DNA of 64,000 nt from Closterium sp. NIES-65 (lineage: Eukaryota > Streptophyta > Zygnematophyceae > Desmidiales > Closteriaceae): positions 62,001-126,000 of the forward strand of contig CANXME010002666.1 in NCBI GenBank assembly GCA_948144175.1. The letters are read 5' to 3'. Below, in pieces: positions 1 to 64,000 of this stretch (position 1 is its first letter; each line of letters starts with the position of its first letter). The position numbers and the translations under genes were made by a program. The notes below the pieces were generated by a model. That model saw only the letters and a list, made by a program, of their open reading frames with translations, had not been told where the DNA came from and did not search any database.

Positions 1-143
1 CTATTGTATAAATAAGAAATCCAGACAGTTCTCGGTTAGCAAGCAAGTGCAATTTGCAAAGCTACAGGATGCAGAATAGCACTCAGTGTTGCCTTCTTCC
101 TTGTCCTCATGCTCTCCCAATCCTCCCCTCCCCTCTTACTGAG

Positions 144-185
144 GCCCGTCTGCACATGACAGAGGAGGCAGTGAGGGCCATTGCG
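144..185 (+). repeat. Echo of CLPX exon 13 (truncated)
   Basis: This stretch matches the first 42 bases of exon 13 with a few changes: it reads [14 protein letters not shown] before diverging. It follows an AG acceptor-like end (ACTGAG) but has no donor. It lies about 130 bp upstream of the real exon. The same echo is at about 28830-28871 and 57487-57528. Confidence 0.8.
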
Positions 186-277
186 TGGAGTACAGCACCC
201 ATTCTTGCCCTTTTCCATGACCTCGTGCCATCTCCATCTCATCTCTTCCTGCCCTCCCTTCCACTCCACCCACTCAG

Positions 278-1471
278 GCCCGCTTGCACATGACGGAGGG
301 GGCAGTGAGGGCCATAGCGCGCAGAGCAGCAGCGCGAAACACGGGGGCCAGGGGGCTGCGATCGCTGCTGGAGGGGCTGCTCACCGAGGCTATGTACGAG
401 GTATGGCGACTGCCGAGGCTATGTACGAGGTATGGCGACTGCCGAGGCTATGTACGAGGTATGGTGGCTGCCGAGGCTGTGTATGAGGTATGATGATTAC
501 CGAGGCTATGTATGAGGTATGGCGGTTACTGAGCCTCTGTATGAGGTACAATGTAATAGATACGGTACTCACCAGGCCTATGTACGGGGTACGGTGTAAC
601 AGGCTAACAAAAGGTACGGCGGTTACTAAGGCTGTGTATGAGGTACGTACAGCAGTTACCGAGGCACTGCTTGAGGTACGTACGGCAGTTACCAAGGCTG
701 TGTATGAGGTACTGTGATCGCCAGTGGACCTTGGTATTGTTGTGAAGGCAATGTTGTTGGATGAGGTATCAGTGGGGGCTCGGAGGGGAGGTGGGGTTAA
801 CCTGCTCGCTGCTTTCCTCCATCCATCCCTCCATTCCGTCCTTCCCACCCCAACTCCCCAGGTCCCCAGCAATCTGGTGGAAGCAGTGGTGCTGGACGAG
901 GCATCGGTGGGGCACGAGGGGGAGGAAGGGGAAGAGGGCAAGCCGGTGTGCAACTGTGTCCTTGATCATTGCCCTCATTCCACGCCCATCCGTCATCTCA
1001 TGCCCCAACCCACCAGGTCCCCAGCAGTCTAGTGAAGGCAGTTGTGTTGGACAAGGCATCGGTGGGGCACGAGGGGGAGGAGGGGGGCGACGGGGTAACC
1101 TGCACTCTGCCATCATCCATCCATCCCTCCTATCCCTGCTCTTCCAAGCCTGATCTTCCCGTCCCTGCCATCCCTGCCATCCCCACCAGGTCCCCAGCTC
1201 TCTGGTGGAAGCAGTGGTGCTGGACGAGGCATCGGTGGGGCACGAGGGGGAGGAGGGCGAGGACGGGGTACCGGGGTGTGGGGCCCACATACTGCAAGGG
1301 GAGGGCTCGTGGGAGCGGTGGTTGCAGGATAACGAGGGGGGAGGAGAGAAGGCGGGAGGGAAGGGAGAGGAGGGCCAAGGGGGAGGAAGCAAGGGAGGCT
1401 CATCTGGGGGAGGTGGAAGTGATGAGGAATCGGATGCAGCTCCTGCTCTTGCCACAGCCACTGCAGCTTGA
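278..1471 (+). CDS. CLPX: ClpX unfoldase, copy A, 3' end only (last two exons)
   Basis: This is the C-terminal part of a mitochondrial-type ClpX; the gene begins left of the window. Exon 13 (278-400, AG/GT borders) encodes [16 protein letters not shown] and [12 protein letters not shown], the small AAA+ subdomain with the sensor-2 GAR arginine. Exon 14 (1190-1471) encodes [17 protein letters not shown] and CGAHILQG, the usual ClpX C-terminal strand, then an unusual Gly/Glu/Ser-rich tail ending at TGA 1469-1471. The two exons join in frame (123 + 282 nt). It matches copies B and C closely. Because only the 3' end is visible, whether copy A is complete cannot be judged. Confidence 0.88.
386..716 (+). 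repeat. Minisatellite made from the exon 13 donor junction
   Basis: The 3' end of exon 13 plus its donor (GCTATGTACGAG|GTATGG) is repeated as a 29-bp unit, perfect at first and then increasingly degenerate. About ten recognisable units contain ATGAGGTA or ACGAGGTA, so many potential 5' splice sites follow the real one at 400/401. Copy B (29072-29401) lacks one T in the third unit. Copy C is at 57729-58058. Confidence 0.82.
862..944 (+). repeat. Echo 1 of CLPX exon 14 (5' half)
   Basis: It follows a CCCCAG acceptor and reads [28 protein letters not shown] in the exon 14 frame. It then loses similarity near a GTGTGC donor-like site. The reading frame is open, so it could act as an alternative exon or be a decayed duplicate. 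In B and C the echo carries a GTG-to-ATG change (V to M). Confidence 0.78.
1017..1097 (+). repeat. Echo 2 of CLPX exon 14 (5' half)
   Basis: It follows a CACCAG acceptor and encodes [26 protein letters not shown], with two Glu/Asp-to-Lys changes relative to exon 14. It ends at a GTAACC donor-like site and has no stop in frame. It lies between echo 1 and the real exon at 1190. Confidence 0.78.
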
Positions 1472-1738
1472 TCTGCCTTGTCGTCTCCTGTCGAGCACCT
1501 GTCTACCACGCTTGGACTCTTCTCAGCTCCTGCACTTGCCACAGCCACTGCAGCTTGATCTGCCTTGTCGTCTCCTGTCGAGCACCTGTCTACCACGCTT
1601 GGACTCTGCTCAGCTCCTGCACTTGCCACAGCCACTGCAGCTTGATCTGCCTTGTCGTCTCCTGTCGAGCACCTGTCTACCACGCTTGGACTCTGCTCAG
1701 CTCCTGCACTTGCCACAGCCACTGCAGCTTGATCCGCC
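1439..1738 (+). repeat. 87-bp VNTR across the CLPX stop codon (about 3.5 units)
   Basis: The unit starts inside the coding end (GCTCCTGC...), contains the TGA stop and continues into the 3' UTR. Units start at 1439, 1526 and 1613, with a partial unit at 1700. Copy B has the same number; copy C has about 6.5. The unit length is a multiple of three, so open frames pass through on both strands. The long repetitive ORFs here are incidental. Confidence 0.9.
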
Positions 1739-2025
1739 ATGCCACTGCATCTCCCATCCAGCATCTGTCTACTACCCCTTCTATTGTGGTGGACTGGGGG
1801 ATGTCACCGTGCTAGAGCGTGCTGCTAGGTATCGGTGTATCCTTGCCGCTCGGAAGGTGGGATTGCAGGATGTTTTCATCATCTGTGTGTATATGCCTCC
1901 TCTTCTCTCTCGCTCGGAGTTCAAACAGTTTGTCTGCCTCCGATTGCATGTTTTCCTGCAAGTACTGTACTGCATGTATGATATACGTAGAGCAAACAAG
2001 GGGTACTATAACGCAGAGCGTGGAC

Positions 2026-2031
2026 AATAAA
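2026..2031 (+). promoter_or_regulatory. AATAAA polyadenylation-like signal
   Basis: AATAAA lies about 555 bp after the copy A CLPX stop, with the 87-bp VNTR in between. It is repeated in B at 30711-30716. It is absent from copy C, because the array breakpoint at 59591 comes before the equivalent position. Confidence 0.4.
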
Positions 2032-2079
2032 GAGAGTGACAATAGCGAGAGGGGAGATGAAACCCCCCCATGCCCCCCC

Positions 2080-2410
2080 AAGGCCCCCCTAAGGCCCCCC
2101 TAAGGCCCCCCTAAGGCCCCCCTAAGGCCCCCCTAAGGCCCCCCTAAGGCCCCCCTAAGGCCCCCCTAAGGCCCCCCTAAGGCCCCCCTAAGGCCCCCCT
2201 AAGGCCCCCCTAAGGCCCCCCTAAGGCCCCCCTAAGGCCCCCCTAAGGCCCCCCTAAGGCCCCCCTAAGGCCCCCCTAAGGCCCCCCTAAGGCCCCCCTA
2301 AGGCCCCCCTAAGGCCCCCCTAAGGCCCCCCTAAGGCCCCCCTAAGGCCCCCCTAAGGCCCCCCTAAGGCCCCCCTAAGGCCCCCCTAAGGCCCCCCTAA
2401 GGCCCCCCTA
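2080..2410 (+). repeat. 11-bp C-rich minisatellite (CCCCCCTAAGG)n
   Basis: About 29 near-perfect units of CCCCCCTAAGG. The complementary strand has runs of six G every 11 bases, a strong G-quadruplex pattern. The unit resembles, but is not, plant-type telomeric CCCTAAA. Copy B (30765-31073) is shorter by two units. Confidence 0.93.
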
Positions 2411-2507
2411 CCCCCCAAATCCCCTCCAAATCCCCTCACAGCCCCCCACAGCCCCCCCCAACCCCCAATCCCTGGCATGGCATCTATCCCAGGCATGGCA
2501 TGGCATG

Positions 2508-2690
2508 GTCCTGGTTCTGGTCCTGGTCCTGGTCTTGTTCCTGGTTCTGGTTCTGGTCTTGGTCCTGGTCTTGTTCCTGTTCCTGGTCCTGGTCCTGGTC
2601 CTGTTCCTGTTCAGGTTCCTGGTCCTGGTCTTGTTCCTGTTCCTGTTCAGGTTCCTGTTCCTGTTCATGTTCCTGTTCCTGTTCATGTTG
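2508..2690 (+). repeat. Hexamer array CTGGTC/CTGTTC
   Basis: Low-complexity repeats of CCTGGT and CCTGTT. No stop occurs in any forward frame here, so three overlapping spurious ORFs appear. Copy B is at 31171-31353. Confidence 0.88.
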
Positions 2691-2694
2691 TCAG

Positions 2695-2945
2695 AAGGTG
2701 GCTGGAACAGTAACAAGACGGCACGAACAGCAGCTGGGCGGCAGCAACAGTAACCAGGTGGCCATAGCAGTAACTGGGCGGCTGGAACATTAACCGGGCA
2801 GCTGGAGCGATTACCAGGCTGGTGAAGTGGTAACCAGGCGGCTGGAGCGATAACCGGGCGGCTGGAACGGTAAGCAGGCGACAGGAACAGTAACCGGGCG
2901 GCATAAACAGCAGCCGGGCGGCATGAACAGTAACCGGGCTTGCAG
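2695..2945 (+). repeat. Degenerate about 20-bp repeats (GGCGGCTGGAACAGTAACC type)
   Basis: Diverged units with consensus near CGGGCGGCTGGAACAGTAAC. They are related to the 19-bp array at 3885-4325. Copy B is at 31358-31608. No coding signal is seen. Confidence 0.75.
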
Positions 2946-2949
2946 GCGC

Positions 2950-3190
2950 CAAGGCTAGGCCAAACCCACCCCGTGCCTAGCCTTGCCCAAACCCACCCCG
3001 CAGCTCTTATATATCGACACACGCACACACAAGTACCGTACAAAACAAGAGCAAGGTGCATGTCCTTGTAAATATCCTACTTGTAGATGTGCCTCTATCT
3101 TGGCGGGGTGAGAAGGTCTCTTCACGGCGCCCTGCAGCGAGAGAAGGCCACCTGCGCAAGGCGGGGTGGGGAGGGGTGGCAGGATGGCAG
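2950..3190 (+). repeat. Dispersed about 240-bp repeat, first member
   Basis: It begins CCAAGGCTAGGCC, includes CTCTTATATATCGACACACG and TGAGAAGGTCTCTTCACGG, and ends near GGGGTGGGGAGG. A second member with small differences is at 4335-4575. Copy B members are at about 31613-31853 and 32998-33238. The TATATA stretch with a downstream conserved block could be a promoter-like element, but no gene is attached. In the raw order each member follows a GGCGGC-AACAGTAAC minisatellite. Confidence 0.65.
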
Positions 3191-3359
3191 GTGTGACAGC
3201 ATGGCTCTCCGAGCCTCATCCAGACCAGAGCGGAGAGTGAACAGTGCAGGATGGGAACCAGTGGGGTGAACAGTGCGGGATGGGGAAACAGTGGGGTGAG
3301 CAGTGCGGGATGGGGAAGCAATAGGATGAACAGTGGGGGATGGGAAAACAGGGGGGTGA

Positions 3360-3740
3360 GGAGGAGTGCAGAGCAAGGGAACAACGAGTGCAGAGCAAGG
3401 GAACGACGAGTGCAGAGCAAGGGAACGACGAGTGCAGAGCAAGGGAACGACGAGTGCAGAGCAAGAGCATAGGAGAAGGGGGCCAGGAGAGTGAGAGCAT
3501 AGGAGAAAGGGGCCAGGAGAGTGAGAGCATAGGAGAAGGGGGCCAGGAGAGTGAGAGCATAGGAGAAGGGGGCCAGGAGAGTGAGAGCATAGGAGAAGGG
3601 GGCCAGGAGAGTGAGAGCATAGGAGAAGGGGGCCAGGAGAGTGAGAGCATAGGAGAAGGGGGCCAGGAGAGTGAGAGCATAGGAGAAGGGGGCCAGGAGA
3701 GTGAGAGCATAGGAGAAGGGGGCCAGGAGAGTGGGGACCG
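3360..3740 (+). repeat. 20-bp then 30-bp tandem repeats
   Basis: About five units of GAGTGCAGAGCAAGGGAACG at 3360-3465 are followed by nine units of a 30-bp repeat (GAGAGCATAGGAGAAGGGGG plus CCAGGAGAGT) at 3466-3740. The 30-bp unit is open in several frames, giving spurious ORFs on both strands. Copy B is at 32023-32403. Confidence 0.9.
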
Positions 3741-3884
3741 TTGTCTCACCTCGTGCCTCACTGGCTTCGCCTTAGCCTCGCCGCACCGTTGCCCAGCTGC
3801 GCCCGTCACTGTCGGCAGAAACGAGCAAGGGCAGAAACGAGCAAGGGCGGAAACGAGCACGAGGACATGGCATGGCATGGTAAT

Positions 3885-4325
3885 CGGGCGGCATGAACAG
3901 TAACGGGGCGGCAGGAGCAGTGACGGGCGGCAGGAGCAGTGACCGGGCGGCAGGAGCAGTGACCGGGCGGCACGAGCAGTGACGGGCGGCACGAGCAGAG
4001 ACGGGCGGCACGAGCAGAGACGGGCGGCACGAGCAGTGACGGGCGGCACGAGCAGTGACGGGCGGCACGAACAGTGACGGGCGGCACGACCAGTGACGGG
4101 CGGCACGACCAGTGACGGGCGGCACGACCAGTGACGGGCGGCACGACCAGTGACGGGCGGCACGACCAGTGACGGGCGGCACGACCAGTGACGGGCGGTA
4201 CGACCAGTGACGGGCGGCACGACCAGTGACGGGCGGCATCAACAGTGACGGGCGGCATGAACAGTGACGGGCGGCATGAACAGTGACGGGCGGCATGAAC
4301 TGTAACCGGGCAGCGGGAACAGTAA
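3885..4325 (+). repeat. 19-bp satellite (GTGACGGGCGGCACGACCA)
   Basis: About 22 units with a constant GACGGGCGGCA core and a variable ACCA/AGCA/AACA part. Nineteen is not a multiple of three, so all three reverse frames stay open by cycling. The apparent ORFs on the minus strand are artefacts. Copy B is at 32548-32988. Confidence 0.88.
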
Positions 4326-4334
4326 CCAGGCTTG

Positions 4335-4575
4335 TAGGGGCCAAGGCTAGCCCAAACCTACCCCGTGCCTAGCCCAAACCCACCCCGCAACTCTTATATC
4401 GACACACGCACAAGTACCATACAAACAAGAGCAAGGTGCATGTCCTAATAAATATCCTACTTGTAAGTATGTCTCGTGTCTTGGCGGGGTGAGAAGGTCT
4501 CTTCACGGTGCCCCGCAGAAAGGAGAGAAGACCTTTCTGCACAAGGCGGGGTGGGGAGGGATGGCAGGTGTGACA
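4335..4575 (+). repeat. Dispersed about 240-bp repeat, second member
   Basis: It is related to 2950-3190: CCAAGGCTAG, CTCTTATATCGACACACG, AAATATCCTACTTGTA and GGTGAGAAGGTCTCTTCACGG all recur in order. It lacks one TA of the TATATA tract and has an extra AAGACCTTTC segment. Confidence 0.65.
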
Positions 4576-4847
4576 GCATGGCGGATGGTTTAGAAACCAT
4601 GGCAGAGGTTTAGGGTGCAGCACAGGTGAGTGGAGGGGAGCAGAGCACGTGAGTGAGTGAGGAGCAATAGGAGCGAGCGCGAGGGGCCTCACCTCACTGG
4701 CCTCAACAGGTCTGCCCAGAGCGCTCCAAGTCTGCCCCAACCCTTTATGAGGTGCCTCAAAAATCTGCCCAGGGCGCGCCGAGTCTGCCCCAACCTTTCC
4801 GAGGAGAGGAGGTGAACGGAGGGAAGGAGAGGTTTTAGCATAGGGGC

Positions 4848-5240
4848 TGGCGGAGGGCGGAACGAGGAGGAGGGCGGAACGAGGAGGAAGGGCGCAACGA
4901 GGAGGAAGGGCGCAACGAGGAGGAAGGGCGCAACAAGGAGGAAGGGCGCAACGAGGGGGAGGGCGGAACGAGGAGAAAGGGCGGAGGAACGAACAAGGGC
5001 AGAATGACGGAAGTGGAACGAGCAAGTGCGGAACGAGCAAGGGCGGAACGAGCAAGTGCGGAACGAGCAAGGGCGGAACGAGCAAGTGGGGAACGAGCAA
5101 GGGCGGAACGAGCAAGTGTGGAACGAGCAAGTGCGGAACGAGCAAGGGTGGAACGAGCAAGTGGGGAACGAGCAAGGGCGGAACGAGCAAGGGTGGAACG
5201 AGCAAGTGCGGAACGAGCAAGGGTGGAACGAACAAGGTGA
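4848..5240 (+). repeat. 15-18-bp repeats (GGAACGAGCAAGGGC type)
   Basis: Units of GAGGAGGAAGGGCGCAAC at 4848-4985 pass into about sixteen units of GGAACGAGCAAG plus three variable bases at 5015-5240. Copy B is at 33511-33903. The reading frames are open by repetition only. Confidence 0.85.
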
Positions 5241-6564
5241 GAAGAAACGCAGTCTGGCAGCAGAGAAAGAAACACCTCTGATTCCAACTATTCTGTGGGA
5301 GATCGATTTCATTCTAACACAGCGAGTAGGTGCTGATAGTTTGAAAGAGAGATCAGCGCTGCTGTTCGATAGAAGCGAGCAGGGCGTAATCGGTGGTGGC
5401 GAGGACTACTAGGACGAGGTCGATGACAATGAGAGAGGCAAGGAAGGAGCGGCCGTGGTGAGAGAAGAAACGCAGTCTATGCACTCGTCTCTGCAGTCGT
5501 CTCTCGACCTGTTTGAGGGACTTAGAAACGTAAAAACGTGCGTTGCTCGACAATTTCGCGACCGTTCGACGGTGAGGTCCGACCGAGCCACCTCGCGCGC
5601 ACGTGCGTTCGCTCCGCGCAGCGACCCGTGTGACATGACATCGCATCATGCTGCAAACTAAACGGACATCAAACGCGATATTCGCTAATGAGAAAAAGCG
5701 CGGGACGGCTAAACGAAAGCGCTGCGCAGGGTGCAGCGCGAGGCGAGCAGGACGACGACTATCTAACGACCGCGAGGCGCACGAACAAACACGCGACTAG
5801 GACCTTAGCGAATGACACAGCAGCGGATTAGGTGGCTGTGACTGTAATTCTAGCTGCATAGTAGGTATGAGGGAAGAAGGTTCGAGTAGACCCGAAGACG
5901 GTTTGGGCTGAGGCAGCAGCGGGATGGATGGGACGGGTAGCTACCCAACCCCACCCACACAATGTTTTGTAACATTGTGGGCAGTAGAAACAAAAGTAGG
6001 AACATATCGAACCATAAAGGGTGTATTCTGACCACTCCTACTAGTGTAAAATCTCTTCGATTTTACTGTAGGTTGTGTGAAAGGTATCCAAACCCAAACC
6101 GAAATGGAAAAAAAAAAACAAAAGAGAAATACACCCACATCTCCAATGGGTTTCAAAGCCTGTTCCAGCGCGCTTGTCGTGGTGGAACAGGTCAAGAAAA
6201 AAAAAACACCCACCAATGAAAATTCAAAGCCTTGTCCAGCGCACGGATCGCGCGGTGAAACAGGTCAAGAATGATAGTATTACGGTGAGGTTGGTTCCAA
6301 TATACAGCGCGGTTCCGACGAATCCAAATTTACATAGTGTATATATTTCTTTTGCTACTCAACTAGCATCAATAGATGTTTGTATTCGAATGTGAATTGT
6401 TAAATGGGCATACGAGAAGATAAACAAAGGACACACATAATGGCAGTAGAAGTTGCGTAAACGGGAATCGCAAGCAAATATGCGTGAGGACGTATAAATC
6501 ACACGATGCATACTAAACAAAAACGCAATAAATGTGTAATTCATGTCAATATTATCAATACGAT
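5241..6564. other. Spacer segment without a recognised gene
   Basis: This is mostly single-copy within the unit, and I recognise no protein in any frame. It holds two small perfect hairpins, CACAATGTT/AACATTGTG at 5958-5979 and GTAAAATC/GATTTTAC at 6046-6066. An imperfect about 80-bp direct duplication lies around 6145-6275 (TTCAAAGCC...GAAACAGGTCAAGAA). Copy B is at 33904-35228. Confidence 0.5.
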
Positions 6565-7023
6565 AATCGATACGACGACGAGGACGACGAGGAGGGCAAG
6601 GAGGAGGAGGAGGACGACGACGACGAGGAGGAGGAGCAGGGGCGGACGAGGAGGAGGGCGACGACGAGGACGACAAGGAGGATGAGGACGAGGACGAGGA
6701 GGACGTGGAGGACGAGGACGAGGACGATGACGAGGAGGAGGAGGAGGAGGAGGAGGAGGAGGAGGAGGAGGAGGAGGAGGAGGAGGAGGAGGAGGAGGAG
6801 GAGCAGGAGGAGCAGGAGGAGCAAGAGGAGGAGGAGGAGGAGGAGGAGGAGGAGGAGGAGGAGGAGGAGGAGGAGGAGGAGGAGGAGGAGGAGGAGGAGG
6901 AGGAGGAGGAGGAGGAGGAAAAGGAGGAGGAGGAGGAACAGGAGGAGGAGGAGGAACAAGAGGAGGAGGAGGAGGAGGAGGAGGAGGAGGAGGAGGAGGA
7001 GGAGGAGGAGGAGGAGGAGGAGG
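6565..7023 (+). repeat. GAG/GGA trinucleotide tract
   Basis: About 460 bp of nearly pure purine GAG repeats, with occasional GAC, GCA and GAACAG interruptions. Translations are poly-Glu, poly-Arg or poly-Gly/Ser and should not be called genes. Copy B (35229-35702) is 12 bp longer and has a different interruption (CAGGCGAAGAAGG) near 35482. Confidence 0.95.
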
Positions 7024-7034
7024 AAACACAAGCA

Positions 7035-8695
7035 CAAGCAGCAAACAGTAAGTAGGAAATGCTCAATAGAAGTAGGACACACCAGCACGAGCACAAGCAG
7101 CAAACTGTGGTAGTGAGCATCCTCCTCACCATCGAGCAGCAAGAGGAAATGCTATGCAGCAGTAGGACACACCAGCACGAGCACAAGCAGCAAACGGTAA
7201 TTGTGAGCATCCGCCTCACCGTCGAGCAGCAGCAGAAAATACTAAGCAGAAGTAGGACACACCAGCACGAGCACAAGCAGCAAACAGTAGTAGTGAGCAT
7301 CCGCCTCACCATCGAGCAGCAACAGGAAATGCGCAGCAGCAGTAGGAAACACCAGCATGAGCCAAGCAACAAACTGTAGTTGTGAGCATCCGCTTCACCA
7401 TCGAGCAGCAACATGAAATGCTCAGCAGTAGTAGGAAACATCAGCACGAGCACAAGCAGCAAACGGCAGTTGTGAGCACCCGCCTCACTATCGAGCAGCA
7501 ACAAAAAATGCTCAGCAGAAGTAGGAATCACCAACACGAGCACAAGCAGCAAACTGTAGTAGTGAGCTTCCGCCTCACCATCGAGCAGCAACAGGAAATG
7601 CTCAGGAGCACCATCACGCGCACAAGCAGCAAGCGGCGGTTGTGAGCATCCGCCTCACCATCGAGTAGCAACAGAAAATGCTCATCAGTAGTAGGACACA
7701 CCAGCACGAGCACAAGCAGCAAACTGTGGTAGTGAGCATCCGCCTCACCATCGAGCAGCAAGAGAAAACGCTCAGCAGCAGTATGATACACCAGCACGAG
7801 CACAAGCAGCAAATGGTAGTTGTGAGCATCTGCCTCACCATCGAGCAGTAACGGAAAATGCTCAGCAAAAGTAGGACACACCAGCACGAGCACAAGCAGC
7901 AAACGGTACTAGCGAGCATCCGCCTCATCATTGAGCAGCAACAAGAAATGATCGGCAGCAGTAGGACACACCAGCACGAGCACAAGCAGCAAACGGTAGT
8001 TGTGAGCATCCGCCTCACCATCGAGCAGCAACAGGAAATGCGCAGCAGCAGTAGAAAACACCAGCACAAGCACAAGCAGCAAACTGTAGTAGTGAGCATC
8101 AACACCACCATCGGGCAGCAACAGGAAACGCTCAGCAGCAGTAGGAAACATCATCATGAGCACAAGCAGCAAACGGTAGTTGTGAGCATCCGCATCACCA
8201 TCGAGCAGCAACAGGAAATGCTCAGCTGCAGTAGGAAACACCATCACGAGCACAAGCAGCAAACGGTAGTTGTGAGCATTCGCCTCACCATCGAGCAGCA
8301 ACAGAAAATGCTCAGCAGCAGTAGGACACACCCGCACAAGCACAAGCAGCAAACGGTAGTTGTGAGCATCCACATCACCATCGAGCAGCAACAGGAAATG
8401 CTCAGCAGCAGTAGGAAACACCATCACGAGCACAAGAAGCAAACGGTAGTTGTGAGCATCCGCATCACCATCGAGCAGCAACAGGAAATGCTCAGCAGCA
8501 GTAGGAAACACCATCACGAGCACTAGCAGCAAACGGTAGTTGTGAGCATCCGCAGCACCATCGAGCAGCAACAGAAAATGATGAGCAGCAGTAGGAAACA
8601 CCAGCACAAGCACAAGCAGCAAGCGACAGTTGTGAGCATCCGCGTCACCATCGAGCAGCAACAGAAAATGCTCAGCAGTGGTAGGAAAAACCAAC
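7035..8695 (+). repeat. 90-bp satellite, about 18 units
   Basis: Unit landmarks are CTCAGCAGCAGTAGGA, CACAAGCAGCAAACGGTAGT, GTGAGCATCCGCC and CACCATCGAGCAGCAACAG. Because 90 is divisible by three, several frames stay open. The plus strand gives 30-residue repeats with VVVSIRLTIEQQQEML, the minus strand repeats with AEHFLLLLDGEADAHN. Occasional stops break both, and I see no start or splice context. It is treated as satellite. Copy B is at 35711-37371. Confidence 0.88.
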
Positions 8696-8706
8696 ATGAG
8701 TATAGG

Positions 8707-8822
8707 CGGGGGAGGAGGAGGAGGAGGAGGAGGAGGAGGAGGAGGAGGAGGAGGAGGAGGAGGAGGAGGAGGAGGAGGAGGAGGAGGAGGAGGATGAGGA
8801 GGAGGAGGAGGAGGAGGAGGTT
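8707..8822 (+). repeat. GGA microsatellite
   Basis: About 38 GGA triplets with a single GAT interruption, directly after the 90-bp satellite. Copy B (37383-37495) has one triplet fewer. Confidence 0.95.
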
Positions 8823-10945
8823 GAGTGCAATGCTGGTCCGTTGTGTGCGGTCATTGGTGGTGCTGAGTGCCCGTGAGCGGTGACACGCGGTGATGAGCGC
8901 TGATTAGGTTGGGAGCGGTGTCGAGTGGCTGTGAGTGGCTCTCGGATATTCAGAGTGGCAGTGAGCAGCGCTGAGCTGTGACGAGTGGTGATGAGCGGCT
9001 CAGAGAGGTGCGGAGTGGTGATGAGCGGCTTTGAGCGGTGCCGAGTGGTGATGAGCGGCTGTGAGTGGTGCAGAGTGCTGCAGAGCGGTTCAGAGCAGCA
9101 GTGAGCGGTGCTGGGCCGTTGTGTGCGGTCATTGCTGGTGCTGAGCGCCCGTGGGTGGTGAGGAGTAGTGATGAGCCACTCTGAGAGGTGCCAAGTGGTG
9201 ATGAGCTGCTCTGAGCGGTGCCGAGTGCTGCAGAGCAGTTCAGAGCAGCAGTGAGTGGTGATGGGTCGTTGTGTGCGATGATTGGTGGTGCTGAGCGCCC
9301 GTGAGCGGTGACGAGAAGTGATGAGCCACTCAGAGAGGTGCCGAGTGGTTATGAGCGGCTCTGAGCGGTGCCGAGTACTGCAACAAGGTTCAGAGCGGCA
9401 ATGAGAAGTATTGGGCCTTTGTGTGCGGTCATGGTGGTGCTGAGCGCCCGTGAGTGGTGACGAGCGGTGACGAGGGGTGATGAGCGACTAAGAGAGGTGT
9501 CCAGTGGTGATGAGCGGCTCTGAGGCGTGCCGAGTGCTGTAGAGTGGTACAGAGCGGCAGTGAGCGGTGCTGGGCCATTGTGTGCGGTCATTGGTGGTGC
9601 TGAGCGCCCGTGAGTGGTGACGAGCGGTGACGAACAGTGACGAGCTTCTCAGAGAGGTGCCGAGTGGTGATGAGCGGCTCCGAGCGGTGCGGAGTTCTGC
9701 AGCGCGGTTCAGAACGGCAGTGAGAGGTGTTGGGCCTTTGTGTGCGGTCATTGGTGGTGCTGAGCGCCCGTGAGTGGTGATGAGCGGTGACTAGTGGTGA
9801 TGAGCAACAGAGAGAGGTGTCGAGTGGTGATGAGCGGATCTGAGCGGTGCCAAGTGCTGCAGAGTGGTTCAGAGCGGCAGTGAGCGGTGGGTGCTGGGCT
9901 GAGCTGTTGTGTGTGGTCATTGGTGGTGCTGAGTGCCGGTGAGTGGTGACGAGCTGTGACGAGTGGTGATGAGCGGCTCAGAGAGGTGCGGAGTGGTGAT
10001 GAGCGGCTTTGAGCGGTGCCGAGTGGTGATGAGCGGCTGTGAGTGGTGCAGAGTGCTGCAGAGCGGTTCAGAGCAGCAGTGAGCGGTGCTGGGCCGTTGT
10101 GTGCGGTCATTGCTGGTGCTGAGCGCCCGTGGGTGGTGAGGAGTAGTGATGAGCCACTCTGAGAGGTGCCAAGTGGTGATGAGCTGCTCTGAGCGGTGCC
10201 GAGTGCTGCAGAGCAGTTCAGAGCAGCAGTGAGTGGTGATGGGTCGTTGTGTGCGATGATTGGTGGTGCTGAGCGCCCGTGAGCGGTGACGAGAAGTGAT
10301 GAGCCACTCAGAGAGGTGCCGAGTGGTTATGAGCGGCTCTGAGCGGTGCCGAGTACTGCAACAAGGTTCAGAGCGGCAATGAGAAGTATTGGGCCTTTGT
10401 GTGCGGTCATGGTGGTGCTGAGCGCCCGTGAGTGGTGACGAGCGGTGACGAGGGGTGATGAGCGACTAAGAGAGGTGTCCAGTGGTGATGAGCGGCTCTG
10501 AGGCGTGCCGAGTGCTGTAGAGTGGTACAGAGCGGCAGTGAGCGGTGCTGGGCCATTGTGTGCGGTCATTGGTGGTGCTGAGCGCCCGTGAGTGGTGACG
10601 AGCGGTGACGAACAGTGACGAGCTTCTCAGAGAGGTGCCGAGTGGTGATGAGCGGCTCCGAGCGGTGCGGAGTTCTGCAGCGCGGTTCAGAACGGCAGTG
10701 AGAGGTGTTGGGCCTTTGTGTGCGGTCATTGGTGGTGCTGAGCGCCCGTGAGTGGTGATGAGCGGTGACTAGTGGTGATGAGCAACAGAGAGAGGTGTCG
10801 AGTGGTGATGAGCGGATCTGAGCGGTGCCAAGTGCTGCAGAGTGGTTCAGAGCGGCAGTGAGCGGTGGGTGCTGGGCTGTTCTGTTGTGTGTGGTCATTG
10901 GTGGTGCTGAGTGCCCGTGAGTGGTGACGAGTGGTGATGAACGGT
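8823..10945 (+). repeat. 978-bp higher-order repeat built of GAGCGGTG-type units
   Basis: Short degenerate units (GTGATGAGCGGCTCTGAGCG, GTGTGCGGTCATTGGTGGTG, CTGAGCGCCCGTGAGTGGTG) are organised into a longer period. The segment at 9349-9591 recurs essentially unchanged at 10327-10569, giving a 978-bp period and about two higher-order copies. In unit B the region is at 37496-39618. Small minus-strand ORFs are repeat shadows. Confidence 0.85.
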
Positions 10946-11001
10946 GTAGTCTGACTAAGGTGTGACGTTGATGTCTGTCTCCCGCCTCTCGACTATTGCA
11001 G

Positions 11002-11111
11002 ACAAGGATGCCTTGAGCATCACGGAAATGGTTGTGAGGACTATACAACACTGGTGGTCGTGCTTGTCTGGTGCTTCTGAACCATTCGTGCCATCCCAGC
11101 GATCAAGATAG
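11002..11111 (+). CDS. Possible terminal exon of an unrecognised gene
   Basis: A pyrimidine-rich stretch with GACTATTGCAG precedes an open frame reading KDALSITEMVVRTIQHWW and ending at TAG 11109-11111. AATAAA follows at 11223-11228. The composition is more protein-like than the surrounding satellites. No upstream exon can be identified in the 978-bp repeat to its left, so this may be a relic. Copy B is at 39675-39784. I do not recognise a family. Confidence 0.22.
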
Positions 11112-11559
11112 GTTCAGCGTGTTTCATTTCTTCTCATAACATCCTCTTGTATCAGTTTCTTGTACGGTACAGCGTGCGAAAGCACTGGAGACAAAACATT
11201 GTGAATTTCAGCCCCGGTGCCAAATAAACCCTTCGGGCTGCTGTTGCTGCTTTTCCTTGCTGTGCTGGTGTTTCTTCTACTGTTGCTTCTGCAGCACTTG
11301 TGGCGCTGGGTGTGTTGACCAGCAGGGACGATTGCAGCAGCCAGGCTGCGTGAAAGTCCTAGCCAGGTTCCTCCCCAGAATGCCCACGCGACCTGCGGCG
11401 GACACAAAGGGGCGAGGGAGGGGGGGAAGGAACGAGGCGGAGGACTGGATGATTGGGGAGAAGGCGCGGGGGCTGCAAAGCAGCGAGCAGCAGCAGCACA
11501 AGCAACACCATCGGCAGCAACAGCAGGGAAGCAGTAGCAAGCAGTGACATCAGAGCTGC
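11112..11559. other. Spacer segment with AATAAA and a Gln-rich short ORF
   Basis: It contains AATAAA at 11223-11228 and a plus-strand frame from ATG 11380 to TGA 11547 (55 codons). That frame begins MPTRPAADTKGRGRG and becomes Gln/His-rich as it enters CAG-rich sequence leading to the 29-bp satellite. No known domain is seen. Copy B is at 39785-40232. Confidence 0.3.
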
Positions 11560-14500
11560 AGCAAGCAGTGACGGCAGCAGCAGTAGAAAGCAAGCAGTGA
11601 TGGCAGCAGCAGTAGCAAGCAAGCAGTGATGGCAGCAGCAGTAGAAAGCAAGCAGTGATGGCAGCAGCAGTACAAGCAAGCAGTGACGGCAGCAGCAGTA
11701 GCAAACGAGCAGTGATGGCAGCAGCAGTAGCAAGCAAGCAGTGATGGCAGCAGCAGTAGCAAGCAAGCAGTGAAGGCAGCAGCAGTAGCAAGCAAGCAGT
11801 GACGGCAGCAGCAGTAGAAAGCAAGCAGTGATGGCAGCAGCAGTAGAAAGCAAGCAGTGATGGCAGCAGCAGTAGAAAGCAAGCAGTGACGGCAGCAGCA
11901 GTAGAAAGCAAGCAGTGATGGCAGCAGCAGTAGCAAGCAAGCAGTGACGGCAGCAGCAGTAGCAAGCAAGCAGTGATGGCAGCAGCAGTAGCAAGCAAGC
12001 AGTGACGGCAGCAGCAGTAGCAAGCAAGCAGTGATGGCAGCAGCAGTAGCAAGCAAGCAGTGATGGCAGCAGCAGTAGCAAGCAAGCAGTGAAGGCAGCA
12101 GCAGTAGAAAGCAAGCAGTGACGGCAGCAGCAGTAGAAAGCAAGCAGTGACGGCAGCAGCAGTAGAAAGCAAGCAGTGATGGCAGCAGCAGTAGCAAGCA
12201 AGCAGTGACGGCAGCAGCAGTAGCAAGCAAGCAGTGATGGCAGCAGCAGTAGCAAGCAAGCAGTGATGGCAGCAGCAGTAGCAAGCAAGCAGTGAAGGCG
12301 GCAGCAGTAGCAAGCAAGCAGTGACGGCAGCAGCAGTAGAAAGCAAGCAGTGATGGCAGCAGCAGTAGAAAGCAAGCAGTGATGGCAGCAGCAGTAGCAA
12401 GCAAGCAGTGATGGCAGCAGCAGTAGCAAGCAAGCAGTGATGGCAGCAGCAGTAGCAAGCAAGCAGTGATGGCAGCAGCAGTAGCAAGCAAGCAGTGATG
12501 GCAGCAGCAGTAGCAAGCAAGCAGTGATGACAGCAGCAGTAGCAAGCAAGCAGTGATGGCAGCAGCAGTAGCAAGCAAGCAGTTATGGCAGCAGCAGTAG
12601 CAAGCAAGCAGTGATGGCAGCAGCAGTAGCAAGCAAGCAGTGATGGCAGCAGCAGTAGCAAGCAAGCAGTGAAGGCAGCAGCAGTAGCAAGCAAGCAGTG
12701 ACGGCAGCAGCAGTAGCAAACAAGCAGTGAAGGCAGCAGCAGTAGCAAGCAAGCAGTGACGGCAGCAGCAGTAGAAAGCAAGCAGTGATGGCAGCAGCAG
12801 TAGAAAGCAAGCAGTGATGGCAGCAGCAGTAGCAAGCAAGCAGTGATGGCAGCAGCAGTAGCAAGCAAGCAGTGATGGCAGCAGCAGTAGCAAGCAAGCA
12901 GTGATGGCAGCAGCAGTAGCAAGCAAGCAGTGATGGCAGCAGCAGTAGCAAGCAAGCAGTGATGGCAGCAGCAGTAGCAAACAAGCAGTGATGGCAGCAG
13001 CAGTAGAAAGCAAGCAGTGATGGCAGCAGCAGTAGCAAGCAAGCAGTGATGGCAGCAGCAGTAGCAAGCAAGCAGTGATGGCAGCAGCAGTAGCAAGCAA
13101 GCAGTGATGGCAGCAGCAGTAGCAAGCAAGCAGTGACGGCAGCAGCAGTAGCAAACGAGCAGTGATGGCAGCAGCAGTAGCAAGCAAGCAGTGATGGCAG
13201 CAGCAGTAGCAAGCAAGCAGTGAAGGCAGCAGCAGTAGCAAGCAAGCAGTGACGGCAGCAGCAGTAGAAAGCAAGCAGTGACGGCAGCAGCAGTAGCAAG
13301 CAAGCAGTGACGGCAGCAACAGTAGCAAGCAAGCAGTGATGGCAGCAGCAGTAGCAAGCAAGCAGTGACGGCAGCAGCAGTAGCAAGCAAGCAGAGATGG
13401 CAGCAGCAGTAGCAAGCAAGCAGTGATGGCAGCAGCAGTAGCAAGCAAGCAGTGAAGGCAGCAGCAGTAGAAAGCAAGCAGTGACGGCAGCAGCAGTAGA
13501 AAGCAAGCAGTGACGGCAGCAGCAGTAGCAAGCAAGCAGTGATGGCAGCAGCAGTAGCAAGCAAGCTGTGATGGCAGCAGCAGTAGCAAGCAAGCAGTGA
13601 TGGCAGGAGCAGTAGCAAGCAAGCAGTGATGGCAGCAGCAGTAGCAAGCAAGCAGTGATGGCAGCAGCAGTAGCAAGCAAGCATTGATGGCAGCAGCAGT
13701 AGCAAGCAAGCAGTGATGGCAGCAGCAGTAGCAAGCAAGCAGTGATGGCAGCAGCAGTAGCAAGCAAGCAGTGATGGCAGCAGCAGTAGCAAGCAAGCAG
13801 TGAAGGCAGCAGCAGTAGCAAGCAAGCAGTGACGGCAGCAGCAGTAGCAAACAAGCAGTGAAGGCAGCAGCAGTAGCAAGCAAGCAGTGACGGCAGCAGC
13901 AGTAGAAAGCAAGCAGTGATGGCAGCAGCAGTAGAAAGCAAGCAGTGATGGCAGCAGCAGTAGCAAGCAAGCAGTGATGGCAGCAGCAGTAGCAAGCAAG
14001 CAGTGATGGCAGCAGCAGTAGCAAGCAAGCAGTGATGGCAGCAGCAGTAGCAAGCAAGCAGTGACGGCAGCAGCAGTAGCAAACAAGCAGTGATGGCAGC
14101 AGCAGTAGAAAGCAAGCAGTGATGGCAGCAGCAGTAGCAAGCAAGCAGTGATGGCAGCAGCAGTAGCAAGCAAGCAGTGATGGCAGCAGCAGTAGCAAGC
14201 AAGCAGTGATGGCAGCAGCAGTAGCAAGCAAGCAGTGACGGCAGCAGCAGTAGCAAACAAGCAGTGATGGCAGCAGCAGTAGAAAGCAAGCAGTGATGGC
14301 AGCAGCAGTAGCAAGCAAGCAGTGATGGCAGCAGCAGTAGCAAGCAAGCAGTGATGGCAGCAGCAGTAGCAAGCAAGCAGTGATGGCAGCAGCAGTAGAA
14401 AGCAAGCAGTGATGGCAGCAGCAGTAGCAAGCAAGCAGTGATGGCAGCAGCAGTAGCAAGCAAGCAGTGACGGCAGCAGCAGTAGCAAACGAGCAGTGAT

Positions 14501-16355
14501 GGCAGCAGCAGTAGCAAGCAAGCAGTGATGGCAGCAGCAGTAGCAAGCAAGCAGTGAAGGCAGCAGCAGTAGCAAGCAAGCAGTGACGGCAGCAGCAGTA
14601 GAAAGCAAGCAGTGATGGCAGCAGCAGTAGAAAGCAAGCAGTGATGGCAGCAGCAGTAGAAAGCAAGCAGTGACGGCAGCAGCAGTAGAAAGCAAGCAGT
14701 GACGGCAGCAGCAGTAGCAAGCAAGCAGTGATGGCAGCAGCAGTAGCAAGCAAGCAGTGATGGCAGCAGCAGTAGCAAGCAAGCAGTGATGGCAGCAGCA
14801 GTAGCAAGCAAGCAGTGACGGCAGCAGCAGTAGAAATCAAGCAGTGATGGCAGCAGCAGTAGAAAGCAAGCAGTGACGGCAGCAGCAGTAGAAAGCAAGC
14901 AGTGACGGCAGCAGCAGTAGCAAGCAAGCAGTGATGGCAGCAGCAGTAGAAAGCAAGCAGTGACGGCAGCAGCAGTAGCAAACGAGCAGTGATGGCAGCA
15001 GCAGTAGCAAGCAAGCAGTGATGGCAGCAGCAGTAGCAAGCAAGCAGTGATGGCAGCAGCAGTAGCAAGCAAGCAGTGATGGCAGCAGCAGTAGCAAGCA
15101 AGCAGTGATGGCAGCAGCAGTAGCAAGCAAGCAGTGATGGCAGCAGCAGTAGCAAGCAAGCAGTGATGGCAGCAGCAGTAGCAAGCAAGCAGTGATGGCA
15201 GCAGCAGTAGCAAGCAAGCAGTGATGGCAGCAGCAGTAGCAAGCAAGCAGTGATGGCAGCAGCAGTAGCAAGCAAGCAGTGATGGCAGCAGCAGTAGCAA
15301 GCAAGCAGTGATGGCAGCAGCAGTAGCAAGCAAGCAGTGATGGCAGCAGCAGTAGCAAGCAAGCAGTGATGGCAGCAGCAGTAGCAAGCAAGCAGTGATG
15401 GCAGCAGCAGTAGCAAGCAAGCAGTGATGGCAGCAGCAGTAGCAAGCAAGCAGTGATGGCAGCAGCAGTAGCAAGCAAGCAGTGATGGCAGCAGCAGTAG
15501 CAAGCAAGCAGTGATGGCAGCAGCAGTAGCAAGCAAGCAGTGATGGCAGCAGCAGTAGCAAGCAAGCAGTGATGGCAGCAGCAGTAGCAAGCAAGCAGTG
15601 ATGGCAGCAGCAGTAGCAAGCAAGCAGTGATGGCAGCAGCAGTAGCAAGCAAGCAGTGAAGGCAGCAGCAGTAGCAAGCAAGCAGTGACGGCAGCAGCAG
15701 TAGCAAACAAGCAGTGAAGGCAGCAGCAGTAGCAAGCAAGCAGTGACGGCAGCAGCAGTAGAAAGCAAGCAGTGATGGCAGCAGCAGTAGAAAGCAAGCA
15801 GTGATGGCAGCAGCAGTAGAAAGCAAGCAGTGATGGCAGCAGCAGTAGCAAACAAGCAGTGATGGCAGCAGCAGTAGCAAGCAAGCAGTGATGGCAGCAG
15901 CAGTAGCAAGCAAGCAGTGATGGCAGCAGCAGTAGCAAACAAGCAGTGATGGCAGCAGCAGTAGAAAGCAAGCAGTGACGGCAGCAGCAGTAGCAAGCAA
16001 GCAGTGATGGCAGCAGCAGTAGCAAGCAAGCAGTGATGGCAGCAGCAGTAGCAAGCAAGCAGTGATGGCAGCAGCAGTAGAAAGCAAGCAGTGATGGCAG
16101 CAGCAGTAGAAAGCAAGCAGTGATGGCAGCAGCAGTAGCAAGCAAGCAGTGATGGCAGCAGCAGTAGCAAGCAAGCAGTGATGGCAGCACAGTAGAAAGC
16201 AAGCAGTGATGGCAGCAGTAGTAGCAAGCAAGCAGTGATGGCAGCACAGTAGAAAGCAAGCAGTGATGGCAGCAGCAATAGAAAGCAAGCAGTGATGGCA
16301 GCAGTAGTAGCAAGCAAGCAGTGACGGCAGCAGTAGTAGCAAGCAAGCAGTGACG
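11560..16355 (+). repeat. 4.8-kb 29-bp satellite
   Basis: About 165 units of GATGGCAGCAGCAGTAGCAA plus GCAAGCAGT, with recurrent point variants: GACGG/GATGG/GAAGG, GTAGAAAGC/GTAGCAAGC and AAACGAGC. Twenty-nine is not a multiple of three and the reverse complement lacks stops in every frame. Minus-strand ORFs of over 1200 and 1780 codons therefore appear, cycling through LLLLLPSLLACYCCCHHC. They are artefacts. Copy B is at 40233-45028 and looks the same. Confidence 0.95.
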
Positions 16356-19300
16356 GACCGACCAGAAGCAACAGCAGCAAACAGCCCCAACAGAAGCAAC
16401 AGCAGCAGAAGGGTGTGTTTTAACATGACCAAACTGCATAGGGAAGGGAGAGAGGGGAAAGGTTTGGATAGCGAGGGGTGAGTGGACCCCGTGACGGGAG
16501 GGAGCAAGGGAAGTGAGGAGTGGGCAGCGGTTGCGAGCCCAGGAGCAAGGGAAGGTAAAGGCCGAAACACATTGGGTGGTGCTTTTCAGTCTTAGTTGAC
16601 GCTGCATCCACACAGATACCCATAGCCTGGTGCTTTGCTGCCATGCCATCATGATGGCCACCAGCCAGTCCAGCACTCGCATGATGAAGCATGAGAAGCT
16701 GGTGATTTCTGCCATGCTCTCCAATCCTAAGTCGTTTTGAACAAGCAGCGGCAGTAGCAACGTAGCAACGCGAGAGGACGGGCCGCGGTGACGAACGAGA
16801 GGCGTGATTTTCTCAGCGCGCGCGCTTCTTGGCAGCCTCGCTTGCCGCCTGCTCCGCTGAGCCCGACAAGAACGGCACGCATGACATTTCACCTAGTTTG
16901 AAACTAATGGCGGTAATTTAAACGACCGCGAAAGGCTCCCGTCGAACGAGGATTTAAACCACGCCGCTAAGCCCAGGCCGTCGTCTGGCGGTGGCTGTCG
17001 TAACCATTTCGCATGCATAGGATCACGTTCATTATTAACGCAAGATTTGTACGACTACTACTTACTAATACTGGTGCTACTACCGCTGTCGACGGTGTGT
17101 GATGAGTGTGATTAGCGGAAGTCGGTGCCTTTTCAGAGAACGAGAAAGCGGGCTTTGAATGATACTATTATCTACTACTAGCTAATACGACGAAGTGCTA
17201 CTGCTACTAGCGACGGTGGTGCGATAAAGCTGATGTGGGGGAGGGGGTCGGCTCCTCAGCGGAAAGGATAAGTGTGGATGGATCTGAGGCAGCGTTTGCT
17301 CCCTCTTTTGTTTCTGAAACCCTGACTCGGTGCACACGGTTCAGAACGGTAAAACATTTTTCCAAGTGTTTTAGGCGCGCGCACTGTGTTAATCGTGAAA
17401 TTTTCTGTAGACAGACACATGTACCGCGCCCTGAATCTCGTAATCCCTTCTGAAGCTCGCGAATCGTGAACCGTCAGATTGCAGCAGACGACCACCCGTG
17501 CTCGCAAATCAGCAGGGGTGCGAGTGGTGGGAGGGATACAGTTCACTCTGTACACTTGGGAAGGTGAGGGTGTGTGAAAATGATGTGGCACGATCCAGGC
17601 CGTTGAAAATTTTGGTCTGTATTCAGCAGTGAAATCCGCATTGGCCTGCTGAAGTCTTGCTCCAGCATTCCACGAATGGGGGAGTGTGGTGGGGACCTTT
17701 GGATACCATTCTTTTTGCTCAAACATTTTCCCTAAACCGCTGTGTAACGTACCGAAACCCCTGAATATCGATTTTCGTGTCGGTGCGTTGCCATGCCAGC
17801 AAATAGTGACGTTTGATCAACCCACCTGGTGCTCGCCCAGCCTTTGGTTTCTGGGCGGAACCAGCCTTTGGTTTGTACTGTAGACGGCTTGGATGTAAAT
17901 ATATGCCGTCACAGCACCGTCTGGTGTTTTGCATCCCAGGGTTTTTTTTCGCCACTCCTTGCATTTTTAAGCACGAGATTTGGCCCCTTCCCAACTCCAC
18001 CCTCAAGCCTTTTCGTTCTCTGGGCGGAAGGCGAGCCTCAAGCTCAGCAGCAGGTTCAAAAACAAAACGAATGGGCATGGGTTTTTGCGCTTGGGGTGGG
18101 TTGCCAGCGTAGGCGCTTACGACTGCTGGGCAATGCAGGTGTGCCCGAACTGTAGCGAGTGTCCGCCACCCAGCCCAACCCCTCCTACCCTGCTTGTTTC
18201 TTCACTGTACATGACGGCTAGGAACTGTTTGAGCTTGAAGCTCGACTCTGCACAAACAGGTGAACACTCCGTAGGGCGCGGTACATTCTCCCGCTTGAAG
18301 CATTTGTCGCGTATCGATTCACTCCGCTAGGCTAAACATTTTTGAAACAGTTTGACCGTTCTCAACTGAGAGATAAGAACTCGGGTTTCACAAACCACGT
18401 CTGCAATGAAACACTCCCCGAACTTGACCCCAGATTCACCACAACACTTCCACCAAAGCACCCGCTCACATCACCTTCATTGCGCCACCTAGCACCACCC
18501 CTCGCCAGCTCGTCGTAGTAGCACTAGTAGCACCAGTAAACTCGTAATGTAGGGTGTATGTATTTCGCACCAGTCCCTTGGCCACTCTGCAAAGCACGAT
18601 CGGTGTTTTGCTAAAACAAATTTTGTTTCGCCACTCTGCTTGCCTTTTGACTGAGATGACGCCCGAAAACTGAAGCTATTTGTTTAACCCGGTAGTGATT
18701 TCCACCCGGTAGGTCGACAAAGCAGATTCGCAAATCGTGAGTGTATTATTTCTCGCCTCATTTGTGACCTCACCCACCCAGCCGTACTCGCACTGTACTG
18801 CCGCAGTGCTCGTCGACGAGAAACGCCAAAACCTGATCGAGCCCGTCCTGTCTGTTCTGCGCAGACTGGATGGTTCGTGCGAGCTTCACAGAGGGCTGTG
18901 CTTGGTACAGTTGGGCAATGGGCAGTTCAACCCCAGGCGCAGTCCACGTGTCCCGTCGGCTGAGCCATTCCATTCAGCGCGCTTGGCTGAAACGGTCGAA
19001 AACGGTTACACAGTTTTCAACCGTGTGGAAAATATCGGTTCACAGAACAAAGGGAGCAAGCCAACGCTGCCTGCCAAGATCCGATTCCTTCGTTCACTAC
19101 AGTGATCCACCCTCTCACTTCAGCCTTATACCACCACCCACCCACCCTCCATAGCCCATCATTGTTAGTACGGTAGCAGTAGTATAATTGCACTAGTCGC
19201 TAGCAGAATTAGTAGTAGTATAGCAGGTACTAGTAGTACTTGTGGCACTTCGCGTCGACTCAGTCGCTACTATTATTGGTTCATTCGCGTAACTTAAACG

Positions 19301-19545
19301 CCAGCGTTTCCTATCGAGTATTTTGTGTCGCGCTGTTAGGTTTGTTTCCATGAGTTGGAAATTTAGGTTTCCGAAAACAAGGCGCCCTAGTACTAGCAGT
19401 AGCAGCGAGCAGTAGTAGTCGCAGCCCTTATTTGCCCGTTTGGACTGATATACGCGCTCATGTGGCGTTTCCTCGCTGTCGCTGATCTAATATACCTAAA
19501 GTGTCGCTCGTTAGCTCGCTGTCGCTGATCTAATATATCTAAATA
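16356..19545. other. Region upstream of CLPX copy B; promoter and 5' exon expected, none recognised
   Basis: Largely non-repetitive. TAG/CTA-rich microsatellite patches occur around 17055-17215 and 19160-19420. A conserved-looking open stretch is at about 18790-19100 (VLVDEKRQNLIEPVLSVLRRLDGS). The zinc-finger frame of CLPX has no ATG before its upstream stop (19540-19542), so a transit-peptide exon probably lies here. I cannot place it. The equivalent region before copy C is 45029-48218. Confidence 0.4.
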
Positions 19546-22500
19546 GCGGCGACGGCGGAGAGAGCGGGCGGGGATGGGGGGGAGGGCGGGGCTGGTGTGC
19601 GGGGAGGCGGAAGCGACGGTGTGGTTGCCGGGGGTGGCGGAGCGGCGGGAGCGGGTGACGGAGGCGGAGGGGGGAGCGGGCGCGGGGACGAGGAGCTGCT
19701 GTGCCCCAACTGCCGCGCGCCCCTCTCGCTCCTCTCTTTCCCCGCGCTTGCCTTCCCCCATTCCCCCTCCTCCCCGTCCGCGTCCGCGCTATCTCCGCCC
19801 ATGTCCGCGGCGGAGGCGCGCACGAGCGGGCGCGCGGTGCTGTTCTGCCGCCAATGCCAGCGATTCACCGACAGGCCGGTGGCGAGAGGGACAGGGGAGG
19901 CGGAGAATGGGCGGAAGGGGAAAGAAGAGGGGCAGCCGCAGGTGACGGCGGAAGGGCAGTGCGCAAGCGGGGGGAAGGGGGAAGGATTGGGGAAGGGCAA
20001 GGCCGGGGGGGGGGGCGCGAGAGTGGGGGAGTTTGTGGAGGCGGACTGGTATGAAGCGGACTGGAAACATGTCTCCCCCCTTTCCGCCGTCACTCCCCCC
20101 GAGCCCCCCGCCTCTGACGCGTGGCAGTGGTCCCGCTTTGGGCGGCAACTTAGCCGCCAAGACGGCCGCCCGGGCGGCAGGTCTGCGCGCAGCGAGCTGG
20201 ACGGGATGATGGGCGGGGCGAGCGGGGGGGAAGGGGGGAGCGCGCGGAGGGATGCGCGGGAGGAGTATGTGAATCGGTTCAAGGCGAGTTTGCAGGGGTG
20301 GGGGGGGCACCCGTGGGCGCAGGGACAGGGGCAGCAGGGGCAGGGACAGGCAGGCGCGGGGGGAGAAAAGAAAGCGCAAAGGCAGGGGCAGGGGCGGAGT
20401 GAGGGGCAGCAGGTGGGCAGCAGCGGAAGGAATAGAAGCCCTGGCGGTGGCGGAAGCAGCGCCAGCGCGTATCCCCCTAGCTTCTCCTCCCCCCTCCTGC
20501 ACGCCCCCAGAGGCCCCCCCGCCCCGCCTCCGCCCCCGTCCCCCCTGGCCGCGCCCACGCAGATCCCCCCCGCGCCTGGCGCGGGTGCGGGGGAGAAGCG
20601 GGGGAGGGGGCAGCAGAGCGGGGGAGGGGAGGGGAGGGAGGGGCGGGAAGGGCGGGAAGGGCGAGAGGGGAGGGAGGGGCATGTGCCGTGTTTTGGGGCG
20701 GCAGGGGGAGGGGAGGACGGGACAGAGCACAACTGGGGAGGGGCGAATCTGGGGAGAATCTGCCCACGCCCAAGCAGATCCGGGCAGCTCTGGATGAATT
20801 TGTGATCGGGCAGGATAATGCGAAAAAGGTGAGCGGGTGCTGGTGACGTGGCAGTTACTGTTAGGCTGGTGGTGTAACAGGTTTACAGTCACAGACTCGC
20901 TAAGAGCAGTATTTTTTCTTCTTCTTTTGATTTTATTTGTAACCGAATGTTTGCAGTGGCGGTGGTGTACCCACTACGAGCGCATCTTCTCTATAAGCTC
21001 ATTTCGTTACGAGCCCTTTCCGATCCCCGTATGCTACCCTTTGCTGCAGGTTTTGGCAGTGGCAGTTTACAATCACTACAAGCGCATCTTTCTTGAAAAC
21101 CAGAAGCGGGAAAGACTTGCCAACCTGCCAGAGGGGTGAGAAGGGGTAAAAAAAAGGCGAGAGGAGGTTCAGAGGGGTGAGAGGGGGAGGAGAGGAAGTG
21201 GGAGAGGGGCTGTGTGCTGTGTGTGGTGAGGGATGGAGAGGGAGAGGAAATGTTCTTTAAAGTGATTCAAGCAAGGATTAAGAGGGAGAGGGAGAGGGAG
21301 TGACCGGTCATCTACCTGAACGATCCCCTTTTCTACACCTCACATGGGGGAAAGAGATTAGGCTTGCTCCACATTTTGCCCACTGTCCGCCCTCCCTCAC
21401 TCACTCACTTCTGTTCTTGCTCACCCCCATGGTGGATAAGAGCAACGTGCCCCTCACTCCCTACCCTCTCCCTATGCCCCCCGTCGCCCTCTCTTCCACC
21501 TCTCTTCCCCCCTGCAGGGCGTGCGAGAACCTGGTGGGGGGCGGTGAGGAGGACGAGGTGGAGGTGGAGAAGAGCAACGTGCTGCTGATGGGTCCCACGG
21601 GTTCAGGTGGGTGCAAGAATCACCACTGCAGCATACGGGGGGCAGGGCCGCATGGGAGCAGCGGAATAGCATAGGGTAGGGCAAGCATGGGACGAGGTGC
21701 AGGTGGGGAAGAGCAACGTGGTGCTCATGGGAGGGACCCACAGGCTCTGGTGGGTGGGTGGTTGGATGCAGCCCATCGGAAGCAGTAGGTGTTTGGACGG
21801 GTTCAGGCGTCGTGTCGTCTCAAAACTCGATGGGCCCGACTGACTGACACATGGGTCCCTCGCACGGGCCCCGATCATGTCGCTCGCATACAGCTGTTCA
21901 GGTACTATCGCCTGTCAAGCAAGGGCTGCCCAGAGGGTTTATTGGAGGGAAGATTTTAACAGGCTCATGAATGCGTGTATGCGTTCTTGCCTTCCTGTCG
22001 CCCAGCGGTCTCATGAGCAACGTGCTTCTCATCTCGCTCACGCGTGTGTCTCTCTCCACTCAACTTATCCCACTCCCCACCTGTCAACTCACCTTATCGG
22101 CTCCACTCCATCCGCCCACTCCCTACCCGCTCCGCGCCTGTCCGGCCTGTGATGGCAATGTGGTCAACATCCCAGGCCACTCCCTACCTTATTCTTTGCG
22201 GGCGGTATTTCAACCGCTGCTGTCCCTTGGGTGCAGTGCATGCAGGCAAGACCCTACTGGCCAAGACTCTGGCGCGGTTTGTCAACGTGCCATTCGCCAT
22301 TGCTGATTTTTGAGTCGACTCAAAAAAGTCCCCTCCCCCCACACACTGGTGGGTGACTATCCCCTCCCCCCCCCCAACGCGTGCAGGCAAGACCCTACTG
22401 GCCAAGACTCTGGCTCGGTTTGTCAACGTGCCATTCGCCATTGCTGATTTTTGAGTCGACTCAAAAAAGTCCCCTCCCCCCACACACTGGTGGGTGACTA

Positions 22501-25500
22501 TCCCCTCCCCCCCCCCAACGCGTGCAGGCAAGACCCTACTGGCCAAGACTCTGGCTCGGTTTGTCAACGTGCCATTCGCCATTGCTGATGCCACCACTCT
22601 CACTCAGGTGCGCCTTTAACGAGGTGACTCTTAATTGACTCAAAGGCCACTCTCACCCAGCTGCGTCTCATACCGCCACTCTCATCAACTTCCACACCCA
22701 GCTGCGTCTCATACCGCCACTCTCATCAACTTCCACACCCAGCTGCGTCTCATACCGCCACTCTCATCAACTTCCACACCCAGCTGCGTCTCATACCGCC
22801 ACTCTCATCAACTTCCACACCCAGCTGCGTCTCATACCGCCACTCTCATCAACTTCCACACCCAGCTGCGTCTCATACCGCCACTCTCATCAACTTCCAC
22901 ACCCAGCTGCGTCTCATACCGCCACTCTCATCAACTTCCACACCCAGCTGCGTCTCATACCGCCACTCTCATCAACTTCCACACCCAGCTGCGTCTCATA
23001 CCGCCACTCTCATCAACTTCCACACCCAGCTGCGTCTCATACCGCCACTCTCATCAACTTCCACACCCAGCTGCGTCTCATACCGCCACTCTCATCAACT
23101 TCCACACCCAGCTGCGTCTCATACCGCCACTCTCATCAACTTCCACACTCAGCTGCGTCTCTCTGATTCTCAGGTTGGATACAGCCTGGTTTCCACACTC
23201 TTTCACACGGGAGAGTTCACCAGTATGGTTAACCAGTAGGGTTAACTCTCCCGTGTCATGGTATGCCACTTAGGGAGTGCGTGACAAGGGGCATATTATT
23301 ACTATCACCGTTGCTCTTGAGCCAATTCCCACACGATGACTCGTGATTCGCCTCAAAGGTCACTTCGTTACAGTGGCATGCAGGACAACGGGCTTTCTAC
23401 TAGAACTGTGTTTCCTGAGCCAACGCTCACCTATTTCTCATTCTCTGGTGCTGTTTGTCGTGCAGGCTGGTTATGTGGGAGAGGACGTGGAGATGATTCT
23501 CTATAAGCTGCTGCAGGTGAGGGACAGAAGGGGTTGTTGGGGTTGGGACAGGGAGTGGGGGGTGGGGGGGTTATGTTATGTTAGTGTTTCTGCTCCTCGT
23601 GCAGGCGGGGTATGTGGGAGAGGACGTGGAGATGATTCTCTATAAGCTGCTGCAGGTGAGGGGGTTTGGAAGAGGTGAGACGGGTCAGTAGAGGTGTTAG
23701 CTTGTCGTGCAGAGGACGCGGAGATGATATTTTACAAGTTGCTGCACCTACAAGTGGAGGTGAGGGTAGGGGTTGCTGCACCCGGGTCCCAACCCCGGGT
23801 GGCTTCACGTAGCTCAACTGCTCCTTACAAGTTACATTCATTTTGCTCCTGATGTGCATGCTTGCATGTTCATGACTATCTGTTCTGTGTGTGATTCCCA
23901 TGGTGGTGTGTGTGTGTGCGTGACTGTCCATTTGTCTTACGCAGAGCGCCAATTTCAGTGTGTCAGCAGCGCAGCAGGGCATCGTGTATATCGACGAGAT
24001 CGACAAGCTTACCAAGAAGGTGGGCTCGCTAGCAGCACTAGCGGCACTAGCTGCACGGGCACTAGGAGATGCAACCCCCCCCCACTAAAGCAGCAGCGCA
24101 GCAGGGATCGTGTATATCGACGAGATCGACAAGCTTACCAAGAAGGTAGGCTTGCTAGCAGCACTAGGGGCACTAGCGGCACTGGCGCTAAGTAGGTGCT
24201 CCCCACCCCACCAGAGCAGCAGCGCAGAAGGGCATTGTAAACATAGATGAGATTGACACGCGCACTAAAAACATGAGCTTAATCTGGACAGCCCCCGCTC
24301 TCCCCTCTGTGCGTGCCTGGACAGGCAGAGGGCATCACGAGCACACGGGACGTGTCAGGGAAAGGCGTGTTGGAGTGTCTTATCCAATAAGTGTCTTACT
24401 GATTCCTCTCTCCCCCCTCTCTCATCTCCGCGCCCTGTATGACTGCACAGGCAGAGGGCATCACGAGCACACGGGACGTGTCAGGGGAGGGCGTGCAGCA
24501 GGCGCTTTTGAGGATGCTCGAGGGCGCTGTGAGTAAAGAAGGGGGGGGGGGAGGGAGGGTATGGGAGTATGTGAGGAGGTTGGAGGAGGCGGGATGGGAG
24601 GGACGTGTCAGGGGAGGGCGTGCAGCAGGCGCTGTTGAGAATGCTCGAGGGCGCTGTGAGTGGGGGGAAGGGGTGGGCTGTAAGGGGATATGATGTGAGC
24701 TGGTTTGAAGGACGGTGGGATGAGAGACACAGGTCTATTGGCGTTTGAGATGTGGCAGGGGAGGGCGTGCGGCCGCCGTTGTTGAGGATGCTGAGGGGCG
24801 CTGTGAGGGTGGTGTGAGCATCCATGAGCCCGTTTGTCACACGTGTGTGTCCCTCTACCTACTGGTGCGGAGCGGATCTTCTCACTCCCCCTGGGCCCTG
24901 GGTGCAGGTGATTGATGTGCCAGAGAAAACAGGGAGGAAGTCCTTCAGAGATTTAGGGCGCCTTGTAAGTCTCATGTGCCGGTCTTCCCCCTGCTCCTCC
25001 CCTCTTCTCCCGGGTACAGGTGATCAATGTGCCAGAGAAAACAGGGAGGAAGAATCCAAGAGGCGAGTTCATACAGGTACGGGCTACAGGGGTGCGGGAG
25101 TGCGAGGGTTGCAGGGGTGCAGGGGTACGGGGGTAGAACAACGATACCGGGTGTTTCTGTTTTGAGACGTCTCAAAACACTTCTTCAAACACGGAGTGCG
25201 AGGGTTGCAGGGGTGCAGGGGTACGGGGGTAGAACAACGATACCGGGTGTTTCTGTGCCGAATGCCTGGAAATCACAACGAATATCACACAGAGCGGAAA
25301 GGGTTTCTGCTCAATGGCTAGATACGTTTGAGGCGCATTCCAAGTCGGAGTGTGTTTGTTAGCATGGCTAGCGACCTTCATCCCCTTGGAATTTACCTCA
25401 ACAGAGGTGAGGGTCGATGAAGAGTATGTCTACCACCTCTTATTCCAACTTTTGAGGCGCGTCAGGAGTTGTCTCCGTTCATGCTTACTGCCTGCCATTC

Positions 25501-28500
25501 CCCTCTCGCATACCTCCCCTTTCTTTGCCCCACCCATCCCACCAGGTTGACACACAAGACATACTCTTCATCAACCCTCACCTCTGTTGCTTGCCGTGCC
25601 AGCCATTCCCAGCCCAATACCCCCTTTCCCATACTTGACTTTGCCTTTCCCCTCCCAACCCACCAGCTGGACACACAGAACATTCTCTTCATCTGCCCTC
25701 CACTGCCGCTGCCTGCTATTCCCACCCCCACGCCCCAAGCCACATGCCCGATGCCCCATCCACCCCAATGCTTCCCCTTATCCCACCCCGCCAGCTGGAC
25801 ACACAGAACATTCTCTTCATCTGTGGAGGGGCATTCGTGGATCTGGAAAAGACGATTGCAGAGAGGTGAGGCGGAGGCTGCTTTTGCTGACTCAAAATGC
25901 ACTCACTGATACGTCTGCTATCGTCAGGTTTTTGAGATTTCTCAAAACATTTGCTGACTCAAAATGCACTCACTGATACGTCTGCTATTGTCAGGTTTTT
26001 GAGAATTCCTTCAAAATTTGCTGACTCGAAATGCACTCACTGATACGTCTGCTGTCGTCAGTTATGACCTAAAAAAAAAAAATCGAAGAAAAGACAATCG
26101 CACTGAAGGTGCGCAACCATGGTTTTGGGGCAGGGAAAATGAAGCCACCGTTTCTCGCCTTTCAGTGCGATTGTCTTCGCCGCAGCAGTGTGTGCTACAA
26201 CTGTGTATGCAGGCAATGTCAGGAATGCAGTCCCATCTTAACTACTTTGCCTACTCTGATGACCCACCCACATGTTAGAAACGACTTTCAATAATTGTCT
26301 GCAGTTTGACTCTAACATTGACTGCGGTTTGAATCGGTCTGATTGTCTGCAGTCAATGTTAGGAATGTATCTCCTGCCTTTCGTTGGCCGTGCTATGCTA
26401 GCCCTCAGAGCTCCTAAGCGCGCAACTCTGCAAGCACTGCAAGAACATACAATGTTGTCTTGACTGCATGTCTTGACTCTCTCTATTACCATTCATTTGT
26501 TGCAGGAAGCGCAAGTCATCAATCGGCTTCGGGGCCCCCGTGTGACATTGCTGCAATCATTGCAAGCAGACATGAGACTGACTGCATTCCATGACTCAAA
26601 TCCCAATATTACCTTGCTGCGTGCAGGAAGCACAAGTCATCCATCGGCTTCGGGGCCCCCGTGCGCGCATCGCTGCGCAACCGATCGGTGCTTGACGCCC
26701 GCACTGCCGGCTCGCTGCTGCAATCGGTGAGTGCTAACTCTATACCGTTGGTTTGTTTGTTTGTTTTTTTGGTTGATTTGTTTGTTGGTTTGATTGTTTG
26801 GTTGGGTTTTGTTTTGTTTTGTTTTGTTTTGTCATTGTTTTAGCGCGTGTGCCAGCGATCCATGCTTGCAACACTTGCTGTGTGTGCTTGTGGGCGTGCT
26901 GCTTTTGAGAGCTGCTTTTCACTGTCCTATAAGCCACCTGCTGCAGTTGATGCGTGCTCTTCCTTCAACCATCCTTTCCCCGCCACCCCGCAAACCCCCT
27001 TCCCCCCTTTTTTTGTATCAACGGCTCGCAGAGAGCACTTTTGAGGCGCCTCAAAAGTTGTCTCTCTACCCGCAATTCCCGTATCTCCCCCCCCCCCCCC
27101 CCCCCCCCCCCCCGTCTTTTTTTGCTCATCAACTGCACTCAGAGAGCACAGATCGGGTAGCCTACAGGCTCGTCCCCGAGTTTGTGGGGCGATTCCTTGT
27201 GTTATTGTTATACCCCTCCAGATCCTCCCTCCCCATCGTTCAACATCCCTCCCCACCCGTCCCCACCCCTCCCTACCCCTCTGGAACGGCAGGCAGAGAG
27301 CACGGATCTGATAGCCTATGGGCTCATCCCTGAGTTTGTGGGGCGATTCCCCGTGCTGGTGGGGCTGCATGCGCTCACAGAGGAGCAACTCGTGCAGGTA
27401 ATGACTGGTGCAGGTAATGACTGGTGCAGGTAATGACTGGTGCAGGTAATGACTGGTGCAGGTAATGACTGATGCAGGTAGTGACTTGTGCAGGTAATGA
27501 CTGGTGCAGGTAGTGACTGGTGCAGGTAGTGACTGGTGCAGGTAATGACTGGTGCAGGTAATGACTGGTGCAGGTAGTGACTGGTGCAGGTAATGACTGG
27601 TGCAGGTAATGACTGGTGCAGGTAATGACTGGTGCAGGTAATGACTGATGCAGGTAGTGACTTGTGCAGGTAATGACTGGTGCAGGTAGTGACTGGTGCA
27701 GGTAATGACTGGTGCAGGTAATGACTGGTGCAGGTAATGACTGGTGCAGGTAGTGACTGGTGCAGGTAATGACTGGTGCAGGTAATGACTGGTGCAGGTA
27801 ATGACTGGTGCAGGTAATGACTGGTGCAGGTAATGACTGGTGCAGGTAATGACTGGTGCAGGTAATGACTGGTGCAGGTAATGACTGGTGCAGGTAATGA
27901 CTGGTGCAGGTAATGACTGGTGCAGGTAGTGACTGGTGCTGGTAATGACTGGTGCAGGTAGTGACTGGTGCAGGTAATGACTGGTGCAGGTAATGACTGG
28001 TGCTGGTAATGACTGGTGCAGGTAATGACTGGTGCGGGTAATGACTGGTGCGGGTAATGACTGGTGCGGGTAATGACTGGTGTGTGTAGGCTTTGGTAAC
28101 AACAGCTGGTGCTCATGGGGCTGCGTGCTTTCACAAAAGAGCAACATGTGCAGGTAGGTGTAGTGCAGGTGGCAACTGGTGCAGGTGGCAACTGATGCAG
28201 GTGGAAGCAAAGGACCTTTCTTATGCACTTCGAATTATGTCTATATACAGAGCTGAGTGGCTTTCCTTGCATGATTCGACACGTATTTTGGTCCATCTTC
28301 TTTTCCTAATCCCTGCCCAGAAAATTTACGTTCTTAAAACCGGAGGGCCAAGAAGGCCCAAATTGCCTCAACCTTCCTAACCTTGGTTGAGTTTGGCCCT
28401 CGCACCCAAAATCTTGGCCAATTGTGTTGCTCGCTCCAACCAAGCTTCCTAAGGTTGAAGTTCTTGGCCCGCGGGTTGTAACCCCTGAAACACTACCCGA

Positions 28501-30156
28501 TTCTTATCCCTCTCCCCACCCTCCTGCTCCTTCTCCGTACTCGTTCTCTCCTCTCGGTGTGGCTCTCACTTGCAGGTTCTCTTAAAGCCCAAGAACGCCC
28601 TCAGCAAGCAATTCGCCAAGCTATTGGCCATGAACAACGTGAGTGCAGTGTGGGCTGCTGGTTGTGGGTCACGAGCATTGTGTTTTCTATTGTATAAATA
28701 AGAAATCCAGACAGTTCTCGGTTAGCAAGCAAGTGCAATTTGCAAAGCTACAGGATGCAGAATAGCACTCAGTGTTGCCTTCTTCCTTGTCCTCATGCTC
28801 TCCCAATCCTCCCCTCCCCTCTTACTGAGGCCCGTCTGCACATGACAGAGGAGGCAGTGAGGGCCATTGCGTGGAGTACAGCACCCATTCTTGCCCTTTT
28901 CCATGACCTCGTGCCATCTCCATCTCATCTCTTCCTGCCCTCCCTTCCACTCCACCCACTCAGGCCCGCTTGCACATGACGGAGGGGGCAGTGAGGGCCA
29001 TAGCGCGCAGAGCAGCAGCGCGAAACACGGGGGCCAGGGGGCTGCGATCGCTGCTGGAGGGGCTGCTCACCGAGGCTATGTACGAGGTATGGCGACTGCC
29101 GAGGCTATGTACGAGGTATGGCGACTGCCGAGGCTATGACGAGGTATGGTGGCTGCCAAGGCTGTGTATGAGGTATGATGATTACCGAGGCTATGTATGA
29201 GGTATGGCGGTTACTGAGCCTCTGTATGAGGTACAATGTAATAGATACAATACTCACCAGGCCTATGTACGGGGTACGGTGTAACAGGCTAACAAAAGGT
29301 ACGGCGGTTACTAAGGCTGTGTATGAGGTACGTACAGCAGTTACCGAGGCACTGCTTGAGGTATGTACGGCAGTTACCAAGGCTGTGTATGAGGTACTGT
29401 GATCGCCAGTGGACCTTGGTATTGTTGTGAAGGCAATGTTGTTGGATGAGGTATCAGTGGGGGCTCGGAGGGGAGGTGGGGTTAACCTGCTCGCTGCTTT
29501 CCTCCATCCATCCCTCCATTCCGTCCTTCCCACCCCAACTCCCCAGGTCCCCAGCAATCTGGTGGAAGCAGTGGTGCTGGACGAGGCATCGATGGGGCAC
29601 GAGGGGGAGGAAGGGGAAGAGGGCAAGCCGGTGTGCAACTGTGTCCTTGATCATTGCCCTCATTCCACGCCCATCCGTCATCTCATGCCCCAACCCACCA
29701 GGTCCCCAGCAGTCTAGTGAAGGCAGTTGTGTTGGACAAGGCATCGGTGGGGCACGAGGGGGAGGAGGGGGGCGACGGGGTAACCTGCACTCTGCCATCA
29801 TCCATCCATCCCTCCTATCCCTGCTCTTCCAAGCCTGATCTTCCCGTCCCTGCCATCCCTGCCATCCCCACCAGGTCCCCAGCTCTCTGGTGGAAGCAGT
29901 GGTGCTGGACGAGGCATCGGTGGGGCACGAGGGGGAGGAGGGCGAGGACGGGGTACCGGGGTGTGGGGCCCACATACTGCAAGGGGAGGGCTCGTGGGAG
30001 CGGTGGTTGCAGGATAACGAGGGGGGAGGAGAGAAGGCGGGAGGGAAGGGAGAGGAGGGCCAAGGGGGAGGAAGCAAGGGAGGCTCATCTGGGGGAGGTG
30101 GAAGTGATGAGGAATCGGATGCAGCTCCTGCTCTTGCCACAGCCACTGCAGCTTGA
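19546..30156 (+). CDS. CLPX: ATP-dependent unfoldase ClpX, copy B (14 recognised exons)
   Basis: ClpX forms an AAA+ ring that unfolds proteins and feeds them to ClpP; this version resembles plant mitochondrial ClpX. Exons: 1 about 19546-20828, 2 21050-21135, 3 21518-21606, 4 22528-22607, 5 23466-23516 or 23605-23655, 6 23945-24019, 7 24451-24528, 8 25020-25076, 9 25795-25865, 10 26627-26726, 11 27293-27397, 12 28576-28638, 13 28964-29086, 14 29875-30156. Exons 2-14 join in one frame (1260 nt, 419 residues plus stop). Visible motifs are Walker A GPTGSGKT (exons 3/4), pore loop GYVGED, Walker [21 protein letters not shown], sensor 1 [10 protein letters not shown], ClpP-docking IGFGAP, FVGRFPV and sensor 2 NTGARGL. 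Exon 1 carries CPNC and CRQC zinc-finger pairs and ends with [18 protein letters not shown]. The zinc-finger and LPTPK frames differ by one base near 20754. The true start is probably in an unfound upstream exon. Confidence 0.93.
19702..19857 (+). other. CLPX: Zinc-finger region of ClpX copy B (CxxC-x44-CxxC)
   Basis: CPNC at 19702-19713 and CRQC at 19846-19857 are in the same frame, separated by 44 residues. Plant mitochondrial ClpX proteins carry a similarly spread four-cysteine region before the AAA+ core. Bacterial ClpX has a more compact C4 finger. In copy C the same pairs are at 48375-48386 and 48519-48530. Confidence 0.7.
20945..20992 (+). repeat. Echo of CLPX exon 2
   Basis: GTTTGCAGTGGCGGTGG...TACGAGCGCATCTTC aligns with exon 2 (GTTTTGGCAGTGGCAG...TACAAGCGCATCTTT). 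It is shortened, frame-disrupted and lies about 90 bp before the real exon. Copy C is at about 49617-49664. Confidence 0.7.
21430..22042 (+). repeat. Three partial echoes of CLPX exon 3
   Basis: All match the stretch encoding EKSNVLLMG. They are GTGGATAAGAGCAACGTGCC at about 21432-21455, upstream of the real exon; GACGAGGTGCAGGTGGGGAA continuing through AGCAACGTGGTGCTCATGGG to a GTGGGT donor-like site at about 21690-21752; and ATGAGCAACGTGCTTCTCAT at about 22013-22036. Copy C equivalents are at +28672. Confidence 0.75.
22307..22326. repeat. Perfect 20-bp palindrome, family TTTTGAG-N4-CTCAAAA
   Basis: TTTTTGAGTCGACTCAAAAA sits exactly where the first exon 4 echo breaks off. A second identical copy is at 22448-22467. 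In unit C they are at 50979-50998 and 51120-51139. Confidence 0.9.
22448..22467. repeat. Perfect 20-bp palindrome, second copy
   Basis: Identical to 22307-22326, carried along in the 141-bp repeat and ending the second exon 4 echo. Confidence 0.9.
22650..23157 (+). repeat. 41-bp intronic minisatellite, about 12 units, resembling the exon 4 end
   Basis: The unit is CTGCGTCTCATACCGCCACT plus CTCATCAACTTCCACACCCAG. The CCGCCACTCTCATC part resembles the last bases of exon 4 (GCCACCACTCTCACTCAG with GTGCGCC after it). This suggests an origin from that splice junction. Copy C is at 51322-51829. Confidence 0.85.
23205..23256. repeat. 52-bp hairpin in CLPX intron 4
   Basis: The perfect 13-bp arms ACACGGGAGAGTT and AACTCTCCCGTGT are separated by 26 bp. 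It could be a small foldback element or an RNA hairpin. Copy C is at 51877-51928. Confidence 0.8.
23605..23655 (+). repeat. Duplicate of CLPX exon 5 with both splice sites
   Basis: Exons 23466-23516 and 23605-23655 are both 51 nt, both have AG and GTGAGG borders, and both encode [17 protein letters not shown], with differences only at synonymous sites. A third, decayed copy (AGGACGCGGAGATGATATT) is at about 23712-23752. Inclusion of both would duplicate the pore-loop peptide in frame. Copy C has the pair at 52138-52188 and 52277-52327. Confidence 0.88.
24090..24262 (+). repeat. Two echoes of CLPX exon 6
   Basis: The first (24090-24145) matches [18 protein letters not shown] but has lost one base (CAGGGATCG for CAGGGCATCG), and keeps a GTAGGC donor. 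The second (about 24213-24262) is more diverged and reads [17 protein letters not shown] without a donor. Both lie downstream of the real exon at 23945-24019. Copy C is at +28672. Confidence 0.85.
24325..24375 (+). repeat. Echo 1 of CLPX exon 7
   Basis: After an ACAG acceptor it reads [18 protein letters not shown], then loses similarity. It lies upstream of the real exon at 24451. Confidence 0.83.
24602..24805 (+). repeat. Echoes 2 and 3 of CLPX exon 7 (3' parts)
   Basis: Sequence 24602-24655 repeats the exon from GACGTGTCAGGGGAGGGCGT to its GTGAGT donor. A second, decayed version is at about 24747-24804 with a GTGAGG donor. Neither has the exon's 5' half. Copy C is at about 53274-53477. 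Confidence 0.83.
24908..24964 (+). repeat. Same-length alternative copy of CLPX exon 8
   Basis: It is 57 nt, the same as real exon 8 (25020-25076), with GCAG acceptor and GTAAGT donor. It encodes [19 protein letters not shown], against [19 protein letters not shown] in the real exon. The first half is conserved and the second half replaced. It could be a mutually exclusive exon. Copy C is at 53580-53636. Confidence 0.85.
25095..25258 (+). repeat. Intron 8 duplication with a palindrome at the joint
   Basis: A roughly 63-bp segment (GTGCGAGGGTTGCAGGGG...CGGGTGTTTCTG) occurs twice, at about 25096-25159 and 25195-25256. The palindrome TTTTGAGACGTCTCAAAA at 25160-25177 sits directly after the first copy. 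Copy C is at +28672. Confidence 0.88.
25546..25697 (+). repeat. Two truncated echoes of CLPX exon 9
   Basis: After CCACCAG acceptors, 25546-25575 (GTTGACACACAAGACATACT...) and 25667-25697 (CTGGACACACAGAACATTCT...) repeat the first 30 or so bases of exon 9 (LDTQNILFI). They then diverge with no donor. The real exon is 25795-25865. Copy C is at +28672. Confidence 0.88.
25883..26061 (+). repeat. Three about 45-bp repeats separated by palindromes (intron 9)
   Basis: TTGCTGACTCAAAATGCACT continuing to CGTCAG occurs at 25883-25927, 25950-25994 and 26018-26061. Between copies 1 and 2 lies TTTTGAGATTTCTCAAAA (25930-25947). Between copies 2 and 3 lies the imperfect TTTTGAGAATTCCTTCAAAA (25997-26016). 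Copy C is at +28672. Confidence 0.9.
26087..26180. repeat. Echo of exon 9 3' end and its inverted copy (hairpin)
   Basis: GAAAAGACAATCGCACTGAAG followed by GTGCG at 26089-26114 resembles the exon 9 donor junction (GAAAAGACGATTGCAGAGAG|GTGAGG). Its 17-bp core AAGACAATCGCACTGAA (26091-26107) is repeated inverted at 26161-26177. This is a 17-bp stem with a 53-bp loop. Copy C is at +28672. Confidence 0.8.
26312..26362. repeat. 14-bp-stem inverted repeat in intron 9
   Basis: CTAACATTGACTGC (26312-26325) and GCAGTCAATGTTAG (26349-26362) are perfect complements. The origin is unknown. Copy C is at +28672. Confidence 0.78.
26506..26545 (+). repeat. Truncated echo of CLPX exon 10
   Basis: After TTGCAG it repeats the first 40 or so bases ([12 protein letters not shown]) and then diverges. 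The echo has KRK where the real exon (26627) has KHK. Copy C is at 55178-55217. Confidence 0.86.
27028..27201 (+). repeat. Echoes of CLPX exon 11 with palindrome and poly-C tract
   Basis: A short fragment GCAGAGAGCAC (27028-27038) runs straight into the perfect palindrome TTTTGAGGCGCCTCAAAA (27039-27056). A C27 tract follows at 27087-27113 (28 in copy C). A diverged echo at about 27140-27201 reads [19 protein letters not shown], against [19 protein letters not shown] in the real exon. Copy C is at about 55700-55874. Confidence 0.85.
27392..28087 (+). repeat. 16-bp minisatellite of the exon 11 donor junction (about 43 units)
   Basis: The unit GTGCAG|GTAATGACTG is the last six bases of exon 11 plus its donor. 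Each unit offers a CAG|GTAATG or CAG|GTAGTG 5' splice site. Sixteen is not a multiple of three, and reading through from exon 11 meets TGA after about three units, so only the first donor gives the full protein. Copy C (56065-56744) has one unit fewer. Minus-strand repetitive ORFs here are artefacts. Confidence 0.92.
28105..28154 (+). repeat. Echo of CLPX exon 11 3' end beyond the minisatellite
   Basis: GTGCTCATGGGGCTGCGTGC continuing to ACATGTGCAG|GTAGGT resembles the exon end GTGCTGGTGGGGCTGCATGC...CTCGTGCAG|GTAATG. The 16-bp array is therefore sandwiched between the exon and its own decayed 3' end. Copy C is at about 56762-56811. Confidence 0.8.
28325..28475. repeat. Foldback-rich stretch in intron 11, possible exon 12 echo
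   Basis: GTTCTTAAAACC...GGGCCAAGAAGGCCCAAATT weakly resembles the exon 12 start (GTTCTCTTAAAGCCCAAGAA). CTCAACC pairs with GGTTGAG, and GGGCCAAGAA pairs with TTCTTGGCCC further on. The relationship to exon 12 is tentative. Copy C is at +28657. Confidence 0.4.
29072..29401 (+). repeat. Exon 13 donor-junction minisatellite, copy B
   Basis: Same as 386-716 but with one base lost in the third unit and several substitutions shared with copy C but not with A. Confidence 0.8.
29547..29782 (+). repeat. Echoes 1 and 2 of CLPX exon 14, copy B
   Basis: Counterparts of 862-944 and 1017-1097, at 29547-29629 and 29702-29782. Echo 1 reads DEASMGHEG where copy A reads DEASVGHEG. Confidence 0.78.
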
Positions 30157-30423
30157 TCTGCCTTGTCGTCTCCTGTCGAGCACCTGTCTACCACGCTTGG
30201 ACTCTTCTCAGCTCCTGCACTTGCCACAGCCACTGCAGCTTGATCTGCCTTGTCGTCTCCTGTCGAGCACCTGTCTACCACGCTTGGACTCTGCTCAGCT
30301 CCTGCACTTGCCACAGCCACTGCAGCTTGATCTGCCTTGTCGTCTCCTGTCGAGCACCTGTCTACCACGCTTGGACTCTGCTCAGCTCCTGCACTTGCCA
30401 CAGCCACTGCAGCTTGATCCGCC
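30124..30423 (+). repeat. 87-bp VNTR across the CLPX stop, copy B (about 3.5 units)
   Basis: Same structure as 1439-1738. The TGA of copy B is at 30154-30156 in the first unit. Confidence 0.9.
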
Positions 30424-30764
30424 ATGCCACTGCATCTCCCATCCAGCATCTGTCTACTACCCCTTCTATTGTGGTGGACTGGGGGATGTCACCGTGCTAG
30501 AGCGTGCTGCTAGGTATCGGTGTATCCTTGCCGCTCGGAAGGTGGGATTGCAGGATGTTTTCATCATCTGTGTGTATATGCCTCCTCTTCTCTCTCGCTC
30601 GGAGTTCAAACAGTTTGTCTGCCTCCGATTGCATGTTTTCCTGCAAGTACTGTACTGCATGTATGATATACGTAGAGCAAACAAGGGGTACTATAACGCA
30701 GAGCGTGGACAATAAAGAGAGTGACAATAGCGAGAGGGGAGATGAAACCCCCCCATGCCCCCCC

Positions 30765-31073
30765 AAGGCCCCCCTAAGGCCCCCCTAAGGCCCCCCTAAG
30801 GCCCCCCTAAGGCCCCCCTAAGGCCCCCCTAAGGCCCCCCTAAGGCCCCCCTAAGGCCCCCCTAAGGCCCCCCTAAGGCCCCCCTAAGGCCCCCCTAAGG
30901 CCCCCCTAAGGCCCCCCTAAGGCCCCCCTAAGGCCCCCCTAAGGCCCCCCTAAGGCCCCCCTAAGGCCCCCCTAAGGCCCCCCTAAGGCCCCCCTAAGGC
31001 CCCCCTAAGGCCCCCCTAAGGCCCCCCTAAGGCCCCCCTAAGGCCCCCCTAAGGCCCCCCTAAGGCCCCCCTA
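30765..31073 (+). repeat. 11-bp (CCCCCCTAAGG)n array, copy B
   Basis: Counterpart of 2080-2410, two units shorter. The CTGGTC/CTGTTC array follows at 31171-31353 and the degenerate 20-bp repeats at 31358-31608. Confidence 0.92.
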
Positions 31074-31612
31074 CCCCCCAAATCCCCTCCAAATCCCCTC
31101 ACAGCCCCCCACAGCCCCCCCCAACCCCCAATCCCTGGCATGGCATCTATCCCAGGCATGGCATGGCATGGTCCTGGTTCTGGTCCTGGTCCTGGTCTTG
31201 TTCCTGGTTCTGGTTCTGGTCTTGGTCCTGGTCTTGTTCCTGTTCCTGGTCCTGGTCCTGGTCCTGTTCCTGTTCAGGTTCCTGGTCCTGGTCTTGTTCC
31301 TGTTCCTGTTCAGGTTCCTGTTCCTGTTCATGTTCCTGTTCCTGTTCATGTTGTCAGAAGGTGGCTGGAACAGTAACAAGACGGCACGAACAGCAGCTGG
31401 GCGGCAGCAACAGTAACCAGGTGGCCATAGCAGTAACTGGGCGGCTGGAACATTAACCGGGCAGCTGGAGCGATTACCAGGCTGGTGAAGTGGTAACCAG
31501 GCGGCTGGAGCGATAACCGGGCGGCTGGAACGGTAAGCAGGCGACAGGAACAGTAACCGGGCGGCATAAACAGCAGCCGGGCGGCATGAACAGTAACCGG
31601 GCTTGCAGGCGC

Positions 31613-33903
31613 CAAGGCTAGGCCAAACCCACCCCGTGCCTAGCCTTGCCCAAACCCACCCCGCAGCTCTTATATATCGACACACGCACACACAAGTACC
31701 GTACAAAACAAGAGCAAGGTGCATGTCCTTGTAAATATCCTACTTGTAGATGTGCCTCTATCTTGGCGGGGTGAGAAGGTCTCTTCACGGCGCCCTGCAG
31801 CGAGAGAAGGCCACCTGCGCAAGGCGGGGTGGGGAGGGGTGGCAGGATGGCAGGTGTGACAGCATGGCTCTCCGAGCCTCATCCAGACCAGAGCGGAGAG
31901 TGAACAGTGCAGGATGGGAACCAGTGGGGTGAACAGTGCGGGATGGGGAAACAGTGGGGTGAGCAGTGCGGGATGGGGAAGCAATAGGATGAACAGTGGG
32001 GGATGGGAAAACAGGGGGGTGAGGAGGAGTGCAGAGCAAGGGAACAACGAGTGCAGAGCAAGGGAACGACGAGTGCAGAGCAAGGGAACGACGAGTGCAG
32101 AGCAAGGGAACGACGAGTGCAGAGCAAGAGCATAGGAGAAGGGGGCCAGGAGAGTGAGAGCATAGGAGAAAGGGGCCAGGAGAGTGAGAGCATAGGAGAA
32201 GGGGGCCAGGAGAGTGAGAGCATAGGAGAAGGGGGCCAGGAGAGTGAGAGCATAGGAGAAGGGGGCCAGGAGAGTGAGAGCATAGGAGAAGGGGGCCAGG
32301 AGAGTGAGAGCATAGGAGAAGGGGGCCAGGAGAGTGAGAGCATAGGAGAAGGGGGCCAGGAGAGTGAGAGCATAGGAGAAGGGGGCCAGGAGAGTGGGGA
32401 CCGTTGTCTCACCTCGTGCCTCACTGGCTTCGCCTTAGCCTCGCCGCACCGTTGCCCAGCTGCGCCCGTCACTGTCGGCAGAAACGAGCAAGGGCAGAAA
32501 CGAGCAAGGGCGGAAACGAGCACGAGGACATGGCATGGCATGGTAATCGGGCGGCATGAACAGTAACGGGGCGGCAGGAGCAGTGACGGGCGGCAGGAGC
32601 AGTGACCGGGCGGCAGGAGCAGTGACCGGGCGGCACGAGCAGTGACGGGCGGCACGAGCAGAGACGGGCGGCACGAGCAGAGACGGGCGGCACGAGCAGT
32701 GACGGGCGGCACGAGCAGTGACGGGCGGCACGAACAGTGACGGGCGGCACGACCAGTGACGGGCGGCACGACCAGTGACGGGCGGCACGACCAGTGACGG
32801 GCGGCACGACCAGTGACGGGCGGCACGACCAGTGACGGGCGGCACGACCAGTGACGGGCGGTACGACCAGTGACGGGCGGCACGACCAGTGACGGGCGGC
32901 ATCAACAGTGACGGGCGGCATGAACAGTGACGGGCGGCATGAACAGTGACGGGCGGCATGAACTGTAACCGGGCAGCGGGAACAGTAACCAGGCTTGTAG
33001 GGGCCAAGGCTAGCCCAAACCTACCCCGTGCCTAGCCCAAACCCACCCCGCAACTCTTATATCGACACACGCACAAGTACCATACAAACAAGAGCAAGGT
33101 GCATGTCCTAATAAATATCCTACTTGTAAGTATGTCTCGTGTCTTGGCGGGGTGAGAAGGTCTCTTCACGGTGCCCCGCAGAAAGGAGAGAAGACCTTTC
33201 TGCACAAGGCGGGGTGGGGAGGGATGGCAGGTGTGACAGCATGGCGGATGGTTTAGAAACCATGGCAGAGGTTTAGGGTGCAGCACAGGTGAGTGGAGGG
33301 GAGCAGAGCACGTGAGTGAGTGAGGAGCAATAGGAGCGAGCGCGAGGGGCCTCACCTCACTGGCCTCAACAGGTCTGCCCAGAGCGCTCCAAGTCTGCCC
33401 CAACCCTTTATGAGGTGCCTCAAAAATCTGCCCAGGGCGCGCCGAGTCTGCCCCAACCTTTCCGAGGAGAGGAGGTGAACGGAGGGAAGGAGAGGTTTTA
33501 GCATAGGGGCTGGCGGAGGGCGGAACGAGGAGGAGGGCGGAACGAGGAGGAAGGGCGCAACGAGGAGGAAGGGCGCAACGAGGAGGAAGGGCGCAACAAG
33601 GAGGAAGGGCGCAACGAGGGGGAGGGCGGAACGAGGAGAAAGGGCGGAGGAACGAACAAGGGCAGAATGACGGAAGTGGAACGAGCAAGTGCGGAACGAG
33701 CAAGGGCGGAACGAGCAAGTGCGGAACGAGCAAGGGCGGAACGAGCAAGTGGGGAACGAGCAAGGGCGGAACGAGCAAGTGTGGAACGAGCAAGTGCGGA
33801 ACGAGCAAGGGTGGAACGAGCAAGTGGGGAACGAGCAAGGGCGGAACGAGCAAGGGTGGAACGAGCAAGTGCGGAACGAGCAAGGGTGGAACGAACAAGG
33901 TGA
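31613..33903 (+). repeat. Short-repeat block of the spacer, copy B
   Basis: It contains, in order, the 240-bp dispersed repeat (31613-31853), 20-bp and 30-bp repeats (32023-32403), the 19-bp satellite (32548-32988), the second 240-bp repeat (32998-33238) and the 15-18-bp repeats (33511-33903). It corresponds to 2950-5240 in copy A at offset 28663. No gene is seen. Confidence 0.88.
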
Positions 33904-35228
33904 GAAGAAACGCAGTCTGGCAGCAGAGAAAGAAACACCTCTGATTCCAACTATTCTGTGGGAGATCGATTTCATTCTAACACAGCGAGTAGGTGCTGAT
34001 AGTTTGAAAGAGAGATCAGCGCTGCTGTTCGATAGAAGCGAGCAGGGCGTAATCGGTGGTGGCGAGGACTACTAGGACGAGGTCGATGACAATGAGAGAG
34101 GCAAGGAAGGAGCGGCCGTGGTGAGAGAAGAAACGCAGTCTATGCACTCGTCTCTGCAGTCGTCTCTCGACCTGTTTGAGGGACTTAGAAACGTAAAAAC
34201 GTGCGTTGCTCGACAATTTCGCGACCGTTCGACGGTGAGGTCCGACCGAGCCACCTCGCGCGCACGTGCGTTCGCTCCGCGCAGCGACCCGTGTGACATG
34301 ACATCGCATCATGCTGCAAACTAAACGGACATCAAACGCGATATTCGCTAATGAGAAAAAGCGCGGGACGGCTAAACGAAAGCGCTGCGCAGGGTGCAGC
34401 GCGAGGCGAGCAGGACGACGACTATCTAACGACCGCGAGGCGCACGAACAAACACGCGACTAGGACCTTAGCGAATGACACAGCAGCGGATTAGGTGGCT
34501 GTGACTGTAATTCTAGCTGCATAGTAGGTATGAGGGAAGAAGGTTCGAGTAGACCCGAAGACGGTTTGGGCTGAGGCAGCAGCGGGATGGATGGGACGGG
34601 TAGCTACCCAACCCCACCCACACAATGTTTTGTAACATTGTGGGCAGTAGAAACAAAAGTAGGAACATATCGAACCATAAAGGGTGTATTCTGACCACTC
34701 CTACTAGTGTAAAATCTCTTCGATTTTACTGTAGGTTGTGTGAAAGGTATCCAAACCCAAACCGAAATGGAAAAAAAAAAAACAAAAGAGAAATACACCC
34801 ACATCTCCAATGGGTTTCAAAGCCTGTTCCAGCGCGCTTGTCGTGGTGGAACAGGTCAAGAAAAAAAAAACACCCACCAATGAAAATTCAAAGCCTTGTC
34901 CAGCGCACGGATCGCGCGGTGAAACAGGTCAAGAATGATAGTATTACGGTGAGGTTGGTTCCAATATACAGCGCGGTTCCGACGAATCCAAATTTACATA
35001 GTGTATATATTTCTTTTGCTACTCAACTAGCATCAATAGATGTTTGTATTCGAATGTGAATTGTTAAATGGGCATACGAGAAGATAAACAAAGGACACAC
35101 ATAATGGCAGTAGAAGTTGCGTAAACGGGAATCGCAAGCAAATATGCGTGAGGACGTATAAATCACACGATGCATACTAAACAAAAACGCAATAAATGTG
35201 TAATTCATGTCAATATTATCAATACGAT
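33904..35228. other. Spacer segment without a recognised gene, copy B
   Basis: Counterpart of 5241-6564 with one extra A in a poly-A run. It has the same hairpins and no recognised coding sequence. Confidence 0.5.
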
Positions 35229-35702
35229 AATCGATACGACGACGAGGACGACGAGGAGGGCAAGGAGGAGGAGGAGGACGACGACGACGAGGAGGAGGAG
35301 CAGGGGCGGACGAGGAGGAGGGCGACGACGAGGACGACAAGGAGGATGAGGACGAGGACGAGGAGGACGTGGAGGACGAGGACGAGGACGATGACGAGGA
35401 GGAGGAGGAGGAGGAGGAGGAGGAGGAGGAGGAGGAGGAGGAGGAGGAGGAGGAGGAGGAGGAGGAGGAGCAGGAGGAGCAGGCGAAGAAGGAGCAAGAG
35501 GAGGAGGAGGAGGAGGAGGAGGAGGAGGAGGAGGAGGAGGAGGAGGAGGAGGAGGAGGAGGAGGAGGAGGAGGAGGAGGAGGAGGAGGAAAAGGAGGAGG
35601 AGGAGGAACAGGAGGAGGAGGAGGAACAAGAGGAGGAGGAGGAGGAGGAGGAGGAGGAGGAGGAGGAGGAGGAGGAGGAGGAGGAGGAGGAGGAGGAGGA
35701 AA
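35229..35702 (+). repeat. GAG/GGA trinucleotide tract, copy B
   Basis: Counterpart of 6565-7023, with a different interruption pattern (CAGGCGAAGAAGGAGCAAGA near 35482) and 12 extra bases. This is one of the clearest differences between units A and B. Confidence 0.93.
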
Positions 35703-35710
35703 CACAAGCA

Positions 35711-37371
35711 CAAGCAGCAAACAGTAAGTAGGAAATGCTCAATAGAAGTAGGACACACCAGCACGAGCACAAGCAGCAAACTGTGGTAGTGAGCATCCTC
35801 CTCACCATCGAGCAGCAAGAGGAAATGCTATGCAGCAGTAGGACACACCAGCACGAGCACAAGCAGCAAACGGTAATTGTGAGCATCCGCCTCACCGTCG
35901 AGCAGCAGCAGAAAATACTAAGCAGAAGTAGGACACACCAGCACGAGCACAAGCAGCAAACAGTAGTAGTGAGCATCCGCCTCACCATCGAGCAGCAACA
36001 GGAAATGCGCAGCAGCAGTAGGAAACACCAGCATGAGCCAAGCAACAAACTGTAGTTGTGAGCATCCGCTTCACCATCGAGCAGCAACATGAAATGCTCA
36101 GCAGTAGTAGGAAACATCAGCACGAGCACAAGCAGCAAACGGCAGTTGTGAGCACCCGCCTCACTATCGAGCAGCAACAAAAAATGCTCAGCAGAAGTAG
36201 GAATCACCAACACGAGCACAAGCAGCAAACTGTAGTAGTGAGCTTCCGCCTCACCATCGAGCAGCAACAGGAAATGCTCAGGAGCACCATCACGCGCACA
36301 AGCAGCAAGCGGCGGTTGTGAGCATCCGCCTCACCATCGAGTAGCAACAGAAAATGCTCATCAGTAGTAGGACACACCAGCACGAGCACAAGCAGCAAAC
36401 TGTGGTAGTGAGCATCCGCCTCACCATCGAGCAGCAAGAGAAAACGCTCAGCAGCAGTATGATACACCAGCACGAGCACAAGCAGCAAATGGTAGTTGTG
36501 AGCATCTGCCTCACCATCGAGCAGTAACGGAAAATGCTCAGCAGAAGTAGGACACACCAGCACGAGCACAAGCAGCAAACGGTACTAGCGAGCATCCGCC
36601 TCATCATTGAGCAGCAACAAGAAATGATCGGCAGCAGTAGGACACACCAGCACGAGCACAAGCAGCAAACGGTAGTTGTGAGCATCCGCCTCACCATCGA
36701 GCAGCAACAGGAAATGCGCAGCAGCAGTAGAAAACACCAGCACAAGCACAAGCAGCAAACTGTAGTAGTGAGCATCAACACCACCATCGGGCAGCAACAG
36801 GAAACGCTCAGCAGCAGTAGGAAACATCATCATGAGCACAAGCAGCAAACGGTAGTTGTGAGCATCCGCATCACCATCGAGCAGCAACAGGAAATGCTCA
36901 GCTGCAGTAGGAAACACCATCACGAGCACAAGCAGCAAACGGTAGTTGTGAGCATTCGCCTCACCATCGAGCAGCAACAGAAAATGCTCAGCAGCAGTAG
37001 GACACACCCGCACAAGCACAAGCAGCAAACGGTAGTTGTGAGCATCCACATCACCATCGAGCAGCAACAGGAAATGCTCAGCAGCAGTAGGAAACACCAT
37101 CACGAGCACAAGAAGCAAACGGTAGTTGTGAGCATCCGCATCACCATCGAGCAGCAACAGGAAATGCTCAGCAGCAGTAGGAAACACCATCACGAGCACT
37201 AGCAGCAAACGGTAGTTGTGAGCATCCGCAGCACCATCGAGCAGCAACAGAAAATGATGAGCAGCAGTAGGAAACACCAGCACAAGCACAAGCAGCAAGC
37301 GACAGTTGTGAGCATCCGCGTCACCATCGAGCAGCAACAGAAAATGCTCAGCAGTGGTAGGAAAAACCAAC
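35711..37371 (+). repeat. 90-bp satellite, copy B
   Basis: Counterpart of 7035-8695, same length, with very few substitutions (for example GCAGAAG for GCAAAAG near 36541). Confidence 0.88.
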
Positions 37372-37382
37372 ATGAGTATAGG

Positions 37383-39618
37383 CGGGGGAGGAGGAGGAGG
37401 AGGAGGAGGAGGAGGAGGAGGAGGAGGAGGAGGAGGAGGAGGAGGAGGAGGAGGAGGAGGAGGAGGATGAGGAGGAGGAGGAGGAGGAGGAGGTTGAGTG
37501 CAATGCTGGTCCGTTGTGTGCGGTCATTGGTGGTGCTGAGTGCCCGTGAGCGGTGACACGCGGTGATGAGCGCTGATTAGGTTGGGAGCGGTGTCGAGTG
37601 GCTGTGAGTGGCTCTCGGATATTCAGAGTGGCAGTGAGCAGCGCTGAGCTGTGACGAGTGGTGATGAGCGGCTCAGAGAGGTGCGGAGTGGTGATGAGCG
37701 GCTTTGAGCGGTGCCGAGTGGTGATGAGCGGCTGTGAGTGGTGCAGAGTGCTGCAGAGCGGTTCAGAGCAGCAGTGAGCGGTGCTGGGCCGTTGTGTGCG
37801 GTCATTGCTGGTGCTGAGCGCCCGTGGGTGGTGAGGAGTAGTGATGAGCCACTCTGAGAGGTGCCAAGTGGTGATGAGCTGCTCTGAGCGGTGCCGAGTG
37901 CTGCAGAGCAGTTCAGAGCAGCAGTGAGTGGTGATGGGTCGTTGTGTGCGATGATTGGTGGTGCTGAGCGCCCGTGAGCGGTGACGAGAAGTGATGAGCC
38001 ACTCAGAGAGGTGCCGAGTGGTTATGAGCGGCTCTGAGCGGTGCCGAGTACTGCAACAAGGTTCAGAGCGGCAATGAGAAGTATTGGGCCTTTGTGTGCG
38101 GTCATGGTGGTGCTGAGCGCCCGTGAGTGGTGACGAGCGGTGACGAGGGGTGATGAGCGACTAAGAGAGGTGTCCAGTGGTGATGAGCGGCTCTGAGGCG
38201 TGCCGAGTGCTGTAGAGTGGTACAGAGCGGCAGTGAGCGGTGCTGGGCCATTGTGTGCGGTCATTGGTGGTGCTGAGCGCCCGTGAGTGGTGACGAGCGG
38301 TGACGAACAGTGACGAGCTTCTCAGAGAGGTGCCGAGTGGTGATGAGCGGCTCCGAGCGGTGCGGAGTTCTGCAGCGCGGTTCAGAACGGCAGTGAGAGG
38401 TGTTGGGCCTTTGTGTGCGGTCATTGGTGGTGCTGAGCGCCCGTGAGTGGTGATGAGCGGTGACTAGTGGTGATGAGCAACAGAGAGAGGTGTCGAGTGG
38501 TGATGAGCGGATCTGAGCGGTGCCAAGTGCTGCAGAGTGGTTCAGAGCGGCAGTGAGCGGTGGGTGCTGGGCTGAGCTGTTGTGTGTGGTCATTGGTGGT
38601 GCTGAGTGCCGGTGAGTGGTGACGAGCTGTGACGAGTGGTGATGAGCGGCTCAGAGAGGTGCGGAGTGGTGATGAGCGGCTTTGAGCGGTGCCGAGTGGT
38701 GATGAGCGGCTGTGAGTGGTGCAGAGTGCTGCAGAGCGGTTCAGAGCAGCAGTGAGCGGTGCTGGGCCGTTGTGTGCGGTCATTGCTGGTGCTGAGCGCC
38801 CGTGGGTGGTGAGGAGTAGTGATGAGCCACTCTGAGAGGTGCCAAGTGGTGATGAGCTGCTCTGAGCGGTGCCGAGTGCTGCAGAGCAGTTCAGAGCAGC
38901 AGTGAGTGGTGATGGGTCGTTGTGTGCGATGATTGGTGGTGCTGAGCGCCCGTGAGCGGTGACGAGAAGTGATGAGCCACTCAGAGAGGTGCCGAGTGGT
39001 TATGAGCGGCTCTGAGCGGTGCCGAGTACTGCAACAAGGTTCAGAGCGGCAATGAGAAGTATTGGGCCTTTGTGTGCGGTCATGGTGGTGCTGAGCGCCC
39101 GTGAGTGGTGACGAGCGGTGACGAGGGGTGATGAGCGACTAAGAGAGGTGTCCAGTGGTGATGAGCGGCTCTGAGGCGTGCCGAGTGCTGTAGAGTGGTA
39201 CAGAGCGGCAGTGAGCGGTGCTGGGCCATTGTGTGCGGTCATTGGTGGTGCTGAGCGCCCGTGAGTGGTGACGAGCGGTGACGAACAGTGACGAGCTTCT
39301 CAGAGAGGTGCCGAGTGGTGATGAGCGGCTCCGAGCGGTGCGGAGTTCTGCAGCGCGGTTCAGAACGGCAGTGAGAGGTGTTGGGCCTTTGTGTGCGGTC
39401 ATTGGTGGTGCTGAGCGCCCGTGAGTGGTGATGAGCGGTGACTAGTGGTGATGAGCAACAGAGAGAGGTGTCGAGTGGTGATGAGCGGATCTGAGCGGTG
39501 CCAAGTGCTGCAGAGTGGTTCAGAGCGGCAGTGAGCGGTGGGTGCTGGGCTGTTCTGTTGTGTGTGGTCATTGGTGGTGCTGAGTGCCCGTGAGTGGTGA
39601 CGAGTGGTGATGAACGGT
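37383..39618 (+). repeat. GGA tract and 978-bp higher-order repeat, copy B
   Basis: GGA tract 37383-37495, then the GAGCGGTG-type higher-order array 37496-39618 with the same 978-bp period (38022-38264 recurs at 39000-39242). Confidence 0.87.
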
Positions 39619-39674
39619 GTAGTCTGACTAAGGTGTGACGTTGATGTCTGTCTCCCGCCTCTCGACTATTGCAG

Positions 39675-39784
39675 ACAAGGATGCCTTGAGCATCACGGAA
39701 ATGGTTGTGAGGACTATACAACACTGGTGGTCGTGCTTGTCTGGTGCTTCTGAACCATTCGTGCCATCCCAGCGATCAAGATAG
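39675..39784 (+). CDS. Possible terminal exon of an unrecognised gene, copy B
   Basis: Identical reading to 11002-11111: ATTGCAG acceptor-like border, KDALSITEMVVRTIQHWW, TAG at 39782-39784, and AATAAA at 39896-39901. It is weakly supported and may be a relic. Confidence 0.2.
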
Positions 39785-40232
39785 GTTCAGCGTGTTTCAT
39801 TTCTTCTCATAACATCCTCTTGTATCAGTTTCTTGTACGGTACAGCGTGCGAAAGCACTGGAGACAAAACATTGTGAATTTCAGCCCCGGTGCCAAATAA
39901 ACCCTTCGGGCTGCTGTTGCTGCTTTTCCTTGCTGTGCTGGTGTTTCTTCTACTGTTGCTTCTGCAGCACTTGTGGCGCTGGGTGTGTTGACCAGCAGGG
40001 ACGATTGCAGCAGCCAGGCTGCGTGAAAGTCCTAGCCAGGTTCCTCCCCAGAATGCCCACGCGACCTGCGGCGGACACAAAGGGGCGAGGGAGGGGGGGA
40101 AGGAACGAGGCGGAGGACTGGATGATTGGGGAGAAGGCGCGGGGGCTGCAAAGCAGCGAGCAGCAGCAGCACAAGCAACACCATCGGCAGCAACAGCAGG
40201 GAAGCAGTAGCAAGCAGTGACATCAGAGCTGC
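39785..40232. other. Spacer segment with AATAAA and Gln-rich short ORF, copy B
   Basis: Counterpart of 11112-11559, with the 55-codon frame at 40053-40220. No domain is recognised. Confidence 0.3.
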
Positions 40233-43200
40233 AGCAAGCAGTGACGGCAGCAGCAGTAGAAAGCAAGCAGTGATGGCAGCAGCAGTAGCAAGCAAGCAGT
40301 GATGGCAGCAGCAGTAGAAAGCAAGCAGTGATGGCAGCAGCAGTACAAGCAAGCAGTGACGGCAGCAGCAGTAGCAAACGAGCAGTGATGGCAGCAGCAG
40401 TAGCAAGCAAGCAGTGATGGCAGCAGCAGTAGCAAGCAAGCAGTGAAGGCAGCAGCAGTAGCAAGCAAGCAGTGACGGCAGCAGCAGTAGAAAGCAAGCA
40501 GTGATGGCAGCAGCAGTAGAAAGCAAGCAGTGATGGCAGCAGCAGTAGAAAGCAAGCAGTGACGGCAGCAGCAGTAGAAAGCAAGCAGTGATGGCAGCAG
40601 CAGTAGCAAGCAAGCAGTGACGGCAGCAGCAGTAGCAAGCAAGCAGTGATGGCAGCAGCAGTAGCAAGCAAGCAGTGACGGCAGCAGCAGTAGCAAGCAA
40701 GCAGTGATGGCAGCAGCAGTAGCAAGCAAGCAGTGATGGCAGCAGCAGTAGCAAGCAAGCAGTGAAGGCAGCAGCAGTAGAAAGCAAGCAGTGACGGCAG
40801 CAGCAGTAGAAAGCAAGCAGTGACGGCAGCAGCAGTAGAAAGCAAGCAGTGATGGCAGCAGCAGTAGCAAGCAAGCAGTGACGGCAGCAGCAGTAGCAAG
40901 CAAGCAGTGATGGCAGCAGCAGTAGCAAGCAAGCAGTGATGGCAGCAGCAGTAGCAAGCAAGCAGTGAAGGCGGCAGCAGTAGCAAGCAAGCAGTGACGG
41001 CAGCAGCAGTAGAAAGCAAGCAGTGATGGCAGCAGCAGTAGAAAGCAAGCAGTGATGGCAGCAGCAGTAGCAAGCAAGCAGTGATGGCAGCAGCAGTAGC
41101 AAGCAAGCAGTGATGGCAGCAGCAGTAGCAAGCAAGCAGTGATGGCAGCAGCAGTAGCAAGCAAGCAGTGATGGCAGCAGCAGTAGCAAGCAAGCAGTGA
41201 TGACAGCAGCAGTAGCAAGCAAGCAGTGATGGCAGCAGCAGTAGCAAGCAAGCAGTTATGGCAGCAGCAGTAGCAAGCAAGCAGTGATGGCAGCAGCAGT
41301 AGCAAGCAAGCAGTGATGGCAGCAGCAGTAGCAAGCAAGCAGTGAAGGCAGCAGCAGTAGCAAGCAAGCAGTGACGGCAGCAGCAGTAGCAAACAAGCAG
41401 TGAAGGCAGCAGCAGTAGCAAGCAAGCAGTGACGGCAGCAGCAGTAGAAAGCAAGCAGTGATGGCAGCAGCAGTAGAAAGCAAGCAGTGATGGCAGCAGC
41501 AGTAGCAAGCAAGCAGTGATGGCAGCAGCAGTAGCAAGCAAGCAGTGATGGCAGCAGCAGTAGCAAGCAAGCAGTGATGGCAGCAGCAGTAGCAAGCAAG
41601 CAGTGATGGCAGCAGCAGTAGCAAGCAAGCAGTGATGGCAGCAGCAGTAGCAAACAAGCAGTGATGGCAGCAGCAGTAGAAAGCAAGCAGTGATGGCAGC
41701 AGCAGTAGCAAGCAAGCAGTGATGGCAGCAGCAGTAGCAAGCAAGCAGTGATGGCAGCAGCAGTAGCAAGCAAGCAGTGATGGCAGCAGCAGTAGCAAGC
41801 AAGCAGTGACGGCAGCAGCAGTAGCAAACGAGCAGTGATGGCAGCAGCAGTAGCAAGCAAGCAGTGATGGCAGCAGCAGTAGCAAGCAAGCAGTGAAGGC
41901 AGCAGCAGTAGCAAGCAAGCAGTGACGGCAGCAGCAGTAGAAAGCAAGCAGTGACGGCAGCAGCAGTAGCAAGCAAGCAGTGACGGCAGCAACAGTAGCA
42001 AGCAAGCAGTGATGGCAGCAGCAGTAGCAAGCAAGCAGTGACGGCAGCAGCAGTAGCAAGCAAGCAGAGATGGCAGCAGCAGTAGCAAGCAAGCAGTGAT
42101 GGCAGCAGCAGTAGCAAGCAAGCAGTGAAGGCAGCAGCAGTAGAAAGCAAGCAGTGACGGCAGCAGCAGTAGAAAGCAAGCAGTGACGGCAGCAGCAGTA
42201 GCAAGCAAGCAGTGATGGCAGCAGCAGTAGCAAGCAAGCTGTGATGGCAGCAGCAGTAGCAAGCAAGCAGTGATGGCAGGAGCAGTAGCAAGCAAGCAGT
42301 GATGGCAGCAGCAGTAGCAAGCAAGCAGTGATGGCAGCAGCAGTAGCAAGCAAGCATTGATGGCAGCAGCAGTAGCAAGCAAGCAGTGATGGCAGCAGCA
42401 GTAGCAAGCAAGCAGTGATGGCAGCAGCAGTAGCAAGCAAGCAGTGATGGCAGCAGCAGTAGCAAGCAAGCAGTGAAGGCAGCAGCAGTAGCAAGCAAGC
42501 AGTGACGGCAGCAGCAGTAGCAAACAAGCAGTGAAGGCAGCAGCAGTAGCAAGCAAGCAGTGACGGCAGCAGCAGTAGAAAGCAAGCAGTGATGGCAGCA
42601 GCAGTAGAAAGCAAGCAGTGATGGCAGCAGCAGTAGCAAGCAAGCAGTGATGGCAGCAGCAGTAGCAAGCAAGCAGTGATGGCAGCAGCAGTAGCAAGCA
42701 AGCAGTGATGGCAGCAGCAGTAGCAAGCAAGCAGTGACGGCAGCAGCAGTAGCAAACAAGCAGTGATGGCAGCAGCAGTAGAAAGCAAGCAGTGATGGCA
42801 GCAGCAGTAGCAAGCAAGCAGTGATGGCAGCAGCAGTAGCAAGCAAGCAGTGATGGCAGCAGCAGTAGCAAGCAAGCAGTGATGGCAGCAGCAGTAGCAA
42901 GCAAGCAGTGACGGCAGCAGCAGTAGCAAACAAGCAGTGATGGCAGCAGCAGTAGAAAGCAAGCAGTGATGGCAGCAGCAGTAGCAAGCAAGCAGTGATG
43001 GCAGCAGCAGTAGCAAGCAAGCAGTGATGGCAGCAGCAGTAGCAAGCAAGCAGTGATGGCAGCAGCAGTAGAAAGCAAGCAGTGATGGCAGCAGCAGTAG
43101 CAAGCAAGCAGTGATGGCAGCAGCAGTAGCAAGCAAGCAGTGACGGCAGCAGCAGTAGCAAACGAGCAGTGATGGCAGCAGCAGTAGCAAGCAAGCAGTG

Positions 43201-45028
43201 ATGGCAGCAGCAGTAGCAAGCAAGCAGTGAAGGCAGCAGCAGTAGCAAGCAAGCAGTGACGGCAGCAGCAGTAGAAAGCAAGCAGTGATGGCAGCAGCAG
43301 TAGAAAGCAAGCAGTGATGGCAGCAGCAGTAGAAAGCAAGCAGTGACGGCAGCAGCAGTAGAAAGCAAGCAGTGACGGCAGCAGCAGTAGCAAGCAAGCA
43401 GTGATGGCAGCAGCAGTAGCAAGCAAGCAGTGATGGCAGCAGCAGTAGCAAGCAAGCAGTGATGGCAGCAGCAGTAGCAAGCAAGCAGTGACGGCAGCAG
43501 CAGTAGAAATCAAGCAGTGATGGCAGCAGCAGTAGAAAGCAAGCAGTGACGGCAGCAGCAGTAGAAAGCAAGCAGTGACGGCAGCAGCAGTAGCAAGCAA
43601 GCAGTGATGGCAGCAGCAGTAGAAAGCAAGCAGTGACGGCAGCAGCAGTAGCAAACGAGCAGTGATGGCAGCAGCAGTAGCAAGCAAGCAGTGATGGCAG
43701 CAGCAGTAGCAAGCAAGCAGTGATGGCAGCAGCAGTAGCAAGCAAGCAGTGATGGCAGCAGCAGTAGCAAGCAAGCAGTGATGGCAGCAGCAGTAGCAAG
43801 CAAGCAGTGATGGCAGCAGCAGTAGCAAGCAAGCAGTGATGGCAGCAGCAGTAGCAAGCAAGCAGTGATGGCAGCAGCAGTAGCAAGCAAGCAGTGATGG
43901 CAGCAGCAGTAGCAAGCAAGCAGTGATGGCAGCAGCAGTAGCAAGCAAGCAGTGATGGCAGCAGCAGTAGCAAGCAAGCAGTGATGGCAGCAGCAGTAGC
44001 AAGCAAGCAGTGATGGCAGCAGCAGTAGCAAGCAAGCAGTGATGGCAGCAGCAGTAGCAAGCAAGCAGTGATGGCAGCAGCAGTAGCAAGCAAGCAGTGA
44101 TGGCAGCAGCAGTAGCAAGCAAGCAGTGATGGCAGCAGCAGTAGCAAGCAAGCAGTGATGGCAGCAGCAGTAGCAAGCAAGCAGTGATGGCAGCAGCAGT
44201 AGCAAGCAAGCAGTGATGGCAGCAGCAGTAGCAAGCAAGCAGTGATGGCAGCAGCAGTAGCAAGCAAGCAGTGATGGCAGCAGCAGTAGCAAGCAAGCAG
44301 TGATGGCAGCAGCAGTAGCAAGCAAGCAGTGAAGGCAGCAGCAGTAGCAAGCAAGCAGTGACGGCAGCAGCAGTAGCAAACAAGCAGTGAAGGCAGCAGC
44401 AGTAGCAAGCAAGCAGTGACGGCAGCAGCAGTAGAAAGCAAGCAGTGATGGCAGCAGCAGTAGAAAGCAAGCAGTGATGGCAGCAGCAGTAGAAAGCAAG
44501 CAGTGATGGCAGCAGCAGTAGCAAACAAGCAGTGATGGCAGCAGCAGTAGCAAGCAAGCAGTGATGGCAGCAGCAGTAGCAAGCAAGCAGTGATGGCAGC
44601 AGCAGTAGCAAACAAGCAGTGATGGCAGCAGCAGTAGAAAGCAAGCAGTGACGGCAGCAGCAGTAGCAAGCAAGCAGTGATGGCAGCAGCAGTAGCAAGC
44701 AAGCAGTGATGGCAGCAGCAGTAGCAAGCAAGCAGTGATGGCAGCAGCAGTAGAAAGCAAGCAGTGATGGCAGCAGCAGTAGAAAGCAAGCAGTGATGGC
44801 AGCAGCAGTAGCAAGCAAGCAGTGATGGCAGCAGCAGTAGCAAGCAAGCAGTGATGGCAGCACAGTAGAAAGCAAGCAGTGATGGCAGCAGTAGTAGCAA
44901 GCAAGCAGTGATGGCAGCACAGTAGAAAGCAAGCAGTGATGGCAGCAGCAATAGAAAGCAAGCAGTGATGGCAGCAGTAGTAGCAAGCAAGCAGTGACGG
45001 CAGCAGTAGTAGCAAGCAAGCAGTGACG
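40233..45028 (+). repeat. 4.8-kb 29-bp satellite, copy B
   Basis: Counterpart of 11560-16355 at offset 28673, with the same variant order as far as I compared it. The 1780- and 1265-codon minus-strand ORFs are artefacts of a stop-free unit. Confidence 0.95.
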
Positions 45029-48000
45029 GACCGACCAGAAGCAACAGCAGCAAACAGCCCCAACAGAAGCAACAGCAGCAGAAGGGTGTGTTTTAACATG
45101 ACCAAACTGCATAGGGAAGGGAGAGAGGGGAAAGGTTTGGATAGCGAGGGGTGAGTGGACCCCGTGACGGGAGGGAGCAAGGGAAGTGAGGAGTGGGCAG
45201 CGGTTGCGAGCCCAGGAGCAAGGGAAGGTAAAGGCCGAAACACATTGGGTGGTGCTTTTCAGTCTTAGTTGACGCTGCATCCACACAGATACCCATAGCC
45301 TGGTGCTTTGCTGCCATGCCATCATGATGGCCACCAGCCAGTCCAGCACTCGCATGATGAAGCATGAGAAGCTGGTGATTTCTGCCATGCTCTCCAATCC
45401 TAAGTCGTTTTGAACAAGCAGCGGCAGTAGCAACGTAGCAACGCGAGAGGACGGGCCGCGGTGACGAACGAGAGGCGTGATTTTCTCAGCGCGCGCGCTT
45501 CTTGGCAGCCTCGCTTGCCGCCTGCTCCGCTGAGCCCGACAAGAACGGCACGCATGACATTTCACCTAGTTTGAAACTAATGGCGGTAATTTAAACGACC
45601 GCGAAAGGCTCCCGTCGAACGAGGATTTAAACCACGCCGCTAAGCCCAGGCCGTCGTCTGGCGGTGGCTGTCGTAACCATTTCGCATGCATAGGATCACG
45701 TTCATTATTAACGCAAGATTTGTACGACTACTACTTACTAATACTGGTGCTACTACCGCTGTCGACGGTGTGTGATGAGTGTGATTAGCGGAAGTCGGTG
45801 CCTTTTCAGAGAACGAGAAAGCGGGCTTTGAATGATACTATTATCTACTACTAGCTAATACGACGAAGTGCTACTGCTACTAGCGACGGTGGTGCGATAA
45901 AGCTGATGTGGGGGAGGGGGTCGGCTCCTCAGCGGAAAGGATAAGTGTGGATGGATCTGAGGCAGCGTTTGCTCCCTCTTTTGTTTCTGAAACCCTGACT
46001 CGGTGCACACGGTTCAGAACGGTAAAACATTTTTCCAAGTGTTTTAGGCGCGCGCACTGTGTTAATCGTGAAATTTTCTGTAGACAGACACATGTACCGC
46101 GCCCTGAATCTCGTAATCCCTTCTGAAGCTCGCGAATCGTGAACCGTCAGATTGCAGCAGACGACCACCCGTGCTCGCAAATCAGCAGGGGTGCGAGTGG
46201 TGGGAGGGATACAGTTCACTCTGTACACTTGGGAAGGTGAGGGTGTGTGAAAATGATGTGGCACGATCCAGGCCGTTGAAAATTTTGGTCTGTATTCAGC
46301 AGTGAAATCCGCATTGGCCTGCTGAAGTCTTGCTCCAGCATTCCACGAATGGGGGAGTGTGGTGGGGACCTTTGGATACCATTCTTTTTGCTCAAACATT
46401 TTCCCTAAACCGCTGTGTAACGTACCGAAACCCCTGAATATCGATTTTCGTGTCGGTGCGTTGCCATGCCAGCAAATAGTGACGTTTGATCAACCCACCT
46501 GGTGCTCGCCCAGCCTTTGGTTTCTGGGCGGAACCAGCCTTTGGTTTGTACTGTAGACGGCTTGGATGTAAATATATGCCGTCACAGCACCGTCTGGTGT
46601 TTTGCATCCCAGGGTTTTTTTTCGCCACTCCTTGCATTTTTAAGCACGAGATTTGGCCCCTTCCCAACTCCACCCTCAAGCCTTTTCGTTCTCTGGGCGG
46701 AAGGCGAGCCTCAAGCTCAGCAGCAGGTTCAAAAACAAAACGAATGGGCATGGGTTTTTGCGCTTGGGGTGGGTTGCCAGCGTAGGCGCTTACGACTGCT
46801 GGGCAATGCAGGTGTGCCCGAACTGTAGCGAGTGTCCGCCACCCAGCCCAACCCCTCCTACCCTGCTTGTTTCTTCACTGTACATGACGGCTAGGAACTG
46901 TTTGAGCTTGAAGCTCGACTCTGCACAAACAGGTGAACACTCCGTAGGGCGCGGTACATTCTCCCGCTTGAAGCATTTGTCGCGTATCGATTCACTCCGC
47001 TAGGCTAAACATTTTTGAAACAGTTTGACCGTTCTCAACTGAGAGATAAGAACTCGGGTTTCACAAACCACGTCTGCAATGAAACACTCCCCGAACTTGA
47101 CCCCAGATTCACCACAACACTTCCACCAAAGCACCCGCTCACATCACCTTCATTGCGCCACCTAGCACCACCCCTCGCCAGCTCGTCGTAGTAGCACTAG
47201 TAGCACCAGTAAACTCGTAATGTAGGGTGTATGTATTTCGCACCAGTCCCTTGGCCACTCTGCAAAGCACGATCGGTGTTTTGCTAAAACAAATTTTGTT
47301 TCGCCACTCTGCTTGCCTTTTGACTGAGATGACGCCCGAAAACTGAAGCTATTTGTTTAACCCGGTAGTGATTTCCACCCGGTAGGTCGACAAAGCAGAT
47401 TCGCAAATCGTGAGTGTATTATTTCTCGCCTCATTTGTGACCTCACCCACCCAGCCGTACTCGCACTGTACTGCCGCAGTGCTCGTCGACGAGAAACGCC
47501 AAAACCTGATCGAGCCCGTCCTGTCTGTTCTGCGCAGACTGGATGGTTCGTGCGAGCTTCACAGAGGGCTGTGCTTGGTACAGTTGGGCAATGGGCAGTT
47601 CAACCCCAGGCGCAGTCCACGTGTCCCGTCGGCTGAGCCATTCCATTCAGCGCGCTTGGCTGAAACGGTCGAAAACGGTTACACAGTTTTCAACCGTGTG
47701 GAAAATATCGGTTCACAGAACAAAGGGAGCAAGCCAACGCTGCCTGCCAAGATCCGATTCCTTCGTTCACTACAGTGATCCACCCTCTCACTTCAGCCTT
47801 ATACCACCACCCACCCACCCTCCATAGCCCATCATTGTTAGTACGGTAGCAGTAGTATAATTGCACTAGTCGCTAGCAGAATTAGTAGTAGTATAGCAGG
47901 TACTAGTAGTACTTGTGGCACTTCGCGTCGACTCAGTCGCTACTATTATTGGTTCATTCGCGTAACTTAAACGCCAGCGTTTCCTATCGAGTATTTTGTG

Positions 48001-48218
48001 TCGCGCTGTTAGGTTTGTTTCCATGAGTTGGAAATTTAGGTTTCCGAAAACAAGGCGCCCTAGTACTAGCAGTAGCAGCGAGCAGTAGTAGTCGCAGCCC
48101 TTATTTGCCCGTTTGGACTGATATACGCGCTCATGTGGCGTTTCCTCGCTGTCGCTGATCTAATATACCTAAAGTGTCGCTCGTTAGCTCGCTGTCGCTG
48201 ATCTAATATATCTAAATA
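45029..48218. other. Region upstream of CLPX copy C
   Basis: Counterpart of 16356-19545. A promoter and a 5' exon for copy C should lie here or further left, but none can be defined from the sequence. Confidence 0.4.
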
Positions 48219-51200
48219 GCGGCGACGGCGGAGAGAGCGGGCGGGGATGGGGGGGAGGGCGGGGCTGGTGTGCGGGGAGGCGGAAGCGACGGTGTGGTTG
48301 CCGGGGGTGGCGGAGCGGCGGGAGCGGGTGACGGAGGCGGAGGGGGGAGCGGGCGCGGGGACGAGGAGCTGCTGTGCCCCAACTGCCGCGCGCCCCTCTC
48401 GCTCCTCTCTTTCCCCGCGCTTGCCTTCCCCCATTCCCCCTCCTCCCCGTCCGCGTCCGCGCTATCTCCGCCCATGTCCGCGGCGGAGGCGCGCACGAGC
48501 GGGCGCGCGGTGCTGTTCTGCCGCCAATGCCAGCGATTCACCGACAGGCCGGTGGCGAGAGGGACAGGGGAGGCGGAGAATGGGCGGAAGGGGAAAGAAG
48601 AGGGGCAGCCGCAGGTGACGGCGGAAGGGCAGTGCGCAAGCGGGGGGAAGGGGGAAGGATTGGGGAAGGGCAAGGCCGGGGGGGGGGCGCGAGAGTGGGG
48701 GAGTTTGTGGAGGCGGACTGGTATGAAGCGGACTGGAAACATGTCTCCCCCCTTTCCGCCGTCACTCCCCCCGAGCCCCCCGCCTCTGACGCGTGGCAGT
48801 GGTCCCGCTTTGGGCGGCAACTTAGCCGCCAAGACGGCCGCCCGGGCGGCAGGTCTGCGCGCAGCGAGCTGGACGGGATGATGGGCGGGGCGAGCGGGGG
48901 GGAAGGGGGGAGCGCGCGGAGGGATGCGCGGGAGGAGTATGTGAATCGGTTCAAGGCGAGTTTGCAGGGGTGGGGGGGGCACCCGTGGGCGCAGGGACAG
49001 GGGCAGCAGGGGCAGGGACAGGCAGGCGCGGGGGGAGAAAAGAAAGCGCAAAGGCAGGGGCAGGGGCGGAGTGAGGGGCAGCAGGTGGGCAGCAGCGGAA
49101 GGAATAGAAGCCCTGGCGGTGGCGGAAGCAGCGCCAGCGCGTATCCCCCTAGCTTCTCCTCCCCCCTCCTGCACGCCCCCAGAGGCCCCCCCGCCCCGCC
49201 TCCGCCCCCGTCCCCCCTGGCCGCGCCCACGCAGATCCCCCCCGCGCCTGGCGCGGGTGCGGGGGAGAAGCGGGGGAGGGGGCAGCAGAGCGGGGGAGGG
49301 GAGGGGAGGGAGGGGCGGGAAGGGCGGGAAGGGCGAGAGGGGAGGGAGGGGCATGTGCCGTGTTTTGGGGCGGCAGGGGGAGGGGAGGACGGGACAGAGC
49401 ACAACTGGGGAGGGGCGAATCTGGGGAGAATCTGCCCACGCCCAAGCAGATCCGGGCAGCTCTGGATGAATTTGTGATCGGGCAGGATAATGCGAAAAAG
49501 GTGAGCGGGTGCTGGTGACGTGGCAGTTACTGTTAGGCTGGTGGTGTAACAGGTTTACAGTCACAGACTCGCTAAGAGCAGTATTTTTTCTTCTTCTTTT
49601 GATTTTATTTGTAACCGAATGTTTGCAGTGGCGGTGGTGTACCCACTACGAGCGCATCTTCTCTATAAGCTCATTTCGTTACGAGCCCTTTCCGATCCCC
49701 GTATGCTACCCTTTGCTGCAGGTTTTGGCAGTGGCAGTTTACAATCACTACAAGCGCATCTTTCTTGAAAACCAGAAGCGGGAAAGACTTGCCAACCTGC
49801 CAGAGGGGTGAGAAGGGGTAAAAAAAAGGCGAGAGGAGGTTCAGAGGGGTGAGAGGGGGAGGAGAGGAAGTGGGAGAGGGGCTGTGTGCTGTGTGTGGTG
49901 AGGGATGGAGAGGGAGAGGAAATGTTCTTTAAAGTGATTCAAGCAAGGATTAAGAGGGAGAGGGAGAGGGAGTGACCGGTCATCTACCTGAACGATCCCC
50001 TTTTCTACACCTCACATGGGGGAAAGAGATTAGGCTTGCTCCACATTTTGCCCACTGTCCGCCCTCCCTCACTCACTCACTTCTGTTCTTGCTCACCCCC
50101 ATGGTGGATAAGAGCAACGTGCCCCTCACTCCCTACCCTCTCCCTATGCCCCCCGTCGCCCTCTCTTCCACCTCTCTTCCCCCCTGCAGGGCGTGCGAGA
50201 ACCTGGTGGGGGGCGGTGAGGAGGACGAGGTGGAGGTGGAGAAGAGCAACGTGCTGCTGATGGGTCCCACGGGTTCAGGTGGGTGCAAGAATCACCACTG
50301 CAGCATACGGGGGGCAGGGCCGCATGGGAGCAGCGGAATAGCATAGGGTAGGGCAAGCATGGGACGAGGTGCAGGTGGGGAAGAGCAACGTGGTGCTCAT
50401 GGGAGGGACCCACAGGCTCTGGTGGGTGGGTGGTTGGATGCAGCCCATCGGAAGCAGTAGGTGTTTGGACGGGTTCAGGCGTCGTGTCGTCTCAAAACTC
50501 GATGGGCCCGACTGACTGACACATGGGTCCCTCGCACGGGCCCCGATCATGTCGCTCGCATACAGCTGTTCAGGTACTATCGCCTGTCAAGCAAGGGCTG
50601 CCCAGAGGGTTTATTGGAGGGAAGATTTTAACAGGCTCATGAATGCGTGTATGCGTTCTTGCCTTCCTGTCGCCCAGCGGTCTCATGAGCAACGTGCTTC
50701 TCATCTCGCTCACGCGTGTGTCTCTCTCCACTCAACTTATCCCACTCCCCACCTGTCAACTCACCTTATCGGCTCCACTCCATCCGCCCACTCCCTACCC
50801 GCTCCGCGCCTGTCCGGCCTGTGATGGCAATGTGGTCAACATCCCAGGCCACTCCCTACCTTATTCTTTGCGGGCGGTATTTCAACCGCTGCTGTCCCTT
50901 GGGTGCAGTGCATGCAGGCAAGACCCTACTGGCCAAGACTCTGGCGCGGTTTGTCAACGTGCCATTCGCCATTGCTGATTTTTGAGTCGACTCAAAAAAG
51001 TCCCCTCCCCCCACACACTGGTGGGTGACTATCCCCTCCCCCCCCCCAACGCGTGCAGGCAAGACCCTACTGGCCAAGACTCTGGCTCGGTTTGTCAACG
51101 TGCCATTCGCCATTGCTGATTTTTGAGTCGACTCAAAAAAGTCCCCTCCCCCCACACACTGGTGGGTGACTATCCCCTCCCCCCCCCCAACGCGTGCAGG

Positions 51201-54200
51201 CAAGACCCTACTGGCCAAGACTCTGGCTCGGTTTGTCAACGTGCCATTCGCCATTGCTGATGCCACCACTCTCACTCAGGTGCGCCTTTAACGAGGTGAC
51301 TCTTAATTGACTCAAAGGCCACTCTCACCCAGCTGCGTCTCATACCGCCACTCTCATCAACTTCCACACCCAGCTGCGTCTCATACCGCCACTCTCATCA
51401 ACTTCCACACCCAGCTGCGTCTCATACCGCCACTCTCATCAACTTCCACACCCAGCTGCGTCTCATACCGCCACTCTCATCAACTTCCACACCCAGCTGC
51501 GTCTCATACCGCCACTCTCATCAACTTCCACACCCAGCTGCGTCTCATACCGCCACTCTCATCAACTTCCACACCCAGCTGCGTCTCATACCGCCACTCT
51601 CATCAACTTCCACACCCAGCTGCGTCTCATACCGCCACTCTCATCAACTTCCACACCCAGCTGCGTCTCATACCGCCACTCTCATCAACTTCCACACCCA
51701 GCTGCGTCTCATACCGCCACTCTCATCAACTTCCACACCCAGCTGCGTCTCATACCGCCACTCTCATCAACTTCCACACCCAGCTGCGTCTCATACCGCC
51801 ACTCTCATCAACTTCCACACTCAGCTGCGTCTCTCTGATTCTCAGGTTGGATACAGCCTGGTTTCCACACTCTTTCACACGGGAGAGTTCACCAGTATGG
51901 TTAACCAGTAGGGTTAACTCTCCCGTGTCATGGTATGCCACTTAGGGAGTGCGTGACAAGGGGCATATTATTACTATCACCGTTGCTCTTGAGCCAATTC
52001 CCACACGATGACTCGTGATTCGCCTCAAAGGTCACTTCGTTACAGTGGCATGCAGGACAACGGGCTTTCTACTAGAACTGTGTTTCCTGAGCCAACGCTC
52101 ACCTATTTCTCATTCTCTGGTGCTGTTTGTCGTGCAGGCTGGTTATGTGGGAGAGGACGTGGAGATGATTCTCTATAAGCTGCTGCAGGTGAGGGACAGA
52201 AGGGGTTGTTGGGGTTGGGACAGGGAGTGGGGGGTGGGGGGGTTATGTTATGTTAGTGTTTCTGCTCCTCGTGCAGGCGGGGTATGTGGGAGAGGACGTG
52301 GAGATGATTCTCTATAAGCTGCTGCAGGTGAGGGGGTTTGGAAGAGGTGAGACGGGTCAGTAGAGGTGTTAGCTTGTCGTGCAGAGGACGCGGAGATGAT
52401 ATTTTACAAGTTGCTGCACCTACAAGTGGAGGTGAGGGTAGGGGTTGCTGCACCCGGGTCCCAACCCCGGGTGGCTTCACGTAGCTCAACTGCTCCTTAC
52501 AAGTTACATTCATTTTGCTCCTGATGTGCATGCTTGCATGTTCATGACTATCTGTTCTGTGTGTGATTCCCATGGTGGTGTGTGTGTGTGCGTGACTGTC
52601 CATTTGTCTTACGCAGAGCGCCAATTTCAGTGTGTCAGCAGCGCAGCAGGGCATCGTGTATATCGACGAGATCGACAAGCTTACCAAGAAGGTGGGCTCG
52701 CTAGCAGCACTAGCGGCACTAGCTGCACGGGCACTAGGAGATGCAACCCCCCCCCACTAAAGCAGCAGCGCAGCAGGGATCGTGTATATCGACGAGATCG
52801 ACAAGCTTACCAAGAAGGTAGGCTTGCTAGCAGCACTAGGGGCACTAGCGGCACTGGCGCTAAGTAGGTGCTCCCCACCCCACCAGAGCAGCAGCGCAGA
52901 AGGGCATTGTAAACATAGATGAGATTGACACGCGCACTAAAAACATGAGCTTAATCTGGACAGCCCCCGCTCTCCCCTCTGTGCGTGCCTGGACAGGCAG
53001 AGGGCATCACGAGCACACGGGACGTGTCAGGGAAAGGCGTGTTGGAGTGTCTTATCCAATAAGTGTCTTACTGATTCCTCTCTCCCCCCTCTCTCATCTC
53101 CGCGCCCTGTATGACTGCACAGGCAGAGGGCATCACGAGCACACGGGACGTGTCAGGGGAGGGCGTGCAGCAGGCGCTTTTGAGGATGCTCGAGGGCGCT
53201 GTGAGTAAAGAAGGGGGGGGGGGAGGGAGGGTATGGGAGTATGTGAGGAGGTTGGAGGAGGCGGGATGGGAGGGACGTGTCAGGGGAGGGCGTGCAGCAG
53301 GCGCTGTTGAGAATGCTCGAGGGCGCTGTGAGTGGGGGGAAGGGGTGGGCTGTAAGGGGATATGATGTGAGCTGGTTTGAAGGACGGTGGGATGAGAGAC
53401 ACAGGTCTATTGGCGTTTGAGATGTGGCAGGGGAGGGCGTGCGGCCGCCGTTGTTGAGGATGCTGAGGGGCGCTGTGAGGGTGGTGTGAGCATCCATGAG
53501 CCCGTTTGTCACACGTGTGTGTCCCTCTACCTACTGGTGCGGAGCGGATCTTCTCACTCCCCCTGGGCCCTGGGTGCAGGTGATTGATGTGCCAGAGAAA
53601 ACAGGGAGGAAGTCCTTCAGAGATTTAGGGCGCCTTGTAAGTCTCATGTGCCGGTCTTCCCCCTGCTCCTCCCCTCTTCTCCCGGGTACAGGTGATCAAT
53701 GTGCCAGAGAAAACAGGGAGGAAGAATCCAAGAGGCGAGTTCATACAGGTACGGGCTACAGGGGTGCGGGAGTGCGAGGGTTGCAGGGGTGCAGGGGTAC
53801 GGGGGTAGAACAACGATACCGGGTGTTTCTGTTTTGAGACGTCTCAAAACACTTCTTCAAACACGGAGTGCGAGGGTTGCAGGGGTGCAGGGGTACGGGG
53901 GTAGAACAACGATACCGGGTGTTTCTGTGCCGAATGCCTGGAAATCACAACGAATATCACACAGAGCGGAAAGGGTTTCTGCTCAATGGCTAGATACGTT
54001 TGAGGCGCATTCCAAGTCGGAGTGTGTTTGTTAGCATGGCTAGCGACCTTCATCCCCTTGGAATTTACCTCAACAGAGGTGAGGGTCGATGAAGAGTATG
54101 TCTACCACCTCTTATTCCAACTTTTGAGGCGCGTCAGGAGTTGTCTCCGTTCATGCTTACTGCCTGCCATTCCCCTCTCGCATACCTCCCCTTTCTTTGC

Positions 54201-57200
54201 CCCACCCATCCCACCAGGTTGACACACAAGACATACTCTTCATCAACCCTCACCTCTGTTGCTTGCCGTGCCAGCCATTCCCAGCCCAATACCCCCTTTC
54301 CCATACTTGACTTTGCCTTTCCCCTCCCAACCCACCAGCTGGACACACAGAACATTCTCTTCATCTGCCCTCCACTGCCGCTGCCTGCTATTCCCACCCC
54401 CACGCCCCAAGCCACATGCCCGATGCCCCATCCACCCCAATGCTTCCCCTTATCCCACCCCGCCAGCTGGACACACAGAACATTCTCTTCATCTGTGGAG
54501 GGGCATTCGTGGATCTGGAAAAGACGATTGCAGAGAGGTGAGGCGGAGGCTGCTTTTGCTGACTCAAAATGCACTCACTGATACGTCTGCTATCGTCAGG
54601 TTTTTGAGATTTCTCAAAACATTTGCTGACTCAAAATGCACTCACTGATACGTCTGCTATTGTCAGGTTTTTGAGAATTCCTTCAAAATTTGCTGACTCG
54701 AAATGCACTCACTGATACGTCTGCTGTCGTCAGTTATGACCTAAAAAAAAAAAATCGAAGAAAAGACAATCGCACTGAAGGTGCGCAACCATGGTTTTGG
54801 GGCAGGGAAAATGAAGCCACCGTTTCTCGCCTTTCAGTGCGATTGTCTTCGCCGCAGCAGTGTGTGCTACAACTGTGTATGCAGGCAATGTCAGGAATGC
54901 AGTCCCATCTTAACTACTTTGCCTACTCTGATGACCCACCCACATGTTAGAAACGACTTTCAATAATTGTCTGCAGTTTGACTCTAACATTGACTGCGGT
55001 TTGAATCGGTCTGATTGTCTGCAGTCAATGTTAGGAATGTATCTCCTGCCTTTCGTTGGCCGTGCTATGCTAGCCCTCAGAGCTCCTAAGCGCGCAACTC
55101 TGCAAGCACTGCAAGAACATACAATGTTGTCTTGACTGCATGTCTTGACTCTCTCTATTACCATTCATTTGTTGCAGGAAGCGCAAGTCATCAATCGGCT
55201 TCGGGGCCCCCGTGTGACATTGCTGCAATCATTGCAAGCAGACATGAGACTGACTGCATTCCATGACTCAAATCCCAATATTACCTTGCTGCGTGCAGGA
55301 AGCACAAGTCATCCATCGGCTTCGGGGCCCCCGTGCGCGCATCGCTGCGCAACCGATCGGTGCTTGACGCCCGCACTGCCGGCTCGCTGCTGCAATCGGT
55401 GAGTGCTAACTCTATACCGTTGGTTTGTTTGTTTGTTTTTTTGGTTGATTTGTTTGTTGGTTTGATTGTTTGGTTGGGTTTTGTTTTGTTTTGTTTTGTT
55501 TTGTCATTGTTTTAGCGCGTGTGCCAGCGATCCATGCTTGCAACACTTGCTGTGTGTGCTTGTGGGCGTGCTGCTTTTGAGAGCTGCTTTTCACTGTCCT
55601 ATAAGCCACCTGCTGCAGTTGATGCGTGCTCTTCCTTCAACCATCCTTTCCCCGCCACCCCGCAAACCCCCTTCCCCCCTTTTTTTGTATCAACGGCTCG
55701 CAGAGAGCACTTTTGAGGCGCCTCAAAAGTTGTCTCTCTACCCGCAATTCCCGTATCTCCCCCCCCCCCCCCCCCCCCCCCCCCCCGTCTTTTTTTGCTC
55801 ATCAACTGCACTCAGAGAGCACAGATCGGGTAGCCTACAGGCTCGTCCCCGAGTTTGTGGGGCGATTCCTTGTGTTATTGTTATACCCCTCCAGATCCTC
55901 CCTCCCCATCGTTCAACATCCCTCCCCACCCGTCCCCACCCCTCCCTACCCCTCTGGAACGGCAGGCAGAGAGCACGGATCTGATAGCCTATGGGCTCAT
56001 CCCTGAGTTTGTGGGGCGATTCCCCGTGCTGGTGGGGCTGCATGCGCTCACAGAGGAGCAACTCGTGCAGGTAATGACTGGTGCAGGTAATGACTGGTGC
56101 AGGTAATGACTGGTGCAGGTAATGACTGGTGCAGGTAATGACTGATGCAGGTAGTGACTTGTGCAGGTAATGACTGGTGCAGGTAGTGACTGGTGCAGGT
56201 AGTGACTGGTGCAGGTAATGACTGGTGCAGGTAATGACTGGTGCAGGTAGTGACTGGTGCAGGTAATGACTGGTGCAGGTAATGACTGGTGCAGGTAATG
56301 ACTGGTGCAGGTAATGACTGATGCAGGTAGTGACTTGTGCAGGTAATGACTGGTGCAGGTAGTGACTGGTGCAGGTAATGACTGGTGCAGGTAATGACTG
56401 GTGCAGGTAATGACTGGTGCAGGTAGTGACTGGTGCAGGTAATGACTGGTGCAGGTAATGACTGGTGCAGGTAATGACTGGTGCAGGTAATGACTGGTGC
56501 AGGTAATGACTGGTGCAGGTAATGACTGGTGCAGGTAATGACTGGTGCAGGTAATGACTGGTGCAGGTAATGACTGGTGCAGGTAGTGACTGGTGCTGGT
56601 AATGACTGGTGCAGGTAGTGACTGGTGCAGGTAATGACTGGTGCAGGTAATGACTGGTGCTGGTAATGACTGGTGCAGGTAATGACTGGTGCGGGTAATG
56701 ACTGGTGCGGGTAATGACTGGTGCGGGTAATGACTGGTGTGTGTAGGCTTTGGTAACAACAGCTGGTGCTCATGGGGCTGCGTGCTTTCACAAAAGAGCA
56801 ACATGTGCAGGTAGGTGTAGTGCAGGTGGCAACTGGTGCAGGTGGCAACTGATGCAGGTGGAAGCAAAGGACCTTTCTTATGCACTTCGAATTATGTCTA
56901 TATACAGAGCTGAGTGGCTTTCCTTGCATGATTCGACACGTATTTTGGTCCATCTTCTTTTCCTAATCCCTGCCCAGAAAATTTACGTTCTTAAAACCGG
57001 AGGGCCAAGAAGGCCCAAATTGCCTCAACCTTCCTAACCTTGGTTGAGTTTGGCCCTCGCACCCAAAATCTTGGCCAATTGTGTTGCTCGCTCCAACCAA
57101 GCTTCCTAAGGTTGAAGTTCTTGGCCCGCGGGTTGTAACCCCTGAAACACTACCCGATTCTTATCCCTCTCCCCACCCTCCTGCTCCTTCTCCGTACTCG

Positions 57201-58813
57201 TTCTCTCCTCTCGGTGTGGCTCTCACTTGCAGGTTCTCTTAAAGCCCAAGAACGCCCTCAGCAAGCAATTCGCCAAGCTATTGGCCATGAACAACGTGAG
57301 TGCAGTGTGGGCTGCTGGTTGTGGGTCACGAGCATTGTGTTTTCTATTGTATAAATAAGAAATCCAGACAGTTCTCGGTTAGCAAGCAAGTGCAATTTGC
57401 AAAGCTACAGGATGCAGAATAGCACTCAGTGTTGCCTTCTTCCTTGTCCTCATGCTCTCCCAATCCTCCCCTCCCCTCTTACTGAGGCCCGTCTGCACAT
57501 GACAGAGGAGGCAGTGAGGGCCATTGCGTGGAGTACAGCACCCATTCTTGCCCTTTTCCATGACCTCGTGCCATCTCCATCTCATCTCTTCCTGCCCTCC
57601 CTTCCACTCCACCCACTCAGGCCCGCTTGCACATGACGGAGGGGGCAGTGAGGGCCATAGCGCGCAGAGCAGCAGCGCGAAACACGGGGGCCAGGGGGCT
57701 GCGATCGCTGCTGGAGGGGCTGCTCACCGAGGCTATGTACGAGGTATGGCGACTGCCGAGGCTATGTACGAGGTATGGCGACTGCCGAGGCTATGACGAG
57801 GTATGGTGGCTGCCAAGGCTGTGTATGAGGTATGATGATTACCGAGGCTATGTATGAGGTATGGCGGTTACTGAGCCTCTGTATGAGGTACAATGTAATA
57901 GATACAATACTCACCAGGCCTATGTACGGGGTACGGTGTAACAGGCTAACAAAAGGTACGGCGGTTACTAAGGCTGTGTATGAGGTACGTACAGCAGTTA
58001 CCGAGGCACTGCTTGAGGTATGTACGGCAGTTACCAAGGCTGTGTATGAGGTACTGTGATCGCCAGTGGACCTTGGTATTGTTGTGAAGGCAATGTTGTT
58101 GGATGAGGTATCAGTGGGGGCTCGGAGGGGAGGTGGGGTTAACCTGCTCGCTGCTTTCCTCCATCCATCCCTCCATTCCGTCCTTCCCACCCCAACTCCC
58201 CAGGTCCCCAGCAATCTGGTGGAAGCAGTGGTGCTGGACGAGGCATCGATGGGGCACGAGGGGGAGGAAGGGGAAGAGGGCAAGCCGGTGTGCAACTGTG
58301 TCCTTGATCATTGCCCTCATTCCACGCCCATCCGTCATCTCATGCCCCAACCCACCAGGTCCCCAGCAGTCTAGTGAAGGCAGTTGTGTTGGACAAGGCA
58401 TCGGTGGGGCACGAGGGGGAGGAGGGGGGCGACGGGGTAACCTGCACTCTGCCATCATCCATCCATCCCTCCTATCCCTGCTCTTCCAAGCCTGATCTTC
58501 CCGTCCCTGCCATCCCTGCCATCCCCACCAGGTCCCCAGCTCTCTGGTGGAAGCAGTGGTGCTGGACGAGGCATCGGTGGGGCACGAGGGGGAGGAGGGC
58601 GAGGACGGGGTACCGGGGTGTGGGGCCCACATACTGCAAGGGGAGGGCTCGTGGGAGCGGTGGTTGCAGGATAACGAGGGGGGAGGAGAGAAGGCGGGAG
58701 GGAAGGGAGAGGAGGGCCAAGGGGGAGGAAGCAAGGGAGGCTCATCTGGGGGAGGTGGAAGTGATGAGGAATCGGATGCAGCTCCTGCTCTTGCCACAGC
58801 CACTGCAGCTTGA
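48219..58813 (+). CDS. CLPX: ATP-dependent unfoldase ClpX, copy C (14 recognised exons)
   Basis: Same AAA+ ClpX as copy B. Exons: 1 about 48219-49500, 2 49722-49807, 3 50190-50278, 4 51200-51279, 5 52138-52188 or 52277-52327, 6 52617-52691, 7 53123-53200, 8 53692-53748, 9 54467-54537, 10 55299-55398, 11 55966-56070, 12 57233-57295, 13 57621-57743, 14 58532-58813. Exons 2-14 are intact, and all motifs listed for copy B are present, including [22 protein letters not shown] and NTGARGL. The G tract in exon 1 near 48678 has 10 G instead of 11 in copy B. The zinc-finger frame therefore leaves the downstream linker frame, and a second one-base offset follows before LPTPKQ. Copy C is either broken in exon 1 or affected by homopolymer error. 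The 3' side differs from A and B after 59591. Confidence 0.92.
50918..55874 (+). repeat. Exon echoes and palindromes of CLPX copy C (introns 3-10)
   Basis: Every echo, palindrome and minisatellite described for copy B introns is present here at +28672 (+28673 after the C tract). Examples are exon 4 echoes at 50918 and 51059 and palindromes at 50979, 51120, 53832, 54602 and 55711. The 41-bp array is at 51322-51829 and the exon 8 twin at 53580-53636. The echoes therefore predate the 28.7-kb duplication. Confidence 0.88.
56065..56744 (+). repeat. 16-bp exon 11 donor-junction minisatellite, copy C
   Basis: Same as 27392-28087 with one unit fewer (about 42). The echo of the exon 11 3' end follows at about 56762-56811. 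Confidence 0.9.
58204..58439 (+). repeat. Echoes 1 and 2 of CLPX exon 14, copy C
   Basis: Counterparts of 29547-29629 and 29702-29782, at 58204-58286 and 58359-58439, with the same V-to-M change in echo 1. Confidence 0.78.
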
Positions 58814-59341
58814 TCTGCCTTGTCGTCTCCTGTCGAGCACCTGTCTACCACGCTTGGACTCTTCTCAGCTCCTGCACTTGCCACAGCCACTGCAGCTTGA
58901 TCTGCCTTGTCGTCTCCTGTCGAGCACCTGTCTACCACGCTTGGACTCTGCTCAGCTCCTGCACTTGCCACAGCCACTGCAGCTTGATCTGCCTTGTCGT
59001 CTCCTGTCGAGCACCTGTCTACCACGCTTGGACTCTGCTCAGCTCCTGCACTTGCCACAGCCACTGCAGCTTGATCTGCCTTGTCGTCTCCTGTCGAGCA
59101 CCTGTCTACCACGCTTGGACTCTGCTCAGCTCCTGCACTTGCCACAGCCACTGCAGCTTGATCTGCCTTGTCGTCTCCTGTCGAGCACCTGTCTACCACG
59201 CTTGGACTCTGCTCAGCTCCTGCACTTGCCACAGCCACTGCAGCTTGATCTGCCTTGTCGTCTCCTGTCGAGCACCTGTCTACCACGCTTGGACTCTGCT
59301 CAGCTCCTGCACTTGCCACAGCCACTGCAGCTTGATCTGCC
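58781..59341 (+). repeat. 87-bp VNTR across the CLPX stop, copy C (about 6.5 units)
   Basis: Same unit as 1439-1738 but with three extra perfect units (+261 bp). The TGA is in the first unit at 58811-58813, so the protein end is unchanged and the 3' UTR is longer. Confidence 0.92.
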
Positions 59342-59590
59342 ATGCCACCGCATCTCCCATCCAGCATCTGTCTACTACCCCTTCTATTGTGGTGGACTGG
59401 GGGATGTCACTGTGCTAGAGCGTGCTGCTAGGTATCGGTGTATCCTTGCCGCTCGGAAGGTGGGATTGCAGGATGTTTTCATCATGTGTGTATATGCCTC
59501 TTCTCTTCTCTCTCGCTCGGAGTTCAAACAGTTTGTCTGCCTCCGATCGCATGTTTTCCTGCAAGTACTGTACTGCATGTATGATATACG

Positions 59591-59592
59591 TT
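59591..59592. other. Right edge of the 28.7-kb tandem array
   Basis: Copies A, B and C share GTATGATATACGT; after it, A and B continue AGAGCAAAC while C continues TCAAAAAATC. The last about 250 bp of C before the edge (59342-59591) also carries several substitutions and a small rearrangement relative to A and B. The C-side sequence may be the ancestral downstream flank. Confidence 0.85.
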
Positions 59593-59968
59593 CAAAAAAT
59601 CATGAAATTATTTGTGGTTTTTTCGAAGAAACTGCAAGAATGTATGTAACAAATCATGGCCGATTGAAAGCTTGACAAACAAAATGTTTATGACCAAATG
59701 ATGATACAGTAGCACCGCTATAGCAAGTTAACTGTAGTACATGTCTGTTTATGTTAACGGCCTCTAACTGAAACTGGAAACTTCTACAGCGTGGTAATAG
59801 GTTGGAAGTTGGTGGCGGGTGGTTCGGAAGGCAGCGTTTGCTGGTGTATCGATAGTTTCAACTCAGGTGAGTAGCGGTTCAAAGCGATGAGGCATTACAA
59901 AATATATTCAATTTTAAAATCTGTCGTCACAAGTTCTAAACCACTTCAGAACTCCAACATCACGGCCC
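59592..59968. other. Single-copy spacer right of the array
   Basis: AT-richer unique sequence with no recognised gene. It presumably contains the 3' UTR end of CLPX copy C, but no clear AATAAA is seen. Confidence 0.4.
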
Positions 59969-59971
59969 TTA

Positions 59972-60468
59972 GGGCGTGTCTCTTTTTATATTTTCTGCAA
60001 TTTTCCGGACGGTTCTCTTTTTTGGTACTGGACAGTCCAAATAGCGAGGAGCCGACTGTCCGAATTGCCATTTCGGAACTTTCCCCCGTCCAGATGCAAT
60101 TCTGTCACTTTTTCATGGACCATGAACTCACGAAGTACTGTAGCTTCGTAATGGGCACTGTATCGTCGTTACACAGGTCGCGACATTTTCTCCGCAAAAT
60201 TGTGCGCCAATCGATTCCGTTTAGGAAAAAAAAACTCGCGAGCCAATATTTAGTCAGTACTGCTGCACCGTCCGTTTGCTTTTCGAGCTGCGGAAGGTTC
60301 AAATTCTGAACCGCTGGGAGGAGGGAAAAGTGACGCGACAGTTCGTACCGTTGGCGACTTCGCAAGTACTATCACGAAATCGATTACGAACTCTGCGAAA
60401 CCGGTAATTGTTTCGCAGTTCGGACCGTCCACGGCTCGAACCGTCGAGGGAAAAAAAGAGACACGCCC
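59972..60468. mobile_element. 497-bp MITE with TTA target duplication (PIF/Harbinger-like)
   Basis: The ends GGGCGTGTCTCTTTTT (59972-59987) and its reverse complement AAAAAGAGACACGCCC (60453-60468) form a perfect 16-bp terminal inverted repeat. It is flanked on both sides by TTA (59969-59971 and 60469-60471). A 3-bp TWA duplication and G-rich ends are typical of Tourist/PIF-Harbinger MITEs. There is no transposase. The short ORFs inside are not recognised, so it would need a partner element to move. Confidence 0.82.
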
Positions 60469-60471
60469 TTA

Positions 60472-60659
60472 GCTGGACGTAGTATTTCTAGTGACGTGGG
60501 GTTTCCAGAAGCCCTCATTGACCACGTCCCACATTAACTCCGCTATCATTACGAGTACAGGCCACGACAAACAGACCAGCAAATATTTAGATACTGAAGA
60601 CTTCGCAAGGCAGCCAATGAGATAGTGAGATTCATTCCTCTTAATCTCACTCTTTGACC
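60472..60659. other. Upstream region of the methyltransferase-like gene
   Basis: 188 bp between the MITE and the proposed ATG at 60660. It should hold 5' UTR and core promoter; no TATA box is obvious. Confidence 0.35.
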
Positions 60660-63600
60660 ATGCATTCGTTCAGGAATCATGGGCCGACGAAAACGGATCA
60701 CCGAGGCGCAGCGGGTAACCAGCCGGCGAAATTAGATCTTGCGATCCCGGCGAAATTAGATAGTGCGATCCCAGCGATCCTCCCGTGGCACGTGCTGCTC
60801 GTTCTCTTCGTCACCGTGCAGGCCTACTCGCTCCGCACGCTAGTCGTGTATCCGCCGTCCATTTTCTCCGCATCCGACGGTTACCAGCAGCACCAACAGC
60901 AGCAGCAGCAGCAGCCGCAGCAACAGCAGCATCAGGAGCGCGAATGGTCGGAGCGCGCCGAGCCCGTTTCCGCGGCGGAGCAGGCGAAACTGGGATTGGA
61001 AGGTCCTCCGAACGGGGAGGCGGGGAGGAGCGACGGTGGATCAGAGCGGAGCGATGCGATGGGGTCGCGGGGAAGGTGGGGAAGGGTGGGGAGGATGGGG
61101 AGGATGGGGAAAGGTGGGGAGGATGGGAAGGGTGGGGAGGGTGGGGAGGGAGTGGAAGGTGGGGAGGGTGGGAAATGTACGCTGCTCTCACTCCCTTCCC
61201 TTCCACCCGTTCTCCATGTGTATGGATTCTTGACTTGTCGCTATGCCATTCGCCTTCCAAGTCGTCTCAATACGCTATTTCCTGGTACATTCAAAACAAT
61301 GCTCTGACATTTGGTCCTGTCTCCGCCTCCCCGTCCCCTTTCACACCCCCCTCCCCCCCCCCACCCCCCTGCCTTTCTCCGCCACTTCCCCCTGCCTCTC
61401 ACGCCCCCCTGCTTTCCACCCTCACTCCCCCCTTCTCCGCATTTCCCACCAAACAAATGTCAATTGTGTCTCCACCTCCTCTCACCTTTCCACCTGCCCC
61501 CCAGACACCTCCTCTCAGACCCCGGGCAGAAAAAAAAGAAGGGAGTCACAACAGCAGAGGACGTCGAGTTCTTTCTGCGCCGCCGCTTCCCCTCCTGCAA
61601 GCTGGAATACATCGGCGGGCAGCCCGGGCAGGCGAAAGAAAAAGGCGAGGGAATCGTGTGGCCCGTATGTTCTGACCACCTGAGGCCAAGAGGAGTCGTG
61701 TACTCGTTTGGAGTGGGCCCGAACCTTCTGTTTGAAGGCGAAATGACCTTGCGGGGACAGCAGGTGAGGGGAGGAGGTGGGGTGGGGTGGAGTGGGGTGG
61801 AAGAGGGGGTGGGCGGGGAATGTGAGGACGAATGAGGTTGAACCTTCTGTTTGAAGGCGAAATGACCTTGAGAGGACAGCAGGTGAGGCAGGGGTTGTGT
61901 AAGATGGGAAGGGGTATTGTGTGGTGTGATTGGATTACCTGCGTCCAAGAGGGCCCACTCGTTTGGTGTGGGCCCGAACCTTCACATTTGAATGTGAAAT
62001 GACCTTGAGAGGACAGCAGGTGAGGCAGGGGTTGTGTAAGATGGGGAGGGGTATTGTGTGGTGTGATTGGATTACCTGCGTCCAAGAGGGCCCACTCGTT
62101 TGGTGTGGGCCCGAACCTTCACATTTGAATGCGAAATGACCTTGAGAGGACAGCAGGTGAGGCAGGGGTTGTGTAAGATGGGAAGGGGTATTGTGTGGTG
62201 TGATTGGATTACCTGCGTCCAAGAGGGCCCACTCGTTTGGTGTGGGCCCGAACCTTCACATTTGAATGCGAAATGACCTTGAGAGGACAGCAGGTGAGGC
62301 AGGGGTTGTGTAAGATGGGAAGGGGTATTGTGTGGTGTGATTGGATTACCTGCGTCCAAGAGGGCCCACTCGTTTGGTGTGGGCCCGAACCTTCACATTT
62401 GAATGTGAAATGACCTTGAGAGGACAGCAGGTGAGGCAGGGGTTGTGTAAGATGGGGAGGGGTATTGTGTGGTGTGATTGGATTACCTGCGTCCAAGAGG
62501 GCCCACTCGTTTGGTGTGGGCCCGATTTGAATGCGAAATGACCTTGAGAGGACAGCAGGTGAGGCAGGGGTTGTGTAAGATGGGAAGGGGTATTGTGTGG
62601 TGTGATTGGATTACCTGCGTCCAAGAGGGCCCACTCGTTTGGTGTGGGCCTGAACCTTCACATTTGAATGCGAAATGACCTTGAGAGGACAGCAGGTGAG
62701 GCGGTTGTATGTGGAATGGGGGCCCCGGAAGGGGGGGAGGGAGGTAGGGGTCGAACGAACGAGCCCAGACTCCTGAGGAGGCATTATGTTCAGAGGCGTA
62801 ACGTAATGCCTCTGAGAGGGCGGGGCAGGGGATGTGTGAGATGGGAAGGGGTGTTGTGTGTGTATTGTATAACCACCTGCGTCCAAGAGGAGTCGTGTAC
62901 TTGTTTTGTCAACGACACCACCTTCTCCTCCCTGCTCCAGCCCATCAAGGGCCCTCCTGCAGGTGTATTTCTTCCGTCTAGGCGTCAACAGTGCCGCTTT
63001 CTCATTGCCACAATCCAATCGTTTCCCGTCCCCCCTCCCTCGTCCAGGTGTTTGTGTTCGACCCTTTCGTCAACGACACCGCCTTTGCCTCCATGCTGCA
63101 ACCCATCAAGGGCCTCTCCCCCCGCCGCTCCCCCCAGTTCCGCCCCTTTGCCCTCGGGCCTCGAGACGGGGTCGCCCTCTTCCACCCCATTCCCACTTCC
63201 TCCTCTTCCTCCTCCTCCCCCTCATTCTCTGCATCTTCTGCTGCTGCTGACACCTCCTCCTTGTCTCAAGAGACGCGGGAAGCGGCAGTGCTCCGCCTGC
63301 GCACGTTTATGTGCATGCACTCCCACCGTTGGATCGACATCCTACGGCTGGATATTGCCGGGCTCGAGCTCGATCTGTGCGAGAATGCCGCAACAGCAGC
63401 AGCAGCAGGAGGAGGGGGAGGGGGGTTAGGAGGGGGAGATGCGTTCAGCACGAGTGTGGGAGATCTGACGCAACATGGTGCTGCAGCATTGGCCGAGAAG
63501 ACCCCTGTGGGGCCCACACCAGGGAGCGTTCCTATTGGCCAGGTGGCGGTGAGGTTCCACGCTGAGCTGGCGGGGAGGGACGGGGCGAAGAGGCGGCAGA

Positions 63601-63704
63601 AGTGCGAGGAGACGTTTGCGGCGTGGGGGCTGAAGAAGGTGCATGTGATGGGGGATGGGAGCACCGTGCTGTTTGCTCGCACTGATGCTGCTGCTGCATT
63701 GTAA
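60660..63704 (+). CDS. Membrane-anchored methyltransferase-like protein (METTL24/Methyltransf_22 type)
   Basis: Proposed exons are 60660-61075, 61505-61763 and 63048-63704, which join in frame (1332 nt, 443 residues). Exon 1 gives a short N-terminus, then one membrane segment (PWHVLLVLFVTVQAYSL, residues about 44-60) and a Gln-rich stretch, suggesting a type II membrane protein. Exon 2 has TTAEDVEFFLRRRF, an N-terminal recognition-type region, then VVYSFGVGPNLLFEGEM, which fits motif I of this SAM-methyltransferase-like family. Exon 3 continues with VFVFDPFVNDTAF, FRPFALGPRDG, RWIDILRLDIAGLELDL and IGQVAVRFHAEL, matching the family's order. Low-complexity Ser, Gly and Ala inserts are unusual. 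Substrate and activity are unknown. Exon 2-3 borders are firm; the exon 1 donor and exon 2 acceptor are chosen from frame and consensus. Confidence 0.68.
61840..62711 (+). repeat. 137-bp repeats made from exon 2 of the methyltransferase-like gene (7 donor copies)
   Basis: The end of exon 2 and its donor (CGAAATGACCTTG...GGACAGCAG|GTGAGG, real donor at 61764) recurs seven times at a 137-bp period, with donors near 61882, 62022, 62159, 62296, 62433, 62561 and 62698. Most units carry the echo of TACTCGTTTGGAGTGGGCCC as CACTCGTTTGGTGTGGGCCC. One unit lacks 9 bp. The echoes are out of frame relative to exon 2 upstream of GAAATGACC. Confidence 0.92.
62775..62815. repeat. Stem-loop inserted in the methyltransferase-like intron
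   Basis: GAGGCATTA and TAATGCCTC form a 9-bp stem around a 17-bp loop. The segment interrupts the otherwise repetitive intron and may be a small insertion. Confidence 0.6.
62873..62962 (+). repeat. Chimeric echo: exon 2 joined to exon 3
   Basis: The left part (CCAAGAGGAGTCGTGTACTT) copies exon 2 better than the 137-bp repeats do. It passes directly into TGTCAACGACACCACCTTCT...CCCATCAAGGGCC, a copy of exon 3 sequence encoding VNDTAFASMLQPIKG. It ends at CTGCAG. Confidence 0.85.
62963..63004 (+). repeat. Echo of the exon 3 start
   Basis: After CTGCAG, GTGTATTTCTTCCGTCTAGG then CGTCAACAGTGCCGCTTTCT aligns with the start of real exon 3 (GTGTTTGTGTTCGACCCTTT then CGTCAACGACACCGCCTTTG). It lies about 45 bp before the real acceptor at 63047. 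Confidence 0.72.
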
Positions 63705-64000
63705 TGCACAAATGCGGGTGTGTTGGAGTTGTGGATCGACTCTGTTGTAATTCATGTTGGGCTGAGATGCCCTAGGATCTTTGTAGAGTTAAAGTCTGAG
63801 TAGGATTGTAATAGCGGAAGCGTTTGAATGAAAATTCCTTGAACCACCTTGCGCTAGTATGTGAGGGCAAAGTGAGTTGATTAAAACAAGCAAATACAAG
63901 GCTTTATATAAGAGTACAAGGAATCCGAATAGATATAATTAAACTGTTTTGCTGTTGCGATTCGATACAGTGCGACTCGGGCAACTGCTCAATGTCGAGT
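63705..64000. other. 3' flank of the methyltransferase-like gene
   Basis: Presumed 3' UTR and beyond. Two TGTAA motifs (about 63744 and 63806) are of the kind used as poly(A) signals in some green algae, but with no other support. No further gene is visible. Confidence 0.35.

Follow-up and report, generated by a model that had tools for sequence, protein, structure and literature searches.

The CLPX locus and its exon echoes

The window, by which we mean the whole stretch of 64,000 nucleotides analysed here, corresponds to C2368:62001-126000 in an assembly of 874 Mb and 2400 contigs, and has a G+C content of 56%. It carries a CLPX gene, identified by its best phmmer match in PDB (E 2.4e-117), whose gene model runs from the 3′ part of exon 1 to exon 14 at 20481-30156 on the plus strand, with GT-AG in every intron and a single open frame across exons 2-14. 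The protein is presumably most like land-plant CLPX. The same 14-exon model fits a second time at 49153-58813, and a 28.68-kb tandem duplication spans the whole locus (1-30423 equals 28687-59080 at 99.78%), which the preliminary description of this sequence had missed. A second gene lies at 60.6-63.7 kb; a Pfam scan of its translated pieces, joined by hand, gave no family. Exon 13 of CLPX is present in at least 17 copies on six contigs (at least 93% protein identity). The assembly appears to hold two haplotypes, since most CCT chaperonin genes are present on two near-identical contigs.

The introns of CLPX contain numerous full or partial copies of the neighbouring exons, hereafter echoes, together with intron-only repeats. 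The features of the first CLPX copy and of the second gene are as follows.

20481-30156, plus strand: CLPX gene from the 3′ part of exon 1 to exon 14, with a second copy elsewhere in the window (gene model; ClpX match)
20957-20991, plus strand: weak upstream echo of exon 2 (21050-21135), after an AG; score 116 versus a shuffle maximum of 90; no 42.1-bit match; position read by eye
21690-21756, plus strand: downstream echo of exon 3 (21518-21606), donor side; offset 139, 82-90% identity
22234-22448, plus strand: two upstream echoes of exon 4 (22528-22607), acceptor kept, final 18 bases gone; each stops at a palindrome; 141-bp unit
22308-22325, no strand: palindrome TTTTGAGTCGACTCAAAA at the exon-4 duplication junction; second copy at 22449-22466
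23585-23662, plus strand: exon 5 (23466-23516) copied in full downstream, with both splice sites and 2 synonymous differences
23709-23746, plus strand: second copy of exon 5, decayed
24104-24232, plus strand: downstream echo of exon 6 (23945-24019), donor side, 126-bp unit
24217-24279, plus strand: older downstream echo of exon 6; third codon positions hold 10 of 14 differences
24299-24383, plus strand: upstream echo of exon 7 (24451-24528), acceptor side
24600-24693, plus strand: downstream echo of exon 7, donor side
24747-24814, plus strand: second downstream echo of exon 7, donor side
24885-24940, plus strand: upstream echo of exon 8 (25020-25076), acceptor side
25097-25296, no strand: intron-only duplication in the order 63-bp X, palindrome (25160-25177) plus 15 bp, X; about 2 more 96-bp units in the C2244 and C2013 copies
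25500-25583, plus strand: older upstream echo of exon 9 (25795-25865)
25621-25704, plus strand: younger upstream echo of exon 9, acceptor side
25881-26065, no strand: 67-bp repeat confined to the intron; its spacers are palindromic (one at 25930-25947, another, decayed, near 25997)
26428-26544, plus strand: upstream echo of exon 10 (26627-26726), acceptor side
26974-27038, plus strand: intron flank with about the first 10 bases of exon 11, ended by a palindrome at 27039-27056
27125-27207, plus strand: upstream echo of exon 11 (27293-27397), acceptor side
28109-28143, plus strand: downstream echo of exon 11, towards the donor side
28807-28885, plus strand: upstream echo of exon 13 (28964-29086), acceptor side
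29070-29397, plus strand: 29/33-bp junction arrays, starting in the 3′ end of exon 13
29533-29623, plus strand: upstream echo of exon 14 (29875-30156)
29670-29784, plus strand: second upstream echo of exon 14
61840-62716, plus strand: second gene, 137-bp array of 6.5 copies with an apparent exon 3′ end and donor (TRF; exon reading by eye)
62873-62953, plus strand: second gene, upstream echo of an exon starting at about 63049; 161-bp offset, score 189; exon start by eye

Each exon was aligned locally with its adjacent introns, and exon 14 also with 500 bases downstream, against 200 dinucleotide shuffles each. An adjacent-intron copy exceeds the largest of these shuffles in 12 of the 13 core exons (exons 2-14). 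In all 12 this copy also outscores the distant introns, which total 6.6-7.8 kb, or 3.6-12 times the adjacent length; the narrowest margin is that of exon 2 (116 versus 91). Exon 12 has no adjacent copy above its shuffles, scoring 85 with a shuffle maximum of 96 and with 98 in distant introns. An ungapped self-comparison at offsets of 45-350 found 30 events in CLPX versus none in 20 shuffles; ungapped diagonals were used in place of a blastn self-comparison, which gave 9 plus-strand pairs above cut-off and missed many, and of gapped banded alignment, which chained events together. TRF at looser settings reported periods of 121-141 bp over exons 4, 6, 9 and 10. The exon echoes are confirmed as real, as is the claim of the preliminary description that 12 of the 13 core exons have nearby copies and exon 12 is doubtful. 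Its copy counts are reproduced for exons 4, 5, 6, 7, 8, 10, 13 and 14 but not for exon 3 (three claimed, one clear copy) or exon 9 (at least three claimed, two clear and the rest weak). Two of the three copies claimed for exon 11 are clear exon copies, the third being mostly intron flank with about 10 exon bases, and the one copy claimed for exon 2 was found, but is weak and falls below the 42.1-bit cut-off published for a screen of chicken genes.

Local duplication beyond CLPX

Echoes also occur outside CLPX. Five CCT chaperonin genes were sampled from about 11 CCT loci, with exons taken as profile-match segments rather than full gene models, and in 21 of their 25 exon segments an adjacent copy scores above the best of 100 shuffles; the preliminary description had made its case depend on such echoes in other genes, and the CCT result bears it out. 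CLPX and CCT together have echoes in 33 of 38 exons tested. With the settings and cut-off of the chicken screen, 31 of the 38 exons match a proximal intron with no distal matches, and 27 of 33 introns here are positive; at that cut-off, there was no match of 20 bases in shuffled introns. Overlapping exon matches also adjoin one another in aminoacyl-tRNA synthetase genes, for example at C946:57425-58831.

An artefact of assembly or sequencing would be a conceivable source of such patterns, given that repeats and a 28.7-kb tandem array are difficult to assemble and that the two window copies differ chiefly in homopolymers and arrays. Against this, echo divergence is graded, echoes recur in unrelated genes on several contigs, and the second contigs of the five CCT genes align nearly full length, with 0.07-2.6% divergence and 0-7 indels of at least 12 bp. 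We consider an artefact extremely improbable.

First-order offsets in CLPX range from 67 to 173 bp, mainly 112-155, and 230 low-copy events in 140 kb of three contigs (stretches L009-L022) peak at 100-180 bp. Local duplication covers on average 41% of 15 sampled stretches, the same set with L027 added (9-61%, and 99% in the array L027), versus 0-3.4% in five shuffled ones. Twelve of the stretches (L009-L020) were picked for holding the palindromes described below, and L027 was picked for its likeness to a CLPX array; L021 and L022, chosen without regard to palindromes, have coverages of 9% and 28%, with 4 of 27 test windows positive in each. The 3.2 kb upstream of CLPX are 2% covered, and 5 of 14 test windows there are positive in a laxer test.

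Geometry and decay of the copies

The geometry of the copies was read from 19 CLPX echo alignments, a set that leaves aside the exon-2 echo, the exon-13 array and the flank copy at 26974. The 11 upstream echoes all extend to the acceptor edge, with an aligned AG in 10, and never to the donor; five of the eight downstream echoes reach the donor, the other three end 1-14 bases short of it by ungapped matching, and only the exon-5 copy has the acceptor too. Among the best matches per exon in the CCT genes, all 11 upstream echoes begin within 5 bases of the segment 5′ edge and all 10 downstream echoes finish within 7 bases of the segment 3′ edge, one of these downstream copies being complete. The earlier observation that echoes either keep the acceptor and lose the 3′ end or keep only the donor side stands, and it divides by position: upstream echoes are of the acceptor side, downstream echoes of the donor side. 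This rule would arise if a tract with one end in an intron and the other in an exon were duplicated in place. A tract running from intron into exon would give an upstream copy that retains the acceptor and loses the 3′ end, and one running from exon into intron a downstream copy that retains the donor and loses the 5′ end. At one end the copies extend into intron flank and at the other they stop within the exon; copying via spliced RNA is rejected because of this flank.

The preliminary description had proposed a process directed at exons, copying exon-sized tracts, and one can imagine that splicing, chromatin or RNA intermediates mark exons for duplication. Echoes in 33 of 38 exons speak for such marking, as does a modest excess over intron windows and rotated exon positions: 18 of the 30 CLPX events overlap an exon, versus a mean of 10.5 under rotation (0.4% of rotations as high), and 21 of 25 CCT exon segments are positive versus 35 of 56 CCT non-exon windows, in two slightly different tests and with no p-value. 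Non-exon windows on other contigs are positive in 95 of 162 (C6), 38 of 81 (C9) and 41 of 135 cases (C10). Per base, intron-only duplications are similarly dense: with arrays masked and the exon echoes themselves counted as intron, local duplication covers 604 of 1249 exon bases (48%) and 2606 of 6292 intron bases (41%). Moreover, exon direction does not sit well with copies that run into intron at one end and stop within the exon at the other. Divergence amounts to 115 of 984 positions (12%) in the exon part and to 90 of 319 (28%) in the intron flank; because of this difference, exon copies would stay recognisable about 2.4 times longer than flank, enough, in our estimation, to produce the modest exon excess. 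The predicted excess of exon over intron duplicates was thus seen, but its use as support for exon direction falls away, since slower decay is expected to give it. On coverage, geometry and decay, exon-directed copying is rejected as the main cause, and we regard it as quite improbable.

Another explanation holds that echoes are alternative, mutually exclusive exons, functional tandem duplicates kept for regulation. The complete second copy of exon 5, with both splice sites and synonymous differences only, fits this idea, as does the old exon-6 copy, in which 10 of 14 differences lie at third positions. Across 18 echoes, differences between exon and echo number 40, 20 and 55 at codon positions 1, 2 and 3, versus 37.8, 40.8 and 36.4 expected from base and CpG context (second-position deficit, p below 0.0001). 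By our own estimate, much of this skew can be put down to synonymous changes in the used exon, and some echoes, such as the old exon-6 copy, may once have been used as exons, with turnover of the used copy being possible. In none of the other 18 CLPX echo alignments are both splice sites reached, and the exon 4 and 10 copies meet in-frame stops (read by eye); we therefore see regulation by tandem exons as quite improbable for the echoes as a class.

The reading that we favour, with a probability of roughly 80%, is that short DNA stretches are duplicated in place across much of the sampled genome, without regard to exons.

Turnover among gene copies and haplotypes

Differences among CLPX copies allow individual changes to be followed. 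The C2244 copy shows two exon differences relative to the window copy; one 141-bp exon-4 unit is missing from it, and its intron 8 is longer by two 96-bp units. The C2004 and C508 copies carry one additional 67-70 bp unit in intron 9; the shorter exon-4 form is found in five listed CLPX copies. Exon substitution counts for C508 and C2004 were left unused because mafft misplaces the exon-4 unit. Presumed haplotypes differ in a 91-bp unit (4 versus 3) and in a 42-bp unit (3 versus 2), and indels of at least 12 bp occur in four of five presumed haplotype pairs (none in L029/L034) and in a sixth, short pair, all within one assembly. The duplication process is active, since CLPX copies and haplotypes differ in unit number; with copies also graded in age, the earlier statement of graded divergence and ongoing duplication is upheld.

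A palindrome at duplication junctions

Several duplications in the window are separated or ended by a palindrome. With up to 2 mismatches allowed, the window contains 12 instances of the 18-bp core of this palindrome, TTTTGAGNNNNCTCAAAA, where 0.16 would be expected; the genome has 30,327 sites, versus 4 for the reversed pattern. One of four self-complementary centres stands at 26,579 of the 30,327 sites (TCGA 13,080, GCGC 5,851, ACGT 5,047, AATT 2,601), and the half-site GTGACTTTTGAG has 4,414 and 4,569 occurrences on the two strands. In one copy the perfect palindrome reaches 34 bp. Direct repeats flank 41 of 44 sampled palindromes (score at least 90, several being neighbours in arrays) versus 37% of 498 control positions. 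The length of the duplicated target varies, where a DNA transposon or MITE would be expected to leave a fixed short length. The 18-letter TCGA form of the palindrome was not found in the literature searched, nor did our literature searches find such a palindromic insertion class described.

Two haplotype differences bear on how the palindrome arrives. A 23-bp palindromic insert in a CCT gene on C1657 is flanked on either side by the same 30-bp sequence, which on C1133 occurs once with no insert, an exact pair of filled and empty sites; in a second haplotype pair the insert, of about 24 bp, carries the ACGT palindrome, and the repeat measures about 20 bp. These two allelic inserts are the new two-copy haplotype differences that were dissected. 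Judging from these two cases, insertion of the palindrome and duplication of its target probably occur in one step.

Tentatively, then, a palindromic micro-element of about 20-34 bp with the core TTTTGAGNNNNCTCAAAA may insert and duplicate a target of about 20-125 bp, after which slippage would multiply the unit and the palindrome would decay. The number of sites relative to the reversed pattern, the self-complementary centres, the flanking repeats and the allelic inserts all agree with such an element. Other observations do not: only 16 of 32 single palindromes have a left repeat that stops within 12 bp of the core (median repeat length 57 in those 16), and a palindrome lies at the gap in 14 of 42 duplications of at least 92% identity in L009-L022 (10-25 of 210 random stretches), with no rise among the youngest (2 of 7). 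In CLPX, palindromes end copies of exons 4 and 11 only, and otherwise separate intron-only repeats, and the pair with the exact filled and empty site is 2.6% diverged, with six other indels of at least 12 bp, not all of them dissected. It is thus conceivable that a palindrome present tens of thousands of times, with virtually no interior and with target duplications of no set length, seeds the exon echoes and intron growth, though we would give this odds somewhat short of even; if true, it would represent a new class of insertion as well as a mechanism for exon stuttering. Its self-complementary variable centre could have formed where two identical short ends were joined, as with twin-primed copies of an RNA 3′ end or with fold-back DNA.

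A proposed model for duplication in place

Among two-copy events of at least 92% identity (17 events from L009-L022, the five CCT loci and CLPX), one abuts with a gap of at most 3 bp, and the median gap is 42, although ungapped matching may stretch gaps. Simple abutting tandem duplication is therefore rejected as the first step, and simple slippage does not explain the first copy. The account that we find best supported is repair or insertion at staggered breaks, which would leave the tract on both sides of a filler.

We propose that a single step would produce two copies of a tract of about 20-130 bp, usually with unduplicated or inserted sequence between them. The molecular cause could be staggered breaks or nicks followed by fill-in and joining, with filler left between the tracts. 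Slippage or unequal exchange would later add units, so that units are gained and lost. Copies with one splice site are probably passed over by exon definition and hence tolerated, and copies that break the message would presumably be purged by selection. Exon copies would remain visible longest because one partner is conserved.

Four observations count against blind duplication: the remaining exon excess, the second-codon-position deficit, the non-abutting copies and the patchy density.

Comparison with known systems

Short direct duplications arising from staggered breaks, with or without filler, have reportedly been described in plants as patch-mediated or nick-induced tandem duplications (Vaughn and Bennetzen 2014; Schiml et al. 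2016). Compared with these, the duplications here are denser and the filler is a sequence-specific palindrome. MITEs, introners and other short insertions are likewise known as many related insertions flanked by direct repeats. The palindrome here differs in being almost without interior and in having a flanking repeat whose length ranges from about 20 to 125 bp instead of being fixed at a few bases.

Among gene-level systems, intron gain by tandem duplication has reportedly been described in potato (PMC4974935). In mutually exclusive tandem exons (PMC9013439), the mRNA reportedly includes a single member of each tandem group; such groups have extra copies in adjacent introns, as here, yet their copies have both splice sites, which in CLPX is seen for exon 5 only.

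The closest parallel is exon or sequence stuttering, described in genes of chicken dot chromosomes by Hron et al. 2026 (PMC12954441), the sole match of a literature search on both terms. This description overtakes the earlier remark that such copying is not part of standard gene models. In the passages of PMC12954441 that treat stuttering, it is reported in birds, with gerbils mentioned as data not shown, it is confined mainly to small GC-rich dot chromosomes, and its cause is left open. The two cases share partial copies of the adjacent exon in introns with the splice site of that side, copies that span the exon-intron border, matches that are proximal and not distal, intact coding exons, and length variation within species (here within one assembly). 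By three tested features, namely proximal copies, border-spanning tracts and length variation, the present case is of the same kind as chicken exon stuttering as these passages portray it. Differences lie in degree and in the junctions. Here 27 of 33 introns of chosen genes are positive, versus a printed number of 190 of 5,572 for all chicken dot-chromosome introns (PMC12954441). Copy number possibly differs too: CLPX has mostly 1-3 copies per exon at offsets of 67-173 bp, and the chicken clusters hold 1 to 44 copies with a median of 4; arrays with exon ends also occur here, such as the 6.5 copies at 61840-62716. A palindrome stands at many junctions here and is absent from the chicken description in those passages, and the lineage is apparently different from that of bird stuttering.

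Exon stuttering is now seen in an apparently distant lineage and in most exons tested, where presumed haplotypes and at least 17 copies of one locus let single steps be read. Its mechanism thereby becomes testable, and duplication in place offers a concrete route for intron growth and for the origin of single spare splice sites.

Palindromes and repeat arrays around CLPX

The CLPX gene lies within a 28.68-kb tandem duplication (1-59080), the two units of which are 99.78% identical; across the assembly, CLPX exon 13 occurs in at least 17 copies, spread over six contigs. Both units of the duplication carry a palindrome at the following positions:

22308, 22449, 25160, 25930, 27039 and 4745, each with its counterpart in the second unit: duplication junctions marked by palindrome TTTTGAGNNNNCTCAAAA

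The site at 4745, upstream of CLPX, has one mismatch and is flanked by two 35-bp repeats. Genome-wide, the palindrome was counted at 30,327 sites, and its variable four-base centres in the sampled genome stretches L009-L022 (L009-L020 picked for palindromes) include TTGA, TCAA and ACAT alongside TCGA and ACGT. The first three look like products of CpG decay, which could possibly provide a clock for insertion age.

The region upstream of CLPX also contains a minisatellite of 165 copies of a 29-bp unit (11560-16353) and further large arrays at 7054-10946. Local repeats occupy 99% of L027 (C895:33001-43000), a stretch sampled for its likeness to a CLPX array; parts of it show 66-69% similarity to the 41-bp repeats arrayed in intron 4 of CLPX.

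Exon copies in CLPX and a second gene

Partial or decayed exon copies are present in CLPX and also in the second gene of the window, for which a scan of the joined pieces gave no Pfam match. The features concerned are:

23466-23516: exon 5, encoding a GYVG motif
23605-23655: complete second copy of exon 5
24217-24279: old copy of exon 6
60645-63704: second gene

Mismatches between the old copy and exon 6 fall mainly at third codon positions, as if the copy had formerly been in use as an exon. Inverted repeats at 25400-25590 and 26090-26180 seem, by eye, to hold pieces of exon 9. Exon 5 and its complete copy are separated by an 88-bp spacer and differ only by synonymous changes, making them a candidate pair for mutually exclusive splicing; we take the GYVG motif to be the ClpX pore loop.
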